A stretch of DNA of 64,000 nt from assembly GCF_001485215.1 (NCBI RefSeq), contig NZ_BBWW01000001.1:5518001-5582000 (forward strand), written 5' to 3'. The number at the start of each line of letters is the position of its first letter. Position 1 is the first letter of the stretch. Shown here piece after piece: positions 1 to 64,000 of the stretch. The position numbers and the translations under genes were made by a program. This DNA is from Leptolyngbya sp. NIES-2104. Its GTDB lineage: Bacteria; Cyanobacteriota; Cyanobacteriia; Leptolyngbyales; Leptolyngbyaceae. The notes under the pieces are model-generated. The model did no database searches, was not told the origin of the DNA, and was given only the letters and a program-made list of their open reading frames with translations.

Positions 1-656
1 TGTTTAATGGAAATTTGTTTGAAATGGCGATGAATATCTTGAATCGAGGATTGAATTGACTCTAAATACGATCGTGATTCGTTTTCAAGCACCGTTGATA
101 AAAGGACTTCTGTATAGATTTGAATTAATGCGATCGGGCTTTTAACCTGATGTTCGATGTGTTGATTTCTTTGCTCGATTTGCTGTTGTGCCTGACGTTG
201 AATGGAAAGCTCTCGAACGGTTGAAAGATGATGACTTAGAAGATTCGCAACGTTTTCAATAAAGTGTTTCTGTTGAGAAGTTAGAAGCTTGGTTGTACCC
301 AGTAGTAAATATTCGGGCTTACTCTGGCTGATCGGGCAGGCATAGAATCGCCGCCGTGACCCTGTAAACACTTTTTTCAAGCGCCCAACAGAATTTTTGA
401 TCCACCAAGATTCTGAAGCGAGAAAGGACTGGTCATCTGGCTCTAAAAGCGACCAAAATTCTCGACCATAGACAACCGACTGACGTTTCGACTGTTCTGG
501 CGATTGATAAACCAGTCGAATTCCGACACCCGGCAAGACCGACAGGATTTGCTCAATTTGAAGCCGACAGAACAATTGCAGCGGAGAATCAGGCTCAACT
601 GTATCAGGAGCAATTGAAGTAGGACGCAGAACAACAGAGGGAACAACGGCTCGCAT
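1..656 (-). CDS. Sensor histidine kinase, 5' part (truncated by window edge)
   Basis: This reading frame begins at an ATG at 654-656 and stays open to the window edge, giving about 218 residues. The first ~150 residues look like a GAF-type sensory region (VGIRLVYQSPEQ, then REFWSLLEPDD, then RRFYACPISQSKPEYLLLGT). A helical linker rich in Gln follows (RQAQQQIEQRNQ), and then IEHQVKSPIALIQIYTEVLL, which resembles the H-box of a HisKA dimerisation domain with His as the phospho-acceptor. The ATPase domain would lie outside the window. The protein is probably cytoplasmic because no membrane segment is visible. Its promoter region carries a perfect palindrome (707-723). The kinase call is moderately sure; the signal sensed is unknown. 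Confidence 0.6.
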   Translation of the reverse strand, partial: MRAVVPSVVLRPTSIAPDTVEPDSPLQLFCRLQIEQILSVLPGVGIRLVYQSPEQSKRQSVVYGREFWSLLEPDDQSFLASESWWIKNSVGRLKKVFTGSRRRFYACPISQSKPEYLLLGTTKLLTSQQKHFIENVANLLSHHLSTVRELSIQRQAQQQIEQRNQHIEHQVKSPIALIQIYTEVLLSTVLENESRSYLESIQSSIQDIHRHFKQISIK

Positions 657-1027
657 AACACCACAAAAGTCCGGAAGATCAGGGAAGCACAAGCAAGCAC
701 ATCACCGTTTAGGTAACCTAAACTAAATGAGTTGCAACTTAAGCACATAGTTAAAAAAACATACTTTCAGATAATCGCATCACCGAAAAATCCTCAAAAT
801 TCCCTGATTTTCACAAAATATCTCAGCAATTTCACTGAGGAAAGCAATATTAATAGCACATATTTTGTAAAGACCCGATTTCGGTATAGGTTTTTCTTGA
901 TTCTCCTGGAAGTAGGGAAACCCGCACTCACTACATAGCAAGCCTCGCCCAATAAAATAGAAGCGCAAAGCGCGATCGTCGCGCACAATGAAGAGCATTC
1001 CACCTTCTAAGAATCTGGACGAGGCTT
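657..1027. other. Divergent intergenic region between kinase and htpG
   Basis: This 371-base, AT-rich gap carries the promoters of the leftward kinase gene and of rightward htpG. It contains the palindrome at 707-723 and a small inverted repeat (CTCAG at 822-826, CTGAG at 835-839). I see no CIRCE element (TTAGCACTC-N9-GAGTGCTAA), so HrcA control of htpG from here is not supported. Short open frames in the gap have no recognisable content. Confidence 0.5.
707..723. promoter_or_regulatory. Perfect palindrome, candidate operator
   Basis: GTTTAGGTAACCTAAAC is an 8-base perfect inverted repeat around a single central A. It sits about 50 bases upstream of the kinase start codon and about 300 bases upstream of htpG. 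The size and symmetry suit a dimeric repressor or activator. The protein that binds it is not known. Confidence 0.4.
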
Positions 1028-3016
1028 ATGACAACGATCTTAGAGCAGGGAAATATCTCAATTCATACTGAGAATATTTTCCCAATTATCAAAAAGTGGC
1101 TGTATTCGGATCACGAGATTTTTCTGCGTGAATTGGTATCGAACGCGATCGATGCCATTCAAAAGCTGAATATGGTATCTCGCTCCGGTGAATTTTCCGG
1201 CGAGGTGGGCGACTTAGAAGTCTTGATTACGATCGACAAAACGAATCAAACGCTGTCGATTTCAGATACCGGAATCGGAATGACTGCCGACGAGGTGAAA
1301 AAATACATCAACCAAGTCGCCTTTTCCAGTGCAGAAGAATTCGTCGAGAAGTACAAAGCTAGCGGCGATCAGCAAATTATTGGACATTTCGGTTTAGGCT
1401 TCTATTCGTCGTTTATGGTGGCGAAACAAGTCGAAATCGATACGCTTTCCTACAAAGAAGGCGCACAAGCGGTTCACTGGTCTTGTGATGGCTCTACAGA
1501 ATTTAGCCTCACAGATTCAGCGCGATCGACACGGGGAACTACGGTTAAGTTAACGCTACAAGATGAAGAATTAGAATATCTTGAGCCACACCGCATTCGT
1601 CAGTTAGTCAAAACCTACTGCGATTTTCTACCGTTCCCGATCAAGCTGGAAGTTCTGGCTGCCGAAGGTCAAGAAATGACCGCTCCAGAACAAATCAATC
1701 GCCAGAAAGCGCCGTGGAAAGAATCCCCAAGCAATCTGACGAAAGAAGATTATCTAGAGTTCTATCGCTATCTCTACCCGTTCCAAGAAGATCCGCTCCT
1801 TTGGGTTCATCTGAATACGGATTACCCGTTTGTGGTGAACGGTATTCTCTACTTCCCGAAGCTTAAACCGGATGTCGATGTCACCAAAGGACAAATCAAA
1901 CTCTTCTGCAATCAAGTGTTTGTCAGCGATAACTGTGAGGAAGTTGTCCCACGCTTTTTGTTACCGCTGCAAGGTGTAATTGATAGCGTCGATATTCCGC
2001 TGAATGTATCTCGAAGCTTTTTGCAGAACGATCGAACCGTTCGACGAATTGCAGACTACATTGCGAAAAAAGTCGGCGATCGCTTAAAAGAACTCTACCG
2101 CGACGATCGAGAATCCTATGTCCGCAGTTGGCAAGACCTAGGAACGTTCGTAAAATTTGGTTCTCTCAACGATGACAAGTTCAAAAAACAAGTTGAGGAC
2201 ATTCTGATTTATCGCACCACTGCCAGCGAACCGCCGAAAGTGGAAGTCCAAACTCAAGAAAGCGATGCGTGGCAAGACGCTGCACAAAGCAATACTGTAG
2301 ACGGTAAAACTTACACCACGCTCAAAGAGTATCTAGAGCGGAACAAAGACCGTCACGAAAATCGAGTGTTCTACTGCACTGATGAAGTCACACAAGCAAC
2401 TTATGTCCAGTTGCACACCAGTCAGGGCTTAGAAGTCCTATTCATGGATTCCTTTATCGATAGTCACTTCGTCAGCTTCTTAGAGCGGGAATATTCACAT
2501 ATCAAATTCTCTCGCGTTGATTCTGAACTCGATGAAACGCTGATTGATAAAGACAAATCTGAGATTGTTGATCCGAACACGAATCAGACTCGTGGTGAAC
2601 AGATCAAATCATTGTTCCAATCTGCGTTAGGCAAGCCGAAATTAACGGTCAGAACCGAAGCATTGAAAGGAGATTCTGCGGCTCCGCCTGCGATGGTTTT
2701 ATTGCCGGAACATCTGCGGCGAATGCAGGAAATGACCGCGTTACTGCAACAAAGCTCGATCGAGTTTCCTGAAGAACACATTCTGTTAGTCAACACCTCA
2801 CACCCGATGATTCAGAACTTGATGAACATTAGTCAAGGTGCGATCGTGACTGGCGATTCGAGTTCTCCCTCGGCTGAACTTGCCAATATGATTTGTCATC
2901 ATGTTTATGATTTGGCATTGATGGCTCAGAAGGGCTTTAATGCAGATGGAATGAAGGCGTTTGTTGAGCGATCGAATCAGGTACTCACGAAATTGACTGA
3001 ACGTGCTTTGAACTAA
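1028..3016 (+). CDS. htpG: Molecular chaperone HtpG (Hsp90)
   Basis: A full-length 662-residue bacterial Hsp90, a cytoplasmic ATP-dependent chaperone that in cyanobacteria helps in heat and oxidative stress and in phycobilisome assembly (family knowledge). The GHKL ATPase motifs are in order: the catalytic-Glu helix and NAIDAI near residues 35-44, DTGIGM at 80-85 and GHFGLGFYSSF near 119-129. Middle and C-terminal dimerisation domains follow. The start is the ATG at 1028, preceded by a GAGG ribosome site. A strong hairpin terminator follows the stop, shared with the convergent peroxiredoxin gene. No truncation is seen. Confidence 0.97.
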   Translation: MTTILEQGNISIHTENIFPIIKKWLYSDHEIFLRELVSNAIDAIQKLNMVSRSGEFSGEVGDLEVLITIDKTNQTLSISDTGIGMTADEVKKYINQVAFSSAEEFVEKYKASGDQQIIGHFGLGFYSSFMVAKQVEIDTLSYKEGAQAVHWSCDGSTEFSLTDSARSTRGTTVKLTLQDEELEYLEPHRIRQLVKTYCDFLPFPIKLEVLAAEGQEMTAPEQINRQKAPWKESPSNLTKEDYLEFYRYLYPFQEDPLLWVHLNTDYPFVVNGILYFPKLKPDVDVTKGQIKLFCNQVFVSDNCEEVVPRFLLPLQGVIDSVDIPLNVSRSFLQNDRTVRRIADYIAKKVGDRLKELYRDDRESYVRSWQDLGTFVKFGSLNDDKFKKQVEDILIYRTTASEPPKVEVQTQESDAWQDAAQSNTVDGKTYTTLKEYLERNKDRHENRVFYCTDEVTQATYVQLHTSQGLEVLFMDSFIDSHFVSFLEREYSHIKFSRVDSELDETLIDKDKSEIVDPNTNQTRGEQIKSLFQSALGKPKLTVRTEALKGDSAAPPAMVLLPEHLRRMQEMTALLQQSSIEFPEEHILLVNTSHPMIQNLMNISQGAIVTGDSSSPSAELANMICHHVYDLALMAQKGFNADGMKAFVERSNQVLTKLTERALN

Positions 3017-3024
3017 CCCAAACA

Positions 3025-3061
3025 AAAACCCTCCTAACTCAAACCAAGCTAGGAGGGTTTT
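3025..3061. terminator. Bidirectional Rho-independent terminator
   Basis: The arms AAAACCCTCCTA (3025-3036) and TAGGAGGGTTTT (3050-3061) form a 12-base-pair stem with a 13-base loop. A-rich and T-rich flanks serve both strands. It ends htpG on the + strand and the peroxiredoxin gene on the - strand. Confidence 0.9.
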
Positions 3062-3076
3062 CAAATTTAAAACCAA

Positions 3077-3676
3077 TTAGACCGCAGCAAAGTATTCTTT
3101 CGACTTCACCGGATCAGGACTCATCGTTTGATCACCCGGCTTCCAACCTGCGGGACAAACTTCATCCGGGTGCGATTGAACATACTGAATCGCTTGCAGC
3201 GTCCGCAACGTTTCATCCACACTCCGACCGAATGACAAGTTATTGATCGTCGAATGTTGGATCACACCATCTTTGTCAATGATGAACAAACCGCGCAGTG
3301 CAATTCCTTGTTCGGGGTCGAGAACATTGTAAGCGGTGCTGATTTCTTTTTTGATGTCAGAAACCAAAGGATAGTTCAGGTCGCCCACGCCACCCGACTT
3401 ACGATCGGTTTGAATCCAAGCCAAGTGTGAAAACGCGCTATCTACTGATACTCCAAGGATTTCAGTGCCGATCGCTTTAAAGTCTTCGTAGCGATCGCTA
3501 AATGCGGTGATTTCGGTCGGACAAACAAAGGTAAAATCGAGCGGATAGAAGAACAGCACGACGTATTTACCGCGATAGTCAGACAGTTTGATGTCTTTGA
3601 ATTCCTGATCGATGACAGCCGTTGCTGCAAAGTCCGGCGCGTTCTGACCGACACGCAAGCATCCTTCTTGGGTCAT
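3077..3676 (-). CDS. 2-Cys peroxiredoxin (AhpC/TSA)
   Basis: A typical 2-Cys peroxiredoxin of 199 residues that reduces H2O2 and alkyl hydroperoxides using thioredoxin. The peroxidatic Cys is C52 in FTFVCPTE. The resolving Cys is C174 in DEVCPAGW, followed by the C-terminal YF region seen in eukaryotic-type, over-oxidation-sensitive enzymes (KEYFAAV). The ATG at 3676 is chosen because AAGGAG lies just upstream; a longer in-frame start at 3718 lacks one. It converges on htpG and shares its terminator. Cyanobacterial and chloroplast 2-Cys Prx proteins have this same layout. Confidence 0.95.
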
Positions 3677-3769
3677 GGGATTTAATTCTCCTTGCAAGAG
3701 TAGCAGTGTTCGTCTCAAGATTACGAAACAGTTACAACTATATCATAGTCATTACGATTTTGACCTACG

Positions 3770-5275
3770 ATGATCCCTGAAGTTGAAACTGCACTTTTAC
3801 GCCTGCATTCCCGTCGCTCAGAGTGGCTGAAAGTCAGTACAGAGGCACGAATCGATTATTTGAAGCGCTGTATGGCGGGCGTGATGGAAGTCGCGGAAGA
3901 ATGGGCGATCGAGGCTTGCAAAGCGAAAGGAACTGAGTCAGCCGGGGAAGAGTGGCTCACGGGAGCAGTGCCGACCTTGATGATGTTAAGAGCGATCGTG
4001 AGAACGTTGGAAGGACGATCGACGAAAATTGAAAACGGAATTGCGCGGGTGTTTCCGGATCATTTGCTCGATCGATTGTTGTGGCTCGGATTTCGGGGCG
4101 AAGTTTGGGTCGATCGAGCTTCAACTGTAAAACACGATCGCTCTGCAATTTCCTTGGTATTAGGTGCGGGAAATGTTGGCTCAACCGCTCCATTAGATGC
4201 ACTTCACAAGTTATTTGCAGAAAATCAAGTCGTTCTACTCAAAATGAATCCCGTGAATGACTACGTGGGGAAATTTTTAGAGCAAGCCTTCGAGCCATTG
4301 ATCACCGATGGTTTTTTGCAAATTGTTTACGGTGGTACAGATGTCGGAAGCTATCTTTGTCAGCATCCTAAAATTGATTCGATTCATGTCACTGGGTCAC
4401 ATCATACGTATTACGCGATCGCAAATTCATGCTCAAAACCCATTACTTCCGAACTCGGCTGTGTCACTCCCGTTCTAATCGTTCCGGGCAATTGGTCTGA
4501 ATCTGATCTGAAATTTCAGGCGCGTCATGTTGCCAGCATGGTTGTGCATAATGCGAGTTTTAACTGCGTGGCAGCGAAAGTGATTGTGACCGCGAAAGGA
4601 TGGAAATTGCGCGATCGCTTTCTCGATTTACTCCGACAAGAATTTGCGAAAATTCCGAATCGAAAAGCGTACTATCCGGGAGCACAAGAGCGATATCAAG
4701 CGTTTCTCGATCGCTATCCCCAAGCCGAAATCTTTGGCACTCGAACTCAAAACATTGTGCCGTGGACGTTCATTCCAGAGATTCAAGATCACTATGCTTT
4801 GCAGACTGAAGCATTTTGTGGTGTGTTGGCGGAAGTCAGTTTAGAGGCAACGAGCGCAGAAGAATTTCTCGATCGAGCCGTTCCCTTCTGCAATGAGAAA
4901 ATCTGGGGGAATCTCTCTTGTGTGATTTTGACGAAAACACCTGTAGAGAAAGCGATCCGAGATTTGAATTATGGCGCGATCGGCGTGAATGTTTGGACAG
5001 GTGTGATTTACGCTTTACCAGACTTAGCTTGGGGTGCGTATCCCGAAAATGAGCACAATGATATTCAATCGGGTCAAGGATTTGTGCACAATGCTTATTT
5101 CCTCGATCGACCCCTGAAATCGGTTCTTTATGCCCCGTTCCGAATTCGTCCAACTCCATTCTGGTTTGCCGATCATCACAATTTGCTCCAGTTTGCGAAA
5201 CGGGCAGCAGAACTGCAAATTTCACCAACTTGGAGCAAATTCGTTCAGGTTATCTTTGCGGCAGTTCGAGGTTAG
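3770..5275 (+). CDS. Aldehyde dehydrogenase-fold protein (acyl-CoA reductase-like)
   Basis: A 501-residue member of the aldehyde dehydrogenase superfamily. It shows the cofactor loop GAGNVGS (132-138), TGS at 208-210, the general-base Glu E228 in SELG and the nucleophile Cys C266 in ASFNC. The N-terminal ~110 residues are less typical. The divergence from ordinary NAD-dependent aldehyde dehydrogenases suggests a subfamily acting on coenzyme A thioesters or unusual aldehydes (inference); the substrate is unknown. It starts 93 bases from the divergent peroxiredoxin gene, and its TAG stop overlaps the stop of the convergent HHL1-like gene by four bases. Confidence 0.8.
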   Translation: MIPEVETALLRLHSRRSEWLKVSTEARIDYLKRCMAGVMEVAEEWAIEACKAKGTESAGEEWLTGAVPTLMMLRAIVRTLEGRSTKIENGIARVFPDHLLDRLLWLGFRGEVWVDRASTVKHDRSAISLVLGAGNVGSTAPLDALHKLFAENQVVLLKMNPVNDYVGKFLEQAFEPLITDGFLQIVYGGTDVGSYLCQHPKIDSIHVTGSHHTYYAIANSCSKPITSELGCVTPVLIVPGNWSESDLKFQARHVASMVVHNASFNCVAAKVIVTAKGWKLRDRFLDLLRQEFAKIPNRKAYYPGAQERYQAFLDRYPQAEIFGTRTQNIVPWTFIPEIQDHYALQTEAFCGVLAEVSLEATSAEEFLDRAVPFCNEKIWGNLSCVILTKTPVEKAIRDLNYGAIGVNVWTGVIYALPDLAWGAYPENEHNDIQSGQGFVHNAYFLDRPLKSVLYAPFRIRPTPFWFADHHNLLQFAKRAAELQISPTWSKFVQVIFAAVRG

Positions 5276-5715
5276 GCAGATTTCGGTTTGAATAATCCGC
5301 CGAGTTTTTCGCCCACAGACGCGATCGCGCTCTGAACCGCATTCTGAACCCCTGGCTGTGGACGAACTGCCAATTGGATTTCTTCGTCTTTGAATTCTTT
5401 CAATCGATAGCCGTATTCCAAAGAATCGCGCTCTTGTCGCAGTCTGGGAAATAAGCGGAATGCGCCTTTCAAGAGTTCTTCTTCGTTGGCAAAAATGGCG
5501 GCGTTGATTTGCGTCGATCGTTTTACTGCGACCGCGCCGATCGGGAACCATTGAAGCTGCTTTTTGCCCTGGACTCGGAGATAAATTTCATATTCCGGGA
5601 GTCCTTTCGATTTGAAATCATCGAACTGCTTAGAAGCTTGAGTCCGCTTCTCGGTTCCCGTCGATTTTTTCTTCTCTTTATGAACTTTCTTACCGAATCC
5701 AGGAGAGGTTGTCAT
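5272..5715 (-). CDS. HHL1-like protein
   Basis: A 147-residue basic protein. Its N-terminus is Lys-rich and disordered (KKVHKEKKKS). It is followed by a compact domain with YEIYLRVQGKKQLQWFPIGAVAVKR and a C-terminal helix. The pattern resembles the HHL1-like family shared by cyanobacteria and plants, whose Arabidopsis member helps photosystem II cope with high light (family knowledge; assignment from memory). No membrane segment is evident here. Its stop codon shares TTAG with the convergent aldehyde dehydrogenase gene. A function in photoprotection is only inferred. Confidence 0.6.
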   Translation of the reverse strand: MTTSPGFGKKVHKEKKKSTGTEKRTQASKQFDDFKSKGLPEYEIYLRVQGKKQLQWFPIGAVAVKRSTQINAAIFANEEELLKGAFRLFPRLRQERDSLEYGYRLKEFKDEEIQLAVRPQPGVQNAVQSAIASVGEKLGGLFKPKSA

Positions 5716-5759
5716 AGTTGCAGTTACAAAATGTCCTATTACAAAAGTTTACATCATTC

Positions 5760-6695
5760 TCAGACTGCACCCAATAAACTCGCCATTAATGCTTTTTGTG
5801 CGTGCATTCGATTTTCCGCCTGATCCCAAACTTTTGATTGTTTGCCTTCGATCACTTCATGCGTGATTTCTTCGCCTCGGTGAGCGGGAAGGCAGTGTAA
5901 AACGATCGCATCTTTTTCCGCATAGCTCATCAGTTCGTCATTCACTTGATACGGCTGAAAAATTGGAATTCGGCTTTCGGCTAAATCTTCCTGTCCCATA
6001 CTTGCCCAGACATCGGTGTAAATCACATTCGTGCCTTTAGTCGCAGCGATCGCATCTTCAGTCAGCACAACCTCAGATTTTCCGTCCGCAATCTTTTGAG
6101 TCAGTTCAACGATCGACGAATCCGGTTTGTAATCCGCAGGAGTCGCAATTCGCACATTCATCCCCACCAAAGCACACCCAATCATGAGAGAATGCGCCAC
6201 ATTATTCCCATCACCAACATAAGTGAGGGTCAAACCAGACAACGTAGAGAATGTTTCTTGAATCGTTTGTAAGTCTGCCAAAATTTGACAGGGATGCTCT
6301 AAATCAGTCAAGGCATTGATGACGGGAATTTCCATCTCGTTTGCAAACGTTTCGAGATCCGACTGTTCAAAGGTGCGAATCGCGAGAATATCGAGATAGC
6401 GATCGAGCACTCGTGCCGTATCTGCGATCGGTTCTCCGCGACTAACTTGAGTGGCATTCAACGGCAGATCTAAAACTTGACCGCCCAAATGATACATTGC
6501 AGTCGAAAAGCTCACACGGGTTCGAGTCGAGGCTTTATAAAACAACAATCCCAACACAGGCGCGTGACCCTTCACGATCGGGCGCGGCTGCAATTTTCCT
6601 ACCTTTAATTGTGCTGCAATCTCTAATAGTTCCAGCACTTCATCTGAATTGAGATCGGACAATTTCAATAAATCTCTTCCCTTGAGTGATCCCAT
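5760..6695 (-). CDS. argF: Ornithine carbamoyltransferase
   Basis: A 311-residue enzyme that condenses carbamoyl phosphate with ornithine to give citrulline in arginine synthesis. The carbamoyl-phosphate motif STRTR lies at 56-60 and the HPCQ motif near 131-136. The ornithine-site motif HCLP has its Cys near 268. The length is normal for anabolic OTCases. It stands alone between unrelated genes; no other arg gene is in the window. Confidence 0.96.
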   Translation of the reverse strand: MGSLKGRDLLKLSDLNSDEVLELLEIAAQLKVGKLQPRPIVKGHAPVLGLLFYKASTRTRVSFSTAMYHLGGQVLDLPLNATQVSRGEPIADTARVLDRYLDILAIRTFEQSDLETFANEMEIPVINALTDLEHPCQILADLQTIQETFSTLSGLTLTYVGDGNNVAHSLMIGCALVGMNVRIATPADYKPDSSIVELTQKIADGKSEVVLTEDAIAATKGTNVIYTDVWASMGQEDLAESRIPIFQPYQVNDELMSYAEKDAIVLHCLPAHRGEEITHEVIEGKQSKVWDQAENRMHAQKALMASLLGAV

Positions 6696-6796
6696 CTGAT
6701 GCCTCTCTTAAAAATTAAAAATCGCTCCCTACTTGAGCGTAAAGGAGCGTTCTGTTACCAAGAGTAGCAAATCTATCCGATCGAGCAAAATCCGAC

Positions 6797-8419
6797 TTAA
6801 GCCGCTTTCAATTGCACCAACAATTTCTGCCATTCTGCTAACATTGCCGGATCGGACGGTTGACCCCGCACCATCAGCACGACCCCTTCTTCAACCTGCC
6901 GCACTCCAAACTGATTCTCATTCACCAATTTTTCTAAAACAGGCAAAGTTCGGAACAATTCAGAGCGACTATCTTTAAACGCTTTACTGTGAGTTTTCAG
7001 ATTCCAAAGATCCGCGATCGCATATTCAATGTTGACGATCTGTTTCTGCTCGTTGTAAATCTCCAGCACCGGAAGCCGAACGATAATGCGGCGCGTCGAA
7101 AGCTGTGGAATCAGATGTGTCGTGGTACTCACACTCACATCTTTTGGAACATTCCGAATCACATTATTAATATGAACGGCTCTTTCCCACTGGCGCGGCA
7201 ACGGAACATACACTAAAGGGCGCACCGAATCTGGGATGATAAACGAAAAAGCTCGATTTGGATTGCCGCTGAACATGAAAATCAAAGACAGCACAATGCA
7301 GATCTTCCACCATCGACGAAACTTTGGCGTAAAGCGATCGGGGTGACGTTCCCACCACAAAATCGCTCCATAAAACAGTCCTGGAACAACGGTTACTGCA
7401 TATCGTAGCCAAATCGTTAAAGCCGTTTGTCCCGCTTGAGAAAAAAGCACAATCAGTGGAAATCCAGCAATGATCCAAGCGGCTCCCGACACCGCAGGCA
7501 CAAACGCCAGTGAAACCCAATGACCCGCGAGATAGTTCATTCGTCGATCGAAGGGCAAAAACAAATATTCCGCGAGTCGAATCGGATGTGTAATCATGCC
7601 CCACAGCACTTGTAGTGTCGTCGGTTCATCCGTGTCTACAAACTGTCTAAATCGCTTTGCCAGATACAACCGAGACACATCTGGCGAAAACTGCGGCTGA
7701 ATCAAATTCGTGACAACGACCACATAACTAAAACTGACCAGACAGAGCGCCACCCCAATCCAAGGATGCCGCCGACTGACGATTAGATAGACTCCGATAC
7801 CAAAGAGAATAATTCCGATTTCTTGTCGAACACCCAGCACCAAAGCCACACCAATCCAGAACCAAACCCATTTCTTTTTTTCTAATGCCAGCAGCGTCCC
7901 AAATGCAAATAACGGAATCTGACAATGCTCATAAAAGTTCGCCACCGTTGAGCCAATGACCGGGATCGCGCTGTAATAACTGCCTGTAATCCAAACTGAT
8001 AACTGGGGCGATAATCGTTGTCGTGCCAGCGCATAGAGCATCAATCCTCCCGCCGTCATCAATCCAACTTGCAACACGAGCAACGTGATCGGATGCGGAA
8101 AAAGCGCGTACAGCGGCAACCATAATAGAAAGTCAATAACGAAATGTTGACCTAGATGGATAAAAGATACGATCGGAGTCGCTCCGTCTTCGAGTGATGC
8201 AACAGAGTTCGCGGAAGTCAGTGAACTTTGGAACCAGCGCCCGTGTAGATTATTCCAAAACAGTTGATTGAATAATCCTTGATCGTAAGAGGTATAGAAA
8301 GAGAAATAGCGATTGAGCGAAATAGCTAATACAAGACAAAAAAAGATCGCCGCTAAAATCAAGGCTCGTCGGAATCCTTTTTGTTCTCGACTCGGTAAAA
8401 TCGCTTTCAACGCTTTCAT
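6797..8419 (-). CDS. DUF2079 multi-pass membrane protein
   Basis: About 540 residues with roughly ten hydrophobic segments. The opening contains FYTSYDQGLFNQLFWN, which is characteristic of DUF2079 membrane proteins; these resemble GT-C glycosyltransferases, and their function is not established. The start chosen is the ATG at 8419, which overlaps the TGA of the upstream 137-residue gene as ATGA and has AGGAG upstream. A longer frame from 8458 would overlap that gene by 43 bases. The soluble C-terminal third may be extracytoplasmic. Confidence 0.8.
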   Translation of the reverse strand: MKALKAILPSREQKGFRRALILAAIFFCLVLAISLNRYFSFYTSYDQGLFNQLFWNNLHGRWFQSSLTSANSVASLEDGATPIVSFIHLGQHFVIDFLLWLPLYALFPHPITLLVLQVGLMTAGGLMLYALARQRLSPQLSVWITGSYYSAIPVIGSTVANFYEHCQIPLFAFGTLLALEKKKWVWFWIGVALVLGVRQEIGIILFGIGVYLIVSRRHPWIGVALCLVSFSYVVVVTNLIQPQFSPDVSRLYLAKRFRQFVDTDEPTTLQVLWGMITHPIRLAEYLFLPFDRRMNYLAGHWVSLAFVPAVSGAAWIIAGFPLIVLFSQAGQTALTIWLRYAVTVVPGLFYGAILWWERHPDRFTPKFRRWWKICIVLSLIFMFSGNPNRAFSFIIPDSVRPLVYVPLPRQWERAVHINNVIRNVPKDVSVSTTTHLIPQLSTRRIIVRLPVLEIYNEQKQIVNIEYAIADLWNLKTHSKAFKDSRSELFRTLPVLEKLVNENQFGVRQVEEGVVLMVRGQPSDPAMLAEWQKLLVQLKAA

Positions 8420-8829
8420 TTCATCTCCTGCCAGTCTTTCGTCAATACTTCGCCCCATTTTGCCGCGAGTCCGACTTGAGTGAATGGAACCTCAATCGTG
8501 CGATCGCTTAATTCAAACGCCAACTCGACCTTTTTCCCCTTACTCGGTGGCGCATTCAAATTAACCGCTTGATCATTCACCAACAAGCGAATATCCTTCA
8601 CCGCTTTCAGCGAAAAAGATTCCGTTTCGGTCACTGCTTTTCGAGTCGCCTTTCCCACGGTTAAGACATCTTCTTTTTGTCCCAGAACCGAGTAAATATC
8701 ATATTTCGCCCGTCCAAACGGGTCTGCCCAGCGTCGATAAGTTTCGAGCGTTTGATATTCATTCCATCCCGCATACGCAAGTCCGATAAACGCCGCCAAC
8801 AAGGGCAACCACAAGAGACCGTGGATCAT
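8416..8829 (-). CDS. Small membrane-anchored conserved protein upstream of DUF2079 gene
   Basis: A 137-residue protein with a single N-terminal membrane segment (LLWLPLLAAFIGLAYAGW) and a soluble beta-rich remainder ending TKDWQEMK. I do not recognise the family. It overlaps the DUF2079 gene by ATGA, so the two are very likely translationally coupled and act together at the membrane (inference). It diverges from the subtilase gene at 8941. Confidence 0.7.
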   Translation of the reverse strand: MIHGLLWLPLLAAFIGLAYAGWNEYQTLETYRRWADPFGRAKYDIYSVLGQKEDVLTVGKATRKAVTETESFSLKAVKDIRLLVNDQAVNLNAPPSKGKKVELAFELSDRTIEVPFTQVGLAAKWGEVLTKDWQEMK

Positions 8830-8940
8830 AATCGCATCTGTTCAAGAAACATTTCCCATCGTATAGCTTCATTGTTCTAAACACACGAGAACAGAGGTAT
8901 CCGCTATCGTGATGCTAGTAGGATTAGACACCCATTCGAT

Positions 8941-10776
8941 ATGAGAAAGCTCCTGATCATCGCCCTGGCTCTTGTGGGATTCGGTTGGGCGATCGTCCAA
9001 TTTCCGGGTTTAGCCGCTCAAGGTGTGTACGAAGATATCATTCTCGATTTCCGTGATGATCTCGCACCCGCTGAGATTCAAACTCAGTTGAATACGATCG
9101 CCGAAAATTATCACGTTCAACCGAAGTTAAATAGCCGATTTTCAACCCCCGAACATCTCTACATTGTTCCCGGTGATCAGACGCTCCTCAAAGCGCTGAA
9201 GCAATCCGATCTGAAGCGTTACACCGAAGCGATCGAGCCTGATTATCTCTACCGCATTCCCGGCGGTGAAACCCTCAAATCCGTTGATTCTAAGTCTGAC
9301 CCTAAACTATCGGCTCAAGCTCCAAACGATCCGATGTACAGCAAACAATGGAATCTGCACAGTATCGGTATCGAATCAAGCTGGACAGAAACCAAAGGAC
9401 GCGGTGTAACCGTTGCGGTGATTGATACTGGAGTCTCGAAAGTTCCCGATCTAGAGCAATCGAATTTTGTGACTGGATACGATTTTGTCAACGATCAAGA
9501 CAATGCCGAAGATGATAACGGACATGGAACACACGTTGCAGGCACGATCGCACAATCGACTAATAACAATTTCGGTGTTGCTGGAATTGCTTACGAAGCA
9601 AATATTATGCCGCTGAAAGTTCTCAGTTCTTTCGGAGGTGGAACCGTTGCCGATATTGCCGAAGCGATTCGATTTGCAGCCGATAACAAAGCCGATGTGA
9701 TTAACCTCAGTTTGGGAGGTGGCGGCGAAAGTTCGGTTCTCAAAGATGCGATCGATTACGCTCACAGTAAAGGAGTGGTCGTAGTTGCAGCGGCAGGAAA
9801 TGCAGATCAAAATGCAGCAGATTATCCGGCTCGATATCCTCATGCGATCGCGGTTGCGGCGTTAGATGCCTCTGGCGAAAAAGCGCCTTATTCTAATTTT
9901 GGTGCAGGTGTAGACATTGCCGCTCCGGGTGGCTCGACTGTTCAAGGTGAAGCGGGTGGCATTCTGCAAAACACGCTCAATCCGCAAACAGGCGAATCGA
10001 TGTTTGCCGCTTTTCAGGGTACGAGTATGGCAGCTCCTCACGTTGCAGGAGTTGCCGCATTAATCAAAGCCGCAGGTGTGACCGAACCTGATGAAGTGTT
10101 AGCCGTTCTGACGCAATCAGCGCGGAAAGTTGAATCCGATGAACTCAATCATTTCGGAGCCGGAAAACTCGATGCGTCGGCGGCTGTAAAACTTGCACTC
10201 CACGGCAAAATTACCTTTAACGACTTCTTCCGGTGGTTGCGCGATAATGGCTATCTCAATCCGCGATTCTGGATCGATGGTGGCGTGATTGCACTCTTGC
10301 CCAAAGTTGCGATGGTGCTCGGATCTTATCTCTTAGCATGGTTCTTGAGAGTCTACTTCCCGTTTAGCTGGAGTTGGGCAATGTCTTCGGGGTTAGTGAT
10401 GGGAAGTTCTGGATTGTTCTTCCTCAAAGGACTGTACCGATTCGATATGCCACAATTCCCGTTCCGCATTTTAGGAAGCTCTCTACCGGAACTCGGTAGC
10501 GCGATTCAAGCAAGTGGCGCACTTAATCCGATTTCTGCCAGTGTGGTGATTCCGTTTATTCTGCTTGCGTTATTGTTAGGAAATTCTCAGGGTCGATCAT
10601 TTGCGATCGGAACCACGATCGGGGTCACGGCATTCCTGGGAATTAGTGCGATCGTTGATCCACAACTGATGTGGCTGGGGGGTGGCTTGATCGGTCGAAC
10701 TTATCTTGTCGTTCAAGCGATCCTCTGTTTTGGACTGGCAAGACTCGCTCTACAAGCAGGAGAACGAACGGTATGA
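8941..10776 (+). CDS. Subtilisin-like serine protease (S8) with membrane tail
   Basis: A 611-residue exported protease with an N-terminal signal or anchor (LLIIALALVGFGWAIVQF). An inhibitor-like propeptide covers ~30-125 and the S8 catalytic domain ~130-420. The catalytic triad is intact: D162 in VIDTG, H195 in HGTHVAG and S362 in GTSMAAPHVAG, with the oxyanion Asn N287 in AAGN. The last ~160 residues hold about four hydrophobic segments, unusual for secreted subtilases and suggesting a membrane-tethered enzyme. Its TGA overlaps the ATG of the next small gene, so the two are probably coupled. Confidence 0.9.
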   Translation: MRKLLIIALALVGFGWAIVQFPGLAAQGVYEDIILDFRDDLAPAEIQTQLNTIAENYHVQPKLNSRFSTPEHLYIVPGDQTLLKALKQSDLKRYTEAIEPDYLYRIPGGETLKSVDSKSDPKLSAQAPNDPMYSKQWNLHSIGIESSWTETKGRGVTVAVIDTGVSKVPDLEQSNFVTGYDFVNDQDNAEDDNGHGTHVAGTIAQSTNNNFGVAGIAYEANIMPLKVLSSFGGGTVADIAEAIRFAADNKADVINLSLGGGGESSVLKDAIDYAHSKGVVVVAAAGNADQNAADYPARYPHAIAVAALDASGEKAPYSNFGAGVDIAAPGGSTVQGEAGGILQNTLNPQTGESMFAAFQGTSMAAPHVAGVAALIKAAGVTEPDEVLAVLTQSARKVESDELNHFGAGKLDASAAVKLALHGKITFNDFFRWLRDNGYLNPRFWIDGGVIALLPKVAMVLGSYLLAWFLRVYFPFSWSWAMSSGLVMGSSGLFFLKGLYRFDMPQFPFRILGSSLPELGSAIQASGALNPISASVVIPFILLALLLGNSQGRSFAIGTTIGVTAFLGISAIVDPQLMWLGGGLIGRTYLVVQAILCFGLARLALQAGERTV

Positions 10777-10988
10777 CTGTGACAGGTGTAATTCAGCGTA
10801 AAGGATTTGGAACGGGGGCTTGGGCGATCGATGCCGAGAATGGCAAGTCGTACGAGTTGCACAATCCCCCCAAAGAACTGCAAGAAGCGGGTCTCAAAGT
10901 CAAAGTGGAAGGTGAGGTCCGTGATGATGTGATGAGTTTTGCCATGATTGGGCAAATTCTCGAAGTGAAGCAGTTTGAGATTCTATGA
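10773..10988 (+). CDS. Small 71-residue protein coupled to the subtilase
   Basis: The ATG at 10773 overlaps the subtilase stop as ATGA. The product is a small beta-rich protein (TGVIQRKGFGTGAWAIDAENGKSYELHN, then VKVEGEVRDDVMSFAMIGQILEV). The pattern resembles small OB-like barrels annotated only as hypothetical in cyanobacteria. It has no signal peptide, so it is probably cytoplasmic. Function is unknown. Confidence 0.75.
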   Translation: MTVTGVIQRKGFGTGAWAIDAENGKSYELHNPPKELQEAGLKVKVEGEVRDDVMSFAMIGQILEVKQFEIL

Positions 10989-10993
10989 GCGGT

Positions 10994-11341
10994 TTAGCGC
11001 GACCGATCTTTTTGACGAGCCAGAAGACGATCGCGCAGTCCTGCTGATGGAAAACGTTGTTCATTTTCTGCTCGAACTCCTTTAGCAAGTTGCTGCTGTT
11101 GTTCCAAATAACGGTCTATCTCGTCTCGATTTCGCAAGTAGTAGCTAATCACAGCATATACATCCGCTAAATCAAGTGAGGAGTATTGTGCTGCGATTTC
11201 TTCTGCTGTTGCTCCTTGCTGAAAAGCATGAATCAATGTTTCTAGAGTCACTCTCGTTCCACCCACAAGAATCACGCCGTCTGCGTTTTTAGCCAACGGA
11301 ACAGATTGAGCCGCGATCGGGAATATAAACGGCATATACAA
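10994..11341 (-). CDS. DUF433 protein (antitoxin-like)
   Basis: A 115-residue protein with the DUF433 signature GGTRVTLETLIHAFQQGATAEEIAAQY, a winged-helix-like DNA-binding region. Further on it reads LADVYAVISYYLRNRDEIDRYLEQQ. DUF433 proteins usually partner DUF5615 PIN-like toxins, and such a gene lies divergently at 11405. A second ATG six bases inside the frame is an equally good start. The DNA-binding role and autoregulation across the shared gap are inferred. Confidence 0.8.
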   Translation of the reverse strand: MYMPFIFPIAAQSVPLAKNADGVILVGGTRVTLETLIHAFQQGATAEEIAAQYSSLDLADVYAVISYYLRNRDEIDRYLEQQQQLAKGVRAENEQRFPSAGLRDRLLARQKDRSR

Positions 11342-11404
11342 AAGCTCAAAGTTGGAATGCTCCTTGATCGTATAGTATTCCTAATGCAAGCGGACTGAAG
11401 GACT

Positions 11405-11746
11405 GTGAAGTTTTTGGCGGATGAGAATTTGAAAGGATCGCTTGTGCGAGGATTGCGCTACCAGCGACCTGATCTGGATCTAGTGCGGGTTCAAGATATT
11501 GGTTTGTCTGGTGCAGATGATCCAACTGTATTAGAATGGGCAGCGCAAGCAGGGCGGGTTTTGATTACACATGATGTGAAGACAATCACGAAATACGCCT
11601 ACGATAGACTATCGCAAGGTTTGGGAATGCCTGGAGTGATTGAGGTGAACGATCGGAGTGCGATCGCTCAGTGTATTTCAGATATTCTTTTGCTTGCTGA
11701 GTTTGAGGAAGAATGCTGGGGGCAAATTCGATATGTTCCCCTTTGA
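11405..11746 (+). CDS. DUF5615 PIN-like toxin candidate
   Basis: A 113-residue protein starting at a GTG. It shows the DUF5615 layout: KFLADENL with the first acidic residues, VRVQDIGLSGADDPTVLEWAAQAGRVLITHD, then MPGVIEV. These acidic residues form the metal site of PIN-fold nucleases, so an RNase toxin role is likely (family inference). It is divergent from its DUF433 partner, whereas a second pair in the window (37299-37858) is co-directional. A strong hairpin terminator follows. Confidence 0.8.
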   Translation: MKFLADENLKGSLVRGLRYQRPDLDLVRVQDIGLSGADDPTVLEWAAQAGRVLITHDVKTITKYAYDRLSQGLGMPGVIEVNDRSAIAQCISDILLLAEFEEECWGQIRYVPL

Positions 11747-11750
11747 TCTA

Positions 11751-11799
11751 AAAAAGTGCAACCGAGAAGGTAAAAATTCCTGTCTCAGTTGCACTTTTT
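11751..11799. terminator. Bidirectional terminator
   Basis: The arms AAAAAGTGCAAC and GTTGCACTTTTT form a 12-base-pair stem with an internal CGAGA/TCTC extension. It lies between the convergent DUF5615 gene and the 191-residue gene. A- and T-rich flanks suit both strands. Confidence 0.85.
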
Positions 11800-11819
11800 G
11801 TTTTGATAGATTCTACAAG

Positions 11820-12395
11820 CTACTGTGGGTCTTGATTCACCGGAACTAACTTGTAGAGCGTTTCACCGTTCGGCTTATCTGCTGGAGGTGCAGCCGCTGG
11901 TAGATTGACAATTCGTTGCGCTGGAACCTGAACATCATTCGCGAGCGCTTTCACTGCATTCACTGCATTTGTCACAGTTTTCATTGTTCCACTCACACCC
12001 TCTGCGGTTTGTCGGACTGTACTCACAGTACTTCTCACCGTTTGGCTCACGTTTGTGGTCACGCTACTCACCGCATCATTCACATCTTTGGCAGAACCAT
12101 CAATGTTTTCAGCAACACTGCTCACCGAACTGCCAATCTGCTGAACGGCTTCATTGAGATTGTCAGCCGTAGATTTCGCGGTTCCTCCCACGTTTCTAAT
12201 CGTTCGATTAAATCGCGCTGTTGTTTCTGGGGTCAAAAGCGCTGCGACCAAACCGCCCAAAAGTGCCCCGATCGAGGCTCCAATGACAATTCTGGTCAAA
12301 CCGCTTCCGTTCCCCGGATCATCATCTCCTGGTGAGTAGCTAGAACCATTCACCGGAGGGGTTTCTGCTGTTGAGAACTGATTGCTATTCACCAC
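11820..12395 (-). CDS. Glycine-zipper/YtxH-like anchored protein, copy 2
   Basis: A 191-residue protein. It has a polar N-terminus beginning MVNSNQFST and a glycine-zipper membrane segment (IVIGASIGALLGGLVAALL, ~35-54). A long Thr/Ser/Val-rich amphipathic stretch of 11-residue-like repeats follows (SSVSSVAENIDGSAKDVNDAVSSVTTNVSQTV). Such architecture resembles YtxH-like or LEA/apolipoprotein-like stress proteins. It is a paralogue of the next upstream gene (same start motif, same order). Function is unknown. Confidence 0.7.
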   Translation of the reverse strand: MVNSNQFSTAETPPVNGSSYSPGDDDPGNGSGLTRIVIGASIGALLGGLVAALLTPETTARFNRTIRNVGGTAKSTADNLNEAVQQIGSSVSSVAENIDGSAKDVNDAVSSVTTNVSQTVRSTVSTVRQTAEGVSGTMKTVTNAVNAVKALANDVQVPAQRIVNLPAAAPPADKPNGETLYKLVPVNQDPQ

Positions 12396-12434
12396 GATCG
12401 CAGGTCTCCTAATTTGCTCACTTGAAGGGTTGAA

Positions 12435-13178
12435 TCAGTCTGTTCGCTCAAACGTCTCATAGTAACTGGTAGTGGTTGGATCGACTGCGGCTTCCTCGCT
12501 CATGCCTGAGTATCCGTAAGACGGCTCTGCGTCCATTCCAGACGGCTGCATCGAATCGATGTCCATCTCGATCGACTTGCTTGGCATTCCTTGATCCATC
12601 ATCGATTGTCCTGTGGTCGCAACATCGTTGATGGTTTGGCTGGTTGTTCTTCCGGTTTGGTCGATCGCATTTGCAGTTGTAGAAGCAGCTTGCTGTGTGC
12701 CTTTGCTAATTGCTTCACCCGTTTGCTGAATCACATTGGAGGTGCTGGATGCGACTTGCTGAACGCCTTGTGCGACGTTCTGTGCAACTTCAGATGTTCC
12801 ACCGACAACGGCGTAGCTTACACCATCTCCAATGCTTTGTGCGGCTTCTCCAAGACCTTTTGCGGTTGTTCCCAGTCCTTCACCGATCGTGCCGAGTGCT
12901 TTGCCAAATCCTTTAGAAGCGCGGTTGAATCCTTGAGACAGTTTTTTACCAGCTAAAAGTCCGATCGATGCACCGATCAGTCCGCCGATTAATGCTCTTG
13001 TAAGCGGGGAGTTAGAGGAACTGTCCGATTTGATTTCGGGTTGATTGTTCGTTGCGGGTTGGCTACTTGTTTGAGGTTGGTAGGTGCTTGATGTCGAACG
13101 GTATTCTGATGGTGGTGTAGACACCGAGGGTTGAGAATTGCTGGCTTGAGTTGTAGAGAATTGATTTTCGCTTACCAT
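12435..13178 (-). CDS. Glycine-zipper/YtxH-like anchored protein, copy 1
   Basis: A 247-residue paralogue of the following gene. It has MVSENQFST at the start, a Ser/Gln-rich disordered leader to ~60, a glycine zipper (ALIGGLIGASIGLLAGKKL, ~65-83) and then amphipathic repeats of the form GLGTTAKGLGEAAQSIGDG and VQQVASSTSNVIQQTGEAI. The tail is acidic and Tyr-rich. The two genes are 39 bases apart on the same strand and were probably produced by tandem duplication (inference). They may coat or tether membranes under stress. Confidence 0.7.
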   Translation of the reverse strand: MVSENQFSTTQASNSQPSVSTPPSEYRSTSSTYQPQTSSQPATNNQPEIKSDSSSNSPLTRALIGGLIGASIGLLAGKKLSQGFNRASKGFGKALGTIGEGLGTTAKGLGEAAQSIGDGVSYAVVGGTSEVAQNVAQGVQQVASSTSNVIQQTGEAISKGTQQAASTTANAIDQTGRTTSQTINDVATTGQSMMDQGMPSKSIEMDIDSMQPSGMDAEPSYGYSGMSEEAAVDPTTTSYYETFERTD

Positions 13179-13681
13179 GATGTATTTCCTAAAGCAAAGC
13201 TTGTTAATTCATGAATGACAAAGTGCATTGCCATCTACAGCAAAGCTAACGGCTTTACTTTAGGAGAAAATGCCTCTAAAGGCTGACTTATCTTTATTCG
13301 CAACTAACCAAAAAAAGAAAGATGGAATTCTGAATTCATTGCTCAAGGACTAGAGAAATCAGTCATTTGAGAGAGTTTTATCTTTCTCTTTCTATTAAGG
13401 CGTGTTTTAAAACCCCTCGCTTCGTTCACTTCCGCCCCGGAATGGAAACGTCTATCGCCTGAATTATGCAGAGGTAGAATCTAAGTGCCAGCAAATGAGA
13501 CAGCGCAACGCGTGCGGTTCTCGTTGCTTGAAAGGCTGATGGCTTCAAGAAAAGAGGATTCTATATTACGGTTGATCTAACTTAAAAATCATTCAAATTT
13601 TATTTACTTAAACCTGAAATAAAGCATTCACTCTTCTTTAAGGGCATCCTATCAAGTAATGTTTCGAGAAAGTGAAACGAG
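13179..13681. other. Intergenic region upstream of exoprotein gene
   Basis: These 503 bases hold no convincing gene. They include the leader of the glycine-zipper operon, a short copy of the interspersed repeat family (13397-13462) and a GCAACG/CGTTGC hairpin near 13508-13533. An AT-rich stretch just before the exoprotein gene probably carries its promoter. Confidence 0.5.
13397..13462 (+). repeat. Interspersed hairpin repeat, deleted copy
   Basis: This copy begins AAGGCGTGTTTT, passes CGCTTCGTTC and CCGCCCCGGAATGG, and ends TCTATCGCCTGA. The same two ends occur in the full copy at 16321-16491, in opposite orientation, so this is a version with its central part missing. The ends are imperfect inverted repeats (AGGCG/CGCCT). 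Confidence 0.7.
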
Positions 13682-16138
13682 ATGAATCGTGCTTGGCTCA
13701 GCTTGGGATTGATGGGGATGGGGTTGATAGTCAGTGTCGATCTCAGTTCGGCTCAAACGGTCGTACCAGATGGGTCATTGAATACGATCGTCAACACTTC
13801 AAACAATCGTGACTTCACCATCACCAATGGCGCCGCAGCAGGTAGCAACCTGTTTCACAGCTTCCGCGAATTCTCGATTCCAACAGGCGGTTCTGCCACT
13901 TTTGATCTGGTTAACACGCATAATATTTCCACGATTTTTAGTCGAGTAACTGGTAGCAATGTTTCTAGCATTGATGGACTAATCAAAACCAGTAACAGCA
14001 TCAGTCCAGTGAGTTTATTTCTCCTCAATCCCAATGGCATCCTCTTTGGGACAAATGCTCGACTCGACATCGGTGGATCGTTCATTGGCACAACTGCTAC
14101 CAGTGTCAAGTTTGCCGATGGTACAGAGTTTGCCGCCAATTCGAGTACTGCACCGCTCTTGACGATGAGTGTGCCGATCGGCTTGCAAATGGGACAAAAC
14201 CCCAGTGCAATCTCAGTCAACGGAACCGGACACACGCTGCAATTGCCAGGTACTTATGCACCCGTGATTAGAACCAGCCCACCCACATCCGGATTGCAGG
14301 TCAAGCCGAATCGAACTCTGGCACTCGTCGGAGGCAATGTGACGCTAGATGGCGGCGTTCTGTCAGCCCCGCAGGGAAGGCTAGAGATCATCAGTGGTAG
14401 CAGTGGCAGCGTCAGCTTAATACCCGTTGCTCAAGGCTGGGACTTGAATGCAGATTCTCTGCAAGCTGATCGAGATATTTTGCTCACGAATCGATCGTCC
14501 ATCGAAGCGAGTGGAGCGGGCAACACAGCCCTTCAGCTTGTCGGCAAGACGATTCAGATTCGCAATGGCTCGATCGCGCTCATGGTAACTCAGGGATCTC
14601 AACCGCCCGGAAGTTTTCAGATTAAAGCGTCCGAAGCCTTTCAACTCTCTGGACTGGATCGATCTGGCAGGCTTGGCAGCTTTGTGATCAATGATGTCTT
14701 TGCTGGAACAGGTGCAGATATGTTGATCGTGGCTCCTCAGATCAGGCTATTAGATGCGGCGATGGTTCATGCGAGAGCCTTTGGCAGAAGTCAAGCAGGG
14801 AATGTTGCAATCAAGGCATCTTCGATTCAACTCGATGGACAATTCGACACCAATTCGACAATCCGCACTAGACTTGCTGCTTCAACACTCGGTCAGAGCA
14901 ATGCAGGAATCCTCACGATTTCAGCGGATCAACTCCTTGTTCTCAATAGTGCAATCATTTCATCTTCTAACCTGGGCAGCGGACGGGGTGGAGATATGAT
15001 CATGGTTGCCAATACGGTCAAGGTTGATGGCTTTAGTCCGCTCACTCAACAGCCCGCTCTCGTGACTGTCTCGGCTTTAGGAGTAGGGAATGCAGGCAAA
15101 TTGAGCATCAACACCCAAGAATTAAGCGTGACTCGCGGAGGCAATATCAACACGTCAACGCTAGCGAGCGGTAATGCTGGCAGTTTGGAGATTACTGCGA
15201 CTCGATCGATCGAAGTGAGTGGGGGTGTGCCGTCCTTGAGCGGCGAGGTCGAGGTGAGTAGAATCGCGTCGGCGGCAAATGTGGTGTCTCGCGAGACTCA
15301 ACAAAATCTAGGATTGCCGCCAATCCCAAGTGGTGCAGCGGGCAGTCTGACCCTCAACACACCCTCGTTGAGTATCCTAAATGGCGCGACGGTTAGGGTT
15401 AGCAACCTGGGGTCAGGAAACGCTGGGACATTGAACATCAACGCGAACTCTATCTACTTGAACGGGGGTAGCATGATCGAAGCGGTGACTGCGGTGGGCG
15501 ATGGCGGCAATCTCTCCCTAACGGCTCAAACGCTCTTACTGCGCGATCGCGCTTCGATTACGGCAACCGCAGGCGGAGCAGGCAACGGCGGCAACATCAC
15601 CATTCAGTCTCCGATCGTGCTGGGATTAGGAAACAGTGACATTGTTGCGAATGCGGACAGGGGGCAAGGGGGCAATATCGCCATCACGACTCAAGGTATC
15701 TTTGGCTTGCAGAACCGCGATCGCCTCACACCCGCCAGCGACATCACCGCCAGTTCCAAATTTGGCATTAACGGAACTGTTCAAGTCAACAATGTTGGCG
15801 TTGACCCCAACGCTGGCTTAGTCGAACTCTCAAACACCCTGATTGATCAAACCCAACAACTTACAGCAGGATGTTCCTCGAATCAAGGCAGCAGTTTTGT
15901 GATGACGGGACGCGGGGGCATCCCAATGAATCCGCTTGACCAAACAGCAGGTCGCCATCGCACTTGGACAGATCTGCGTTCTCTCTCTCTAAGCAATCAA
16001 CCTGTCAGGGCTGAATCAACTTTACCATTAGTGGAAGCCACGGCTTGGAAACGCGATCTCAATGGGAGAGTCCAACTGATTGCAGAAAGCCCTATACCAT
16101 CGACGCAGACTGCGACTTGTGCAGGAGGTGATCGCTAG
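13682..16138 (+). CDS. Two-partner secretion exoprotein (filamentous haemagglutinin N-terminal domain)
   Basis: An 818-residue secreted protein. The signal peptide ends near SSAQT. It is followed by the TPS/haemagglutination domain with NLFHSFREFSI and LLNPNGILFGTNARLDIGGSF, the NPNGI motif typical of TpsA proteins. The rest is a repetitive beta-helix with many GNAG.L.I and GGN.....  turns. Such proteins are exported by an outer-membrane TpsB partner; none is visible nearby. The gene is bracketed by inverted copies of an interspersed repeat, suggesting gain by transfer or local rearrangement (inference). Confidence 0.9.
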   Translation: MNRAWLSLGLMGMGLIVSVDLSSAQTVVPDGSLNTIVNTSNNRDFTITNGAAAGSNLFHSFREFSIPTGGSATFDLVNTHNISTIFSRVTGSNVSSIDGLIKTSNSISPVSLFLLNPNGILFGTNARLDIGGSFIGTTATSVKFADGTEFAANSSTAPLLTMSVPIGLQMGQNPSAISVNGTGHTLQLPGTYAPVIRTSPPTSGLQVKPNRTLALVGGNVTLDGGVLSAPQGRLEIISGSSGSVSLIPVAQGWDLNADSLQADRDILLTNRSSIEASGAGNTALQLVGKTIQIRNGSIALMVTQGSQPPGSFQIKASEAFQLSGLDRSGRLGSFVINDVFAGTGADMLIVAPQIRLLDAAMVHARAFGRSQAGNVAIKASSIQLDGQFDTNSTIRTRLAASTLGQSNAGILTISADQLLVLNSAIISSSNLGSGRGGDMIMVANTVKVDGFSPLTQQPALVTVSALGVGNAGKLSINTQELSVTRGGNINTSTLASGNAGSLEITATRSIEVSGGVPSLSGEVEVSRIASAANVVSRETQQNLGLPPIPSGAAGSLTLNTPSLSILNGATVRVSNLGSGNAGTLNINANSIYLNGGSMIEAVTAVGDGGNLSLTAQTLLLRDRASITATAGGAGNGGNITIQSPIVLGLGNSDIVANADRGQGGNIAITTQGIFGLQNRDRLTPASDITASSKFGINGTVQVNNVGVDPNAGLVELSNTLIDQTQQLTAGCSSNQGSSFVMTGRGGIPMNPLDQTAGRHRTWTDLRSLSLSNQPVRAESTLPLVEATAWKRDLNGRVQLIAESPIPSTQTATCAGGDR

Positions 16139-16320
16139 GAGGAAGTGAGATCGTAACAGGGCGGGGGCACTCTACAGATACCCTTTCTCTTGAAATAGAA
16201 AGCTGTGAATCGTGCAGTCATTGATCTAGGTTTGCTCTGCTTTAGTGCTGGTATGTCTAGTAGATGAGTCAGAAGCGGTTGCATCGATCTCAGGATAAGG
16301 TTCTCAACTCCTAGCATAAC
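16139..16320. other. Gap before the 16.3-kb repeat
   Basis: Together with the repeat at 16321-16491 this makes a gene-free stretch of about 350 bases between the exoprotein gene and mfd. Apart from the repeat I see no recognisable gene or clear terminator. A 60-codon leftward frame here has no coding features. Confidence 0.4.
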
Positions 16321-16491
16321 TCAGGCGATAGACCCGAATTCCATTCGGGGCTAACAGTGCGAAGTCCGTTGAAACGAACTAAAGAGACTCAAATTGGCTG
16401 TTAGTCCCCTTCAGTGGACTTCGTTTGATTAGCCCCGAATTCCATTCCGGGGCTAATCAAACGAAGTGAAAAGGACTTAAAACACGCCCTA
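16321..16491 (-). repeat. Interspersed hairpin repeat, full copy, ends on mfd stop
   Basis: Read on the - strand it begins TAGGGCGTGTTTT, where TAG is the stop codon of mfd. It runs through a long hairpin (GATTAGCCCCG ... CGGGGCTAATC) and two AGTCC...GGACT hairpins, and ends TCTATCGCCTGA. Its centre matches the copy at 59711-59875 but in inverted order relative to the end module. The structure suggests a MITE-like or REP-like element that folds as RNA. Confidence 0.8.
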
Positions 16492-19400
16492 GACCAGTGC
16501 AGGCTCTGGTAGAGCGCCTTGCATTCGACTTAACCAATCAATTAAGTTCGTTAATTGTTGGTCAGCACTAAGCGCACCTAAGCCGCGAACCGTCACTTTT
16601 CCAGGCGTGAAGACAAAGCGCGATCGTAGATGCTCCGGTAAGTTCTCTTTCAGCAAGTTCCAAGCTGGCTCTTCCATTGGTGTTTCTAAAGTCACATGCT
16701 GTTTACCTTCAGGTTTAATCCGAGAGAATCCAAGTTTTTTCGCAGTTTGCTTTAGTTCCATCACACGAAGTAACTGTTGAGCCGCGATCGGGATTTGCCC
16801 ATACCAATCATTCCAATCGGCTGCGACTTGCACTAATTCTTGTTTTGATTGGGCAGCAGCAACCGCACGATACGCACTCATCTTTTGATCTAAGTCGGGA
16901 ATGTAATCGGCTGGAATGAAGGCGGTGAGACTGAGATCGATTTGTGTATCATCGACTTGCGGAATCTCTTGACCTCGAATTTCTTGAATTGCTTCTTGCA
17001 GCATTTCCATGTAGAGATCAAAGCCGATCGCATCCATTTGTCCGGATTGTTCTGCACCAAGCAAGTTACCGACTCCTCGAATTTCCATATCTCGAACGGC
17101 TAACTGATAGCCTGATCCAAGCTGGGTAAATTCTTGCAATGCTCTTAATCGTTGTCTTGCTGCATCTGAGAGTTGATATTGTTTCGGATAGAACAACCAA
17201 GCATGAGCTTGAATGCCTGCTCGTCCGACTCGACCCCGTAACTGATAAAGCTGGGAGAGTCCGAACTTCTGAGCATCTTCGATCAGAATGGTATTGACTC
17301 TCGGAATATCTAAACCGGATTCGATGATCGTGGTACAGAGCAGCACATCCGCTTCGCCACCTCCAAAAGTCAGCATCACCGATTCAAGTTCAGATTCGGG
17401 CATTTGACCATGCGCGATCGCAATTCTCACCCCCGGAATCATTTCACGAATTCGAGCAGAAATCTCTTCAATCCCTTCAACACGCGGCACGACGTAGAAG
17501 ATTTGACCCCCTCGATCGAGTTCTTGCCGAATTGCCGATCGCACCATTTCAGCATCATACGGTGATAGATGGGTCTTAATCGGACGACGAGAAGGCGGCG
17601 GTGTAGTAATCAAGCTCATTTCTCGCACACCAGAAAGCGCCATGTACAATGTTCTTGGAATCGGAGTTGCACTCAGCGTGAGAACATCAACTTGAGTTTT
17701 GAGTGATTTGATCTTCTCTTTCTGATTCACTCCAAATCGTTGTTCTTCGTCAACCACTAACAACCCTAAATCTTTGAATGCAACCCCTTTTCCTAACAGT
17801 TGATGGGTTCCAACAACAATATCTAACTCTCCGGTGATCATTCGTCGCTGAATGTCTTTGCGCTCTTCAGGACTTCGGAAACGATTGAGCAAACCGACCT
17901 GAATCGGATACGGTGCAAAGCGTTCTTTGATCGTGTGATAGTGCTGTTGAGTCAGAATTGTAGTGGGTGCAAGTAAAGCAACTTGTTTTCCAGCAGTGAC
18001 AGCTTTGAAGATAGCTCGAATTGCAACTTCAGTTTTACCAAAGCCAACATCACCGCAAACGAGGCGATCCATGGGTCGATCGCTTTCCATATCGAGCTTC
18101 ACATCTTGCACCGCTTTTAATTGATCCGGTGTTGGCTGATACGGGAAAGAATCTTCCATTTCTTGTTGCCAAGGCATATCATGCGGATAAGTAAACCCTT
18201 GTTGCTGTGCTCGTTGTGCATAGAGTTGAAGTAAGTCAACTGCAACCTTTTTAACTGCCTTGCGAACTTTGGATTTGGTCTTTTCCCAAGCCTTGCTCGA
18301 CATTTTATTTAGTTCAGGTTTCGCATCTCCCACGCCTCGGAAGCGGGATAATGCACCTAACTGATCGGCTGCAACTCGTAACAATCCATCTGCATACTTT
18401 AGGACAAGATACTCACGAGTTTCATTGTTAATGGTTAAGCTTTCGAGCTTGATAAATTGCCCAATTCCATGACTTTTATGAACTACAAAATCACCGGGTT
18501 GTAGCTTGTTTGGATCAACTTGCTTCGATGCCGCTCTACGACGTTTGCGAACATAGGTCGGAGTGGCTAAAGTTTGCTGTCCAAAAAACTCTTTATCAGT
18601 AACAACGACTAAGCGAAATGTTGGCAGGATGAAGCCTTCGAGTTCTGCTAAACCAGAGTATTTCAGCGCAACAGGAATGTGCTGAGTTTGCAGTTTGTCG
18701 ATCGCTAAATAATCCCGCTGATTCGGAACAAACTGCGCCGGACAATCATGCTCTTGTAACAGTGCGACCGATCGCGAAGGTTGCGCCGATACAAGCCAAA
18801 TTGCAAAGTTACGATCGCGCTCTCCCCGCAGTGTTTCCGCTAATCTTGCAAACTGATGTGGAATCGCTGGAACCGGGCGAGAAACGAGATTTAAGCCTTT
18901 TTTCTCTTCGGCTAATTCGTTTACGTGAATGCGATCGAACTTTTCAATCTCGATCAATGAAGCTTCTAAACTTCGGTGAATCTTTGGTAAGCTCGGCTTG
19001 ACTTCTTGCCATTGTTCTTCGACGTGTTCAATCCAGCGATCGCTGTGTGCCTGAGTCATTTCAGGTTCATCGATCGCAACGATCGTATTGCTTGGTAGAT
19101 AGTCTAATAAAGATGCAGGGTGATCAAAAGCTAATCCTAAAAATCGACGCATTCCCTCGATCGAGACACCTTCTGCAAATCGTTCTTGATCTTCGGGTGA
19201 TAGATACTCTAGAACGGTTTCATCTAATGCAGATTGAATAATCGGACTAAAGCTAGTCGGTGTTAGTGTAACTTGAGTAACTCGATCGAGCGATCGCTGT
19301 GTTCCCGGATCAAACTCACGAATCTGGTCTAACTCATCCCCGAATAGCTCCAATCGAACCGGTAACTCTGCTGCAACTGGAAACACATCAATAATGTCCC

Positions 19401-19935
19401 CACGTCGGCTCCATTGACCTTCAGTTTCAACTAAGTTCGCCCGTTCGTATCCCAATTTCGCTAACTGATCGCTCAACTGTCCCAGATTAATTTCTTTCCC
19501 TTTTTCTAGAGTTAGAAAATACGGCGAAAACGCTTCGGGTGGCGGTAAATGGGGCTGTAGAGCACGTTCGGTTGCCACGATCGCCATTTTCTCCGATCCC
19601 TTGACCAAATCGGCTAAAGTTTGCAACTGTCCCCAAGTCATTTCAGCTTCGGGATCAAACGGCTCATACGGCGACGATTCCGAAGTAGGGTAAAAATGCA
19701 CGGTATTCCAGCCCATCGCATCCATCTGAGCGCTCCAGCGTCCCGCCTCTTCCAGCGTTGCCGTCACCACTAATAAAGAGCGATCGCTATTCTGCGCCAG
19801 GGTCGAAGCGACAATCCCTTTCGCCAAACGCGACAATCCAGATAAATGTAACGTCGAATGCTGCTTGAGCTTACTGAGTAATTCTGCGGTGAGCGGCGAT
19901 CGACTAAGTGCGCGAGTAATCGAAGAAAAAGCCAT
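16489..19935 (-). CDS. mfd: Transcription-repair coupling factor Mfd
   Basis: A 1148-residue ATP-dependent translocase that removes stalled RNA polymerase and recruits the nucleotide-excision repair machinery. In order it shows a UvrB-homology N-terminus, a CarD-like RNA polymerase interaction domain ([17 protein letters not shown]), a RecG-like helicase core with Walker [10 protein letters not shown] and the DEEQ box, SATPIPRT, and the C-terminal TRCF domain. The length is normal. The TAG stop coincides with the terminal bases of the repeat at 16321-16491. Confidence 0.97.
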
Positions 19936-20032
19936 GTCGGACAGAGAGAGCTTAATGGGTCTTTACATTCTATCGAATCAGGATTCGACCAACCGCATCC
20001 GACGCGATCTGGAATACAATCGTCCCTAAAAA

Positions 20033-20103
20033 CCTGTAGAAATCTATAGGCACGTTAGCCGAACAATGCTGCTAACGATTCGTGCTGAGGAGTCTCACCT
20101 CAG
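20033..20103 (-). other. Cluster of hairpins at the 3' end of the TnpB-like gene
   Basis: Three inverted repeats follow each other: CTGAGG/CCTCAG (20085-20090 and 20098-20103, containing the TnpB-like stop codon), GTTAGC/GCTAAC (20054-20059 and 20071-20076) and CCTGTAGA/TCTATAGG (20033-20050). TnpB genes usually carry their guide RNA scaffold across and past the stop codon, so this is a candidate scaffold or right end. That role is inference from position and shape only. Confidence 0.4.
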
Positions 20104-21608
20104 TTCAGAAGTGCCAATGGCTTCCCATCCGACCTGTCCACTCGCGCAGACTTATCGAATAGGCTGACCTCCGACTCGCTGTAAGCGACACTGGTGAAAA
20201 AGCTGTGGCGACGCATCCCCTTCAGCTTTTTCGAGAGCGCATTCCAGAAACTCCAAACGTGCTTGTGTCTCTCCACTGGCAGACAGGAGGCGGACTTGGC
20301 TGGAATGCGCTCTGACTTGTGCAAAGCTCTACGCGCTAGAACCAATGCCGCAGCCGTATCAGAACTCAGTCCGTACAACTGCATAAACTTGACTAATCCA
20401 ATGAGCGAACTGTAAGCAGGATTGACGCGAATCAATTCAATGCCGAAACGCTCACATCGACTGAACAACATCGCATCAAACAGGCTGTAAGCAAAATTGG
20501 ACAGCATTCTCGCATATCGCACACCTTGTTCGCGCATCGATGCTTTCTTGCGCTCAAAGTCTAAGCGCTCAATCACAATCGGGCAACCAAACGATTGGGC
20601 AATCCCAACGAGTTGAGCGCAGACATCACCCACGATCGCTTTAGTTTGCTGCGTCGTTTTATCTTGCAGTGTGACTCGAAACTGCCCATGTGCTTTGAGA
20701 TTGCCTTCAGCATCACAGTACGACCAGCCGATGACACCGGGATTCAAGTCCACGCCCAAACACCCATTCCGGCGATGCGATTGATGCGGGACGGCAGGAC
20801 GCTCGACTGTCGCAAAGACATACCACTGCTCATTCTTTTGTGCAAATCTGTAGCTAATCGCTTTGTGGTTTTCCCGCGCCCAATCAATGTCATTCTGCCC
20901 GTAAGCAAAGCGAATCCCCTCGGCTTGAACATACTGCCCAAACTCAGCTTCAAGGACAGGCGCAACACGAATCTTCAACGTGTCATCCGCGCTGAGTTGG
21001 CAGATTTGGCAGCCATTCGTTTCGTCAGAAAAACCGACACAGTAAAACTGTGAGTTACGGTGTTGTTGCCACTGGTTTAACCATTGTTCATGCGAGACAA
21101 AGCCATTGCTCTCTAGGTTGTACTGAGCAGTCCACAGCTTGCGTCCGCCAAAAATCAGACGCGGTTTCGTTTGAGTCAGTTGCGCTAATTTGGAGCGCAG
21201 ACTGTGGAGACGACGCGGTTTCTGATGCAGCTTCCACCTTAAAGATTGGCGCGGTGTCTTTGCGTCCGGTTGTAATGGACAAGCCAACGGAATTTTGAGC
21301 AGTTGTTTCTTCCACTTCTTGATCAGTTTCTCTAGGTCTGTAATCTGCGATCGCAGTTGTTTGAGTTGTCGCTTGTGGCATTCTGCGCGACTGCGAATCT
21401 TCCCTTTGAGCGTGGCATAAATCGAGTTAAACTGACGCGCATTAATGCCATAAATGCGCTGATACTCCCGCTTGAGTTGTGCGAGATCTGTTCCTGCCTC
21501 TAAATCTTGATACAGCGCCCGTTCAACGCCAGACATCAATGAACTCATCCGCTCACAAAACGGGATAAGTGCCTCTGGTAGCTTGGTCTGGTACGTAACG
21601 CTGCTCAT
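20100..21608 (-). CDS. TnpB-related RuvC nuclease lacking the zinc finger
   Basis: A 502-residue protein with TnpB/OrfB-type RuvC motifs: D287 in LGVDLNPG, E347 in IVIERLDF and D417 in LSSDTAAALVLARR, so all three catalytic acids appear present. The CxxC...CxxC zinc finger that normally lies between the second and third motifs is replaced by VNPAYSSLIGLVKFMQLYG. The N-terminal ~270 residues are basic and helical, with a CQIC pair at 200-203. It resembles proteins annotated as TnpB-related accessory proteins of IS200/IS605 elements. It lies five bases after an RHH gene and has no TnpA nearby. RNA-guided DNA cleavage is possible but unproven. Confidence 0.75.
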   Translation of the reverse strand: MSSVTYQTKLPEALIPFCERMSSLMSGVERALYQDLEAGTDLAQLKREYQRIYGINARQFNSIYATLKGKIRSRAECHKRQLKQLRSQITDLEKLIKKWKKQLLKIPLACPLQPDAKTPRQSLRWKLHQKPRRLHSLRSKLAQLTQTKPRLIFGGRKLWTAQYNLESNGFVSHEQWLNQWQQHRNSQFYCVGFSDETNGCQICQLSADDTLKIRVAPVLEAEFGQYVQAEGIRFAYGQNDIDWARENHKAISYRFAQKNEQWYVFATVERPAVPHQSHRRNGCLGVDLNPGVIGWSYCDAEGNLKAHGQFRVTLQDKTTQQTKAIVGDVCAQLVGIAQSFGCPIVIERLDFERKKASMREQGVRYARMLSNFAYSLFDAMLFSRCERFGIELIRVNPAYSSLIGLVKFMQLYGLSSDTAAALVLARRALHKSERIPAKSASCLPVERHKHVWSFWNALSKKLKGMRRHSFFTSVAYSESEVSLFDKSARVDRSDGKPLALLN

Positions 21609-21613
21609 TGTGC

Positions 21614-21805
21614 TTAAACAGGTTCTTTTGAGTCGTCTAACAGTTTTCGCCCTTTGACAATATACGATGCAATCTCACGACGAATGACTTCGCTCATCGT
21701 TGTACTGTTTGCCATACACCAGGCATCAAACGCTGCTTTTTCATCCGGTTCGATTGCCACTTGGATAACCTCGTTTTTCTTACGCTCTAACTTCTTTCTA
21801 GGCAT
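21614..21805 (-). CDS. Ribbon-helix-helix DNA-binding protein
   Basis: A 63-residue protein with a basic start (MPRKKLERKKNE), the beta-strand VIQVAIE and two helices (DEKAAFDAWCMANS and MSEVIRREIASYI), the layout of CopG/Arc-type RHH repressors. It is the first gene of a two-gene unit; the TnpB-like gene starts five bases after its stop. Its promoter region contains three perfect TTATCTAGATAA palindromes, so autorepression is the simplest reading. A partner or control role for the nuclease is inferred. Confidence 0.8.
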   Translation of the reverse strand: MPRKKLERKKNEVIQVAIEPDEKAAFDAWCMANSTTMSEVIRREIASYIVKGRKLLDDSKEPV

Positions 21806-21830
21806 GATTTAACTCTAACTCATGCTCAGA

Positions 21831-21921
21831 ATTATATCAACAAAATTATCTAGATAAAAATCAGTGTCTTCACTGAAGTCATCTAGCTATTTATCTAGAT
21901 AAAAGCTGTTTATCTAGATAA
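21831..21921 (-). promoter_or_regulatory. Promoter and palindromic operators of the RHH-TnpB-like unit
   Basis: On the - strand a perfect TATAAT lies at 21836-21831. The palindrome TTATCTAGATAA occurs at 21846-21857, 21891-21902 and 21910-21921. A degenerate site (ATCTAG) lies at 21881-21886, and a CAGTG/CACTG hairpin sits between sites. Site 1 falls exactly between the -10 and the expected -35 position, the classic place for a repressor. Confidence 0.6.
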
Positions 21922-22113
21922 AATTGGAGCATAAGTGAGATTTCAATAGGTTCCCTCAGATTTCCTCAAGATTTAGGGTAACGGCGCTTAACCCTTGTGA
22001 AATCGGGAATTTCGCCTTTTCTCTACCCAAAGTTAGACCAAAATTCAACCCAATGCGACGGTCGATCGACGATACACTTATACAATTCGTTGCTCTCGGC
22101 TAAACTTCCCCGA

Positions 22114-23436
22114 ATGAATTCGCTTACCTCAGACCTGCTGACTATCCTGTTTCTGACATTAGCAAACGGGCTATTTGTCATGTCCGAACTCGCGATCGTG
22201 TCCGCTCGCAAAGTCCGCCTCCTACAAGCCGCGAATCAAGGCGACACCAAAGCAAGAGCGGCACTCCGACTAGCGGAACAACCGAATAACTTTTTAGCGA
22301 TCGTTCAAGTCGGAATTACGCTGATCGGTATTGCATCCGGTGCATTCGGGGAACAAGCGCTAACCCGCCGACTTGAGCCGTTTTTCCGCTCTTTCCCCGT
22401 TCTCGAACCGTATAGTCAGCCGCTTGCTTTTGGCATTGCAATTCTGACGTTGACCTATCTCACGCTGATTGTCGGTGAACTGGTTCCGAAACGGTTGGCA
22501 CTCAATTCACCCGAAGCGATCGCGGGTTGGGCAGCGGTTCCGATGAGTTTGATGGCGAAAGCGGCAGCCCCGATCGTCTATTTACTCAGTGCATCTACCA
22601 ATCTCGCCGTTCGACTCTTGGGCATTCGTCCATCGGATGAACCGCCTGTGACTGAAGAAGAAATCCGCGTGATGATCGAGCAAGGCACAGAGGCGGGAAT
22701 GTTCGAGCAGGCGGAAGAAGACATCATGAAACGAGTGTTTCGCTTAGGCGATCGACGAATTAGCTCTCTGATGACTCCCCGATTAGAGATTACCTGGATT
22801 GATTTAGAAGACTCGATCGACGAAATCCAGCGTCAGATGATGGATAGTTCGCATGCTCGATTCCCAGTTTGTCAAGGTGGATTAGATCATCTATTAGGGG
22901 TCGTCCAAACCTATGATCTTTTAGTCACCCTGATGTCTGGTCAACCACTGGACTTTACCACTTCGCTTCAGACTCCGGTGTTTGTGCCTGAAAGTACTCG
23001 TGCCTTAAAAGTTTTAGAACTGTTCAAACAAACGGGAACACAGATTGCATTTGTAGTTGATGAGTATGGTGTGATTCAGGGATTGGTCACATTGACCGAT
23101 GTGTTGCAAGCGATCGTGGGCGACATTCCAACTGTCGAAGAACTTGCAGAACCGCAAGCAGTCCAGCGTGATGATGGCTCCTGGCTGCTCGATGGAATGT
23201 TGCCAATCTATCAATTCAAAGAGATCTTGCATATTGAAGATCAAGAACTGCCCGGAGAACAACGCGGGAGCTATCAAACTTTAGGCGGATTTGTCGTCAT
23301 GTATCTCGGTCGAATTCCCACTGCTGCGGATGCGTTTGAGTGGGAAGCGTTGCGGTTTGAGGTGATGGATATGGATGGCAACCGAGTGGATAAAGTTTTA
23401 GTTGGGGCGGCAAATTCTAGAGAAACATCGGAATGA
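22114..23436 (+). CDS. CNNM/CorC-type membrane protein (DUF21-CBS-CBS-CorC_HlyC)
   Basis: A 440-residue membrane protein of the hemolysin-C/CorC family, implicated in Mg2+ or Co2+ transport. Four hydrophobic segments form the DUF21 domain (first ~180 residues). Two CBS domains (MTPRLEITWIDLEDS...; FVPESTRALKVLELF...) and a C-terminal transporter-associated domain follow. The ATG at 22114 is preferred; an upstream in-frame start at 21997 would add 39 polar residues before the first membrane segment. Its promoter must lie next to the RHH operator region. Confidence 0.88.
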   Translation: MNSLTSDLLTILFLTLANGLFVMSELAIVSARKVRLLQAANQGDTKARAALRLAEQPNNFLAIVQVGITLIGIASGAFGEQALTRRLEPFFRSFPVLEPYSQPLAFGIAILTLTYLTLIVGELVPKRLALNSPEAIAGWAAVPMSLMAKAAAPIVYLLSASTNLAVRLLGIRPSDEPPVTEEEIRVMIEQGTEAGMFEQAEEDIMKRVFRLGDRRISSLMTPRLEITWIDLEDSIDEIQRQMMDSSHARFPVCQGGLDHLLGVVQTYDLLVTLMSGQPLDFTTSLQTPVFVPESTRALKVLELFKQTGTQIAFVVDEYGVIQGLVTLTDVLQAIVGDIPTVEELAEPQAVQRDDGSWLLDGMLPIYQFKEILHIEDQELPGEQRGSYQTLGGFVVMYLGRIPTAADAFEWEALRFEVMDMDGNRVDKVLVGAANSRETSE

Positions 23437-23437
23437 T

Positions 23438-24214
23438 CTAAAGCTCTTCACGAATAATGCGCTCGACTTCTTCAACAGGCAGTTCGACGATCTCAGCAAT
23501 GTAATCGATGCTTTGTTCCCTGTTCAGTAAGTTGCGAATTACTTTAAGATTCGTCTCGTGTTGAAGCTCTCTGTAAATTCTAGTTTCACGGAATGGTGTT
23601 AGATTTAGCATGAGTTCCACCTCTTCTCGGCTCAAATTGACAAGCTTGTAAACGATAATTGTCGAGATAATATCAATTATCTCATTTCTATCAAGAAGTG
23701 GATCTGTCTCTTGTTGGACGCGATCGATGATTTCTCTTGCTTGCGCGATCGCTTCTGATTCGGGCGCGATCGTGAGCTGCATCAAATTAATTCCGATTGG
23801 TTGCTGATCTCGATCGTTTAACTCGTCAAGATAAATCCGTGTCACCTGCGCTCCACTGAGTAAAGAACGGTGCATCGTCGTATTCGTCGGCTCTAGATTA
23901 CGAGAAGGAAAAATAATCACACCATACCAATCGTCATAGAGTGTTTAGTTGCGATACAGATACAGAAGGGATTCCGAAAAGAAACGATGATAAAGAGATT
24001 CATCTTTCTGAAACTGCATCTCAGCAAAAAAGATCACTCTGGGAGAAGCATCTTCGGGCGGCAAAAATACGCCATCGATCCGAAATGTGGGTTCTTTAAC
24101 TTCGACTGACTCGAATCGGTAACGTTGGGCATCAGGAGGTCGATCGTCTACTAGCTCAAAGAGCAAGCTAGGAAAACGCTGAAAGATAGTGTAAAAAATG
24201 GCATCACGTCGCAT
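23438..24214 (-). pseudogene. Rpn-family (DUF2887) protein broken by one stop codon
   Basis: Two adjacent open stretches in the same frame (24214-23945 and 23944-23438) make one protein of about 258 codons interrupted only by TAA at 23945-23947. The upper half carries DAIFYTIFQRFP...FRIDGVFLPP...FFAEMQFQKDESLYHRFFSE, the PD-(D/E)XK core of the Rpn recombination-promoting nuclease family. The lower half continues TLYDDWYGVIIFPSRNLEP and ends in helical DUF-type tail repeats. The junction LYLYRN-stop-TLYDDWYG reads straight through, so this is a nonsense mutation and not a frameshift. A GTG at 23920 might allow a truncated C-terminal product. Confidence 0.8.
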
Positions 24215-24244
24215 ATTTAGAATTTGATGAACTTAGATTATTAC

Positions 24245-24562
24245 TTACCTCAGTGCAGCATGGATTGCTAACCAAATACAATCAGGATTAGAACTGGTAT
24301 AGCTCACACGATGTTTCTGATGTGCAGGAATCAACACATAATCACCAGTTTTAAGGTCGATCGACGTTCCATCCTCGTACATTAACTGCGCTTCCCCTTG
24401 CAACAGCAACACCCATTCATCACGCGGCTGATCGTACCATTCTCCCTCTGGTGTCGTTTGTCCAGTTGAAATAATGCGCTCAATTAGAATTTGATCCGTC
24501 TGAATCAAGGGTTCAAACAGTTCTCGATCGAGCATTTCTTCCGGTAATTCAAAAATATTCAT
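24245..24562 (-). CDS. Cupin-domain protein
   Basis: A 105-residue single-domain cupin. The metal-site motifs are partly visible: an acidic motif with WVLLLQGEAQLMYEDG and the second motif KTGDYVLIPAHQKHRVSYTS, with His residues that could bind a metal. The ATG at 24562 is preferred to an upstream in-frame start because it fits the domain. It is divergent from a Uma2 gene. Substrate and role are unknown. Confidence 0.8.
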   Translation of the reverse strand: MNIFELPEEMLDRELFEPLIQTDQILIERIISTGQTTPEGEWYDQPRDEWVLLLQGEAQLMYEDGTSIDLKTGDYVLIPAHQKHRVSYTSSNPDCIWLAIHAALR

Positions 24563-24627
24563 GGTGCCAGTGATGATTCTCGATCGCAATGGTACGCTAA
24601 AGAAACAGCACTCTGGAAGCACCAACC

Positions 24628-25287
24628 ATGCACTTGACGGCAAAAGAACTTGAAGCTTTAATGCCCGATGCGACACAACTCAATAGCGATGAGCCAGAAA
24701 TGGAAACTTCTTTACACTATGCTCAACTCGCGTTATTGGTGAATTGCTTAGAGTGGTGGTGGCGCGATCGAGAAGATTTTTTCATCGGTGCAAATCTGAC
24801 GATCTACTTCAGCCGCCAACAATTGAAAAATCGCGATTTCCGAGGACCGGATTTCTTTCTAGTTAAGAACACGCAGAAATATCCGCGTCGATCGTGGGTC
24901 GTCTGGGAAGAAGATGGACGTTATCCCGATGTCATTATCGAATTACTTTCCGACGAAACCAAGAACACAGATAAGGGATTGAAGAAAGATCTCTATCAAA
25001 ATCGATTCCGAACGGCAGAATATTTCTGGTTTTCACCGAGTGATCTTGAGTTTGCTGGATTTCGATTAGCGGGAGAACAGTATCAAGCGATCGAGCCAAA
25101 CGCAAATGGTCAACTTTGGAGCGAATCGTTAGAGTTATTTTTGGGCGTTCACAACAATCAATTGAGATACTTTCAACCAAACGGTGAGATTGTCCCAACT
25201 CCCGCTGAGGCTGCGCTTTCAGCCCAACAAATAGCTGAACGACTCGCTGAACAATTACGATCGCTTGGTATTGATCCAGAACTTTAG
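24628..25287 (+). CDS. Uma2-family (DUF820) PD-(D/E)XK protein
   Basis: A 219-residue member of the Uma2 family, very abundant in cyanobacteria. The restriction-endonuclease-like core shows RGPDFFLVKN and PDVIIELLSDETKNTDKGLKKDLYQ, with the D...E-x-L pattern of the active site. The tail carries a helical AERLAEQLRSLGIDPEL end, which recurs at the end of the Uma2 protein encoded at 48568-49305. Nuclease activity is not established for the family. One of four copies in the window. Confidence 0.85.
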   Translation: MHLTAKELEALMPDATQLNSDEPEMETSLHYAQLALLVNCLEWWWRDREDFFIGANLTIYFSRQQLKNRDFRGPDFFLVKNTQKYPRRSWVVWEEDGRYPDVIIELLSDETKNTDKGLKKDLYQNRFRTAEYFWFSPSDLEFAGFRLAGEQYQAIEPNANGQLWSESLELFLGVHNNQLRYFQPNGEIVPTPAEAALSAQQIAERLAEQLRSLGIDPEL

Positions 25288-25312
25288 GAGGACATTTGAA
25301 ACAGGTCGTTCC

Positions 25313-25353
25313 TTGCATTCATCCGCCCCGGAATGGAATTCGGGGCGGGACAG
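25313..25353 (+). repeat. Interspersed hairpin repeat, short copy
   Basis: CCGCCCCG, GAATGGAATT and CGGGGCGG form a perfect 8-base-pair stem with a 10-base loop. This is the core module of the repeat family seen at 13.4, 16.3, 43.9 and 59.7 kb. It sits between the Uma2 gene and the caspase-like gene. Confidence 0.8.
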
Positions 25354-25371
25354 TAACGAAAACAAAGAGAC

Positions 25372-25427
25372 TTTTTATACGTTTTATACGTTTCAAACAC
25401 CCTTTTTATACGCTTCAAACCTCCTCT
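25372..25427. repeat. Short AT-rich direct repeats
   Basis: TTTTATACGTTTCAAACACC and TTTTATACGCTTCAAACCTC repeat in tandem, with an extra TTTATACG before them. They abut the 3' end of the caspase-like gene. No function is evident. Confidence 0.6.
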
Positions 25428-26640
25428 AAGACTTACCCCACGATCCAGCCTCACATCGAATCAATCGATCGAGCGTTTGAATCGATCGAGCATTTTTAGA
25501 AGTCCTGACTCGTCGCTCCATTGCTACATTCGTCAACTCCATCGACAGTCGAACTAAATACGCTTCATCTTCAGCCGTTTTCACTAATTCGGGATTGAGC
25601 GATCGCAGATTTCCATTCAACGATCGATTCAAATCAAACTTAAACTGGCGGCTCAAAGATTCAATCACAAAGCGCTGTTCAGGGCGGGCAATTTTTGCTA
25701 AAGGTGCGATTGTTTGTCCTAAAATTTGCTCTCGCATGGTTGGATTGTTCACTTGTCGCTGAAGCCAAGCTTCCGAAGTTGAAACAGGTAAATCCGTGGT
25801 GAACTTATCAATCTTGGCGTAGGCGTGAGCTTCAGAATACGAAATGCGTCCGTCTTTGTTGTAGTCTGCTGAAGCAACTTTGCGACCAATGCGATCGCGT
25901 CCGGTTAACCCAGCAAAAAAGCTCGAACTATAGTCGCGATAGTCTGCTTCGTTCACTTCTGGAGTACAGCCGACCGAAGGACGAGATTTAATCGTTGCAA
26001 AAAATCCGCAGCGGGTTTGCAACGCGATTCCTTTGTTTGGATCACCCCCGTTGTAGATCAAGTTTGCAAAGGAGCCAGAGTAACATTGAGACATCATCGT
26101 GACAAAGGGCTTGTTTTGTGGAAGTCGATCGAGCATTGCGGTAAAGTTCTGCACACTCAATTCGCGATCGCGCCACATCAGTAAACTCGAATTATCCTCA
26201 TTGACGCGATTGTGTCCGCCATGTCCTGAAAAGTAGAAAAACAATGGAGTTGCTGTTTTCTCTTTGGCAGCTTGAGCCATCCAAGTTTGTAAGTTCGCAA
26301 TGCTCGAAGCCCCTTGCACATTTGGAACAGTGTGAGCTTTGAACTGTTGATCGCCTTTTTCGTCTAAATATCGAACCGTTTTTTCGCCTGTGTTGCCGTT
26401 TGCAAAATAAATCGGTGCATCGCTTGTGGAGTATCCGAGTTCTTTTAGCGATCGCTGAAAATACAGCATATTTTTCTCAAGTGCAATCTCATTGTATGAA
26501 GGCGCACCACCGCCCCCAAACACGAGAAAATTTTGTGTAGTTCGCTGACAAGTCGGCTTATTTTGGCTAATCGCTTGTGAATCCGTCAATGTAAAACTGG
26601 CGATGCTGGCGAGAACTACCGGGATAAATCGTTGCATCAT
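25426..26640 (-). CDS. Exported caspase-like (clan CD) cysteine protease with EF-hand loop
   Basis: A 404-residue protein with a signal peptide (first ~22 residues). The catalytic dyad of clan CD is visible: H140 in YFSGHGGH and C186 in MMSQCYSGSF; the Cys motif is closer to the C13/legumain type than to classical metacaspases. A complete EF-hand-type loop follows (D259, N261, D263, R265, S267, E270), which suggests Ca2+ control. The C-terminal ~120 residues are helical. Substrates are unknown. Orthocaspases are common in filamentous cyanobacteria; this exported form is unusual. Confidence 0.75.
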   Translation of the reverse strand: MMQRFIPVVLASIASFTLTDSQAISQNKPTCQRTTQNFLVFGGGGAPSYNEIALEKNMLYFQRSLKELGYSTSDAPIYFANGNTGEKTVRYLDEKGDQQFKAHTVPNVQGASSIANLQTWMAQAAKEKTATPLFFYFSGHGGHNRVNEDNSSLLMWRDRELSVQNFTAMLDRLPQNKPFVTMMSQCYSGSFANLIYNGGDPNKGIALQTRCGFFATIKSRPSVGCTPEVNEADYRDYSSSFFAGLTGRDRIGRKVASADYNKDGRISYSEAHAYAKIDKFTTDLPVSTSEAWLQRQVNNPTMREQILGQTIAPLAKIARPEQRFVIESLSRQFKFDLNRSLNGNLRSLNPELVKTAEDEAYLVRLSMELTNVAMERRVRTSKNARSIQTLDRLIRCEAGSWGKS

Positions 26641-26677
26641 AGTAACTATTGTGACCTTTCTAGAAATTATACCTAAG

Positions 26678-27523
26678 CTACAGTTGGCGAATGGAATGAA
26701 TCAGCCCTTCACACACTTTTGTTAGAAAATCGAAATCTAGTGTTTCAATGCGATCGCTCGGTTTGTGATAGTTCGGATTCCTTAAATTTGCGGTATCTGT
26801 CACCATTAATGCTCGATAGCCTCGATCCCAAAACGCCGCATGATCACCCCGACGAGTATCCGGCACAATCTTGCCCCGCATTCCCGCCGGAAGCCATTCA
26901 CATCCAATGTTCGATCGACGAATTTCCCGACTCAATCGCATCAGATCTGGAATGGTTGGAATGTTGCCGATTAGTGCAATGAAGTTTCCTTGATCCGGAT
27001 AAAACCGCTCTAATCCTGCGGGATACAGTTGTGAATTGCGATCGTGATTGCAGTATCCCAACATTTCCAAAGCAATCATCAATCTCAAAGGTTCACCATT
27101 CAATGACATTGCATACTGACTGTTACCGTGTGTATCTGTTTGCGTAAAGTTCTCTTCTAGATCAAAAGCAACTAATCGAATCGGATAACGGGCAGATTGT
27201 TCAGAAAAAGCCTTTGCCATTTCTAGTAACACAGCAACTCCAGTCGCATTGTCATCTGCACCCGGAGAATTTGGTACAGCATCATAATGTGCGCCGATCA
27301 AAATGGGGGGTTTTCGATTCTCGCGCCCTGCTAGATTCAAAATCCAATTGTAGTGAGTGCGCTTTCCCACTTGAAACGCCTGATATTCAACCGTTCCCCA
27401 GTGTGAAAACTGTTCGCGAATGTATTGCTGAACGTAGAAATGTCCTTGAGTTGCAAAGAATGGATCGCGATCGCGACTGATCACCTCAATATGCGATCGC
27501 AGTCTTTCAGTTAGCTCTTGCAT
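26678..27523 (-). CDS. M28-family metallopeptidase
   Basis: A 281-residue zinc aminopeptidase-like protein. The metal-binding motif GAHYDAVPNSPGADDNATG has H79 and D90. It is followed by FDLEENF with the Glu pair and a late RRGDHAAFWDRGYRALMVTDTANLRNPNYH, all classical M28 positions. No signal peptide is visible, so it may act in the cytoplasm on peptides or modified N-termini. It is 37 bases from the caspase-like gene and 6 bases from the PhzF gene on the same strand, so the three may form an operon. Confidence 0.88.
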   Translation of the reverse strand: MQELTERLRSHIEVISRDRDPFFATQGHFYVQQYIREQFSHWGTVEYQAFQVGKRTHYNWILNLAGRENRKPPILIGAHYDAVPNSPGADDNATGVAVLLEMAKAFSEQSARYPIRLVAFDLEENFTQTDTHGNSQYAMSLNGEPLRLMIALEMLGYCNHDRNSQLYPAGLERFYPDQGNFIALIGNIPTIPDLMRLSREIRRSNIGCEWLPAGMRGKIVPDTRRGDHAAFWDRGYRALMVTDTANLRNPNYHKPSDRIETLDFDFLTKVCEGLIHSIRQL

Positions 27524-27529
27524 GAATCC

Positions 27530-28417
27530 TCAAACAAACTCACCTTGAGCTACCAGAATAACGTTGCCACCCACTGAGATCTCAAAAGCTTCATTCTCTT
27601 TTTTGGCTCTTAACATCAGCAACGAAGGTCGTCCGATTTCATAACCTTGCTCCACTTGAATATCAATAGAACTCTGACCAAAGTAGGCATATTGAACTAG
27701 ATATGCCGCTAGACATCCATTGGCGCTACCTGTTGCCGGATCTTCTGGCGGTCCACCTAATGGCTCTACAAACACGCGCACACTTAGTTGATTGTCTAAG
27801 CTGCGTGTTTCGGGACAAAAGATCAAAATCGCTTTCGCTTCTGTTGATTCTACTAGCTTGAATAGTGCGGCTCGATCGACATTCGCTTGTTGTAATGCCT
27901 CTAAGTTTTTCAGCGGAACAATGATAAAGGGTAAACCTGTGGAAACTTCCTCGATCGGAGTGCGATCGTCAATTTGATCCAAACTCAATCCTAAGACAGG
28001 CGCGATCGTCTTCGGATCAAATCTCTGCCCAAATTCCGGTGCGTTTTGTCGCATCCACAGGGCATCAATGTCTCTTTCGGCGTAGTTCAATGTAACGGCG
28101 ATCTGACCGACTGCAAGATTCAATTTCACGATAGATACGGATTCTTGAATGATTGACTGTTGCAGAACGAACGCAGTACCGAGGGTAGGATGTCCCGCAA
28201 ATGGAAGCTCTTGGTCAGGTGTAAAAATGCGGACGGGATAGCCGCCATTCTGCGGAAATTCCGACAGAATAAATGTCGTCTCTGAATAGTTCATTTCTTT
28301 CGCGATCGCTTGCATTTCCTCGGTTTTCAGAGAAGCCGCGACGCGAAACACCGCAAGTTGATTCCCCGCATATTTGCGTTCAGCAAACACATCCACAATG
28401 TAAAACTGCAACGTCAT
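27530..28417 (-). CDS. PhzF-family isomerase-like protein
   Basis: A 295-residue protein with the two-lobed diaminopimelate-epimerase-like fold of PhzF. Motifs include VDVFAERKYAGNQLAVF at the start, the catalytic Glu E46 in NYSETTF, PFAGHPTLGTAFVL and GGPPEDPATGSANGCLAAYL. Most family members outside phenazine producers have unknown substrates. It is probably the first gene of the leftward PhzF-M28-protease unit; a near-palindrome lies 16 bases upstream. Confidence 0.9.
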   Translation of the reverse strand: MTLQFYIVDVFAERKYAGNQLAVFRVAASLKTEEMQAIAKEMNYSETTFILSEFPQNGGYPVRIFTPDQELPFAGHPTLGTAFVLQQSIIQESVSIVKLNLAVGQIAVTLNYAERDIDALWMRQNAPEFGQRFDPKTIAPVLGLSLDQIDDRTPIEEVSTGLPFIIVPLKNLEALQQANVDRAALFKLVESTEAKAILIFCPETRSLDNQLSVRVFVEPLGGPPEDPATGSANGCLAAYLVQYAYFGQSSIDIQVEQGYEIGRPSLLMLRAKKENEAFEISVGGNVILVAQGEFV

Positions 28418-28432
28418 TATTTAATCCTCATA

Positions 28433-28448
28433 TGTGCCAAATGGTACA
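28433..28448. promoter_or_regulatory. Near-perfect inverted repeat upstream of phzF-like gene
   Basis: TGTGCCA-AA-TGGTACA is an inverted repeat with one mismatch, placed in the 5' region of the PhzF gene and divergent from rlpA. It is a candidate operator; the regulator is unknown. Confidence 0.35.
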
Positions 28449-28523
28449 TGAATTAACCAGGCATTCTCCAAAGTTAAGCAGATTTACGCCCTTCGGTGAA
28501 TCCGTTTTGTGTCACGAGAACTT

Positions 28524-28529
28524 TATAAT
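28524..28529 (+). promoter_or_regulatory. -10 element candidate for the RlpA-like gene
   Basis: A perfect TATAAT lies 51 bases before the chosen start codon of the RlpA-like gene. No good -35 box is seen 17 bases upstream, so only the -10 is supported. Confidence 0.35.
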
Positions 28530-28580
28530 AAGTTTCGGCAAAAGTGTATTGCTGTTTACAATTTTGAAATCAAACCAACA

Positions 28581-29711
28581 ATGTTGATACTTGGACTTAT
28601 GTGGGTTGCTTCGTGGTTCAGTGGCATTCCCAATGTGGGAAGCAAGCTACTCGAAACACCCAAATTCCTCACTCATGTTCTGTGTCATAGCCGTGTGTGC
28701 CAATCCACACTTTCGCGCTCGTCCTCGCTGCAACTGACGAGTGCAACGCTACAGAACTCTCCTTCAGAATCTTCCAACCTGTCTGCCCCCAACTGGCTCA
28801 GCACGATCGAAGGCTTGATTCTTGCTCCAACCGAAGATCCGCTCACTGATTTCGTCGGTTCGATGCAATCTCTGTTTAATCAACTCCCGATCGTTGCGGC
28901 TTCACAAGAAACTTCTTCCTCGGTCGCGATCGTCGAAATTGGATTCGATGGAACGCCGTTAACGCAAAGCGAAACACGCCCAAAACTCGGATTTTGGCAA
29001 TGTCCGACTACTTCAAATCGTTCCCGTGGGTTTCAGATTTGGGTCAAGGGCTGTCAAATCGCAACGTTAGACGATCGCACCTCGGCTACGATTCTCGCTC
29101 AACAGATCGCAAAACTGATCGAAACGCCAGATCTTGATGCGTCAAAGCTGAAAGCCGCGATCGAGAATAAACAACCTGTTGCGAAATTAGACGATCGCAT
29201 CATTTTCACCGTCACCGATCGTCTCTCCTCTCAACTCGCCCGCCCTGCGGAATTAATCGCGATCGACTGGGTGAACAATCTCCGCATCGCGCTTGGACAA
29301 ACCAGCATTCCAGTTGTCGATGCTCAAATGGAGATGTACCAGTTAGCAAAAACGAACAACAGTATCGACGGCATGGCTTCGTGGTATGGTCCCTATTTCC
29401 ACGGTCGCCAAACCGCAAACGGCGAAATCTTCGACCAAAACGAACTCACCGCAGCGCATCCGACCCTACCACTTGGCACATTTCTCAAAGTCACCAATCG
29501 CCTGAACGGGAAAAGCCTAGTCGTCCGAGTCAACGATCGCGGACCGTATTTTGACAATCGCGTCCTCGATTTGTCCCGCCGCGCCGCCGCAATTCTCAAC
29601 AGTGAAGACAAAGGAGTCGTGCCGATCGAAGCCGTGGTCATGCAGTCTGCCGTCATTGCCCAAACCAAAAAGCCACCGCAGCAGGTCGCCCGATTGGTCA
29701 CAGGCTATTAG
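28581..29711 (+). CDS. RlpA-like lytic transglycosylase (double-psi beta-barrel)
   Basis: A 376-residue exported protein. A hydrophobic N-terminus (LILGLMWVASWFSG) is followed by a ~250-residue region of unknown role. The C-terminal RlpA barrel (~275-365) shows MASWYGPYFHGRQTANGEIFDQNELTAAHPTLPLGTFLKVTN, VNDRGPYFDNRVLDLSRRAA and the conserved Asp. RlpA proteins cleave naked glycan strands or bind septal peptidoglycan. The ATG at 28581 is chosen because the signal peptide begins there. The stop shares TTAG with the convergent Crp/Fnr gene. Confidence 0.87.
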   Translation: MLILGLMWVASWFSGIPNVGSKLLETPKFLTHVLCHSRVCQSTLSRSSSLQLTSATLQNSPSESSNLSAPNWLSTIEGLILAPTEDPLTDFVGSMQSLFNQLPIVAASQETSSSVAIVEIGFDGTPLTQSETRPKLGFWQCPTTSNRSRGFQIWVKGCQIATLDDRTSATILAQQIAKLIETPDLDASKLKAAIENKQPVAKLDDRIIFTVTDRLSSQLARPAELIAIDWVNNLRIALGQTSIPVVDAQMEMYQLAKTNNSIDGMASWYGPYFHGRQTANGEIFDQNELTAAHPTLPLGTFLKVTNRLNGKSLVVRVNDRGPYFDNRVLDLSRRAAAILNSEDKGVVPIEAVVMQSAVIAQTKKPPQQVARLVTGY

Positions 29712-30325
29712 TGCAGAATGATATGACGCTTGGCATCGATCGCTAGCCAACCCTCTTGTTTCAACTGCCCGATCAATCGAGTCACGGTGACTCGTGTTGT
29801 TCCGATCGCATTCGCTAATTGCTGATGCGTCAGTCGAATTTGCAGCCGTGTTCCACGCGGAGCCGGTTGCCCGACTTCATGCTGAAGCAGAATTAATAAC
29901 TGCTTCAGCCTTTCTTCGACCCGGCGACAACCAGACAAAGCGAGAAATGCTTCTGCTTGCTGTAATCGACGGCTCAAATGACGAAATAGCCCTTGACAGA
30001 GGGCGGGAGATCTTTCGACTTCCGCCACCGTCAAAGGCAACAAATCCACATCGGTTAACGCGATCGCGTTATACGGTGTAATCCACGTCAGCGGCAATCC
30101 AAACGGCATTGACGGGGTTGCAACGCCCAGTAGCGCTTCATCTCCGGTCGGGTGCAAGGTGTTGAGCACCACTACGCCTCGACAAACGACCCATAACTCA
30201 TTGGGGCGTAGCGAAATTGTTTGACCACTGCGAAAGGGTTGTAATGTACGCTCTCGATAAAGTTGTTCCAGTAACTGTCTTGAATCAGGCAGTTCAATCA
30301 ACGGTGTTGCGAACGATTGGATCAT
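29708..30325 (-). CDS. Crp/Fnr-family transcription regulator
   Basis: A 205-residue regulator. The N-terminal cyclic-nucleotide-binding-like barrel (first ~110 residues) lacks a clear cAMP phosphate cassette. A dimerisation helix and a winged helix-turn-helix follow (LTHQQLANAIGTTRVTVTRLIGQLKQEGWL). The helix-turn-helix resembles that of NtcA-like cyanobacterial regulators, but the sensor part differs from NtcA. Ligand and targets are unknown. The 3' end overlaps rlpA by four bases. Confidence 0.9.
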   Translation of the reverse strand: MIQSFATPLIELPDSRQLLEQLYRERTLQPFRSGQTISLRPNELWVVCRGVVVLNTLHPTGDEALLGVATPSMPFGLPLTWITPYNAIALTDVDLLPLTVAEVERSPALCQGLFRHLSRRLQQAEAFLALSGCRRVEERLKQLLILLQHEVGQPAPRGTRLQIRLTHQQLANAIGTTRVTVTRLIGQLKQEGWLAIDAKRHIILH

Positions 30326-30451
30326 CGATCCGGCTCCATCCTGAAATCCCGCCTCTTACTCTAAGGGTCTAATACCAAGGACAGGTAATTTTCAGGTTGG
30401 GGTTTGGTTAAGATTTGGCGGTATTTCCAAAGAAGCGATGAGAATTGCTAC

Positions 30452-30481
30452 TTGCACACTTTCGCTTCCCGCGACAATAAT
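30452..30481 (+). promoter_or_regulatory. Promoter candidate for the J-protein gene
   Basis: TTGCAC (30452-30457) and AATAAT (30476-30481) are 18 bases apart and lie 34 bases before the GTG start at 30515. The fit to a sigma-70 promoter is fair. Confidence 0.35.
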
Positions 30482-30514
30482 AGTTCCTAATGCTTAGTGT
30501 TTAAGGATAAATCC

Positions 30515-31090
30515 GTGGCAGAGGAGAAACTAGGTTCAGGTGGCAAAGCCGCGATCGAGAATACCTATTACGGACTGTTAGGACTGCATCCTTCAACTTC
30601 GGTACGTGAGATTCGACAGGCATATCGAGAACGGAGTAAGCTGTATCATCCCGATACAACTGAATTACCGCAAGCGATCGCCACTCGAAAATTTCAAACG
30701 CTAAATGAAGCTTACGCGACTCTAAGCAATCCTGAACGTCGCGCAGCTTACGATTTGTCGATCGGTTATTCTCGCGTGGTCGTGGTTCGACAGTTACCGA
30801 GCTTACACAAAACTGATAAACCAGAGCCAAATTCCTCAGCTTATTTAGACGCAACCGATCGCCCCCTTTCTCCTGGTGAACTCTTCGCCCTTTTCATTCT
30901 TGGAATTACCTTTGTTGGCTGTTTGATTTTGGCAATTACGATCGGCATTACTCGCGGCGATCAAGCTTTTCAACCGCTCACAGCGAATCGTCCCCCGATC
31001 GAACAAATCGAAACCGCCCCACCTTCCCCAGATCAAGCGACAATAGAATCAGTTGAAATTGATTCTTTTTATGACGCTACCTCCCGGTGA
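30515..31090 (+). CDS. Membrane-anchored J-domain protein
   Basis: A 191-residue protein. The N-terminal J-domain (~18-85) has YYGLLGLHPSTSVREIRQAY and the HPD tripeptide in LYHPDTTELP. A C-terminal membrane segment follows (FALFILGITFVGCLILAITIGI). Such proteins recruit Hsp70 to a membrane. The GTG at 30515 is preferred because AAGGAT lies upstream; an in-frame GTG at 30497 lacks one. The gene overlaps the following DUF3143 gene by 20 bases, implying coupling. Confidence 0.85.
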   Translation: MAEEKLGSGGKAAIENTYYGLLGLHPSTSVREIRQAYRERSKLYHPDTTELPQAIATRKFQTLNEAYATLSNPERRAAYDLSIGYSRVVVVRQLPSLHKTDKPEPNSSAYLDATDRPLSPGELFALFILGITFVGCLILAITIGITRGDQAFQPLTANRPPIEQIETAPPSPDQATIESVEIDSFYDATSR

Positions 31091-31337
31091 AACGCCCCTG
31101 TACAATCATCCATTGCCTGCGATCGAAGCGTGGCTATCTGAGCAAGGCTGTGAACAAGATTCAGAAGATTTGCACTGCTGGACAATTCAGCGTTCCAAAT
31201 GGCAAGCCGAATTGATGCTGGATGTCGATCAGTTGAGTGTGCGATATCTCAATGTCGAGGGACGAGATATTCAGCGATCGTTTAAATATTCGCTCAGTCG
31301 TCAAGATATCGAGGATGCTGTCTTTTCAGGACCTTAA
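31071..31337 (+). CDS. DUF3143 protein
   Basis: An 88-residue protein of the DUF3143 family, found in cyanobacteria. It shows PLYNHPLPAIEAWLSEQGCEQ, WTIQRSKWQAELMLDVDQLSVRY and FKYSLSRQDIEDAVFSGP. It starts within the end of the J-protein gene and lies 6 bases before a Uma2 gene. Function is unknown. Confidence 0.82.
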   Translation: MTLPPGETPLYNHPLPAIEAWLSEQGCEQDSEDLHCWTIQRSKWQAELMLDVDQLSVRYLNVEGRDIQRSFKYSLSRQDIEDAVFSGP

Positions 31338-31343
31338 ATTCCC

Positions 31344-31934
31344 ATGACACAAGCCAAACCAAGATTTAGAACCTTCGAGGAATATTTGGATTATGACGAT
31401 GGTAGCGATCGACGCTATGAATTGGTGGATGGGGAGTTAGTTGAATTGCCTACTGAAAGTTGGGATGCGGGCGCAATTTCGCTTTATTTATTCACACAGC
31501 TCCTTCAGTTTGTTCCTTACTATCTGATTCGTCACAAAGACGCAGAAATTGCAGTAAGAAGCGCTTCTGTGAAAGCAAGAATTCCAGATTTGATGGTCGT
31601 GACAGAAGCAACTGCGATCGAGATGTCTGGACAAAAAGGACTAATTCCTCTCGATTCTGAGCCTCCAATCCTGGTTGTCGAAGTCGTCTCGCCCAGAGAG
31701 CCTGGACAGCAAAATTACGATCGTGATTACGTTGAGAAACGTACAGAATACGCATCGCGAGGCGTTCCAGAATATTGGTTGATTGATCCAGATCGAAGCG
31801 TTGTCGTTGTGCTGTATCTGGAGGGAAACCAGTATATAGAAATTGGCGCGTTTAGAAATGATGATCGCATTTCTTTCCGCACTTTCGCTAACCTAAATCT
31901 AACTGCTGCTCAAATTCTTAACGCAGGGCGTTAG
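31344..31934 (+). CDS. Uma2-family (DUF820) protein
   Basis: A 196-residue Uma2 protein with [34 protein letters not shown] and [24 protein letters not shown]-type motifs (here [26 protein letters not shown]). The acidic core residues of the PD-(D/E)XK fold are present. Its TAG stop shares TTAG with convergent uppS. Its role is unknown, as for the family. Confidence 0.88.
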
Positions 31935-32695
31935 AGCTTGTTGCCAACTTTCCCAAATCGGCGTTCTCGTTGCTGATAAGACTTCAGCGCTAGATGGAAT
32001 TCAGAACGATCAAAGTCGGGCCACAACGTATCGGTCACATACAATTCCGCATAAGCCGCTTGCCACAGAAGAAAATTACTCAATCGCATTTCTCCGCTCG
32101 TCCGAATCATCAGATCCGGATCGCAAATTCCAGTTGTGTATAAATGCCGCTCGAACAAGCTTTCATCAATCTCTTCCGGTTGAATCAAACCTTGTTGAAC
32201 TTGAGCCGCGATTGATCGACAAGCCTTAATAATTTCTTGCCGTCCCCCGTAATTGGTCGCGACCGTGAAGCGAATCCCTTGATTGTCTTTAGTCTCAACG
32301 ATCGATCGCTCAATTTCCGCCTGCAAACTTCTCGGTAGCGCGTCCAAATTTCCGACAAAATTGATCCGCACATCTTCTTTCATCATTTCGCGCAGTTCTT
32401 GACGCAGCACTCGTTCAAACAGCGTCATCAAAAACTCCACTTCTTCGAGCGGTCGTCCCCAGTTCTCGGTCGAGAACGCATAAGCCGTCAGCGCCTCAAC
32501 GCCCCAATCCCGACAGCACCGCAGTAAATCCTTCAGCACATCCACTCCACGACGATGCCCCATAATCCGGGGTTTCCCTTGTCGTTTCGCCCATCGTCCA
32601 TTCCCGTCCATAATCACCGCAACATGGCGAGGTAAGCGATCGCGGTCTAAATCAGCAGGTAAATCTCTTAAAACGGGGTGCTTAGCAGTTGTCAT
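31931..32695 (-). CDS. uppS: Isoprenyl (undecaprenyl) diphosphate synthase
   Basis: A 254-residue cis-prenyltransferase making the C55 lipid carrier for peptidoglycan and polysaccharide assembly. The catalytic Asp is D30 in [17 protein letters not shown]. Also present are [14 protein letters not shown] and, near the end, [29 protein letters not shown]. It follows cdaA on the same strand; lysA-cdaA-uppS order is familiar in cyanobacteria (from memory). Confidence 0.95.
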
Positions 32696-32754
32696 TGGTG
32701 AATTCGGGGGAACGCCGATGAAAGGATCTGAGAATCAATCTGGTTTTAGCAGAA

Positions 32755-33762
32755 TTAGGAGTCGCCGCGCTTACGTTCATTTTGAATTCGGCGATCTTTT
32801 AAACTACCTTCATTAAATAAACGCGAGAATAAGAATACTGCCTTTGTCCGGAATTGACGACCGAGAGATTTCAGATCGCGTGAGACGGGTTCGCGATCGC
32901 CCGACTGTGAAAACCGTTCTTCCAAAAGCTCCTTTAGTTTACTGCTCGTTAAGGGTCGATTTAATATTCCTCGTTCCGCGAGTGAAATCGACCCTGTTTC
33001 TTCAGATACAACGACACAAATACAATTTTCGAGTTTTTCGGTAATTCCCATTGCGGCTCTGTGGCGGGTTCCCAATTGGCGTGAAGCGGTTTTTTCAGAT
33101 AAAGGCAGAATCACACCTGCGGCAATAATGCGCGATCCACGGATCAAAACTGCGCCATCGTGTAGGAGCGTCGTGGTTTGGAAAATGGTTTGTAAAAGTT
33201 CTTTAGATAATTCTGCATTGAGCTTGACACCGGGAACGGAAAAATCTCGATCGTCGATCGCAATTCCCGTTTCAATAATCATCAGTGCCCCTGTCCGATT
33301 CTGTGACAGCCCTTTCACCGCTTCGACAATCTCATCGATCACGCTGTCCGAACCTGGCAAGCTCCGATTCGAGGGCTGAAACAGTTGGCTAATTTCCCCG
33401 CGTCCAAGCTGTTCTAGAAATCGGCGGAATTCGGACTGGAGAATAAACGCCATCGCGACCGCCGCCCCAACAACGAGATTGTTCAGCACAAAACTGAGTA
33501 ATGCGAGATCCATCCGCCGACTAATCGCCGCCGCCAGCATCAAGATAATGAAGCCGCGTACCATCCAGAGGGTTCGGCGTTCTCGTCCGATGATCACCAG
33601 CATGACGTAGGTGAGCGCTAAAACTAGCCCCACATCGAGCAGAAACCGCAGATTTTGCAGAACAAAAGTCAGCACAGCGTTTAGAGCATTCGGAAGGAGA
33701 AGCAAGGGTGGGATTGTCGCTTGATTCAAGCTAAGAGCAGAGAATTGCAACTGAATTTCCAT
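32755..33762 (-). CDS. cdaA: Diadenylate cyclase CdaA (c-di-AMP synthase)
   Basis: A 335-residue membrane-bound cyclase that makes c-di-AMP from two ATP. Three N-terminal membrane segments (about residues 15-100) precede the DAC domain with the DGA motif (LLHDGAVLIRG) and the RHR motif (GTRHRAAMGITE). The ATG at 33762 is chosen over an upstream TTG because a GAGG lies before it. c-di-AMP controls osmolyte and K+ balance and cell wall homeostasis, which fits its uppS and lysA neighbours. Confidence 0.94.
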   Translation of the reverse strand: MEIQLQFSALSLNQATIPPLLLLPNALNAVLTFVLQNLRFLLDVGLVLALTYVMLVIIGRERRTLWMVRGFIILMLAAAISRRMDLALLSFVLNNLVVGAAVAMAFILQSEFRRFLEQLGRGEISQLFQPSNRSLPGSDSVIDEIVEAVKGLSQNRTGALMIIETGIAIDDRDFSVPGVKLNAELSKELLQTIFQTTTLLHDGAVLIRGSRIIAAGVILPLSEKTASRQLGTRHRAAMGITEKLENCICVVVSEETGSISLAERGILNRPLTSSKLKELLEERFSQSGDREPVSRDLKSLGRQFRTKAVFLFSRLFNEGSLKDRRIQNERKRGDS

Positions 33763-33802
33763 CTTTGCCAATCCTCACCCTTCCTCGTTCATCCTTCATC
33801 CT

Positions 33803-35182
33803 TTATTTCAGTCTGTCCGGGACTCGATCGTGTCGAATCAAATCTTCATATGTCTCCCGTTCCAGGATCAGGTTCGCTTCTCCTTCGTGAACGAGTACCG
33901 CTGCGGGTTTAGTCAGACGGTTGTAATTCGATGCCATGCTGTAATTGTAGGCTCCCGTTGCCATCACGACGAGAATATCTCCAGGTTCCGTCTCAGGAAG
34001 TGGCAGATCTTTGATCAAAACGTCTCCCGATTCGCAGTGTTTTCCAGCGATCGTCACTGTTTCTTTCGCTTCATCCGACATCCGATTGGCAATCACCGCC
34101 CGACAAACCGACTGATAGGTAATCGGTCGCGGATTATCCGACATGCCGCCATCTACACTAATATAAGTGCGAATTCCCGGAACGGTTTTGCGTCCACCGA
34201 CGGTGTAAGCCGTGATACAAGAAGAACCGATCAGCGATCGACCCGGCTCACAAAGCAATTTCGGCAACGGCATCTTTTCCGCTTCACAAGCTTTGATCAT
34301 CGATTCCGCAACAATTCTCACCCATTCATCAATGCTAGGCGGATCATCGCTCTCGTTGTAGCAAATTCCCAAACCGCCCCCGATATTAATTTCTGAAACA
34401 TTCAAACCGTATTGAGCGGCTTTCTTCACCCATTGCAGCATGACACCCGGTAAATCTCGGTGTGCTTGCAGTTCAAAAATCTGCGATCCAATGTGGGCAT
34501 GAAGTCCAACGAGTGAAACGCTCGGATTTTGGCTGATAAATTGGAAAATGTCTTCGACTTGATTTGGATCAAATCCAAATTTGCTGTCTAAATGCCCAGT
34601 CCGAATGTATTCATGTGTATGACAATCCAATCCGGGTGTGATTCTCAGCATGATTCGGATCGGTCTGTCGCTTTCAATCTGCGTCAATCGTTGAAGTTCA
34701 AGCTGGTTATCGACCACGATCGTACAACCCGATTTCGCTGCGAGTTCCAATTCAGCGATCGACTTGTTATTTCCATGCAGATAAATCTTCGCTGGATCGG
34801 CTCCCACCTGAAGCGCCGTATAAAGTTCGCCTCCGGTTGCCACATCAATGCCCAATCCTTCATGAGACACGATCGAGCAAATCGCCAAACAGTTCCAAGC
34901 TTTCGAGGCGTAGAGGACTTGAGCCTCTGCCGGATAGTACCGTCGAAACGCATCGCGATACTGTTGGCAAGCGGTTCTCAGTCCTGCCTCATCCACAATA
35001 TAAAGCGGCGAACCGAACTGTTTTACCAATTCGGTCACATCACAGCCACCGATTTCGAGATTATCTCGATCGTTGACTTTCGCCGTGAGCGGCATCAGAA
35101 ATTGATTCGGAGAGCGATTAACTCCCGATTGTGGAAGATACTGGCGACCCGAAGAAGTCGCCGCGAGAGGGGTCGATACCAT
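33803..35182 (-). CDS. lysA: Diaminopimelate decarboxylase
   Basis: A 459-residue PLP enzyme for the last step of lysine synthesis. The PLP Lys lies in VLYASKAWN. Further motifs are LHAHIGSQI, GGGLGICYN, CEPGRSLIG and, near the C-terminus, CESGDVL. The ATG at 35182 has GAGGAA upstream; a longer frame to 35296 has no ribosome site. An N-terminal ~40-residue extension before the barrel is probably disordered. Confidence 0.95.
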   Translation of the reverse strand: MVSTPLAATSSGRQYLPQSGVNRSPNQFLMPLTAKVNDRDNLEIGGCDVTELVKQFGSPLYIVDEAGLRTACQQYRDAFRRYYPAEAQVLYASKAWNCLAICSIVSHEGLGIDVATGGELYTALQVGADPAKIYLHGNNKSIAELELAAKSGCTIVVDNQLELQRLTQIESDRPIRIMLRITPGLDCHTHEYIRTGHLDSKFGFDPNQVEDIFQFISQNPSVSLVGLHAHIGSQIFELQAHRDLPGVMLQWVKKAAQYGLNVSEINIGGGLGICYNESDDPPSIDEWVRIVAESMIKACEAEKMPLPKLLCEPGRSLIGSSCITAYTVGGRKTVPGIRTYISVDGGMSDNPRPITYQSVCRAVIANRMSDEAKETVTIAGKHCESGDVLIKDLPLPETEPGDILVVMATGAYNYSMASNYNRLTKPAAVLVHEGEANLILERETYEDLIRHDRVPDRLK

Positions 35183-35296
35183 TGCGGGGTTCCTCAATGC
35201 TGGCAAGGTGTTGTCGTTAGCTTTTTTGCAACTCCTCACCAGTGTACAATTGAGGGCTGTTCGTTTGAGCGAATTTTGTGCGATCGCTGATCTCAA

Positions 35297-35488
35297 TTAA
35301 ACTCTCTCGCTTGCCTGTTCCTGTAGCGTACTAAATCGCACCTCTTTAGACAAATCTACAATCTCTCTGCCACTATCAGCCTCTTTCTTACGAAGGTCTG
35401 CAAAGATTGCATCTAAATCATCGTTCAAAGATTTCGCATACGCTTCGCGAATTTGGTGAATTTCTTCTACGATCTCATCCGTCCACAT
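35297..35488 (-). CDS. Putative antitoxin partner of PIN-domain gene
   Basis: A 63-residue, highly charged helical protein (MWTDEIVEEIHQIREAYAKS, then LDAIFADLRKKEADSGREIVDLS). It starts three bases after the PIN gene. Size, charge and position suit an antitoxin encoded after its toxin. No DNA-binding motif is clear. Confidence 0.6.
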   Translation of the reverse strand: MWTDEIVEEIHQIREAYAKSLNDDLDAIFADLRKKEADSGREIVDLSKEVRFSTLQEQASERV

Positions 35489-35491
35489 GAC

Positions 35492-35965
35492 CTAATCTCC
35501 CATCAACTCATTAGGCGTACAGAGAATCGGCAACCGATAGCCAAAATCAAGACCAATCTCTGCCAACTTCCTTTGAATCTGAGCGTTAGCAATATGTTTA
35601 CAGTTCCAAGTTAGCAGATAATCCATAGCGTGAACGGTCGCGGCGGCGATGTGAATTGCATCTACCTTTGCCTTTAGAGGAAGGTTACTTCGATCGAGAA
35701 ATCGTTTTGCCAACTCTTGCACAGCTTGGTTCAATTCCAGCAAGGGAAAATCCCGCAGTAACTCTAGCCGTTGAGATGCGATCGCTGTGTCCCCCTGTGC
35801 CGCTTCTTCTAGAACTGCTTCCGAAGTGTAAAGCGTGAAATCATTTCGACGATATTCCCACCAGTCCTTTGTGATTTCCGTGTTTGCAGCCAAGATTAGA
35901 TTTTTCGTTGATCTAGCGGTGAGATAACCCAGGATACTCGTTTCAATGTAGACAGTTTCACTCAT
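35492..35965 (-). CDS. PIN-domain RNase toxin candidate (VapC-like)
   Basis: A 157-residue PIN protein with the first acidic residue in VYIETSILGYL (Glu in place of the usual Asp nearby), LKAKVDAIHIAAATVHAMDYLLTWNCKHIAN carrying the D..H..A and W-N-C-K-H motifs, and a C-terminal TPNELMG. These are typical of VapC-like RNases. The ATG at 35965 is preferred to an upstream TTG. It is upstream of, and almost touching, the small helical gene. Confidence 0.8.
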   Translation of the reverse strand: MSETVYIETSILGYLTARSTKNLILAANTEITKDWWEYRRNDFTLYTSEAVLEEAAQGDTAIASQRLELLRDFPLLELNQAVQELAKRFLDRSNLPLKAKVDAIHIAAATVHAMDYLLTWNCKHIANAQIQRKLAEIGLDFGYRLPILCTPNELMGD

Positions 35966-36048
35966 ATACGGCAAAGCAGAGGGTGATTGATTTTAGCTGC
36001 TGAGCGATCGCTTCTCACTCTGCAACTTCAAGATGCGATCGCATTCTC

Positions 36049-36279
36049 TCAAGTGCGATCGAAATCAGAATCCGATAAAGATTGATTTCTTCTTACTTCC
36101 AATTTTTGCCGAATCGCTGCCTGTACCTTCTCATCAAAATCAGGATCATCAGGACGAGCGATAATTCTGCGGGGGCGTTTGTTAACTCGATCAAGATAGG
36201 CTTGGAAAGCAGCTTGGTCGCCCCGATGCTTGAGAAAATACTGCTTTAATTCAGCATCAGACATTGAATCGTAATTCAT
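36049..36279 (-). CDS. DUF6887-like small protein
   Basis: A 76-residue protein with MSDAELKQYFLKHRGDQAAFQAYLDRVNKRP, the pattern seen in small cyanobacterial DUF6887 proteins. The rest is PDDPDFDEKVQAAIRQKLE. The ATG at 36279 has GGAGAA upstream. These proteins often pair with DUF6888 genes in toxin-antitoxin-like islands; I see no such partner here. Function is unknown. Confidence 0.65.
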   Translation of the reverse strand: MNYDSMSDAELKQYFLKHRGDQAAFQAYLDRVNKRPRRIIARPDDPDFDEKVQAAIRQKLEVRRNQSLSDSDFDRT

Positions 36280-36421
36280 CTGATAGTTCTCCAGCACGTA
36301 AAACTTGGAACCCAATTATTAATACTTCTCATTGCGAAGATGTATAAAAAGTTTCGATGAACTGTTAGACCTAGACTGAAGCCAGTAATTATTATTTTCA
36401 GTAGCTCCTCATGTCAAAGTC

Positions 36422-37102
36422 ATGCTGAAATCGTTACTCCTTGGGACCCCGATCGCTATCCTATCAACCTTATCTTTGCCTGCTTCTGCTACTGATTGGC
36501 GAACAGTGGGAGTATCAACCCGAACTCGTGAAACAGTTGCAATCGATATGAGTTCAATCAATCGTGTTTCTCGATATGATGTTCAGTTTCGATACCTCAT
36601 CGGAAAGGATTTGGTGCAAGCATCAGTTAACTGCGATTCTTCCTTGGTAACTCCCAATATTGGTAAGCCATTTGTTCCAGATATGACTGGAGCGACAAGA
36701 GAGATGATTAAGTTGGCTTGCGGAGAGAAAGAGAAGCCAAATTCCGCGAATTATGAACAGGGGTACGGACATGGCAGTAGGGTATCTGCTCCTGCGGAGC
36801 GTGGGCTAGACTTGCGAGGATTCTGGGTGTCAGATAGAGCGATTTATGCAACACATGCGCTTCTTAACACCTTTAATCACCCTCTTGCTTATCGATATGA
36901 TGCCTCTAAAATTGCCGATGATATTGCTTTTTACTGTTACTCTCGCAGTCGCGGAATTACTGATCAACAGTTTGTGGAAATTATGACTGGAGAAGTTATA
37001 AAAGCTGATGGTCCTGGCTCTGTTAAAGGTGCTGTCATTCAATACCAAGTAGCAACGCGCGCGATCGCTAAAAGTTACGTCTGTCCGCAGTTCAAAGATT
37101 AG
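36422..37102 (+). CDS. Exported protein of unknown function
   Basis: A 226-residue protein with a clear signal peptide ending at SASA (about residues 1-23). The mature start DWRTVGVSTRTRETVAIDMSSINR resembles the surface-adhesin E-like beta-fold (tentative). A His-free C-terminal domain with paired Cys residues follows. Its TAG stop shares TTAG with the stop of the convergent 58-residue frame. Confidence 0.7.
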   Translation: MLKSLLLGTPIAILSTLSLPASATDWRTVGVSTRTRETVAIDMSSINRVSRYDVQFRYLIGKDLVQASVNCDSSLVTPNIGKPFVPDMTGATREMIKLACGEKEKPNSANYEQGYGHGSRVSAPAERGLDLRGFWVSDRAIYATHALLNTFNHPLAYRYDASKIADDIAFYCYSRSRGITDQQFVEIMTGEVIKADGPGSVKGAVIQYQVATRAIAKSYVCPQFKD

Positions 37103-37275
37103 CTGAGTTGTGGAAAGGCGATCGGAACTTGCTCAGTTCGTTCAGGCGATCGCGCTCCCGTTGCCACCGCATGAATCGTATGCAGAATCTCGGCTGAATA
37201 GTAACGATTGCCACAGGTATCATAAACGTCGATCGTTGCATTTCTAAAATCATAAACTCGCCTTAACGAATCCAC
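37099..37275 (-). CDS. Small 58-residue protein following a DUF433/DUF5615 pair
   Basis: A GTG at 37273-37275 opens a 58-codon frame reading DSLRRVYDFRNATIDVYDTCGNRYYSAEILHTIHAVATGARSPE and ending AFPQLS. The composition is protein-like. It follows the DUF5615 stop by 23 bases on the same strand. Its stop overlaps the convergent exported-protein gene in the same TTAG manner seen three other times in this window, which supports it being a real gene. No family is recognised. Confidence 0.45.
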   Translation of the reverse strand: MDSLRRVYDFRNATIDVYDTCGNRYYSAEILHTIHAVATGARSPERTEQVPIAFPQLS

Positions 37276-37298
37276 TCATCGATCGATTTAACCTCAAG

Positions 37299-37637
37299 CT
37301 ACTCGCCGCGAATTTCGACTAACGCCTCGCTCGATCGCAAAAGTTCCAGTGCTTGCGGTAAAGCAGCAGTTAAGATCTCCCGCAATCGAGCATTGGAAGT
37401 ATTTCCACAAGTCAGCCAAATCACCTGCGGCGGTGAACCTAGCCTGTCTACTAAATCAGCGAAATCACTGTCTTTCGTCATCAAAGTAACGGATTGTGCT
37501 TTCGCCGCCTCGAAGATCTCAGAATCTTCAGAATCTCTCAAACCAACATCTCGTAGGGCGAATGCTGTAATGCCAAACGTATTTGTGATCCAAGCGGCGA
37601 TCGCTGGCGACAAGTGGGCATCGATCCAGATCGTCAT
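37299..37637 (-). CDS. DUF5615 PIN-like toxin candidate
   Basis: A 112-residue protein with IWIDAHLSPAIAAWI, FALRDVGLRDSEDSEIFEAAKAQSVTLMTKDSDFADLV and PPQVIWLTCGNTSNARLREIL, the DUF5615 acidic pattern. It overlaps the upstream DUF433 gene by four bases (ATGA), the standard arrangement of this toxin-antitoxin-like pair. Confidence 0.87.
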   Translation of the reverse strand: MTIWIDAHLSPAIAAWITNTFGITAFALRDVGLRDSEDSEIFEAAKAQSVTLMTKDSDFADLVDRLGSPPQVIWLTCGNTSNARLREILTAALPQALELLRSSEALVEIRGE

Positions 37638-37858
37638 GCAACTAATACTGGATGATTAAGCTTGCGTGAAGCATAGAGAAGTGAGGCTTTCAGATCATCT
37701 GCTTCCAAATCGGGCATCTCTTCCAAAATTTGTTCAGCACTCAGTCCAGCCGCAAATAGATCTAACACATCCGATACTCGAATTCTCATACCTCGAATGC
37801 AAGGGCGACCGCCACACTGTTTAGGATTAATCGTGATTCTTCTGAGTAGCTCTGACAT
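37634..37858 (-). CDS. DUF433 antitoxin-like protein
   Basis: A 74-residue DUF433 protein with RITINPKQCGGRPCIRGMRIRVSDVLDLFAAGLSAEQILEEMPDLEADDLKASLLYA, the complete family signature. The ATG at 37858 has GGAG upstream, whereas a longer frame to 37936 does not. It is expected to neutralise and co-regulate the following DUF5615 gene. Confidence 0.9.
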   Translation of the reverse strand: MSELLRRITINPKQCGGRPCIRGMRIRVSDVLDLFAAGLSAEQILEEMPDLEADDLKASLLYASRKLNHPVLVA

Positions 37859-37959
37859 CGTGCTGCACTCCGAAACAAAAGCCTGTTTCAGTCTAACAAG
37901 CGGATAACGCAATTCATCAAGCTTCGATACAATCAAAACCGTTCTTCTCTCGTATCCGC

Positions 37960-38538
37960 GTGACCCCTCTAACCCTCAAAACGATCGATAAAACCCTCCT
38001 CCCCCAAGTCCTCGAACTCGATCGCATTTGTTTCGACGGACTCTGGACACTCGACGGCTACCAGCGCGAGGTAGACAGCCCCAACAGCGAACTGATCGCC
38101 ATCATGCAAGACGATCGCTTAATCGGATACGGCTGTTTCTGGGCGATCGTCGATGAAGCGCACATTACCATCATTGGAATCCACTCCGACTATCAGCGGC
38201 AAGGATTGGGAAAATTGATATTAACCGCGTTGCTTGATCGCGCCTGTCAACGGCAGATGAAGCACGCTACATTAGAAGTCAGAATTTCTAATCAATCTGC
38301 AATTTCTTTATACGAGAAATTCCAGTTTAAAGTTGCGGGAGCGCGTAAGAAATACTACGCTGATACGGGCGAAGATGCGCTCATCTTTTGGCGCGGCGGA
38401 CTTCAGACGGCTGAATTTCAAAATACCTTGAAAGAAAAGTGGTTAGAAATCTGCGATCGTCTCGGTCAGCAACAACGGACACTTCACGATCCCGCATCCC
38501 TGTTGAGCCTCGAAAAAATCAGCTTGACTAATCGATGA
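37960..38538 (+). CDS. rimI: Ribosomal protein S18-alanine N-acetyltransferase
   Basis: A 192-residue GNAT acetyltransferase starting at GTG. It has the acetyl-CoA loop HSDYQRQGLGKLILTALL and LEVRISNQSAISLYEKFQFKVAGARKKYYADTGEDALIF, the RimI signature. A ~40-residue C-terminal extension is present. RimI-ClpC adjacency is common in cyanobacteria (from memory), which supports the call. Confidence 0.88.
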   Translation: MTPLTLKTIDKTLLPQVLELDRICFDGLWTLDGYQREVDSPNSELIAIMQDDRLIGYGCFWAIVDEAHITIIGIHSDYQRQGLGKLILTALLDRACQRQMKHATLEVRISNQSAISLYEKFQFKVAGARKKYYADTGEDALIFWRGGLQTAEFQNTLKEKWLEICDRLGQQQRTLHDPASLLSLEKISLTNR

Positions 38539-38661
38539 GGAATCGATAACAATCTGCCTTTGGTAGTAAATCACACAATTCTGAATCGAAATTCCTTAAT
38601 GGGCGTTCGGTAATCCTCCCATCTACCTGTTGCGATAGCTCGTAACCGGAAAGATCCACTA

Positions 38662-38670
38662 TGCTAGAAT
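38662..38670 (+). promoter_or_regulatory. Extended -10 candidate for clpC
   Basis: TGCTAGAAT matches an extended -10 (TGN-TAGAAT) 33 bases before the clpC start. No convincing -35 is seen, as expected for extended -10 promoters. Confidence 0.35.
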
Positions 38671-38702
38671 CAGACCTACGCAGCAGGTGATGGAAATACG
38701 CC

Positions 38703-41174
38703 ATGTTTGAACGCTTCACAGAAAAAGCCATTAAGGTGATTATGTTAGCCCAAGAGGAAGCACGCCGCTTGGGTCATAACTTTGTGGGTACAGAACAGAT
38801 CCTCCTGGGTCTAATCGGAGAAGGAACGGGTGTCGCTGCCAAAGTCCTCAAATCGATGGGAGTGAACCTCAAGGACGCTCGCATCGAAGTTGAGAAAATA
38901 ATCGGTCGCGGATCGGGCTTTGTTGCCGTGGAAATTCCCTTTACCCCACGGGCAAAGCGCGTCCTGGAACTATCACTTGAAGAAGCTCGCCAACTCGGTC
39001 ACAACTATATTGGAACCGAACACCTGCTTTTAGGTCTCATCCGAGAAGGGGAAGGCGTTGCTGCAAGAGTCTTAGAAAACCTCGGCGTAGACCTCTCGAA
39101 AGTCCGTACTCAAGTGATTCGGATGCTGGGTGAAACCGCCGAAGTCACATCCGGCGGCAGCCAAGGTCGCACCAAAACCCCGACCCTGGACGAATTCGGC
39201 TCGAATCTCACCCAAATGGCAGCCGAAGGTAAACTCGACCCCGTGGTCGGTCGCCAAAAAGAAATCGAACGAGTCATTCAAATCCTCGGTCGGCGGACGA
39301 AAAACAACCCCGTGTTAATTGGTGAACCGGGTGTGGGTAAAACCGCGATCGCTGAAGGACTCGCCCAACGCATCGCCAATGATGATGTTCCTGACATCTT
39401 AGAAGACAAGCGCGTTGTGACCCTTGATATCGGTCTGCTCGTAGCAGGAACGAAGTATCGAGGTGAATTCGAGGAACGCTTGAAAAAAATCATGGATGAA
39501 ATCCGCTCCGCCGGAAATGTCATCCTCGTGATCGACGAAGTTCACACCCTCATCGGTGCGGGTGCAGCAGAAGGCGCGATCGATGCCGCCAATATTCTCA
39601 AACCTGCGCTTGCCCGTGGTGAACTGCAATGTATCGGTGCGACCACGCTTGATGAGTATCGCAAACACATCGAACGAGATGCCGCACTCGAACGCCGCTT
39701 TCAGCCTGTGATGGTCGGTGAGCCGTCGGTCGATGAAACGATCGAAATTCTCCGAGGCTTGCGCGAACGCTATGAACAGCACCACAAGCTGAAGATTTCA
39801 GACGAAGCGCTCGAAGCCGCAGCGAAACTGTCGGATCGTTATATCTCAGATCGATTCTTGCCAGATAAAGCGATCGATTTGGTTGACGAAGCTGGCTCAC
39901 GGGTTCGGTTGATTAATTCCCAACTGCCACCCGCCGCGAAGGAACTCGATCGCGAATTGCGTCAAGTCCTCAAAGACAAAGACGATGCGGTGAGATCTCA
40001 GAATTTCGACCGAGCAGGTGAACTGCGCGATCGAGAAATGGAGATCAAGGCAGAGATTAGAGCGATCGCGCAAACTCGCAAAACCGAATCAACCGATGAA
40101 AATGCTTCTCCGGTCGTGGGCGAGGATGATATCGCTCAAATCGTTGCATCTTGGACAGGTGTTCCGGTGAACAAACTCACCGAATCCGAATCCGAGAAGC
40201 TGCTGCACATGGAAGACACGCTGCATACTCGCTTGATCGGTCAAGACGAAGCAGTGAGAGCCGTCTCGCGTGCAATTCGTCGGGCACGAGTGGGATTGAA
40301 AAATCCGAATCGCCCGATCGCGTCCTTTATCTTCTCCGGTCCGACTGGGGTAGGTAAGACCGAATTGACGAAAGCACTGGCGGCATACTTCTTCGGTTCA
40401 GAAGAAGCGATGATCCGTTTGGATATGTCGGAATTCATGGAGCGTCATACCGTTTCTAAACTGATCGGTTCGCCTCCTGGATATGTCGGTTACAACGAAG
40501 GCGGTCAGTTAACCGAAGCCGTTCGTCGTCGTCCTTACACGGTTGTGCTCTTCGATGAAATCGAGAAAGCGCACCCCGATGTCTTCAACATGCTGCTGCA
40601 AATCTTGGAAGATGGTCGTTTGACCGATGCCAAGGGACGCACCGTAGACTTCAAGAACACGCTGCTGATCATGACCTCGAACATTGGTTCTAAGGTGATT
40701 GAGAAGGGTGGCGGCGGACTTGGATTCGAGTTCTCCACCGAGAACGAATCGGAATCGCAGTACAACCGGATTCGCTCCTTGGTGAACGAAGAACTGAAGC
40801 AGTACTTCCGTCCTGAGTTCTTGAACCGACTCGACGAAATCATCGTGTTCCGTCAGTTGAACAAGGGCGAGGTCAAGGAGATTGCCGATATCATGCTCAA
40901 CGATGTGTTCAAACGTCTGAAAGAGCAAGGGATTACGCTGCAAGTCACTGAGCGATTCAAGGATCGTTTGGTTGATGAAGGGTATAACCCTAGTTACGGC
41001 GCACGTCCACTTCGTCGGGCGATCATGCGATTGCTTGAAGACTCGTTAGCTGAAGAAATTCTGTCGGCACGAGTGAAAGACGGCGATGTTGCCACCGTTG
41101 ACGTGGATGAAAACGGACAAGTCAAGGTTTTACATGGTCAGGAACGTGAATTGTTGCCGCAAGCAGCAGAGTAA
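38703..41174 (+). CDS. clpC: ATP-dependent Clp protease ATPase subunit ClpC
   Basis: An 823-residue HSP100 unfoldase. A double N-domain repeat ([39 protein letters not shown]) precedes the first AAA+ module ([14 protein letters not shown] Walker [26 protein letters not shown]). A UVR-like middle domain ([15 protein letters not shown]) and the second AAA+ module ([29 protein letters not shown]) follow. It unfolds substrates for ClpP. Cyanobacterial ClpC is essential and equivalent to the chloroplast stromal enzyme. A strong terminator follows. Confidence 0.98.
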
Positions 41175-41193
41175 GTTCTAATCCTTAAAACTC

Positions 41194-41232
41194 AAAGCGG
41201 TAGGAGATTTAAGAATTTCCTACCGCTTTTTT
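41194..41232 (+). terminator. Rho-independent terminator of clpC
   Basis: The arms AAAGCGGTAGGA (41194-41205) and TCCTACCGCTTT (41218-41229) form a 12-base-pair stem. A T-run follows at once. Confidence 0.92.
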
Positions 41233-41282
41233 GTCACCTAGAAGATTTTCATGTTTTAGAAAACGCTGTTGACTCTCACCGT

Positions 41283-41288
41283 ATAATA
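41283..41288 (+). promoter_or_regulatory. -10 element candidate for mscL
   Basis: A perfect TATAAT lies 67 bases upstream of mscL, between the clpC terminator and the gene. No good -35 at standard spacing is seen. Confidence 0.35.
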
Positions 41289-41355
41289 CGTGCAAGTAAG
41301 AAAGGCTCTATTTAACCTATTCGTTTGGCGTGAAAGTTGAGGAATAAATTGCACT

Positions 41356-41772
41356 ATGGCAAGAAGTAGTTTTTTGGCTGACTTTCAAAAGTTCTTGATG
41401 CAAGGAAACGTGATTGACCTTGCAGTTGCGGTCATTATCGGTGGTGCATTCGGGAAAATTGTAGATTCGCTTGTGACTGATATTATTACGCCTGTGATTC
41501 TCAATCCAGCGATGAGTGCTGCGGGTGTGAATCAGCTAGAAAATTTTGCGCCGAACGGCATCAAAGTTGGTCTATTTCTAGCTGCCGTGATTAACTTTGT
41601 TGTGATTGCGTTTTGTATCTTCTTGCTGGTTCGTGCATTTGAGAAAGCAAGACGGCGGTTTGCGCGGCAAGAAGCGATCGAAGAAACCGCAGCCCCCGTT
41701 GATCCTGTCGTTGTGTCTCAAGAGCGTTTGACTGATGCGATCGAACGTCTGACCAATACGATGAATCGCTAA
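41356..41772 (+). CDS. mscL: Large-conductance mechanosensitive channel
   Basis: A 138-residue MscL. The N-terminal FLADFQKFLMQGNVIDLAVAVIIGGAFGKIVDSLV contains the S1 helix and the pore-lining TM1. TM2 is VGLFLAAVINFVVIAFCIFLLV, followed by a charged cytoplasmic helix ending AIERLTNTMNR. The channel opens under extreme membrane tension to release solutes on hypo-osmotic shock. The length is normal. Confidence 0.95.
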   Translation: MARSSFLADFQKFLMQGNVIDLAVAVIIGGAFGKIVDSLVTDIITPVILNPAMSAAGVNQLENFAPNGIKVGLFLAAVINFVVIAFCIFLLVRAFEKARRRFARQEAIEETAAPVDPVVVSQERLTDAIERLTNTMNR

Positions 41773-41781
41773 CCAAAATTC

Positions 41782-41810
41782 GCCCTCGTTCAGATGCAAT
41801 GAGGGCTTTT
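41782..41810 (+). terminator. Rho-independent terminator of mscL
   Basis: The arms GCCCTCGTT and AATGAGGGC (one G-T pair) flank a 7-base loop and are followed by TTTT. It lies between mscL and the convergent cheR gene. Confidence 0.85.
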
Positions 41811-43687
41811 CATTGGATTCGATCGGGTTCAACTTCGCTCCGCTCTTCCATCACAAGAATGACTCCTTGAATTTCTAAATCAGTGCCGATGAGCGGTGTG
41901 CAAGTGACACGACAGCAAATTCCGCGCCCACGTCGGTTAATGGCATCAAGTACGATTTCGATCGCGCCATTGGGTGAACCTGCTAAACAATCGCGAATCG
42001 GTTGACGTAACTGCGCGACAGGTAGCCCGATATCGAGATTGAGAAAGTTTTGCGCGATCGCTTCTTCGGGACGCAATCCCCAGAGATCTTCGGCTCGATT
42101 ATTCCAAGTTTGAACGTACAGATCGCGATCGACCACCACAACGCCACCTTTCAAGCTGGTGAGAATCGAGGCGAGAAAAGCATTGCTTTGATTCAGTTCT
42201 TCACTGCGTCGCTGTAACTCTACATTCACGGTTTGGAGTTCTTCATTCGTCGATTGCAACTCCTCGTTCATTGTTTCTAATTCTTCATTCGTCGATTGCA
42301 ATTCTTCGTTTGTAGTTTCAAGTTCTTCGTTGCTCGATTGCAATTCTTCGTTTGTGGTTTCAAGTTCTTCGTTACTCGATTGCAGTTCTTCGTATGCCAT
42401 TTCGAGTTCTTGATTGGAGTGTTCGAGTTCTTCTTGGAGATGCTTCGCGCGAGTGACATCGATAAAGCCTACGCAAACTCCGATAACGGTGTTAGCAGTG
42501 TCAAACAGCGGCGAGATTTGAACATCGAAATAGAGCATTTCGTCTCGGTGCGGTTGCCAAGGAACTTCACGGAGGTAAATCGTGCGACGAGTGTTGTAGA
42601 TTTGCTCGATGCACGATCGCAGTTCGACCGGGCGGTAAGAGATTTCTAAATCTTGGAGCGGACGACCGAGATCGCGTAGGGCAATCGAAAAGAGCGATCG
42701 GGCGCACTCATTTGCGAGCGTTAACGCGCCATTCACATCAATCACGAGACGAGCGATCGGGGCAGCTTCAAAGGTAGCTTCTTGGAGTCGCACATGATTC
42801 GATAAGTGTTTCACGGCTTCATCGCTCCCGGTTTGCGCCATGATTTGCAGACGATCGCGCAAATTCAGCTTTGAGACTCTAGTGAAGACGCGACATCTAA
42901 GATGAATCGGAGTGAAAAGATTGGAATGCGTTAATAGCATTTCGGCTTTACCGAGAAACAGAAAGCCGCCTTCTCTCAGCGCGAAATGATATCGGGCTAG
43001 GATGCGGGTCTGTGTTTCTGCGTTGAAATACATTAAGGTATTTCGACAAATCAGCAAATCAATTCTGGAAATGGGTGCATCCTGAATCAAATCGTGACGA
43101 CCAAAAATCAGCGATCGACGTAAATCTTTGCGAAAGGTGTAGCGGTTTTCGGTTTGTTCAAAGAATTGTTCGATGCGGTCTTCGCCTAGTCCGCTGAGTT
43201 GTTGGTGCGTGTAAGAGCCTTGGCGAGATTGATTTAGGGCTTCCTCATCGACATCGGTAGCGTAGATTTTGACGCGAGTGCGAAACGCATCAACTCCGAC
43301 CGCTTCGGCTAACAAAATCGCGATCGTGTAAGCTTCTTCACCGGAGGCACAACCCGCACTCCAAACCCGAATCGAATCGGTAATTGATTTGCGGGCGAGA
43401 ATTTGAGGAATCACTTCAGCGGCAATGTAATCCCAAGCAGGTCGATCGCGCAGGAAAGCGGTGACATTAATGAGTAAGGTATTGAATAACTGATTGAACT
43501 CAGAAGGATGTGCTTCGAGAAAATCGAGATATTCGCTATGTGTTTCAATATTGACGATTTGCATTCGTTTGGCGATGCGGCGCATCAGGCTCGATCGCTT
43601 GTAGCCTGTGAAGTCAAATCCGCGACTGCGTTTGATGTAATCGAGTAGCGCTTCGATGGCGGTGAGTGTGTCAGAGTCTTGGATCAA
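41810..43687 (-). CDS. CheR-type methyltransferase fused to PAS domains through a repeat coiled coil
   Basis: A 625-residue protein. Residues ~1-280 are a CheR methyltransferase (LLINVTAFLRDRPAWDYI, WSAGCASGEEAYTIAILL, LLICRNTLMYF). A PAS domain spans ~310-415. A coiled coil of seven-residue repeats follows (NEELQSSNEELETT and variants, ~425-500), and then a second PAS domain to the C-terminus. CheR methylates chemoreceptor glutamates using S-adenosylmethionine. In related proteins the CheB, CheR and kinase parts are fused; here CheB and a PAS kinase are encoded separately just upstream. Confidence 0.9.
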   Translation of the reverse strand: MIQDSDTLTAIEALLDYIKRSRGFDFTGYKRSSLMRRIAKRMQIVNIETHSEYLDFLEAHPSEFNQLFNTLLINVTAFLRDRPAWDYIAAEVIPQILARKSITDSIRVWSAGCASGEEAYTIAILLAEAVGVDAFRTRVKIYATDVDEEALNQSRQGSYTHQQLSGLGEDRIEQFFEQTENRYTFRKDLRRSLIFGRHDLIQDAPISRIDLLICRNTLMYFNAETQTRILARYHFALREGGFLFLGKAEMLLTHSNLFTPIHLRCRVFTRVSKLNLRDRLQIMAQTGSDEAVKHLSNHVRLQEATFEAAPIARLVIDVNGALTLANECARSLFSIALRDLGRPLQDLEISYRPVELRSCIEQIYNTRRTIYLREVPWQPHRDEMLYFDVQISPLFDTANTVIGVCVGFIDVTRAKHLQEELEHSNQELEMAYEELQSSNEELETTNEELQSSNEELETTNEELQSTNEELETMNEELQSTNEELQTVNVELQRRSEELNQSNAFLASILTSLKGGVVVVDRDLYVQTWNNRAEDLWGLRPEEAIAQNFLNLDIGLPVAQLRQPIRDCLAGSPNGAIEIVLDAINRRGRGICCRVTCTPLIGTDLEIQGVILVMEERSEVEPDRIQ

Positions 43688-43811
43688 GGGGGCTGTCCTT
43701 TGAAGCGATCAATGGTTTTGTATGGGCAGATAATTATTGAAGCTGTGGGAAATGGAGATCAATCGGGATTTTGATGTGTAGCGATCGGGCAAAAAACTTG
43801 TCGATCGATAT

Positions 43812-43982
43812 GTTTACCTGATCCGGAATGCGATTTAGATTTTGTCGTTAGGTATATCTAATCTGGAACGCGATTCAGATTTTATCGTTTGATGTATTTA
43901 CCTAATCCGGAATGCAATTCAGATTTTATCGTTCGATGCGTTCACCCGCCCCGGAATGGAATTCGGGGCGGGATTGAATCGG
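43812..43982 (+). repeat. Tandem degenerate array ending in the interspersed hairpin repeat
   Basis: Four degenerate units of roughly 42-46 bases follow each other: units near 43812, 43851 and 43894 share ACCTRATCCGGAATGC and AGATTTTATCGTT, and the last (43940-43982) is CCCGCCCCG, GAATGGAATT, CGGGGCGGG, a perfect 9-base-pair hairpin. The array fills most of the 316-base gap between cheB and cheR, where I see no gene. Confidence 0.7.
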
Positions 43983-44003
43983 AGCGAAAAATCTCATCGA
44001 ACG

Positions 44004-45062
44004 CTAACTTAATGCCGATCTACCCTCCTCAATTTGCGCCTTCAATTCGATCTGCTGCAACAACACCTGCTTCAAAACATCCGCGTGTTTTTCCGCTTCT
44101 TCTGCCCGTTCTGAAAACTGAACTTCCGACATCGGATGATTTGATTTTCTCGCTTGTGTTGCCATGCGACGAGCTAGTGCTGCTTTCTCCTCCATCGCTC
44201 GATTTGCCGTCCACAGCGCCCGCTCTAAGCTATCGTCCTTCTCAGACAGCAAACTCTCGATCGAATACGCATGACCCACATGGCAGCGATATCGCATCAT
44301 ATTGTGATCGGTGAGTTCCCAGAGAACGCCACCGCAGTCGGGACAAGTAAACGCAGACGCATACCCGGATCGCTTTCCTTGCTCGATCGCGTGTTTTTCT
44401 TGTGCGACCCATTGATCGTCTTGTGGCATGACTTCAGACATTGGTTTTCTCAGCGGTGGATCGGGGATCGGGAGTTTAACACGCTCACAGAGTCGATCAG
44501 CAATGTCCTGAACAGGCAAAATTGCATCGACTTCAACAGCTTTAATGGCATTGAGGGGCATTCCAGGAAACATCGCTTCTTCTGGGTCTTGCACGATCGC
44601 ATAGCCGCCTCGCGCTTTGATCGTTAACAATCCCGCAGCGCCATCGTCTAAAGTTCCGGTCAAGATCACGCCAATAATGCGCTGACCATAAGTGTAAGCG
44701 GCAGAACGAAATAACGCATCGATCGCAGGGCGATGACCATTTTCACGGGCATCGTGGCTGAGTCGAACGCGATCGCGCTCAATGATTAAATGATAATCGG
44801 GCTGAGCGATGTAGATCTGTTGAGATTTGATCGCCATGCCATCGATCGCGTGTTGCGCTGGAAGCGTTTTCACACGATTAAGAATGCTTGGCAAAACGCT
44901 GGTTGCACGAGCCGGGAAATGCACCACGATAAAGACGGCGGCATCTAAATCAGCGGGTAAACATTTAACAAGCTGTACCAGGGTTTCGACTCCGCCTGCT
45001 GAAGCTCCGATCGTAATAATGTGCTGCGCTGTTCGATCGCCATTTGAATCAGAATCTGCCAT
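44004..45062 (-). CDS. CheB-type protein-glutamate methylesterase without receiver domain
   Basis: A 352-residue protein. The CheB catalytic domain (~15-200) has Ser in IGASAGGVE, His in VVHFPARATSVLP and Asp in LTGTLDDGAAGL. There is no N-terminal receiver domain. A C-terminal segment carries CPDCGGVLWELTD...YRCHVGHAYS, a zinc-ribbon-like Cys/His motif, then a long helix. CheB removes methyl groups from, or deamidates, receptor glutamates. It sits between a PAS kinase and CheR-PAS on one strand. Confidence 0.9.
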   Translation of the reverse strand: MADSDSNGDRTAQHIITIGASAGGVETLVQLVKCLPADLDAAVFIVVHFPARATSVLPSILNRVKTLPAQHAIDGMAIKSQQIYIAQPDYHLIIERDRVRLSHDARENGHRPAIDALFRSAAYTYGQRIIGVILTGTLDDGAAGLLTIKARGGYAIVQDPEEAMFPGMPLNAIKAVEVDAILPVQDIADRLCERVKLPIPDPPLRKPMSEVMPQDDQWVAQEKHAIEQGKRSGYASAFTCPDCGGVLWELTDHNMMRYRCHVGHAYSIESLLSEKDDSLERALWTANRAMEEKAALARRMATQARKSNHPMSEVQFSERAEEAEKHADVLKQVLLQQIELKAQIEEGRSALS

Positions 45063-45176
45063 GTTGTGAGGGGGATTAATCGTAGCAGGATTAGACGGGT
45101 TGCAGGTTGGCAGAATTAGCTGATTCGGCAGCGAACTTTGCTGAGATTTGAGATTGAAAGAAGCGAAATCTCTGAT

Positions 45177-46508
45177 CTATACCCTAACATTTCTAGGCAG
45201 TTCGATTCGGAAAGTTGTGCCTTGTCCGACTTGGCTATCGATCGTGATTGAACCTTGCATTAATTCAACTAGTGCCCGTACGATCGCGAGTCCGAGTCCG
45301 GTTCCTTGATTTTTCCGTGTGGAGCCTTGGTGAATTTGCCAAAATTCTTGGAAGATATTTTCTTGATCTTTTAAGTCAATGCCCATTCCAGTATCTTGAA
45401 CGGCGATCATAATCCGTCCTTCAGGAAGCTCCCAAAATCCTAAAGTGACTTGACCTTCATCAGTAAATTTGATCGCGTTTGATAATAGATTAATGATGAC
45501 TTGTCGTACTCGTACCGGATCATTAAAGAGCGATACATTCGGATTGTCGCAATCAATTTGTAGCGCTAAACCTTTTTGATCTGAGAGCGATTGAAGTTCG
45601 TGAACGGTTTCGATCGCTAACTGATTCAAACTAAATGTCAGCGGATTTAATTCAAGTCTTCGCGCCTTGAGTTTAGAAAAGTCGAGCAGTTCTTCGATCA
45701 GGCTTAACAAATGTTTACTGTTGCGGACGATTCGCTCGACCATGCTTTCGATCTGCGGATCTTCGAGCGGTTCAATTCGTTTTTGCAGCAGTTGAGAAAA
45801 TCCGAGAATCGCGGTCATCGGTGTGCGTAACTCGTGTGAAATTGTTGCCATAAACTGATCTTTTAAGCGATCGGCTTCGACTAATTCGAGATTTTGCAGT
45901 TGAGTCTCTTGTAGTTTGGCTTCGGTTTGTTTGCGTGTAGTGATGTCGCGAATGAGCCAGCGTAGAGAAATCGATTTTCCGTGTCGATCGCACACGGCTT
46001 GCACCGTAATCGCTGCCTCGAATGGTTCACTTTTGCGCCCGCACATCGGTAATTCCCATTCTTGAATGCGATGAATTGTCGTTAACTGACTCAGAACTGC
46101 TCGGAATCCTGAGCGATGGCTGTCAGCGACGAAGTTCACCAAAGGCTTGTTGATTAAATAATGATGACTAATATTCAACAACGCTGTAGCAGCGCGATTT
46201 GCCTCTCGAACCACTCCATACAAATCGCTCACAATATAGGCATCAGGCGCAAATTCAAATAAATCTTGATAGCGTTGGCGTTCTGTGTCGATCGTACTTT
46301 GAGCCGCAACTAATACTTCGTTTTGTTGTTGTAATTCTTCTTCTGCAACCTGTAATTCTTCAACTGCGACGCGCAATTCTTCTAGGCAAGTAATGGTTAA
46401 ATCTGACTGAATAGACGAATTACCGATAGCATTTTCGTATAGTACTTGTGCTCGATGCTGAACGGTCTGAACGTACTCACCGAAAAAACTATAGTCTATA
46501 GATGTCAT
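45177..46508 (-). CDS. PAS-domain sensor histidine kinase
   Basis: A 443-residue soluble kinase. A coiled-coil start (EELRVAVEELQVAEEELQQQNEVL) is followed by a PAS domain (RYQDLFEFAPDAYIVSDLYGVVREAN) and its PAC segment. HisKA has the phospho-His in ATISHELRTPMTAILG, and HATPase_c follows (INLLSNAIKFTDEG, VQDTGMGI, GTGLGLAIVRAL). It is probably the first gene of a kinase-CheB-CheR unit. No cognate response regulator is visible, and the signal is unknown. Confidence 0.93.
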   Translation of the reverse strand: MTSIDYSFFGEYVQTVQHRAQVLYENAIGNSSIQSDLTITCLEELRVAVEELQVAEEELQQQNEVLVAAQSTIDTERQRYQDLFEFAPDAYIVSDLYGVVREANRAATALLNISHHYLINKPLVNFVADSHRSGFRAVLSQLTTIHRIQEWELPMCGRKSEPFEAAITVQAVCDRHGKSISLRWLIRDITTRKQTEAKLQETQLQNLELVEADRLKDQFMATISHELRTPMTAILGFSQLLQKRIEPLEDPQIESMVERIVRNSKHLLSLIEELLDFSKLKARRLELNPLTFSLNQLAIETVHELQSLSDQKGLALQIDCDNPNVSLFNDPVRVRQVIINLLSNAIKFTDEGQVTLGFWELPEGRIMIAVQDTGMGIDLKDQENIFQEFWQIHQGSTRKNQGTGLGLAIVRALVELMQGSITIDSQVGQGTTFRIELPRNVRV

Positions 46509-46694
46509 TGATTTTTCCGCCTGTTAAGAACACATATGATTCCTTATCATTTAACATATCAACCAATAGAATATCTAGCTAAATTAAGAGTTTTGTTTTG
46601 CGAACAAGTACAAACCAACTTAATTTTTTGAGCTAAGAAAAATCATTTCATTAATTTACGATCGCGCATTTATTAATGCGCGATCGCATTTTGT

Positions 46695-47297
46695 TTAAGG
46701 CACTCGAATAAAGACTTCTCGAATGAATTCTTCGTCGGTGATTTGCCGAGATTGCAGGCTTTGTTTGAGCGTGATAATGTCACTTCTGAGTTTCCGTAAT
46801 TCTTCTAGTTCGGAAGTAGGAGACGGGGTAGGTGAAGGCGTTGCAGAACCCCCTCGTGCATCGTCATTCAAGCGTCTCCGTACCGTAATTGTGGCAATTC
46901 CAGTTACAGGAAAACCGCGACTTTTCTGATAAGATTTGACCGCATTGTAAGTCGTGCGACGGTAATTTCCAGAAAGTTCGATCGAGATTTTCAATACATT
47001 TTTCAGATTATCTTGCAGAATCCTGACCGTTTTTTCGATCGTGCTTCTCAGTTGTGGTCCATCGTTTCCGGTCGCTGCTACGTTGTTATCAATTTGAAAT
47101 TGCAGAATGGCGGCGCGGGTGTAGTCTTCGATATTGGCGAGTTGGCGTAGCGAGGTGACACTGCAATCGATCGCGCCTAAAATTTCGCGATCGCAAGCAC
47201 TTACACTATTGCCCAATCCGTCTAGTCCTCTCGGTCCAAGATAGTATCCCAACCCGTCTAGATTTTCCCTAAGATCTGCGAGTGAAGTGACTGGCAT
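46695..47297 (-). CDS. Peptidoglycan-binding-domain protein
   Basis: A 200-residue protein without a clear signal peptide. The first half has DYTRAAILQFQIDNNVAATG and the second TTYNAVKSYQKSRGFPVTGIATITVRRRL, both recalling the peptidoglycan-binding (PGB_1) three-helix motif. A Pro/Thr/Ser linker (GSATPSPTPSPTSE) and a charged coiled helix (ELEELRKLRSDIITLKQSLQ) follow. The role is unknown, perhaps in the envelope or as a phage-like structural protein. Confidence 0.65.
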   Translation of the reverse strand: MPVTSLADLRENLDGLGYYLGPRGLDGLGNSVSACDREILGAIDCSVTSLRQLANIEDYTRAAILQFQIDNNVAATGNDGPQLRSTIEKTVRILQDNLKNVLKISIELSGNYRRTTYNAVKSYQKSRGFPVTGIATITVRRRLNDDARGGSATPSPTPSPTSELEELRKLRSDIITLKQSLQSRQITDEEFIREVFIRVP

Positions 47298-47433
47298 TTT
47301 CTAAACGCTCCTTTTGCGAATTGGCAGATGCGCGTGATTACGATCATTTTGCGACAAGAAAGCGTCAGGAAATCCGTAAATAATTTGAAGCTAGAGGGCT
47401 ACGATACAATACTGGAAATACGTTGAACGCGCC

Positions 47434-48006
47434 ATGACACCCGAAACCAAAGTTGAAACCCCCACTGTTGCCCCCGCTCCCAAATGGAGAGCTTGGTGGG
47501 AGAACTTTCAGATCTTGTTCATCGCGCTGATTTTGGCGTTAATTGTGCGATCGTACATTGCAGAACCGCGCTTTATTCCCTCAGATTCGATGATCCCGAC
47601 TTTAGAGATTGGCGATCGCTTAGTGGTGGAAAAAATCTCTTACCGTCTCCATCCGCCCGAATTCGGAGACATCATCGTTTTCGATCCGCCGACTCAGCTT
47701 CAAGAAATGGGCTACGCAAAAGATCAGGCGTTTATTAAGCGGATTATTGGCACACCAGGACAAACGATCGAGATTAAATCCGGCAAAGTATTCGTAGATA
47801 ATCAACCGCTACAAGAGTCCTACATTGCTGAACCGCCAAAATACAAAATGCCTGCTGTGCAAGTTCCTGAAGGCAGTTATTTTGTCATGGGCGACAATCG
47901 GAACAACAGCAATGATTCTCACGTTTGGGGATTCTTGCCGCAGAAATTCATTTTAGGTCGGGCTTGGTTTCGGTTTTATCCTATCGATCGAATTGGCAAG
48001 GTGTAA
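47434..48006 (+). CDS. lepB: Signal peptidase I
   Basis: A 190-residue type I signal peptidase with one N-terminal membrane segment (FQILFIALILALIVRSYI). The nucleophile is S52 in FIPSDSMIPTL and the general-base Lys K102 in FIKRIIGTPG. The box GDNRNNSNDSHVWG is also present. It cleaves signal peptides on the outer face of the plasma or thylakoid membrane. The following Uma2 gene begins directly after its stop codon. Confidence 0.95.
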   Translation: MTPETKVETPTVAPAPKWRAWWENFQILFIALILALIVRSYIAEPRFIPSDSMIPTLEIGDRLVVEKISYRLHPPEFGDIIVFDPPTQLQEMGYAKDQAFIKRIIGTPGQTIEIKSGKVFVDNQPLQESYIAEPPKYKMPAVQVPEGSYFVMGDNRNNSNDSHVWGFLPQKFILGRAWFRFYPIDRIGKV

Positions 48007-48555
48007 ATGATGCTAACTGCTAAGGATTTAGAACAATTTCAAGCACAACATCCTGATCATCGAATGGAGTTGGTAGATGGGGAAATTATTGTTATGAGTC
48101 CATCCGGTTACGAGTCTGATGAAGTGGCATCGCGGATGAGTGGCAAGATGTTTAACTGGGTAGACGATCGACGTTTAGGACGCATTACGGGATCATCTGC
48201 TGGATTCATTTTGCCGAACTCTGACACTCGCGCCCCGGATGTTTCGTTTGTCCGGGCTGAACGGTTGCGCCAGAGTCCTCGCGGTTTTGCAGAATTAGCC
48301 CCAGATTTAATGGTCGAGGTGAAGTCTCCAACCGATAGCGTGACCAAGTTGAGAAACAAAATTCAGCAATTTTTAGAGCTAGGAACTCAAGTTGGAATTT
48401 TGCTGAATCCTGAAGCTCGAACTGTGGAAATTTATCGATCGGGTCAAAGTACGATCGTGCTTCAAGATGGAGACATTCTGACAATCCCCGATCTTTTCCC
48501 CGGCTGGCAGGTCGCAGTCGAGGAACTGTGGTCGCCGCGATTTGATGAATTGTGA
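48007..48555 (+). CDS. Uma2-family (DUF820) protein, directly after lepB
   Basis: A 182-residue Uma2 protein with RMELVDGEIIVMSPSG, TRAPDVSFVRAERL, LAPDLMVEVKSPTDSVTKLRNKIQQFLELGTQVGILLNPEARTVEIYR. The D and E-x-K residues of the nuclease core are present. The start codon is immediately after the lepB stop, so the two may be co-transcribed. It converges on another Uma2 gene 12 bases away. Confidence 0.9.
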   Translation: MMLTAKDLEQFQAQHPDHRMELVDGEIIVMSPSGYESDEVASRMSGKMFNWVDDRRLGRITGSSAGFILPNSDTRAPDVSFVRAERLRQSPRGFAELAPDLMVEVKSPTDSVTKLRNKIQQFLELGTQVGILLNPEARTVEIYRSGQSTIVLQDGDILTIPDLFPGWQVAVEELWSPRFDEL

Positions 48556-48567
48556 GAGAGCTTCAAA

Positions 48568-49305
48568 TTAGAGAATGTCTGGATCAATTCCAAGTGATCG
48601 CAATCGTTCTGCGAGTTGCTGCGATCGCGCCTCAGCCTGTTCTGCACGTTGCCGTTCTTGTTCTGCACGTTGCCGTTCTTGTTCTGCACGTTGGTCAGCT
48701 TGCTCTGCACGTTGCCGCTCTCGATCGCGCTGGGCAGAGAGTTGAACCGAACTAAGAAAGCGATCGCCATTCGGATAGTAGATTTGCAAGGTTTCTTCAT
48801 TCAGTTCAAATTGAATCCCTAATCGCGGACTCTGCCAGCCCTGAACCTCTGGAACCTCAAGCAGCGTTCCGTTTTGCGCCTCTAATGCGACTAACTCATT
48901 GCGATCGGGGTCGTAAACGTAATACTCTTCGATGCCGTGTTGCTGGTAGAACGCTAACTTTCGAGTCATTTCCGCAGCGGTGTTGCTGGGTGATAAGATC
49001 TCGAATGCAACTTGGGGCGCGATGTTGTCTTCCTTCCATTGTTGATAGGAACCTCGATCCCCTTTCGGTCTGCCAAATACGACCATCACATCAGGAGCCT
49101 GACAAATTCTGTTGTTGCCTTCGATCGGATACCACAGCAAGTCCCCGGCAATAAACACCATTGAATCATCAGCAAACAGAATCTCTAGATTTTCTTTGAT
49201 GGTGACAATCCAGCGAAATTGCTTCGTATTATCTGCCATCGGCTTGCCGTCGCTTTCCGGGTAAACGATTTCGTTGGGAGTGGTTGTTTGTGGCTGAGTT
49301 ACCAT
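48568..49305 (-). CDS. Uma2-family protein with RAEQ-repeat coiled tail
   Basis: A 245-residue Uma2 protein (RICQAPDVMVVFGRPKGDRGSY, PQVAFEILSPSNTAAEMTRKLAFYQQHGIEEYYVYDPDRNELVAL). Its tail is a tandem coiled coil, QRAEQERQRAEQ and variants (~195-235), encoded by 21-base DNA repeats at about 48635-48720. The AERLRSLGIDPDIL end closely matches the Uma2 protein at 24628. The ATG at 49305 has AGGAG upstream. Confidence 0.88.
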   Translation of the reverse strand: MVTQPQTTTPNEIVYPESDGKPMADNTKQFRWIVTIKENLEILFADDSMVFIAGDLLWYPIEGNNRICQAPDVMVVFGRPKGDRGSYQQWKEDNIAPQVAFEILSPSNTAAEMTRKLAFYQQHGIEEYYVYDPDRNELVALEAQNGTLLEVPEVQGWQSPRLGIQFELNEETLQIYYPNGDRFLSSVQLSAQRDRERQRAEQADQRAEQERQRAEQERQRAEQAEARSQQLAERLRSLGIDPDIL

Positions 49306-49398
49306 AGCGATGTGAATCTCCTGCTTTGGTGATTTCACCCTAACATGAATCAGCGATTGGCTAGTCTCTTCGACCGAATGCTAGAGCGCTAAGTTCTA

Positions 49399-50118
49399 CT
49401 AACCCACTGTCGCCACTCCAACCTCTTCAGGTGCAAGATACGGCGTTAAAACTTGCCCATCTTTAAACCAGATCACCCGACGAGTACATCGAGCGACTTC
49501 CGGTTCATGCGTCACCATCACAACCGTCATTCCACTCGCATTCAATTGAGTGAAGATGCTGAGAATCTCCTGAGTCGTCGTAGAATCAAGCGCCCCTGTC
49601 GGCTCATCGGCAAGCAGCAAAACCGGACGATTAACGATCGCTCTTGCGATCGCGACCCGCTGCTGTTGTCCTCCTGATAATTGAGTCGGCTTATTCTGCA
49701 TTCGCTGTTCTAATCCCACTCGAATCAACGCTTCGGTTGCTCGATCGCGTCTTTCTGCGGGAGGCACATTCGCATACACCATCGGCAGCATCACATTTTC
49801 CAGCGCGGTTAACTGCGGCAATAAATGGAACTGCTGGAACACAAAGCCGATCTTGCGGTTCCGAATGTGAGCTAAAGCGCGATCGTCGAGTTGCGCCACA
49901 TCTTCACCATCGAGATAGTACCGTCCGGCAGTGGGTCGATCGAGACATCCAATAATGTTCATCATCGTTGATTTGCCCGACCCCGAAGCGCCCATAATCG
50001 CGCAGTATTCACCCTGTTCAACAGTCAGATCGACTCCTGCAAGCGCATGCACGATCGTTTCTTCAATCCCGTAAACTTTGGTGATTCCTTCTAATCGAAT
50101 AATCGTCGTCTGAGGCAT
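49399..50118 (-). CDS. ABC transporter ATP-binding protein (MacB/LolD type)
   Basis: A 239-residue ATPase with Walker [10 protein letters not shown], signature LSGGQQQR, Walker [12 protein letters not shown] and the H-loop His in VMVTHEPEV. The family powers FtsX-like permeases. It is the last gene of an adaptor-permease-ATPase operon with 2-3-base gaps and is presumably the motor of that efflux system. Confidence 0.95.
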
Positions 50119-50120
50119 GA

Positions 50121-51338
50121 TTAAGCACTCCGGAGCGCAACAATAGGATCGAGTTTGGCAGCTTGACGAGCGGGAATCACACCGAATCCAAGACCGATCG
50201 AGCCGGATACCGTCACCGCCAGAATAATTGCAGCAGGAGCAACGATCGCTTCAAGTGGCGTAAAGGCAGCAACGATCACCACGCCCCCAACACCAACGAT
50301 CGTTCCAATTAAGCCACCCGCCGCAGAAAGAATCACAGCTTCGATCATAAATTGGGTGAGAATATCATTTCCCGAAGCCCCGATCGCTTTTCTCAGTCCA
50401 ATTTCTGAAGTTCTCTCAGTCACAGAAACCAGCATGATATTCATGATTCCAATGCCACCGACTAAAAGAGAAACTCCAGCGATCGCAGCTAACATCGCGG
50501 TTAATCCACTCGTAATCGTGCCGACGATTTGCAGAATATCTTTCTGAGTCTGCACCGTGAAATCATCTTCATTCACGATTTTGTGTCGCCGTCTCAGCAA
50601 GTTTGTGATCTGAAATTCCGCCGCTGGAATATTCGCTTCATCTCTAGCGGACACAGAAATAAAGGTCAAATCTAAACCATACGGAGAAGTCCGCCCGGTT
50701 AAAGTACTAGACATCGTGGTTAAAGGAATATAGGCAGCATCGTCTTGATTGCTACCGAGAAATGATCCTTTCGCTTGAAGCACCCCAACGATTTTGAAAC
50801 TGACATTTCGGATACGGATTTCTTCCCCGATCGGGTTCTTATCCCCGAAGAACCGAGTCGCCAAATCCGCCCCCAATGCCACAACGCGCTGATTTCGCTT
50901 CAGATCCGTCTCTGAAATAAAGCGCCCCCTTGCAACATCAAAACTCCGAACGGGCAGAAACTCCGGAGTTGCTCCGACGATCAGCGAGGATGAATTCCGG
51001 TTGCCGTAAACGACTGGAAACTGAGCGCTTTTCTGAGCCGCAACACCGCCAACCGATGGAAGCTGTTCGGCGATCGCTTTCGCATCTTCCCAAACGAGCG
51101 TTCTCGGTAAATTCGTCGTCCGTTGCCGCGCCTGTCCACTTCCCGGAGTCACAAACAACACATTCGGACCCAATGACTCGAACTGCTCTGCGGCTAATCT
51201 CTGCGCTCCTTGCCCGATTCCGATCATCGCAATCACAGACGCATTCCCGATGACCATTCCCAACATCGTCAAACTACTGCGAAGTTTGTTGGCGGTGAGC
51301 GTCCTTACCGCCATCTTTAAGCTTTCACCAAAATCCAT
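50121..51338 (-). CDS. ABC permease of MacB/FtsX type
   Basis: A 405-residue permease with one N-terminal membrane segment, a periplasmic MacB_PCD domain (~50-270) and three C-terminal membrane segments (MLAAIAGVSLLVGGIGIMNIML; FMIEAVILSAAGGLIGTIVGVGGVVIVAAF; and the last). TERTSEIGLRKAIGA is the family's coupling signature. Together with the adjoining adaptor and ATPase it forms a tripartite exporter. Confidence 0.93.
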   Translation of the reverse strand: MDFGESLKMAVRTLTANKLRSSLTMLGMVIGNASVIAMIGIGQGAQRLAAEQFESLGPNVLFVTPGSGQARQRTTNLPRTLVWEDAKAIAEQLPSVGGVAAQKSAQFPVVYGNRNSSSLIVGATPEFLPVRSFDVARGRFISETDLKRNQRVVALGADLATRFFGDKNPIGEEIRIRNVSFKIVGVLQAKGSFLGSNQDDAAYIPLTTMSSTLTGRTSPYGLDLTFISVSARDEANIPAAEFQITNLLRRRHKIVNEDDFTVQTQKDILQIVGTITSGLTAMLAAIAGVSLLVGGIGIMNIMLVSVTERTSEIGLRKAIGASGNDILTQFMIEAVILSAAGGLIGTIVGVGGVVIVAAFTPLEAIVAPAAIILAVTVSGSIGLGFGVIPARQAAKLDPIVALRSA

Positions 51339-51341
51339 GAC

Positions 51342-52718
51342 TTATCCGCCTTGATTCGTGTTGTCTATTTTTTGTCCTTCAGGTGGCTGAACGAAAATAC
51401 GATCGCCCGGTTGAATTCCATCCAAGATCTGAGTGTCGTTATCAAAACTCAATCCAGTCGTGACTCTTTGGAATCTCGGCTTATTATTTTCACCCGGAAC
51501 CCATACGCCCGTTTGTCCGCGCTGTGTCGAAAGTGCGGCAGTCGGAACGACGATCGTATTCGGAATCGAATCGCCTAAGAAACTCACATTGGCGTTCATT
51601 TTCGATTTCAACTTATCGCGTCCGCTCAGAATATCAATCCGCACTGAGAACGAAGTGACATCGCGTTCTGTCACTGCTTCCGGCGCAATCAATCGCACTC
51701 GTCCTTTAAATGTCTCTTCTGGAAAAGCATCGACGCGGATATCAACTTCCTGACCGCGTTTAATCTGTCCGATATCGACTTCCGGCACTTTCGCCCGAAC
51801 TTCTAACCCACTCGCCAGCCCAAAAATCGAAGTCGAAGCAGAACCATCTGCGCCTGTGGTGGCTTGCGTCGTTGGAGTGACAAAAGCGCCCACGGTTGAA
51901 TATCGCTGCGTAATCACACCCGAAAAAGGAGCGCGAATTAAGGTATCTTCAAGCCGATTTTGCACCTGTTCGAGTTGAGCGATCGCATTTTGCAACTGAG
52001 CTTCTGACTGTCGAATTTCTTCGGGTCGTGCTCCGTTCTGACGCTGCTCTAACTGCTGATTCGCTTGATTTAATTGCGCCTGTGATTGACTCAATTGCGC
52101 TTGTGCTTGACTCAAGGTTTGATTCGCGTTCTGTTCACGGCGAATGAATTCATCGAGTGCATTTGATGCGATCGCGCCTTGACTTGCCAATTCCCGCTGT
52201 CGTCTCGTCTGCGTCCGCGCAAACTCGACTGCCGAATTCGCATCCGCAACCAGTCCTTCTACCCGGCGAATTTCACCTCTTGCCCGCTCTACTTCCGATT
52301 CTGCTTGGCGAATCTCTTCGACACGGGTTCCGGCTCTAAGTTGATCTAATTTCGCTTGCGCTTCTGCCACTCGCGCCCGCGCTTGATTCAGTTCCGCCTC
52401 GACATCCTGACTTTCCATCCGAGCAACGACCTGCCCCTGCGTCACCGAATCGCCCTGATCCACCAGCAACTGAGCAATCTTACCCGCCGTTTTCGGGCTG
52501 AGATTCACCGTCCGAATCGGTATGACTTCCCCACTCGCTGAAATGCGGGCTGTCACCGTCTTTGATTCTACAGAAATGGTTGCGGTTTCCTGACGGGGGG
52601 TAAACTGCCGCGAAATCAGAAAAGCACCCCCCGAAGTAGCGATCGCGCCTGTTGCGAGGAGCGCTAACAACCAGCGGGACGAACTTTTCCCAACCTTGCC
52701 AAAAAAAGGAACTTGCAT
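51342..52718 (-). CDS. Efflux periplasmic adaptor (MacA/HlyD type)
   Basis: A 458-residue membrane-fusion protein. It has an N-terminal anchor (WLLALLATGAIATSGGAFLI), a barrel-lipoyl domain beginning VTARISASGEVIPIRTVNLSPKTAGKIAQLLVDQGDSV, and a long alpha-hairpin of Gln/Ala/Arg-rich repeats (LSQAQAQLSQSQAQLNQANQQLEQRQ, twice). The second lipoyl half and a barrel follow (ITQRYSTVGAFV). It is the first gene of the operon. The exported substrate is unknown; cyanobacterial relatives (DevB-like) export glycolipids or peptides. Confidence 0.92.
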   Translation of the reverse strand: MQVPFFGKVGKSSSRWLLALLATGAIATSGGAFLISRQFTPRQETATISVESKTVTARISASGEVIPIRTVNLSPKTAGKIAQLLVDQGDSVTQGQVVARMESQDVEAELNQARARVAEAQAKLDQLRAGTRVEEIRQAESEVERARGEIRRVEGLVADANSAVEFARTQTRRQRELASQGAIASNALDEFIRREQNANQTLSQAQAQLSQSQAQLNQANQQLEQRQNGARPEEIRQSEAQLQNAIAQLEQVQNRLEDTLIRAPFSGVITQRYSTVGAFVTPTTQATTGADGSASTSIFGLASGLEVRAKVPEVDIGQIKRGQEVDIRVDAFPEETFKGRVRLIAPEAVTERDVTSFSVRIDILSGRDKLKSKMNANVSFLGDSIPNTIVVPTAALSTQRGQTGVWVPGENNKPRFQRVTTGLSFDNDTQILDGIQPGDRIFVQPPEGQKIDNTNQGG

Positions 52719-53308
52719 GGATCTAACTCACCCAGACTTTAAGGGAGCGTAGGAATAAATAGTGAAGCGATGACATATAAACTCTTCATGAAGACGACGA
52801 TCGATTTCCGAAAGATTCCTGACATCGGCTCCAATGAATCAATATGAATCTCTTATTTACAAATTTTAACGTGCTTTTCCCTGGGAATTGCAGTGCGGTT
52901 GACCCCACCGAAAGATTGAAACTCTGCGGTCTACTCTGCGATAGATTTCGATATTGGAATATTCAAACTCCCGAAAGGCGCAATTTTGCCCGTTGATCTG
53001 CCTTAAATCGTGGGAAATCTTAAGATTATCCGTGACACAAACTGACGGAGACCGCATTAGAAATCAGTATCATAGGCATAGTGTTATTGCTGACGCAATG
53101 CCAGAGATGCTAAGAAGAAGTTCTATGAATTGCCGTATTTTCCAGTATGGCACCTTCCTAGGAAATCGAGAGACTCCGAAAAAAGCGCAAACTGGATAAG
53201 TTTTTCGTAAACCAGTAAAAAAGCGTTCGGATTCTTGAAAGTCAGCCTGCATTCAGTACAATAAGCGACTGAACTGCTTTTGCCCTCAGCCTGTGACGAT
53301 GACAGCCT
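52719..53308. other. Long intergenic region with promoter near its end
   Basis: No convincing protein gene lies in these 590 bases. A good promoter candidate for the downstream gene is TTGAAA (53235-53240) and TACAAT (53257-53262) with 16-base spacing, 46 bases before the ATG at 53309. The part from ~52860 to ~53160 is moderately GC-containing, not obviously coding and could hold a small RNA or the leader of the efflux operon. Confidence 0.45.
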
Positions 53309-54376
53309 ATGAGTCCCTTGCCAAACCGCCCACCCCAGCCTCCTAAACCCTATGCCGCCGAAACTGCGGCTGAAGGCTCTGCCATGCCCCAATCCTCAGA
53401 CGCATCTGAACCGAAACCTGTTGCCCAGCGCCCACTGGTTCGCCCTGTGGCACGTCCTCAACCTGCGGCAACTGCACCACCTCCTCCCCCGCCTGTCGCG
53501 GAAACGCCACCGGAGCCAGAGGAAGTGTTTGATCCTGCGAGTTTGAGACAGCAACCGATTCCTGCTCCCAGTGAACCGATGCAGTATCGTGCGATCGGTC
53601 TAGTGCGCGGTCGGTATCAAGCCTCGGAAGAACAGTTTACCCGTGGCGAGATGATCACCGCTGATGGCACGACGATCGAAGCCGTGTTGCTTGGTCGCGT
53701 CATGAGCTTGGTGAAAAATCACCTGGATCTTGAACAAGAACATCTCTGGGTGGTGTATCCCCGCACTCGTGAGAAACAAGAAGATTTGCACGTTCAGATC
53801 GTCGGAGTTTGGGAGCCTGAAAACCTCAGCAAGCCAGACGAAGAAACCGAAGAAGCCGAACAGCCCGCCTACTTGCCATCGTCTGAAGTCGAGGATAACT
53901 ATTTCTCGATTCGGGGCGAAGTCATCTTCCACACACCCGAAGAGAAATCCGTGGTCGTGAAGATCAACCAAGCGCCTCGCAAGAAAGACGACAAAGCGAA
54001 ATCCTTCAAATTGAAGTTGCTTGGCGAGTTAGGCGGAAAAGTGGTTGGCTACTTCTGGGAACTCAACGTCAAGCGTGAGGGACCGGATTTAGTGATTACC
54101 AGTGCGAAGTCGATCGGCATGATTCCACCCCGGAAGAAGACGAAGGAAGAGCTAGAACGCGGTCGATCGTTTGGTCGTCCGGGCGGTCGTCCGGGTGGCG
54201 GTGGTGGACGTAGACCGTTTAGTCCGCGTCCGGGTGGCGGAGATCGCGATCGCAGACCTCCAAGCCAGTCGGCTCAGCCCGAAGCACCTCGGAGGACTGA
54301 ACCCTTGCCGAAGCCAGTCAAACGGCGGGCTGAAGCGAACCCAGAAGGCACAGACAACGCAGTAAGTGAAGCATAG
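53309..54376 (+). CDS. Pro-rich and RGG-rich protein with conserved centre
   Basis: A 355-residue protein in three parts. The N-terminal ~90 residues are Pro/Ala-rich and disordered. The ordered centre (~90-270) reads MQYRAIGLVRGRYQASEEQFTRGEMITADGTTIEAVLLGRVMSLVKNHL and YFSIRGEVIFHTPEEKSVVVKINQ. The C-terminal ~80 residues are Arg/Gly-rich (GRPGGRPGGGGGRRPF). RGG tails generally bind RNA, so an RNA-related role is inferred. I do not recognise a named family. Confidence 0.75.
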   Translation: MSPLPNRPPQPPKPYAAETAAEGSAMPQSSDASEPKPVAQRPLVRPVARPQPAATAPPPPPPVAETPPEPEEVFDPASLRQQPIPAPSEPMQYRAIGLVRGRYQASEEQFTRGEMITADGTTIEAVLLGRVMSLVKNHLDLEQEHLWVVYPRTREKQEDLHVQIVGVWEPENLSKPDEETEEAEQPAYLPSSEVEDNYFSIRGEVIFHTPEEKSVVVKINQAPRKKDDKAKSFKLKLLGELGGKVVGYFWELNVKREGPDLVITSAKSIGMIPPRKKTKEELERGRSFGRPGGRPGGGGGRRPFSPRPGGGDRDRRPPSQSAQPEAPRRTEPLPKPVKRRAEANPEGTDNAVSEA

Positions 54377-54404
54377 GTTGAGTGGGGCGGTCGGCGGATC
54401 GCCC

Positions 54405-55259
54405 CTATTTTTTGTAAACGATGAAACCTGCGATCGCATCGAGTAATGCTTCCGGTTCATCGGCTCGAATCAAGTGACCGCTATTTTCAAAAATTCTTAA
54501 ATCTGCATTTGGAATCGCTTGAGCAATCTCCTCCGAGAATTCCGGCGGACAGATCCAATCGTGACGACCTGCAATTACTAAAGTTGGAACGGTGATTTTG
54601 TGCAGTTGGTCGAGAACGTTGTAAGAGCGCAAAAATCCGCCAAACGCCTGATTGATCGCATCGATCGATAAAATCGTTCGAGACTTTACCATTTTCGTTG
54701 GATCAGCCGTGTACGAATAGAGCGGGTGCATGATGCGGAAATATTCACCGAGCTGTTCTTCGGATTCAAAGTTACCATTCCAGAGAAATTCGGCGATCGC
54801 AATTTGTTCGGGTGTGCCACGTTCTTGCAGAATTTCCTGAGCGCGTTTGAGAAAGCGAAAATCGGGAACCGTGGCAATAACGATTAAGTGTGAAAGGTTT
54901 TGCGGATAGCGGCTGGCGTAAGTGAGTGCAACCATGCCGCCGTAAGAACCACCGATCGCGATAATTTTTTCCAGTCCCAAATGTTGCCGCAATGCTTCCA
55001 TATCCTCGACGTTTTCATCGAGCGTGTATTTTGATTGGTCGCCCCGCAGCGATCGTCCTTGTCCGCGATGGTCGAAGTAGACAAGCTGCATTTTGTTGCT
55101 TAATGCTGAGAAAGTCGGTTTGTAGGAACTGTGGTCGGCTCCGGGTCCGCCATGGATGAGAAATGCAACAGGCTTTTCGCGCATTTGATTCCCGTGAGGA
55201 ACAAGTCCCGCGCCTTCGATATCAAAGTAGATTTGTGTGTCTCGAATAGTTGCCAACAT
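54405..55259 (-). CDS. Alpha/beta hydrolase of proline iminopeptidase type
   Basis: A 284-residue S33-type hydrolase with HGGPGADHSSYKPTF (oxyanion motif), FDHRGQGRS, the nucleophile Ser in IGGSYGGMVAL, and late Asp (AGRHDWICPP) and His (ENSGHLIRADEP). It probably releases N-terminal proline or hydrolyses a small amide or ester. It is one base from the ltrA gene on the same strand, suggesting an operon. Confidence 0.88.
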   Translation of the reverse strand: MLATIRDTQIYFDIEGAGLVPHGNQMREKPVAFLIHGGPGADHSSYKPTFSALSNKMQLVYFDHRGQGRSLRGDQSKYTLDENVEDMEALRQHLGLEKIIAIGGSYGGMVALTYASRYPQNLSHLIVIATVPDFRFLKRAQEILQERGTPEQIAIAEFLWNGNFESEEQLGEYFRIMHPLYSYTADPTKMVKSRTILSIDAINQAFGGFLRSYNVLDQLHKITVPTLVIAGRHDWICPPEFSEEIAQAIPNADLRIFENSGHLIRADEPEALLDAIAGFIVYKK

Positions 55260-55260
55260 A

Positions 55261-56418
55261 TCAATACTGCGATTCGATTTGAATCAGACCCACAAACACT
55301 ACTGTTAAACCTGACATCAGCGCAACGGGCGACAAAACTCCCCCGAAACCAATCAAGGTAAAACAAACGATTGCAGCGAATAATCGTCCCAGCAAAATTG
55401 AATTGGGCAGCGATCGCTCAGTCGCCCACTGCACTGCACTAAGTCCGATCAAATACAAGCCTAATCCACCACACAGAATCGTCCGAGCCGCGATCGACAA
55501 GTCCCCGCGATCCACGCCTTCGATCGCCGTCTGAATGCCAACTCCAGCCGCTACAATTCCTGCAAATAGCAAGACATGGCTGTATCCATACACATACGAT
55601 CGCAGTAAAACTCGTTTTCGGTTACTTTGAAGTGCCTGATTGATGACTGAAGTTTCCGCACATTCAAAATAGAGCCACCACAAACTCACCGCCGTGATAA
55701 ATCCGCTGATGGCTGTCATCGTTTCTTGCCATTGCCACTGGATATCCGAAACCCCACCCGCAACGGCGACGATCGCTTCGCCCAACACAATGATCACAAA
55801 CAGCCCAAACCGTTCATCCATGTGTGATACCTGTACCGGAACGGATCGAATCGTGGCGTAGGTGATCGGACCATTGCTAATCTCAATCAAGAGTGCGATT
55901 CCCCAAAGCACAAACCGCACTGGAGGCGGAACAACGATCGACACCATCCAAAACAAGAGCGCGATCGTAAAACTGAGTGTATATCTTCCCGTGAGTTCTC
56001 GCGCTTCAGGCACAAGCCGCCACGCCTGAAAATACAAGCCGACAATCACTAACCGCAATCCCGCGTATACCCCAGCAAATCGGGCTGAGCCTTCCTGTAA
56101 TGCTTCTGGAATCGTTAGCGCCAGCACGATCATGCCAAACATAATACCGAGCATCACCAAGCGGTAAACGCCTTGCTCAACATCAAATTGGTCAGCGTAG
56201 TAGCTAAAATCAATCCACAGCCACCAGATCGGAATGAACAGAGCAGCAAATGTGCCAATTCCGCCCCAATCAAGATGAGCATGGAGAAAATGTGCAAGTT
56301 CTGCGATCGCCACTACAAACACGAGATCAAAGAATAGCTCTAACCAGGAAGCGTGACGCTCATCGGAGCGATTTTCTCGGCTAATCAGTTTCAGCGTATG
56401 CGAGGATGAGCGATTCAT
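55261..56418 (-). CDS. Low temperature requirement protein A (LtrA)
   Basis: A 385-residue membrane protein with about ten hydrophobic segments. It opens with ERHASWLELFFDLVFVVAIAELAHFL, the LtrA signature, and carries MDERFGLFVIIVLGEAIVAVAGG. The Listeria founder supports growth in the cold; molecular function is unknown. Its ATG sits immediately beside the left end of a TnpB-only element, so the element probably altered its promoter region. Confidence 0.9.
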   Translation of the reverse strand: MNRSSSHTLKLISRENRSDERHASWLELFFDLVFVVAIAELAHFLHAHLDWGGIGTFAALFIPIWWLWIDFSYYADQFDVEQGVYRLVMLGIMFGMIVLALTIPEALQEGSARFAGVYAGLRLVIVGLYFQAWRLVPEARELTGRYTLSFTIALLFWMVSIVVPPPVRFVLWGIALLIEISNGPITYATIRSVPVQVSHMDERFGLFVIIVLGEAIVAVAGGVSDIQWQWQETMTAISGFITAVSLWWLYFECAETSVINQALQSNRKRVLLRSYVYGYSHVLLFAGIVAAGVGIQTAIEGVDRGDLSIAARTILCGGLGLYLIGLSAVQWATERSLPNSILLGRLFAAIVCFTLIGFGGVLSPVALMSGLTVVFVGLIQIESQY

Positions 56419-56534
56419 CGGAAATCTCCGAGAAACCCTGCCGTTCTAGGGCAGGGAGGGATAGGAGCGTCAATCAAGCGGTTCAATGCCGCGCTGATTG
56501 GCAATCTCACACAAACGAAGTGAGAATGTGGCGT

Positions 56535-57722
56535 ATGGAACAAGCCTTCAAGTACCGCTTCTATCCCACGCCTGAACAGGAATCGCTCCTGCGTCGCACG
56601 TTGGGCTGTGTCAGGCTGGTTTACAATCGCGCTTTGAATGCGCGAACTGAGGCTTGGTATGAACGACAAGAAACCATCGACTACGTTAAAACCTCTGCGT
56701 TGTTGACCGGGTGGAAACAGCAAGAAGACCTCCAGTTTTTGAATGAAGTGAGTTGTGTGCCGTTGCAGCAAGGATTGCGACATCTGCAAAAAGCGTTCTC
56801 CAACTTCTTTGCAGGACGCACCAAGTACCCGAACTTCAAAAAGAAGCGGAATGGTGGATCTGCCGAGTTCACCAAGTCTGCGTTCAAGTGGAAAGATGGA
56901 AAAGTAGTTTTGGCAAAATGTGCTGAACCCCTGTCGATTCGCTGGAGCCGTCAACTTCCTCAAGGGTGCGAACCCTCGACGATCACCGTCGGTTTGAGTC
57001 CAAGTGGACGCTGGCACATTTCGGTGTTGGTGGACAATCCGAGTATCAAACCGCTTCCAGCCGTTCAGAAGTCGGTGGGGTTGGATCTTGGCATCACCAG
57101 TCTGATTGCGACCAGTGATGACGAAAAGATTGCAAATCCGAAACCATTTGAGCGACTGAGAAAGAAGCTCAAACGAGTTCAAAAAGCACTGAGTCGCAAG
57201 CAAAAAGGCTCGAATAATCGAGACAAGGCAAGAATCCAAGTCGCACGGATTCTTGCCAAGATTGCGGACTCGCGCAAAGATTTTCTCCATAAACTGACCA
57301 CTCAACTGATTCGTGAAAATCAAACGATTGCAGTCGAGGATTTGGCAGTGAAAAACATGGTGAAAAACCCCAAACTGGCGCGGCAGATTGCCGATGCTGC
57401 ATGGGGTGAGTTGGTACGTCAACTGAGCTACAAAGCCAAGTGGTACGGTCGAACCTTGGTGAAGATAGACCGCTGGTTTCCCAGTTCCAAACGCTGTGGA
57501 AACTGCGGTCACATTGTTGCATCGTTGCCGTTGAACGTCCGGGAGTGGGATTGTCCCACCTGTGGGGCACACCACGACCGGGACACTAACGCGGCACGAA
57601 ACATCTTGGCGGTGGGACACACCGTTGCAGTCTGTGGAGCGAACGTAAGACCTGATAGCCATGAGGTTAAAGGGCAGTTGCGAAAAACCAGCAATGGAAA
57701 GAAGCAGAAACCTAAGTCGTGA
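56535..57722 (+). CDS. tnpB: RNA-guided endonuclease TnpB
   Basis: A 395-residue canonical TnpB. The start is YRFYPTPEQESLLRRTLGCVRLVYN. RuvC residues are D184 (VGLDLGIT), E268 (IAVEDL) and D350 (HDRDTNAARNIL), with the zinc finger C321-x2-C324...C340-x2-C343 intact. It should bind a guide RNA from the element's right end and cut DNA at the empty site (family knowledge). An in-frame ATG nine bases upstream is an alternative start. A large antisense frame is a shadow. Confidence 0.95.
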   Translation: MEQAFKYRFYPTPEQESLLRRTLGCVRLVYNRALNARTEAWYERQETIDYVKTSALLTGWKQQEDLQFLNEVSCVPLQQGLRHLQKAFSNFFAGRTKYPNFKKKRNGGSAEFTKSAFKWKDGKVVLAKCAEPLSIRWSRQLPQGCEPSTITVGLSPSGRWHISVLVDNPSIKPLPAVQKSVGLDLGITSLIATSDDEKIANPKPFERLRKKLKRVQKALSRKQKGSNNRDKARIQVARILAKIADSRKDFLHKLTTQLIRENQTIAVEDLAVKNMVKNPKLARQIADAAWGELVRQLSYKAKWYGRTLVKIDRWFPSSKRCGNCGHIVASLPLNVREWDCPTCGAHHDRDTNAARNILAVGHTVAVCGANVRPDSHEVKGQLRKTSNGKKQKPKS

Positions 57723-57763
57723 GTCTTAGGAATCACCGTGGTTTAGCCCGGTGAGGATGTCAA
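57711..57763 (+). ncRNA. 3' part of the TnpB guide RNA scaffold / right end
   Basis: The hairpin CCTAAG/CTTAGG (57711-57730) contains the tnpB stop codon. It is followed by CACCG/CGGTG (57734-57753) and GAGGATGTCAA. In this family the guide RNA covers the 3' end of tnpB to the right end, and its guide is the flanking DNA, here starting near 57764. The 5' end of the RNA cannot be placed by eye. Confidence 0.55.
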
Positions 57764-57793
57764 CAACATTCTCCCGACGCTCTGAAGTTTAGT

Positions 57794-58999
57794 TTAACTG
57801 CCTCGCATATCTTGAGGGATAAAAGTACGATCGCTGGGAATGGGTGCCACCGATTCAGTTAACGTAAACGCTCCGGATTCAATCCAGTTTTTCAACTCTA
57901 AAGCCACTTGGCGCGATAGATAAATGCTGGCAAGTGGCGCGACTCGGACGGATTTTCCGTCGATCGTCAATCGTCCCGATTTCAACTGTGCATAACTCAC
58001 CAATCCGAAGGTTGGACGAACCCGACGCGGAATCGAAAAATCAACGATCGGAGCCACCAAATCTTTATCCCGAACGGCACAATGGGCGATTACTTCTTCA
58101 CTCAGCACAGGTAACGGAATTCCTACACCGAGCATCAACGAAGAGCCATACCCGCGAAAATAACAACCTCTCACCCATTTCGCGTCCATCTGTTTTGCAT
58201 CTCCAATCAGTGCCAGCGTGGAAGCAGGACCGATCGGCGTTCGATTCGGTAAACGCTTCTGAAGTGGGAAATGCTGCGTTCCTTCCCAAGCAATGTATCC
58301 GATTCCACCACCAAGAAAGATTCTTGAACCGATCCCGATTAATTGCAGATCGGGGTCATTCAACAACGGTGAAATGGCTCCTGGATTTGAGAAAACAGCG
58401 TTTCCCAATTGGGGCTGAAGTGCACCTAAGTAAGTGAAAAGGGGTCGATCGCCACCATTCACTCCAACAATAAAGTTCTGATACAGATTACGTGGATTGA
58501 ACAGATAGAACTGATTAATCGTGTCGCGGGAAATTGTCGTTTCAAACGACGATCGCGGATAACAATCCGTCACTTGCCCGATCGCTCTTAAACTCACCGA
58601 TTTTCCAGCAATCAAATCCTCGATCACATGACCGCCGCCCCTTTGCCGCTGTCGCACCTCTGGAGATTCTCGATCGTCATTATCGAGCGGTTCTCCTCCG
58701 GTCGGATATTCCACCAACTGCGACGCACCCAAATACAAATCGACCGCTCCAAATCCCGCATAAGTAGGCACCCCATCAAGCCAACACTGTCGAATTTTGA
58801 TCGGCGGATCAGTCTGTCCCAGATTCAGAATTGCGCCTGAAGCCTCCATCGGCTCGAAGGTTCCGGTCGTCACCACATCGACAATTTTCGCTGTTTCTGC
58901 GACTCCCATTTCTGCGACTTGGGCTTTCACTTCTTCCACGGTTCGCACGATCGCTTGACCACGCTCGATTTTTTGATTAATTTCGGCAAGAGTTCGCAT
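57794..58999 (-). CDS. DUF39 / homocysteine-biosynthesis-type protein
   Basis: A 401-residue protein of the HcyBio (DUF39) family. In methanogens it helps convert aspartate semialdehyde to homocysteine with sulfide. Visible features include KIVDVVTTGTFEPMEASGAILNLG, DLYLGASQ, GGGHVIEDLIAGKSV, GSRIFLGGGIGYIAWEGTQH and VRGCYFRGYGSSLMLGVGIPLPV with its conserved Cys. No CBS or ferredoxin partner is next to it. It diverges from the Ycf20 gene. Confidence 0.85.
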   Translation of the reverse strand: MRTLAEINQKIERGQAIVRTVEEVKAQVAEMGVAETAKIVDVVTTGTFEPMEASGAILNLGQTDPPIKIRQCWLDGVPTYAGFGAVDLYLGASQLVEYPTGGEPLDNDDRESPEVRQRQRGGGHVIEDLIAGKSVSLRAIGQVTDCYPRSSFETTISRDTINQFYLFNPRNLYQNFIVGVNGGDRPLFTYLGALQPQLGNAVFSNPGAISPLLNDPDLQLIGIGSRIFLGGGIGYIAWEGTQHFPLQKRLPNRTPIGPASTLALIGDAKQMDAKWVRGCYFRGYGSSLMLGVGIPLPVLSEEVIAHCAVRDKDLVAPIVDFSIPRRVRPTFGLVSYAQLKSGRLTIDGKSVRVAPLASIYLSRQVALELKNWIESGAFTLTESVAPIPSDRTFIPQDMRGS

Positions 59000-59029
59000 A
59001 CTGTTGAAAGAGTTGGGGCACTTGAATTT

Positions 59030-59362
59030 ATGCAGAATACGCGGCTAAGTACGATCGTGGATACGACCGCAGGACAACTAAATCAGTTTTTTCGCAATCC
59101 TTGGCGGCGAACCTCTTTGCTCATTATCGGGTTACTGTTGGGCTTTTTCTTAGGCAGTGCGATTTCAACTAGCGCGGGTCAGAAAGCAGAACTCGATATC
59201 GTTCAGGCGTTTGTGCTTTTGTTGGCGACCGAAGTGGTAAGTCGATTCACATACGGGGGAAGTTCGCGGTTTCGACGAATGCTGATTGCAGAATTTCTCA
59301 ATGCGCTCAAACTCGGACTGATTTACAGCTTGTTTCTCGAAGCGTTCAAACTCGGAAGTTAA
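59030..59362 (+). CDS. ycf20: Ycf20-family (DUF565) membrane protein
   Basis: A 110-residue protein with FRNPWRRTSLLIIGLLLGFFLGSAISTSAGQKAELDIVQAFVLLLATEVVSRFTY, the DUF565/Ycf20 signature, and about three hydrophobic segments. Plastid relatives affect non-photochemical quenching. The ATG at 59030 is chosen because homology begins there; an upstream frame overlaps the divergent DUF39 gene. Confidence 0.88.
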   Translation: MQNTRLSTIVDTTAGQLNQFFRNPWRRTSLLIIGLLLGFFLGSAISTSAGQKAELDIVQAFVLLLATEVVSRFTYGGSSRFRRMLIAEFLNALKLGLIYSLFLEAFKLGS

Positions 59363-59471
59363 CGATCTCGATTCTCTCATGGGGGGAGAAGCGCGATCGC
59401 AGACAACCGCTAAAATAACGGTTGGATGAATTCTTTATGAGAACACGCAATCAAAGACTCTGGAGAGACTA

Positions 59472-59678
59472 ATGACAGAAATTAATTGTGCTGAAATGTG
59501 TCAAAACGGCTGTGTTTTGGGCGACAAATGTCCGAATCGTGAATACACCGAACAAGCCAGCCAATTTATCAGCGATACACCGCTCGATCAAATGTTGGCA
59601 ATCGCGGAAGAAGCCGTGCGGAAAAAGGCGCTAGAACGAATGTCTACACCGACTCAGTGGATTTTGCCGGAAGATTAG
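59472..59678 (+). CDS. Small Cys-motif protein
   Basis: A 68-residue protein with C6, C10, C14 and C20 in its first twenty residues (CAEMCQNGCVLGDKC). An acidic helix follows (LDQMLAIAEEAVRKKAL). A GGAGAG ribosome site precedes the ATG. The four Cys could bind zinc or an iron-sulfur cluster. It resembles a conserved small cyanobacterial protein of unknown function. Confidence 0.7.
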   Translation: MTEINCAEMCQNGCVLGDKCPNREYTEQASQFISDTPLDQMLAIAEEAVRKKALERMSTPTQWILPED

Positions 59679-59710
59679 AGCCTTGATTAGAGCTTTTTCA
59701 CTCCGTTGCT

Positions 59711-59875
59711 CACCCGCCCCGGAATGGAATTCGGGGCTAATCGAACGAAGTCCACTGAAGGGGACTAAAAGCCAAGTGGAGTATCCCCAGTCCGTTTCAA
59801 CGGACTTCGCACTGTTAGCCCCGAATTCTATTCTAGGGCGGACGCGAACGAAGCGAGAAATTTCAACACGCCCTA
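59711..59875 (+). repeat. Interspersed hairpin repeat, full copy, ends on dnaJ stop
   Basis: It begins CCCGCCCCGGAATGGAATTC, contains two AGTCC...GGACT hairpins and GTTAGCCCCGAATTC, and ends AACACGCCCTA. On the - strand the last bases read TAGGGCGTGTT, where TAG is the stop codon of the dnaJ gene, exactly as at mfd. Confidence 0.8.
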
Positions 59876-60862
59876 AACCGGAAGATCTTTACGAGGATTA
59901 AAGGTTTCAGCTTGCCGCAATTTCTCGTAAAGTTCACGTTCTTGTTCGCTCAACTCTTTCGGAATCGCGATCGTCAATTCAACAATCTGATCGCCCCGAT
60001 CACCATTCACATCGGGATAGCCTTTATTTGCCAGTCGTAATCGCTGTCCCGATCGTACTCCCGCTGGAACCACCATTTTCACTAATCCATCGAGCGTTGG
60101 CACTTCAACAGGCGCACCCAAAACCGCTTCACTTGGCGTAATTGGCAATTTGCAGCTAATATCTGAGCCTTCTAACCTGAAAAACGGATGCGGCGACACT
60201 TCGATGTTGAGATACAAATCGCCACCGTTGACCCCTTGTTCTCTTAATCGAACTTTTTGCCCGCTCACCATGTGGGGCGGCATATCGACTTCCAGCGATC
60301 GACCATCTTCGAGCCGAATTCGCTCCCGCCCACCTGAATACGCTTTTTCCAGCGGAACCGTTAATCGTGCCTCTGCATCCCGTTTCTGTTTGGGAGGTTT
60401 CACCGTGTAGCTCTCTTTCGAGGTGCCTGGACGAAATGGATCGGGTTCTTGCCGAGGAGGAGGGGGCGCTGCCGTGCGAACGGTTCGAGTCGTTTGAGTA
60501 CGTCGGGGAACTGGATCGAATTCGGGTTCTGGTGCAGGAGTCCGCCGACTCAGGATCTCATCATAGAAATCGTTGAACGTTCTGAACTTGCCAAACTTTT
60601 CTTTATCGTTTCGTCCGCCCCGTCCGAAACCGGGCTGTTTCCAGAATCCTCCTAATTGGTCGTACTCGGCTCTTTTCACTGAATCAGACAGCACTCCGTA
60701 AGCTTCTCCGATCGCTTTAAATTTGTCTTCTGCTGCTTTATTTCCGGGGTTGAGATCCGGGTGATATTGCCGCGCCAATCGTCGATACGATCGCTTAATT
60801 TCATCAGCCGACGCATCATTCGCAACGCCCAAAATCTCGTAATAATTGCGGAAACTTTGCAT
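59873..60862 (-). CDS. dnaJ: DnaJ-type co-chaperone without zinc finger (type II)
   Basis: A 329-residue J-protein. The J-domain (1-70) has HPD in [10 protein letters not shown] Pro/Thr/Arg-rich linker (~90-160) and two C-terminal substrate-binding barrels follow ([58 protein letters not shown]). The CxxCxGxG zinc finger is absent. It follows dnaK on the same strand and presumably serves it. It resembles the thylakoid-linked DnaJ3/DnaK3 pair of other cyanobacteria (inference). Confidence 0.92.
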
Positions 60863-60957
60863 AGGAAAACAGCACTAGAAAGGAAGGGAGGAAGGCTAGG
60901 GACTAGAGTGTAGCACTGTTTGAGAGATTCGGAGCAACTCTCTTTGTCCCTAATTTT

Positions 60958-63399
60958 CTACAGCCAATCGTCTTCATCATCCCAATTGTCTTGTTGATAG
61001 TTGGGACGAGACGGACGTTTACGAGGCGTATCATCTCGGCTGGATCGATCGTTGTAATAGTCGGCATCGTAATCCGAGCGACTCCGAGGCGGCGCATCAT
61101 AATTGTCGCGACGGGGCGGAATAGAATCGTCGTTGCCACGAGGCGATCGATCTTGGCGAGGTGTGCCGTAATCGTAGTATTCGGAGTTCTGAGAGGAATC
61201 GCGGTATGGATCAGAACTCCGACGCGGGGGTGGACTGTTAAAGTCAGAATCGCGTGGCGTTCGACTGCTAGAACCGTAATCATCGCGGGGAGTTGATCGG
61301 GTTCCAGAACTGTAATCGTCGCGGGGAGTCGATCGACTAGAACCGTAATCGTCTCGTGGAGTCGATCGACCACCTGAACTGTAGGGATCGCGGTATTCGT
61401 CGCGGGTTGGATAATTCGGACGATAAGGAGGCTCAGGAGCAGGATTTAGCGCATATCCGCTGCGTCCACCGTTCCAGTAGTCATCGCGGTAATCGCGGCG
61501 ATTGTCGTAGTAGTAATCGTCATCATCTTCCAAGAAGAAGTCTTTGATCGATTGCAGAATGCCGCCTTCGCCTTCTTCGAGTTTGTTCTGCTGATAGACT
61601 TCGCGATTGAGATCGTAAAGGGCATCTTTCAGGTCAGCTTCAGCAATATCGATTCCGCGATCGTCATTATTTGCCAGTGCTTCCCGCAGTCGTTGAACCA
61701 ATGGTTCGATGCGATTGCGATACGGTGAAACAAATTGGAAGCCGAAATCCAAAGTCGCCTCTCGTAACTGCCGTTCAGCTTGATAAGTCATCGCTTCAGC
61801 ACGATTGCGTTTTTCGACTTTTTCTTTTTTCAAATCGTCAAGGTCAGCGTATCGCTTCGCATCTTCGATCATTTGCTCGATCTCGATCGCACTCAAGTTC
61901 GATGCGCCTTGAATTGTGATGCTTTGTTCGCGTCCAGTGGTGCGATCCATTGCGGTCACTTGCAGAATGCCATTCGCATCGATATCAAATGCCACTTGAA
62001 CTTGCGGAATTCCACGGGGTGCAGGGGGAATGCCCATCAGTTTGAAGCGCCCCAAGGATTTATTGCCCGAAGCCATCGATCGTTCTCCTTGAAGAACGTG
62101 AACTTCAACAACAGTTTGGTTGTCTTCAGAGGTTGAGAACACATCCGATCGACGAGTCGGAATCGTTGTTCCACGTGGAATCAGCGTTTTCATAATGCCG
62201 CCGATCGTTTCGAGTCCGACTGAAATCGGAGTGACATCGAGCAGGAGAATATCTTTCACTTCACCTGCGAGAATTCCGGCTTGAATTGCGGCTCCGACCG
62301 AGACGACTTCATCAGGGTTGACGTTCTGATTGGGTTCGAGATTGATCAGCGATCGGACCACTTCCTGCACCATTGGCATTCGGGTGCCGCCACCGACTAA
62401 GACCACTTCATCGATATCGCGTGGAGACAGTCCCGCATCTCGAAAGGCTTCTCTCAAGGGATTTCTCAAGCGAGAGAGCAAGTCTTCACACAAGCCTTCA
62501 AACTGCGATCGAGTCAGTCGCGTATTCAAGTGTTTTGGACCGTCTTGATCCGCTGCAATAAACGGCAAATTAATGTCAGTCACACCCACGCCCGAAAGTT
62601 CGATTTTCGCTTTTTCTGCGGCTTCAGTGAGTCGCTGTAACGATTGGCGTTCTTTGCGTAAATCGATTCCTTCCTGCTCTAAAAATTGCTCTGCCAGCCA
62701 GTTGACGATTTTTTTATCGAATTCGGCTCCCCCTAGTTGAGTGTCGCCGCTGGTTGATTTCACTTCAAATACGCCATCTCCGACATCGAGAATCGAGACA
62801 TCGAACGTACCGCCACCGAGGTCAAACACCAGAATCGTTTCGCTCTGAACGCGATCGAGTCCATACGCCAACGATGCCGCAGTCGGTTCGTTCAAAATCC
62901 GCTTGACTTCTAATCCTGCGATTCGTCCGGCATCTCGTGTCGCTTGCCGTTGAGCATCATTGAAATAAGCAGGAACGGTAATCACGGCTCCGGTCACAGG
63001 TTCGCCCAAATAGCGAGAGGCTTCATCGGCTAATTTTTTCAAAATAATCGCCGAAATTTCTTCAGGTGCAAAATCTCGCTTGAGTCTGGGGCATTTCAGC
63101 TTAATATTTCCCGTTTCGTCTTTGCGAATGGTATAAGGAACCCGCTTCGATTCGGGACTGAGTTCGCTGTATTTGCGTCCCATGAAGCGTTTGACTTCAA
63201 AAAACGTATTCTGCGGGTCTAACACCGCTTGACGACGCGCCATCTGTCCGACCAGGCGTTCCTCGTCTTTATTTACGCCAACGACCGACGGCGTAGTTCT
63301 CATCCCTTCGGCATTGGCGATGACTACTGGCTTACCGCCCTCCATGACTGCCACGACCGAGTTGGTTGTACCCAGGTCAATCCCAACGACTCTACCCAT
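60958..63399 (-). CDS. dnaK: DnaK-type chaperone with long repetitive C-terminal tail
   Basis: An 813-residue Hsp70. The ATPase domain has [34 protein letters not shown] and [13 protein letters not shown]; the substrate domain and lid reach to ~640. A tail of about 170 residues follows, rich in Asp, Tyr, Arg and Ser ([13 protein letters not shown], then [11 protein letters not shown] repeats), ending DDEDDWL. A normal DnaK is ~640 residues and ends in EEVD-like acids. Long tails are known in cyanobacterial DnaK3, which associates with thylakoids; the DnaK3 assignment is inferred from tail and dnaJ linkage. Confidence 0.93.
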
Positions 63400-63557
63400 T
63401 CGCTTTTCTAGCCTGCGATCATAAGGTTTTCTGGACTTATTCTATCTTGTCACTTCCACATCCGTTGTTCAGGCTGATCAGATGTGTCGATCGAAGCTTG
63501 ATAATTTTAGCGGAATCAGTCGGAATGATATTAATAGCGTGAAAGTTAAAGCGGTAT

Positions 63558-64000
63558 GAAATGGATTCTTGCCTTCGTTAGTGTATGGGTGTTTTTTGGA
63601 GAAACACAAGCAATTGCGGTTCCAGATTGGCGATCGACGGCTGAAATTACGTTATCTGAACCGCAAACGAATGAGATTCGCGTGGTAGTACGCCCAAAAT
63701 TGCGACGGGTTTATCTGTACGAAGGGAAAGTGATTATCGCAAGTTATGCGATCGCGATCGGAAAACCCGGTTGGGAAACGCCGCCCGGTCAGTATCAGAT
63801 CTTTTCAAAAGAAGTGAATCCGGTTTTCAAGAATTTCAAAACAGGCAAAATGATTCAACCGGGTCCAAATAATCCGTTAGGTGTTCGCTGGATTGGATTT
63901 TGGACAGATGGCAAAACGCAACTTGGATTTCACGGCACGAACGAACCGGAATTAATCGGGCAAGCCGTGTCTCATGGCTGTATCCGAATGCGAAATAAGG
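63558..64000 (+). CDS. L,D-transpeptidase (YkuD), truncated by window edge
   Basis: An ATG at 63558 opens a frame that runs off the window (about 147 residues). A signal peptide (WILAFVSVWVFFGETQAIA) is followed by a YkuD domain: RVYLYEGKVIIASYAIAIGKPGWETPPGQYQI and the catalytic motif HGTNEPELIGQAVSHGCIRMRN with His and Cys. Such enzymes make 3-3 peptidoglycan cross-links or anchor proteins. Only a few residues are missing at the end of the visible motif. Confidence 0.92.

What the first reader, a model, noticed from the sequence alone, without database searches (positions are those of the whole stretch)
20033..21921. Self-contained RHH + zinc-finger-less TnpB-like nuclease cassette with palindromic operators
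A 63-residue ribbon-helix-helix gene is coupled (5-base gap) to a 502-residue TnpB-like RuvC protein. Three perfect TTATCTAGATAA palindromes lie upstream and a hairpin cluster lies at the 3' end. There is no TnpA. This looks like a regulated, possibly domesticated, RNA-guided nuclease or regulator locus rather than an ordinary insertion sequence. The gene pair, operators and hairpins are seen; the system-level reading is inference.
Basis: partly seen in the sequence, partly recalled or inferred. Interest (0 to 1): 0.78.

Follow-up and report, generated by a model that had tools for sequence, protein, structure and literature searches.

The report
Repressor-controlled TnpB element lacking its transposase
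A small mobile element in a cyanobacterium carries an RNA-guided nuclease with its guide RNA intact, but in place of the usual transposase gene it has a plasmid-type repressor gene with likely binding sites, suggesting that nuclease and guide RNA are switched together by a self-limiting regulator.

Summary
In detail: an RHH gene, a 502-aa zinc-finger-less TnpB-like gene, three perfect TTATCTAGATAA palindromes (found nowhere else in the 6.39-Mb genome) and conserved 3' hairpins. The reading changes in part. The locus is a bounded insertion (20020-21994) with the ends of an IS607-type TnpB element; two congeneric genomes hold the empty mfd-corC site. The hairpins are an omega-RNA: a covariance model built from 34 relatives without the window finds it at 70.3 bits, with strong compensatory change; two Rfam searches gave no matching family. 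The nuclease belongs to a widespread TnpB clade, often beside an IS607 serine transposase (full-length ORF in 33 of 98 loci). All 76 aligned rows lack the zinc finger; the window keeps D-E-D. No RHH gene was found in 167 other fetched loci (overlapping and distant ones included), so the pair is not a conserved cassette. The RHH gene does have close relatives on two Nostoc plasmids, with the same dyad (TATCNNGATA) at the same distance from the start codon. Best reading: an IS607-derived TnpB element whose transposase was replaced by a plasmid-type autorepressor controlling nuclease and guide RNA. Repression and cleavage are untested; domestication is not shown.

The parts
20020..21994 (-). whole element (1975 bp), IS607-type TnpB element inserted between mfd and a CorC-like gene (gene names from my reading)
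   Evidence: empty sites in G403 (L119) and G406 (L118); ends match family consensus
21989..21994 (-). left-end terminus GGGTTA (followed by AGCGCCGTTACCC)
   Evidence: relatives: GGGTTA then ..RCAGT
21846..21857 (-). operator-like O1, perfect TTATCTAGATAA; dyad centre 46 bp before the RHH start, 9 bp upstream of a TATAAT at 21831-21836
21891..21902 (-). operator-like O2, perfect TTATCTAGATAA
21910..21921 (-). operator-like O3, perfect TTATCTAGATAA
21835..21844 (-). possible degenerate dyad (2 mismatches of 8) 12 bp from O1, same spacing as the tandem Nostoc dyads
   Evidence: inference
21880..21889 (-). possible degenerate dyad (2 mismatches of 8) 12 bp from O2
   Evidence: inference
21614..21805 (-). 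RHH (CopG-like) regulator gene, 63 aa
   Evidence: Pfam RHH_9 E 4e-4 and RHH_1 E 0.0077 (both below curated cut-offs); PHROG transcriptional repressor E 4.8e-6; 74% and 64% identical Nostoc plasmid proteins
20100..21608 (-). tnpB-like gene, 502 aa; RuvC residues D287, E347, D417; no zinc finger
   Evidence: TIGR01766 40.1 bits, above its cut-off of 32; triad; AlphaFold2 pLDDT 88.5 and fold matches
20046..20122 (-). conserved omega-RNA core (two covarying stems), overlapping the tnpB 3' end by 23 bases
   Evidence: covariance model R1 built without the window: 70.3 bits, E 3.7e-17
20020..20032 (-). right-end terminus TTTTTAGGGACGA; terminal GG of relatives is GA here
   Evidence: GG in 44 of 46 right ends counted, GA in 2 (window and L071)
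20000..20019 (-). predicted guide (first 20 nt of the right flank)
   Evidence: only match in own genome with up to 3 mismatches; guide role inferred from TnpB biology

Best explanation
The locus is an IS607-derived, transposase-less TnpB element (20020-21994). Its coding part is a two-gene operon: a plasmid-type RHH repressor followed by a zinc-finger-less TnpB nuclease. [quoted passage not shown] RHH dimers bind TATCNNGATA dyads at the promoter and repress the operon, so that nuclease and guide RNA stay low once repressor has built up and are made in a burst when the element enters a cell without repressor. TnpB then uses the flank-encoded guide to cut uninterrupted copies of the insertion site, which favours keeping or copying the element. 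Shown: the ends, the empty sites, the conserved omega-RNA, the intact triad, and the RHH-dyad arrangement shared with two Nostoc plasmids. Inferred: co-transcription, RHH binding, repression, burst expression, RNA-guided cutting, and replacement of an ancestral tnpA.
For: Empty mfd-corC sites in two congeners match both flanks. Left and right ends match multicopy relatives in G187, Neobacillus and Calothrix. A serine-transposase ORF of at least 150 aa lies within 300 bp upstream of tnpB in 33 of 98 related loci and a shorter fragment in 16 more (MerR + Resolvase domains in the one Pfam-scanned). In the tree the window groups with 8 cyanobacterial rows (support 100/95), of which 4 have full and 2 partial TnpA ORFs. 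Omega-RNA: 12 of 17 tested pairs show changes on both sides; covariation score 0.669 against 0.188 shuffled; a window-free model finds the window at 70.3 bits. D287, E347, D417 intact; fold like Cas12f, Cas12k and ISDra2 TnpB. RHH relatives on pNOS7524.01 and pNLP3 have two exact TATCNNGATA dyads with centres 45/33 and 44/32 bp before the start codon; the window has an exact one at 46 and a two-mismatch one at 34. The palindrome occurs only here in the genome.
Against: No RHH gene beside any other fetched TnpB relative: 0 of 167 loci, so the coupling is a single case and could be chance adjacency. The more distant RHH relative (L114, 43%) has no such dyads upstream. The RHH Pfam scores are below curated cut-offs; the single-sequence model lacks the beta-strand, has pTM 0.46 and finds only insignificant fold matches (best E 4.4). 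The sigma-70 promoter scan is at chance level and does not list the TATAAT at 21831. No transcript, binding or cleavage data exist here.
Confidence: 0.66

Rival explanations
1. Ordinary transposase-less TnpB element. The RHH gene is an unrelated passenger or a gene trapped between the left end and tnpB, and has no regulatory role over the nuclease.
For: TnpB-only elements are common in this clade: no TnpA-like ORF within 300 bp upstream in 49 of 98 loci and only a fragment in 16 more (two of the 49 hold under 300 bp of upstream sequence, and some contigs are truncated). RHH is absent from all other fetched relatives.
Against: RHH lies inside the element ends, same strand, 5 bases from tnpB. 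Its dyads keep the plasmid relatives' position, and the word occurs nowhere else in the genome, so its only apparent target is the region upstream of this gene pair.
Confidence: 0.2
2. Domesticated RNA-guided regulator (TldR-like): the protein binds DNA under an omega-RNA guide and represses a host gene, with RHH as co-regulator.
For: Loss of transposase, single copy, right-end core changed from GG to GA.
Against: Triad D287/E347/D417 intact. The 20-nt guide matches only its own flank with up to 3 mismatches. Six congeneric mfd-corC regions compared lack the element.
Confidence: 0.06
3. Decaying insertion: protein and RNA are remnants on the way to loss.
For: Right-end core GA instead of GG; no transposase beside it; no TnpA match in the own genome (without a positive control).
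Against: Full-length ORF, intact triad, omega-RNA core scoring like multicopy relatives (70.3 bits, against 70.9 for five of the six G187 copies found).
Confidence: 0.08

Closest known systems
IS607-family elements (serine TnpA + TnpB)
   Same: Ends, GG target dinucleotide, TnpB with 3' omega-RNA; relatives carry a serine recombinase, MerR + Resolvase in the one scanned. PMC6188088 (passages read) reports GG at termini and (G)GG targets.
   Different: No tnpA; an RHH gene with operator-like dyads sits in its place; right-end core is GA.
IS607 TnpB with RAGATH-18 reRNA (ISFba1 type; PMC11061315, passages read)
   Same: IS607-linked TnpB with a structured 3' guide RNA; predicted fold related (8iaz, E 1.6e-5).
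   Different: About 390 aa in that paper, 502 aa here; no zinc finger here; the RNA matches no Rfam family at the gathering score (12 related loci), and in the window stretch only a chance-level sRNA match up to E 5.
ISDra2 TnpB (8exa) and Cas12f / Cas12k
   Same: Predicted fold; VIA-align Z 15.3 (ISDra2 TnpB), 16.0 (Cas12f), 16.6 (Cas12k), close to tied.
   Different: No zinc finger here; no CRISPR-like repeat array found within 15000-27000.
TldR (nuclease-dead TnpB repressors; PMC13418256, search listings only)
   Same: TnpB-derived and linked with gene regulation.
   Different: The triad is intact here; regulation is proposed to act on the nuclease gene, not by it. That TldR has lost its catalytic residues is recalled, not read here.
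Nostoc plasmid RHH regulators (WP_015116125.1, WP_104910233.1)
   Same: 74% and 64% identity; two TATCNNGATA dyads at the same distance from the start codon.
   Different: There they stand alone (pNLP3) or before a DUF6009 gene (pNOS7524.01), not before tnpB.

Membership tests
TnpB (RNA-guided nuclease family) | RuvC D-E-D triad | tested here: met
   D287, E347, D417; in 76 rows the first residue is D in 75, the second E in 76, the third H45 D21 G8 S1 A1
TnpB (RNA-guided nuclease family) | C4 zinc finger between RuvC-II and III (part of the TnpB/Fanzor motif in PMC3627910, passages; 'many TnpBs' in PMC10711439, passages) | tested here: not met
   0 of 76 rows have CxxC there; the canonical TnpB at 56406-57722 of the same window does match the TNB domain. 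Called TnpB-like for this reason
TnpB (RNA-guided nuclease family) | omega-RNA at the 3' end of the gene ending at the element's right end | tested here: met
   as a conserved covarying structure; transcription not tested
TnpB (RNA-guided nuclease family) | curated family score | tested here: inconclusive
   TIGR01766 above cut-off (40.1 against 32); NF040570 below (45.8 against 100); Pfam TNB below cut-off (15 against 26.3)
TnpB (RNA-guided nuclease family) | RNA-guided DNA cutting | not testable with these tools
   needs bench work
IS607 family element | serine recombinase TnpA | tested here: not met
   no ORF or clear remnant beside it; 0 matches in the own genome (no positive control). Hence 'IS607-derived', not a complete IS607
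IS607 family element | insertion at GG without target duplication; family ends | tested here: met
   empty sites; left-end GGG kept, right-end GG is GA here
RHH (CopG/MetJ/Arc-like) regulator | RHH profile match | tested here: inconclusive
   E 4e-4 and 0.0077, both below gathering scores; PHROG repressor family E 4.8e-6
RHH (CopG/MetJ/Arc-like) regulator | beta-strand plus two helices | tested here: inconclusive
   single-sequence model shows helices 20-32 and 37-59 but no strand; fold matches are insignificant (E 4.4 and worse), MazEF-mt1, TacA1 and MatP complexes among them
TldR | loss of RuvC catalytic residues (recalled) | tested here: not met
   triad intact
type V CRISPR-Cas (Cas12) | CRISPR array nearby | tested here: not met
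   only two-copy repeats of 20-27 nt in 15000-27000, no array; rest of the window not searched for arrays
RAGATH-18-guided IS607 TnpB | RAGATH-18 RNA | tested here: not met
   no such Rfam match up to E 5 in 19900-22100, none at gathering score in 12 related loci

The most novel reading that the evidence does not exclude
A transposon-borne RNA-guided nuclease under dedicated autogenous transcriptional control. The element gave up its transposase for a plasmid-type repressor module and persists as a fixed, self-limiting homing or maintenance locus: nuclease and guide RNA are released in a burst in repressor-free cells and cut only empty alleles of one chromosomal site.
Probability: 0.28. Interest if true: 0.72.

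Novelty: new variant of a known kind. Interest (0 to 1): 0.5.

Why it matters
How cells and elements limit the danger of TnpB nucleases is, to my knowledge, poorly known. Here a wiring can be read from the sequence: one repressor, perfect operator-like dyads and one gene pair that also carries the guide RNA. The parts are small and testable in laboratory strains. The work also defines an omega-RNA family shared by a zinc-finger-less TnpB clade that spans many phyla, for which two Rfam searches gave no matching family, and shows that the third RuvC residue in this clade is more often H than D (45 against 21 of 76 rows).

Tried and rejected
Conserved RHH-TnpB cassette: rejected. An RHH profile (4 sequences, window included) against all six frames of 168 loci hit only the own locus (L001) and the controls; the next hit had E 0.45. 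The 167 others include overlapping loci, fragments and 45 viral contigs that are mostly distant. Only the best 80 of 530 genome contigs relatives were fetched, so 450 were not seen. RHH relatives elsewhere, own hit not counted: 1 in 386 genomes by single sequence; 3 in 386 by profile, two of them weak; 2 in 42, one weak; 2 plasmid records; none in phage records or viral contigs. The genome hit G125 and plasmid pNLP3 appear to be the same replicon (equal length, 58727).

TldR-like reading: rejected on triad and guide. RAGATH-18: no match. A sau-13 match over the operators (E 0.77, below gathering) was taken as chance. TnpA remnants: the best tblastn hits (E 1e-4) fall inside tnpB itself and were taken as chance. 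A first count of TnpA by a text motif gave 31 of 98 loci; a blastp recount gave 33 full and 16 partial and is the one reported; the tree was labelled before that recount, with L032, L061 and L090 added by hand. A special kinship with Cas12k was considered from rank 1 of VIA-align, but Z values are close and the sequence profile listed no Cas12k chain up to E 10; not claimed. A pseudoknot between the loop and an upstream stretch was counted; it has no both-sided changes and 75% of cells paired, so it is not claimed. The protein profiles found few solved relatives: none to E 0.01 with 11 rows; with 76 rows the best were Cas12f chains at E 0.002. A viral-contig scan with the single protein found no relative.

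Rows dropped before counts: for alignment A3, of 46 non-window right ends, L023, L026, L031, L039, L083, L084, L097, L054, L096 (near-copies or interrupted) and L003 (false right end) were dropped by script, L071 failed the anchor pattern, and I left out L037 (deviant core), giving 34. Right-end counts leave out L003; in the other loci no such right end was found, many of them more distant or truncated. For A4, rows outside 440-600 aa, near-copies and fragments were left out by script, giving 75 plus the window. The RNA model found 25 of 58 further loci at E up to 0.1, one of them (L103) on the opposite strand and likely chance; the two plasmid loci gave none.

Full report
What is there. The tnpB-like ORF (20100-21608, -) and the RHH ORF (21614-21805, -) are separated by five bases. 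Upstream stand three perfect TTATCTAGATAA palindromes, which occur nowhere else in the 6.39-Mb genome. The nuclease is single copy at E 0.001; its RNA gave one match too, with 150 of 1454 first-look candidates scored.

It is an inserted element. The neighbours are mfd and a CorC-like gene (names from my reading of the ORFs). In two congeneric genomes (L119, L118; mfd 96-97% identical over 200 aa) the intergenic region is continuous where the window carries about 1.97 kb extra. Six congeneric regions were aligned (L118-L123): none shows the element. L120, L122 and L123 have shorter, diverged spacers; L121 holds other sequence and its contig ends early, but its genome had no nuclease match. Comparing multicopy relatives (G187, Neobacillus, Calothrix) gave their ends: GGGTTA followed by ..RCAGT at the left and TTTTAGGARCGG at the right. 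The window has GGGTTAAGCGCCGT and TTTTTAGGGACGA. Of 46 right ends counted, 44 end in GG and 2, the window and L071, in GA. PMC6188088 (passages) reports GG at IS607 termini and a (G)GG target, consistent with exchange over a 2-bp identical sequence; a GA core would then hinder excision (inference).

The nuclease. Relatives were found in 13 of 386 cyanobacterial genomes, own included, in 4 of 42 genomes of the order, own included, in 57 plasmid records, only 6 of them over 80% of the query and many distant, and in 530 of 570 pattern-matched stretches of genome contigs, of which the best 80 were fetched. A TnpA-like ORF of at least 150 aa lies within 300 bp upstream in 33 of 98 loci, a shorter one in 16, none in 49; the one scanned has MerR and Resolvase domains. 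In the tree the window pairs with a Hormoscilla protein (98/82) within nine cyanobacterial rows (100/95); of the eight others, four have full and two partial TnpA ORFs. The clade lacks the zinc finger (0 of 76 rows). The third catalytic position is H in 45, D in 21, G in 8, S in 1 and A in 1 of 76; the window has D. The model is confident (pLDDT 88.5, pTM 0.80) and resembles Cas12f, Cas12k and TnpB. Clades in PMC10278001 (section 13 read) are defined by RuvC-III motifs DRDXN or NADXN or by rearrangements; the SSDTA/SSHxA motif here does not read as either of the first two, and I could not place it in their tree. In Cas12m2 a non-canonical HDD triad goes with loss of cleavage (PMC10442227, passages), but there the H is at the first position, so it does not settle what H at the third position does here.

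The guide RNA. The 3' ends of relatives from cyanobacteria, Bacillota, Chlamydiota, Pseudomonadota and others share one architecture. On 34 window-free sequences two stems covary: 91.3% of cells paired against 67.6% shuffled (this count includes the unproven pseudoknot), 159 cells with changes on both sides against 41.4, score 0.669 against 0.188; sliding the partner by one column drops the score to 0.17-0.19. The model finds the window at 70.3 bits (E 3.7e-17) and otherwise nothing convincing in 64 kb (next E 0.45). In 194 cyanobacterial genomes, searched with stricter filters, it hits 3, and all 3 have the nuclease; other genomes with more distant nucleases (such as G011) gave no hit. Rfam 15 gave no match at gathering scores in 12 related loci and only a chance-level sau-13 match in the window stretch. 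That TnpB cuts its own mRNA into omega-RNA is from PMC10278001 (abstract and passages). The predicted guide, 20000-20019, matches only itself in the genome with up to 3 mismatches.

The regulator. The closest RHH relatives found are on Nostoc plasmids pNOS7524.01 and pNLP3, before a DUF6009 gene and alone, respectively. Each has two exact TATCNNGATA dyads, centres at 45/33 and 44/32 bp before the start codon. The window has exact dyads at 46, 91 and 110 and two-mismatch dyads at 34 and 79, so the 12-bp phasing may recur; 0 of 2000 base shuffles of the 190-bp upstream stretch reached the exact counts in each of the three. A more distant relative (L114, 43%) shows none. This makes it likely that the RHH gene and its dyads moved as one module. 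O1 lies 9 bp upstream of a TATAAT (21831-21836) and would cover the -35 region; the formal promoter scan is at chance level and does not list this site.

Mechanism. Most likely: autorepression of one operon for repressor, nuclease and guide RNA, giving low steady levels and a burst in naive cells, while TnpB acts against empty alleles. A gene-drive role of TnpB in IS200/605 elements on plasmids is reported in PMC11870625 (abstract and outline). The co-transcription, binding, repression and cutting steps here are inference.

Is it in print? Searches for TnpB with 'ribbon-helix-helix' (3 papers, titles and opening abstracts only), TnpB with CopG/repressor/IS607, and TnpB with regulator terms showed no RHH-controlled TnpB in the listings; the library lacks most subscription journals. 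Verdict: new variant of a known kind, single example.

Noticed in passing
window 56406-57722 (+): A second, canonical TnpB (OrfB_IS605 E 3e-30, TNB domain E 1.1e-25, HTH) lies in the same window; it served as a contrast for the missing zinc finger.
   Followed up: partly
alignment A4, column of D417: The third RuvC residue is H in 45 and G in 8 of 76 rows; whether the H and G forms cut DNA is open.
   Followed up: partly
L116 and L117, about 5945-5975: Nostoc plasmid RHH genes have tandem TATCATGATA dyads 12 bp apart; TATCNNGATA looks like a portable operator.
   Followed up: yes
L096 around 6650-6800: A long inserted segment sits between the omega-RNA stems and the right end in a Parabeggiatoa copy.
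   Followed up: no
L121 (G405), mfd-side intergenic region: Different sequence with an inverted repeat (seen by eye) occupies this region in a congener; the contig ends soon after.
   Followed up: no
L030, L031, L039 (Hormoscilla): A tnpB of the same clade without a TnpA ORF beside it lies in matching flanks in three Hormoscilla genomes with a shared guide flank; in L039 the ORF is split in two. A better candidate for a vertically kept locus.
   Followed up: partly
G187: Six omega-RNA copies were found. One search listed four nuclease matches, but scored only 4 of 18 candidates, so the copy numbers cannot yet be compared.
   Followed up: no
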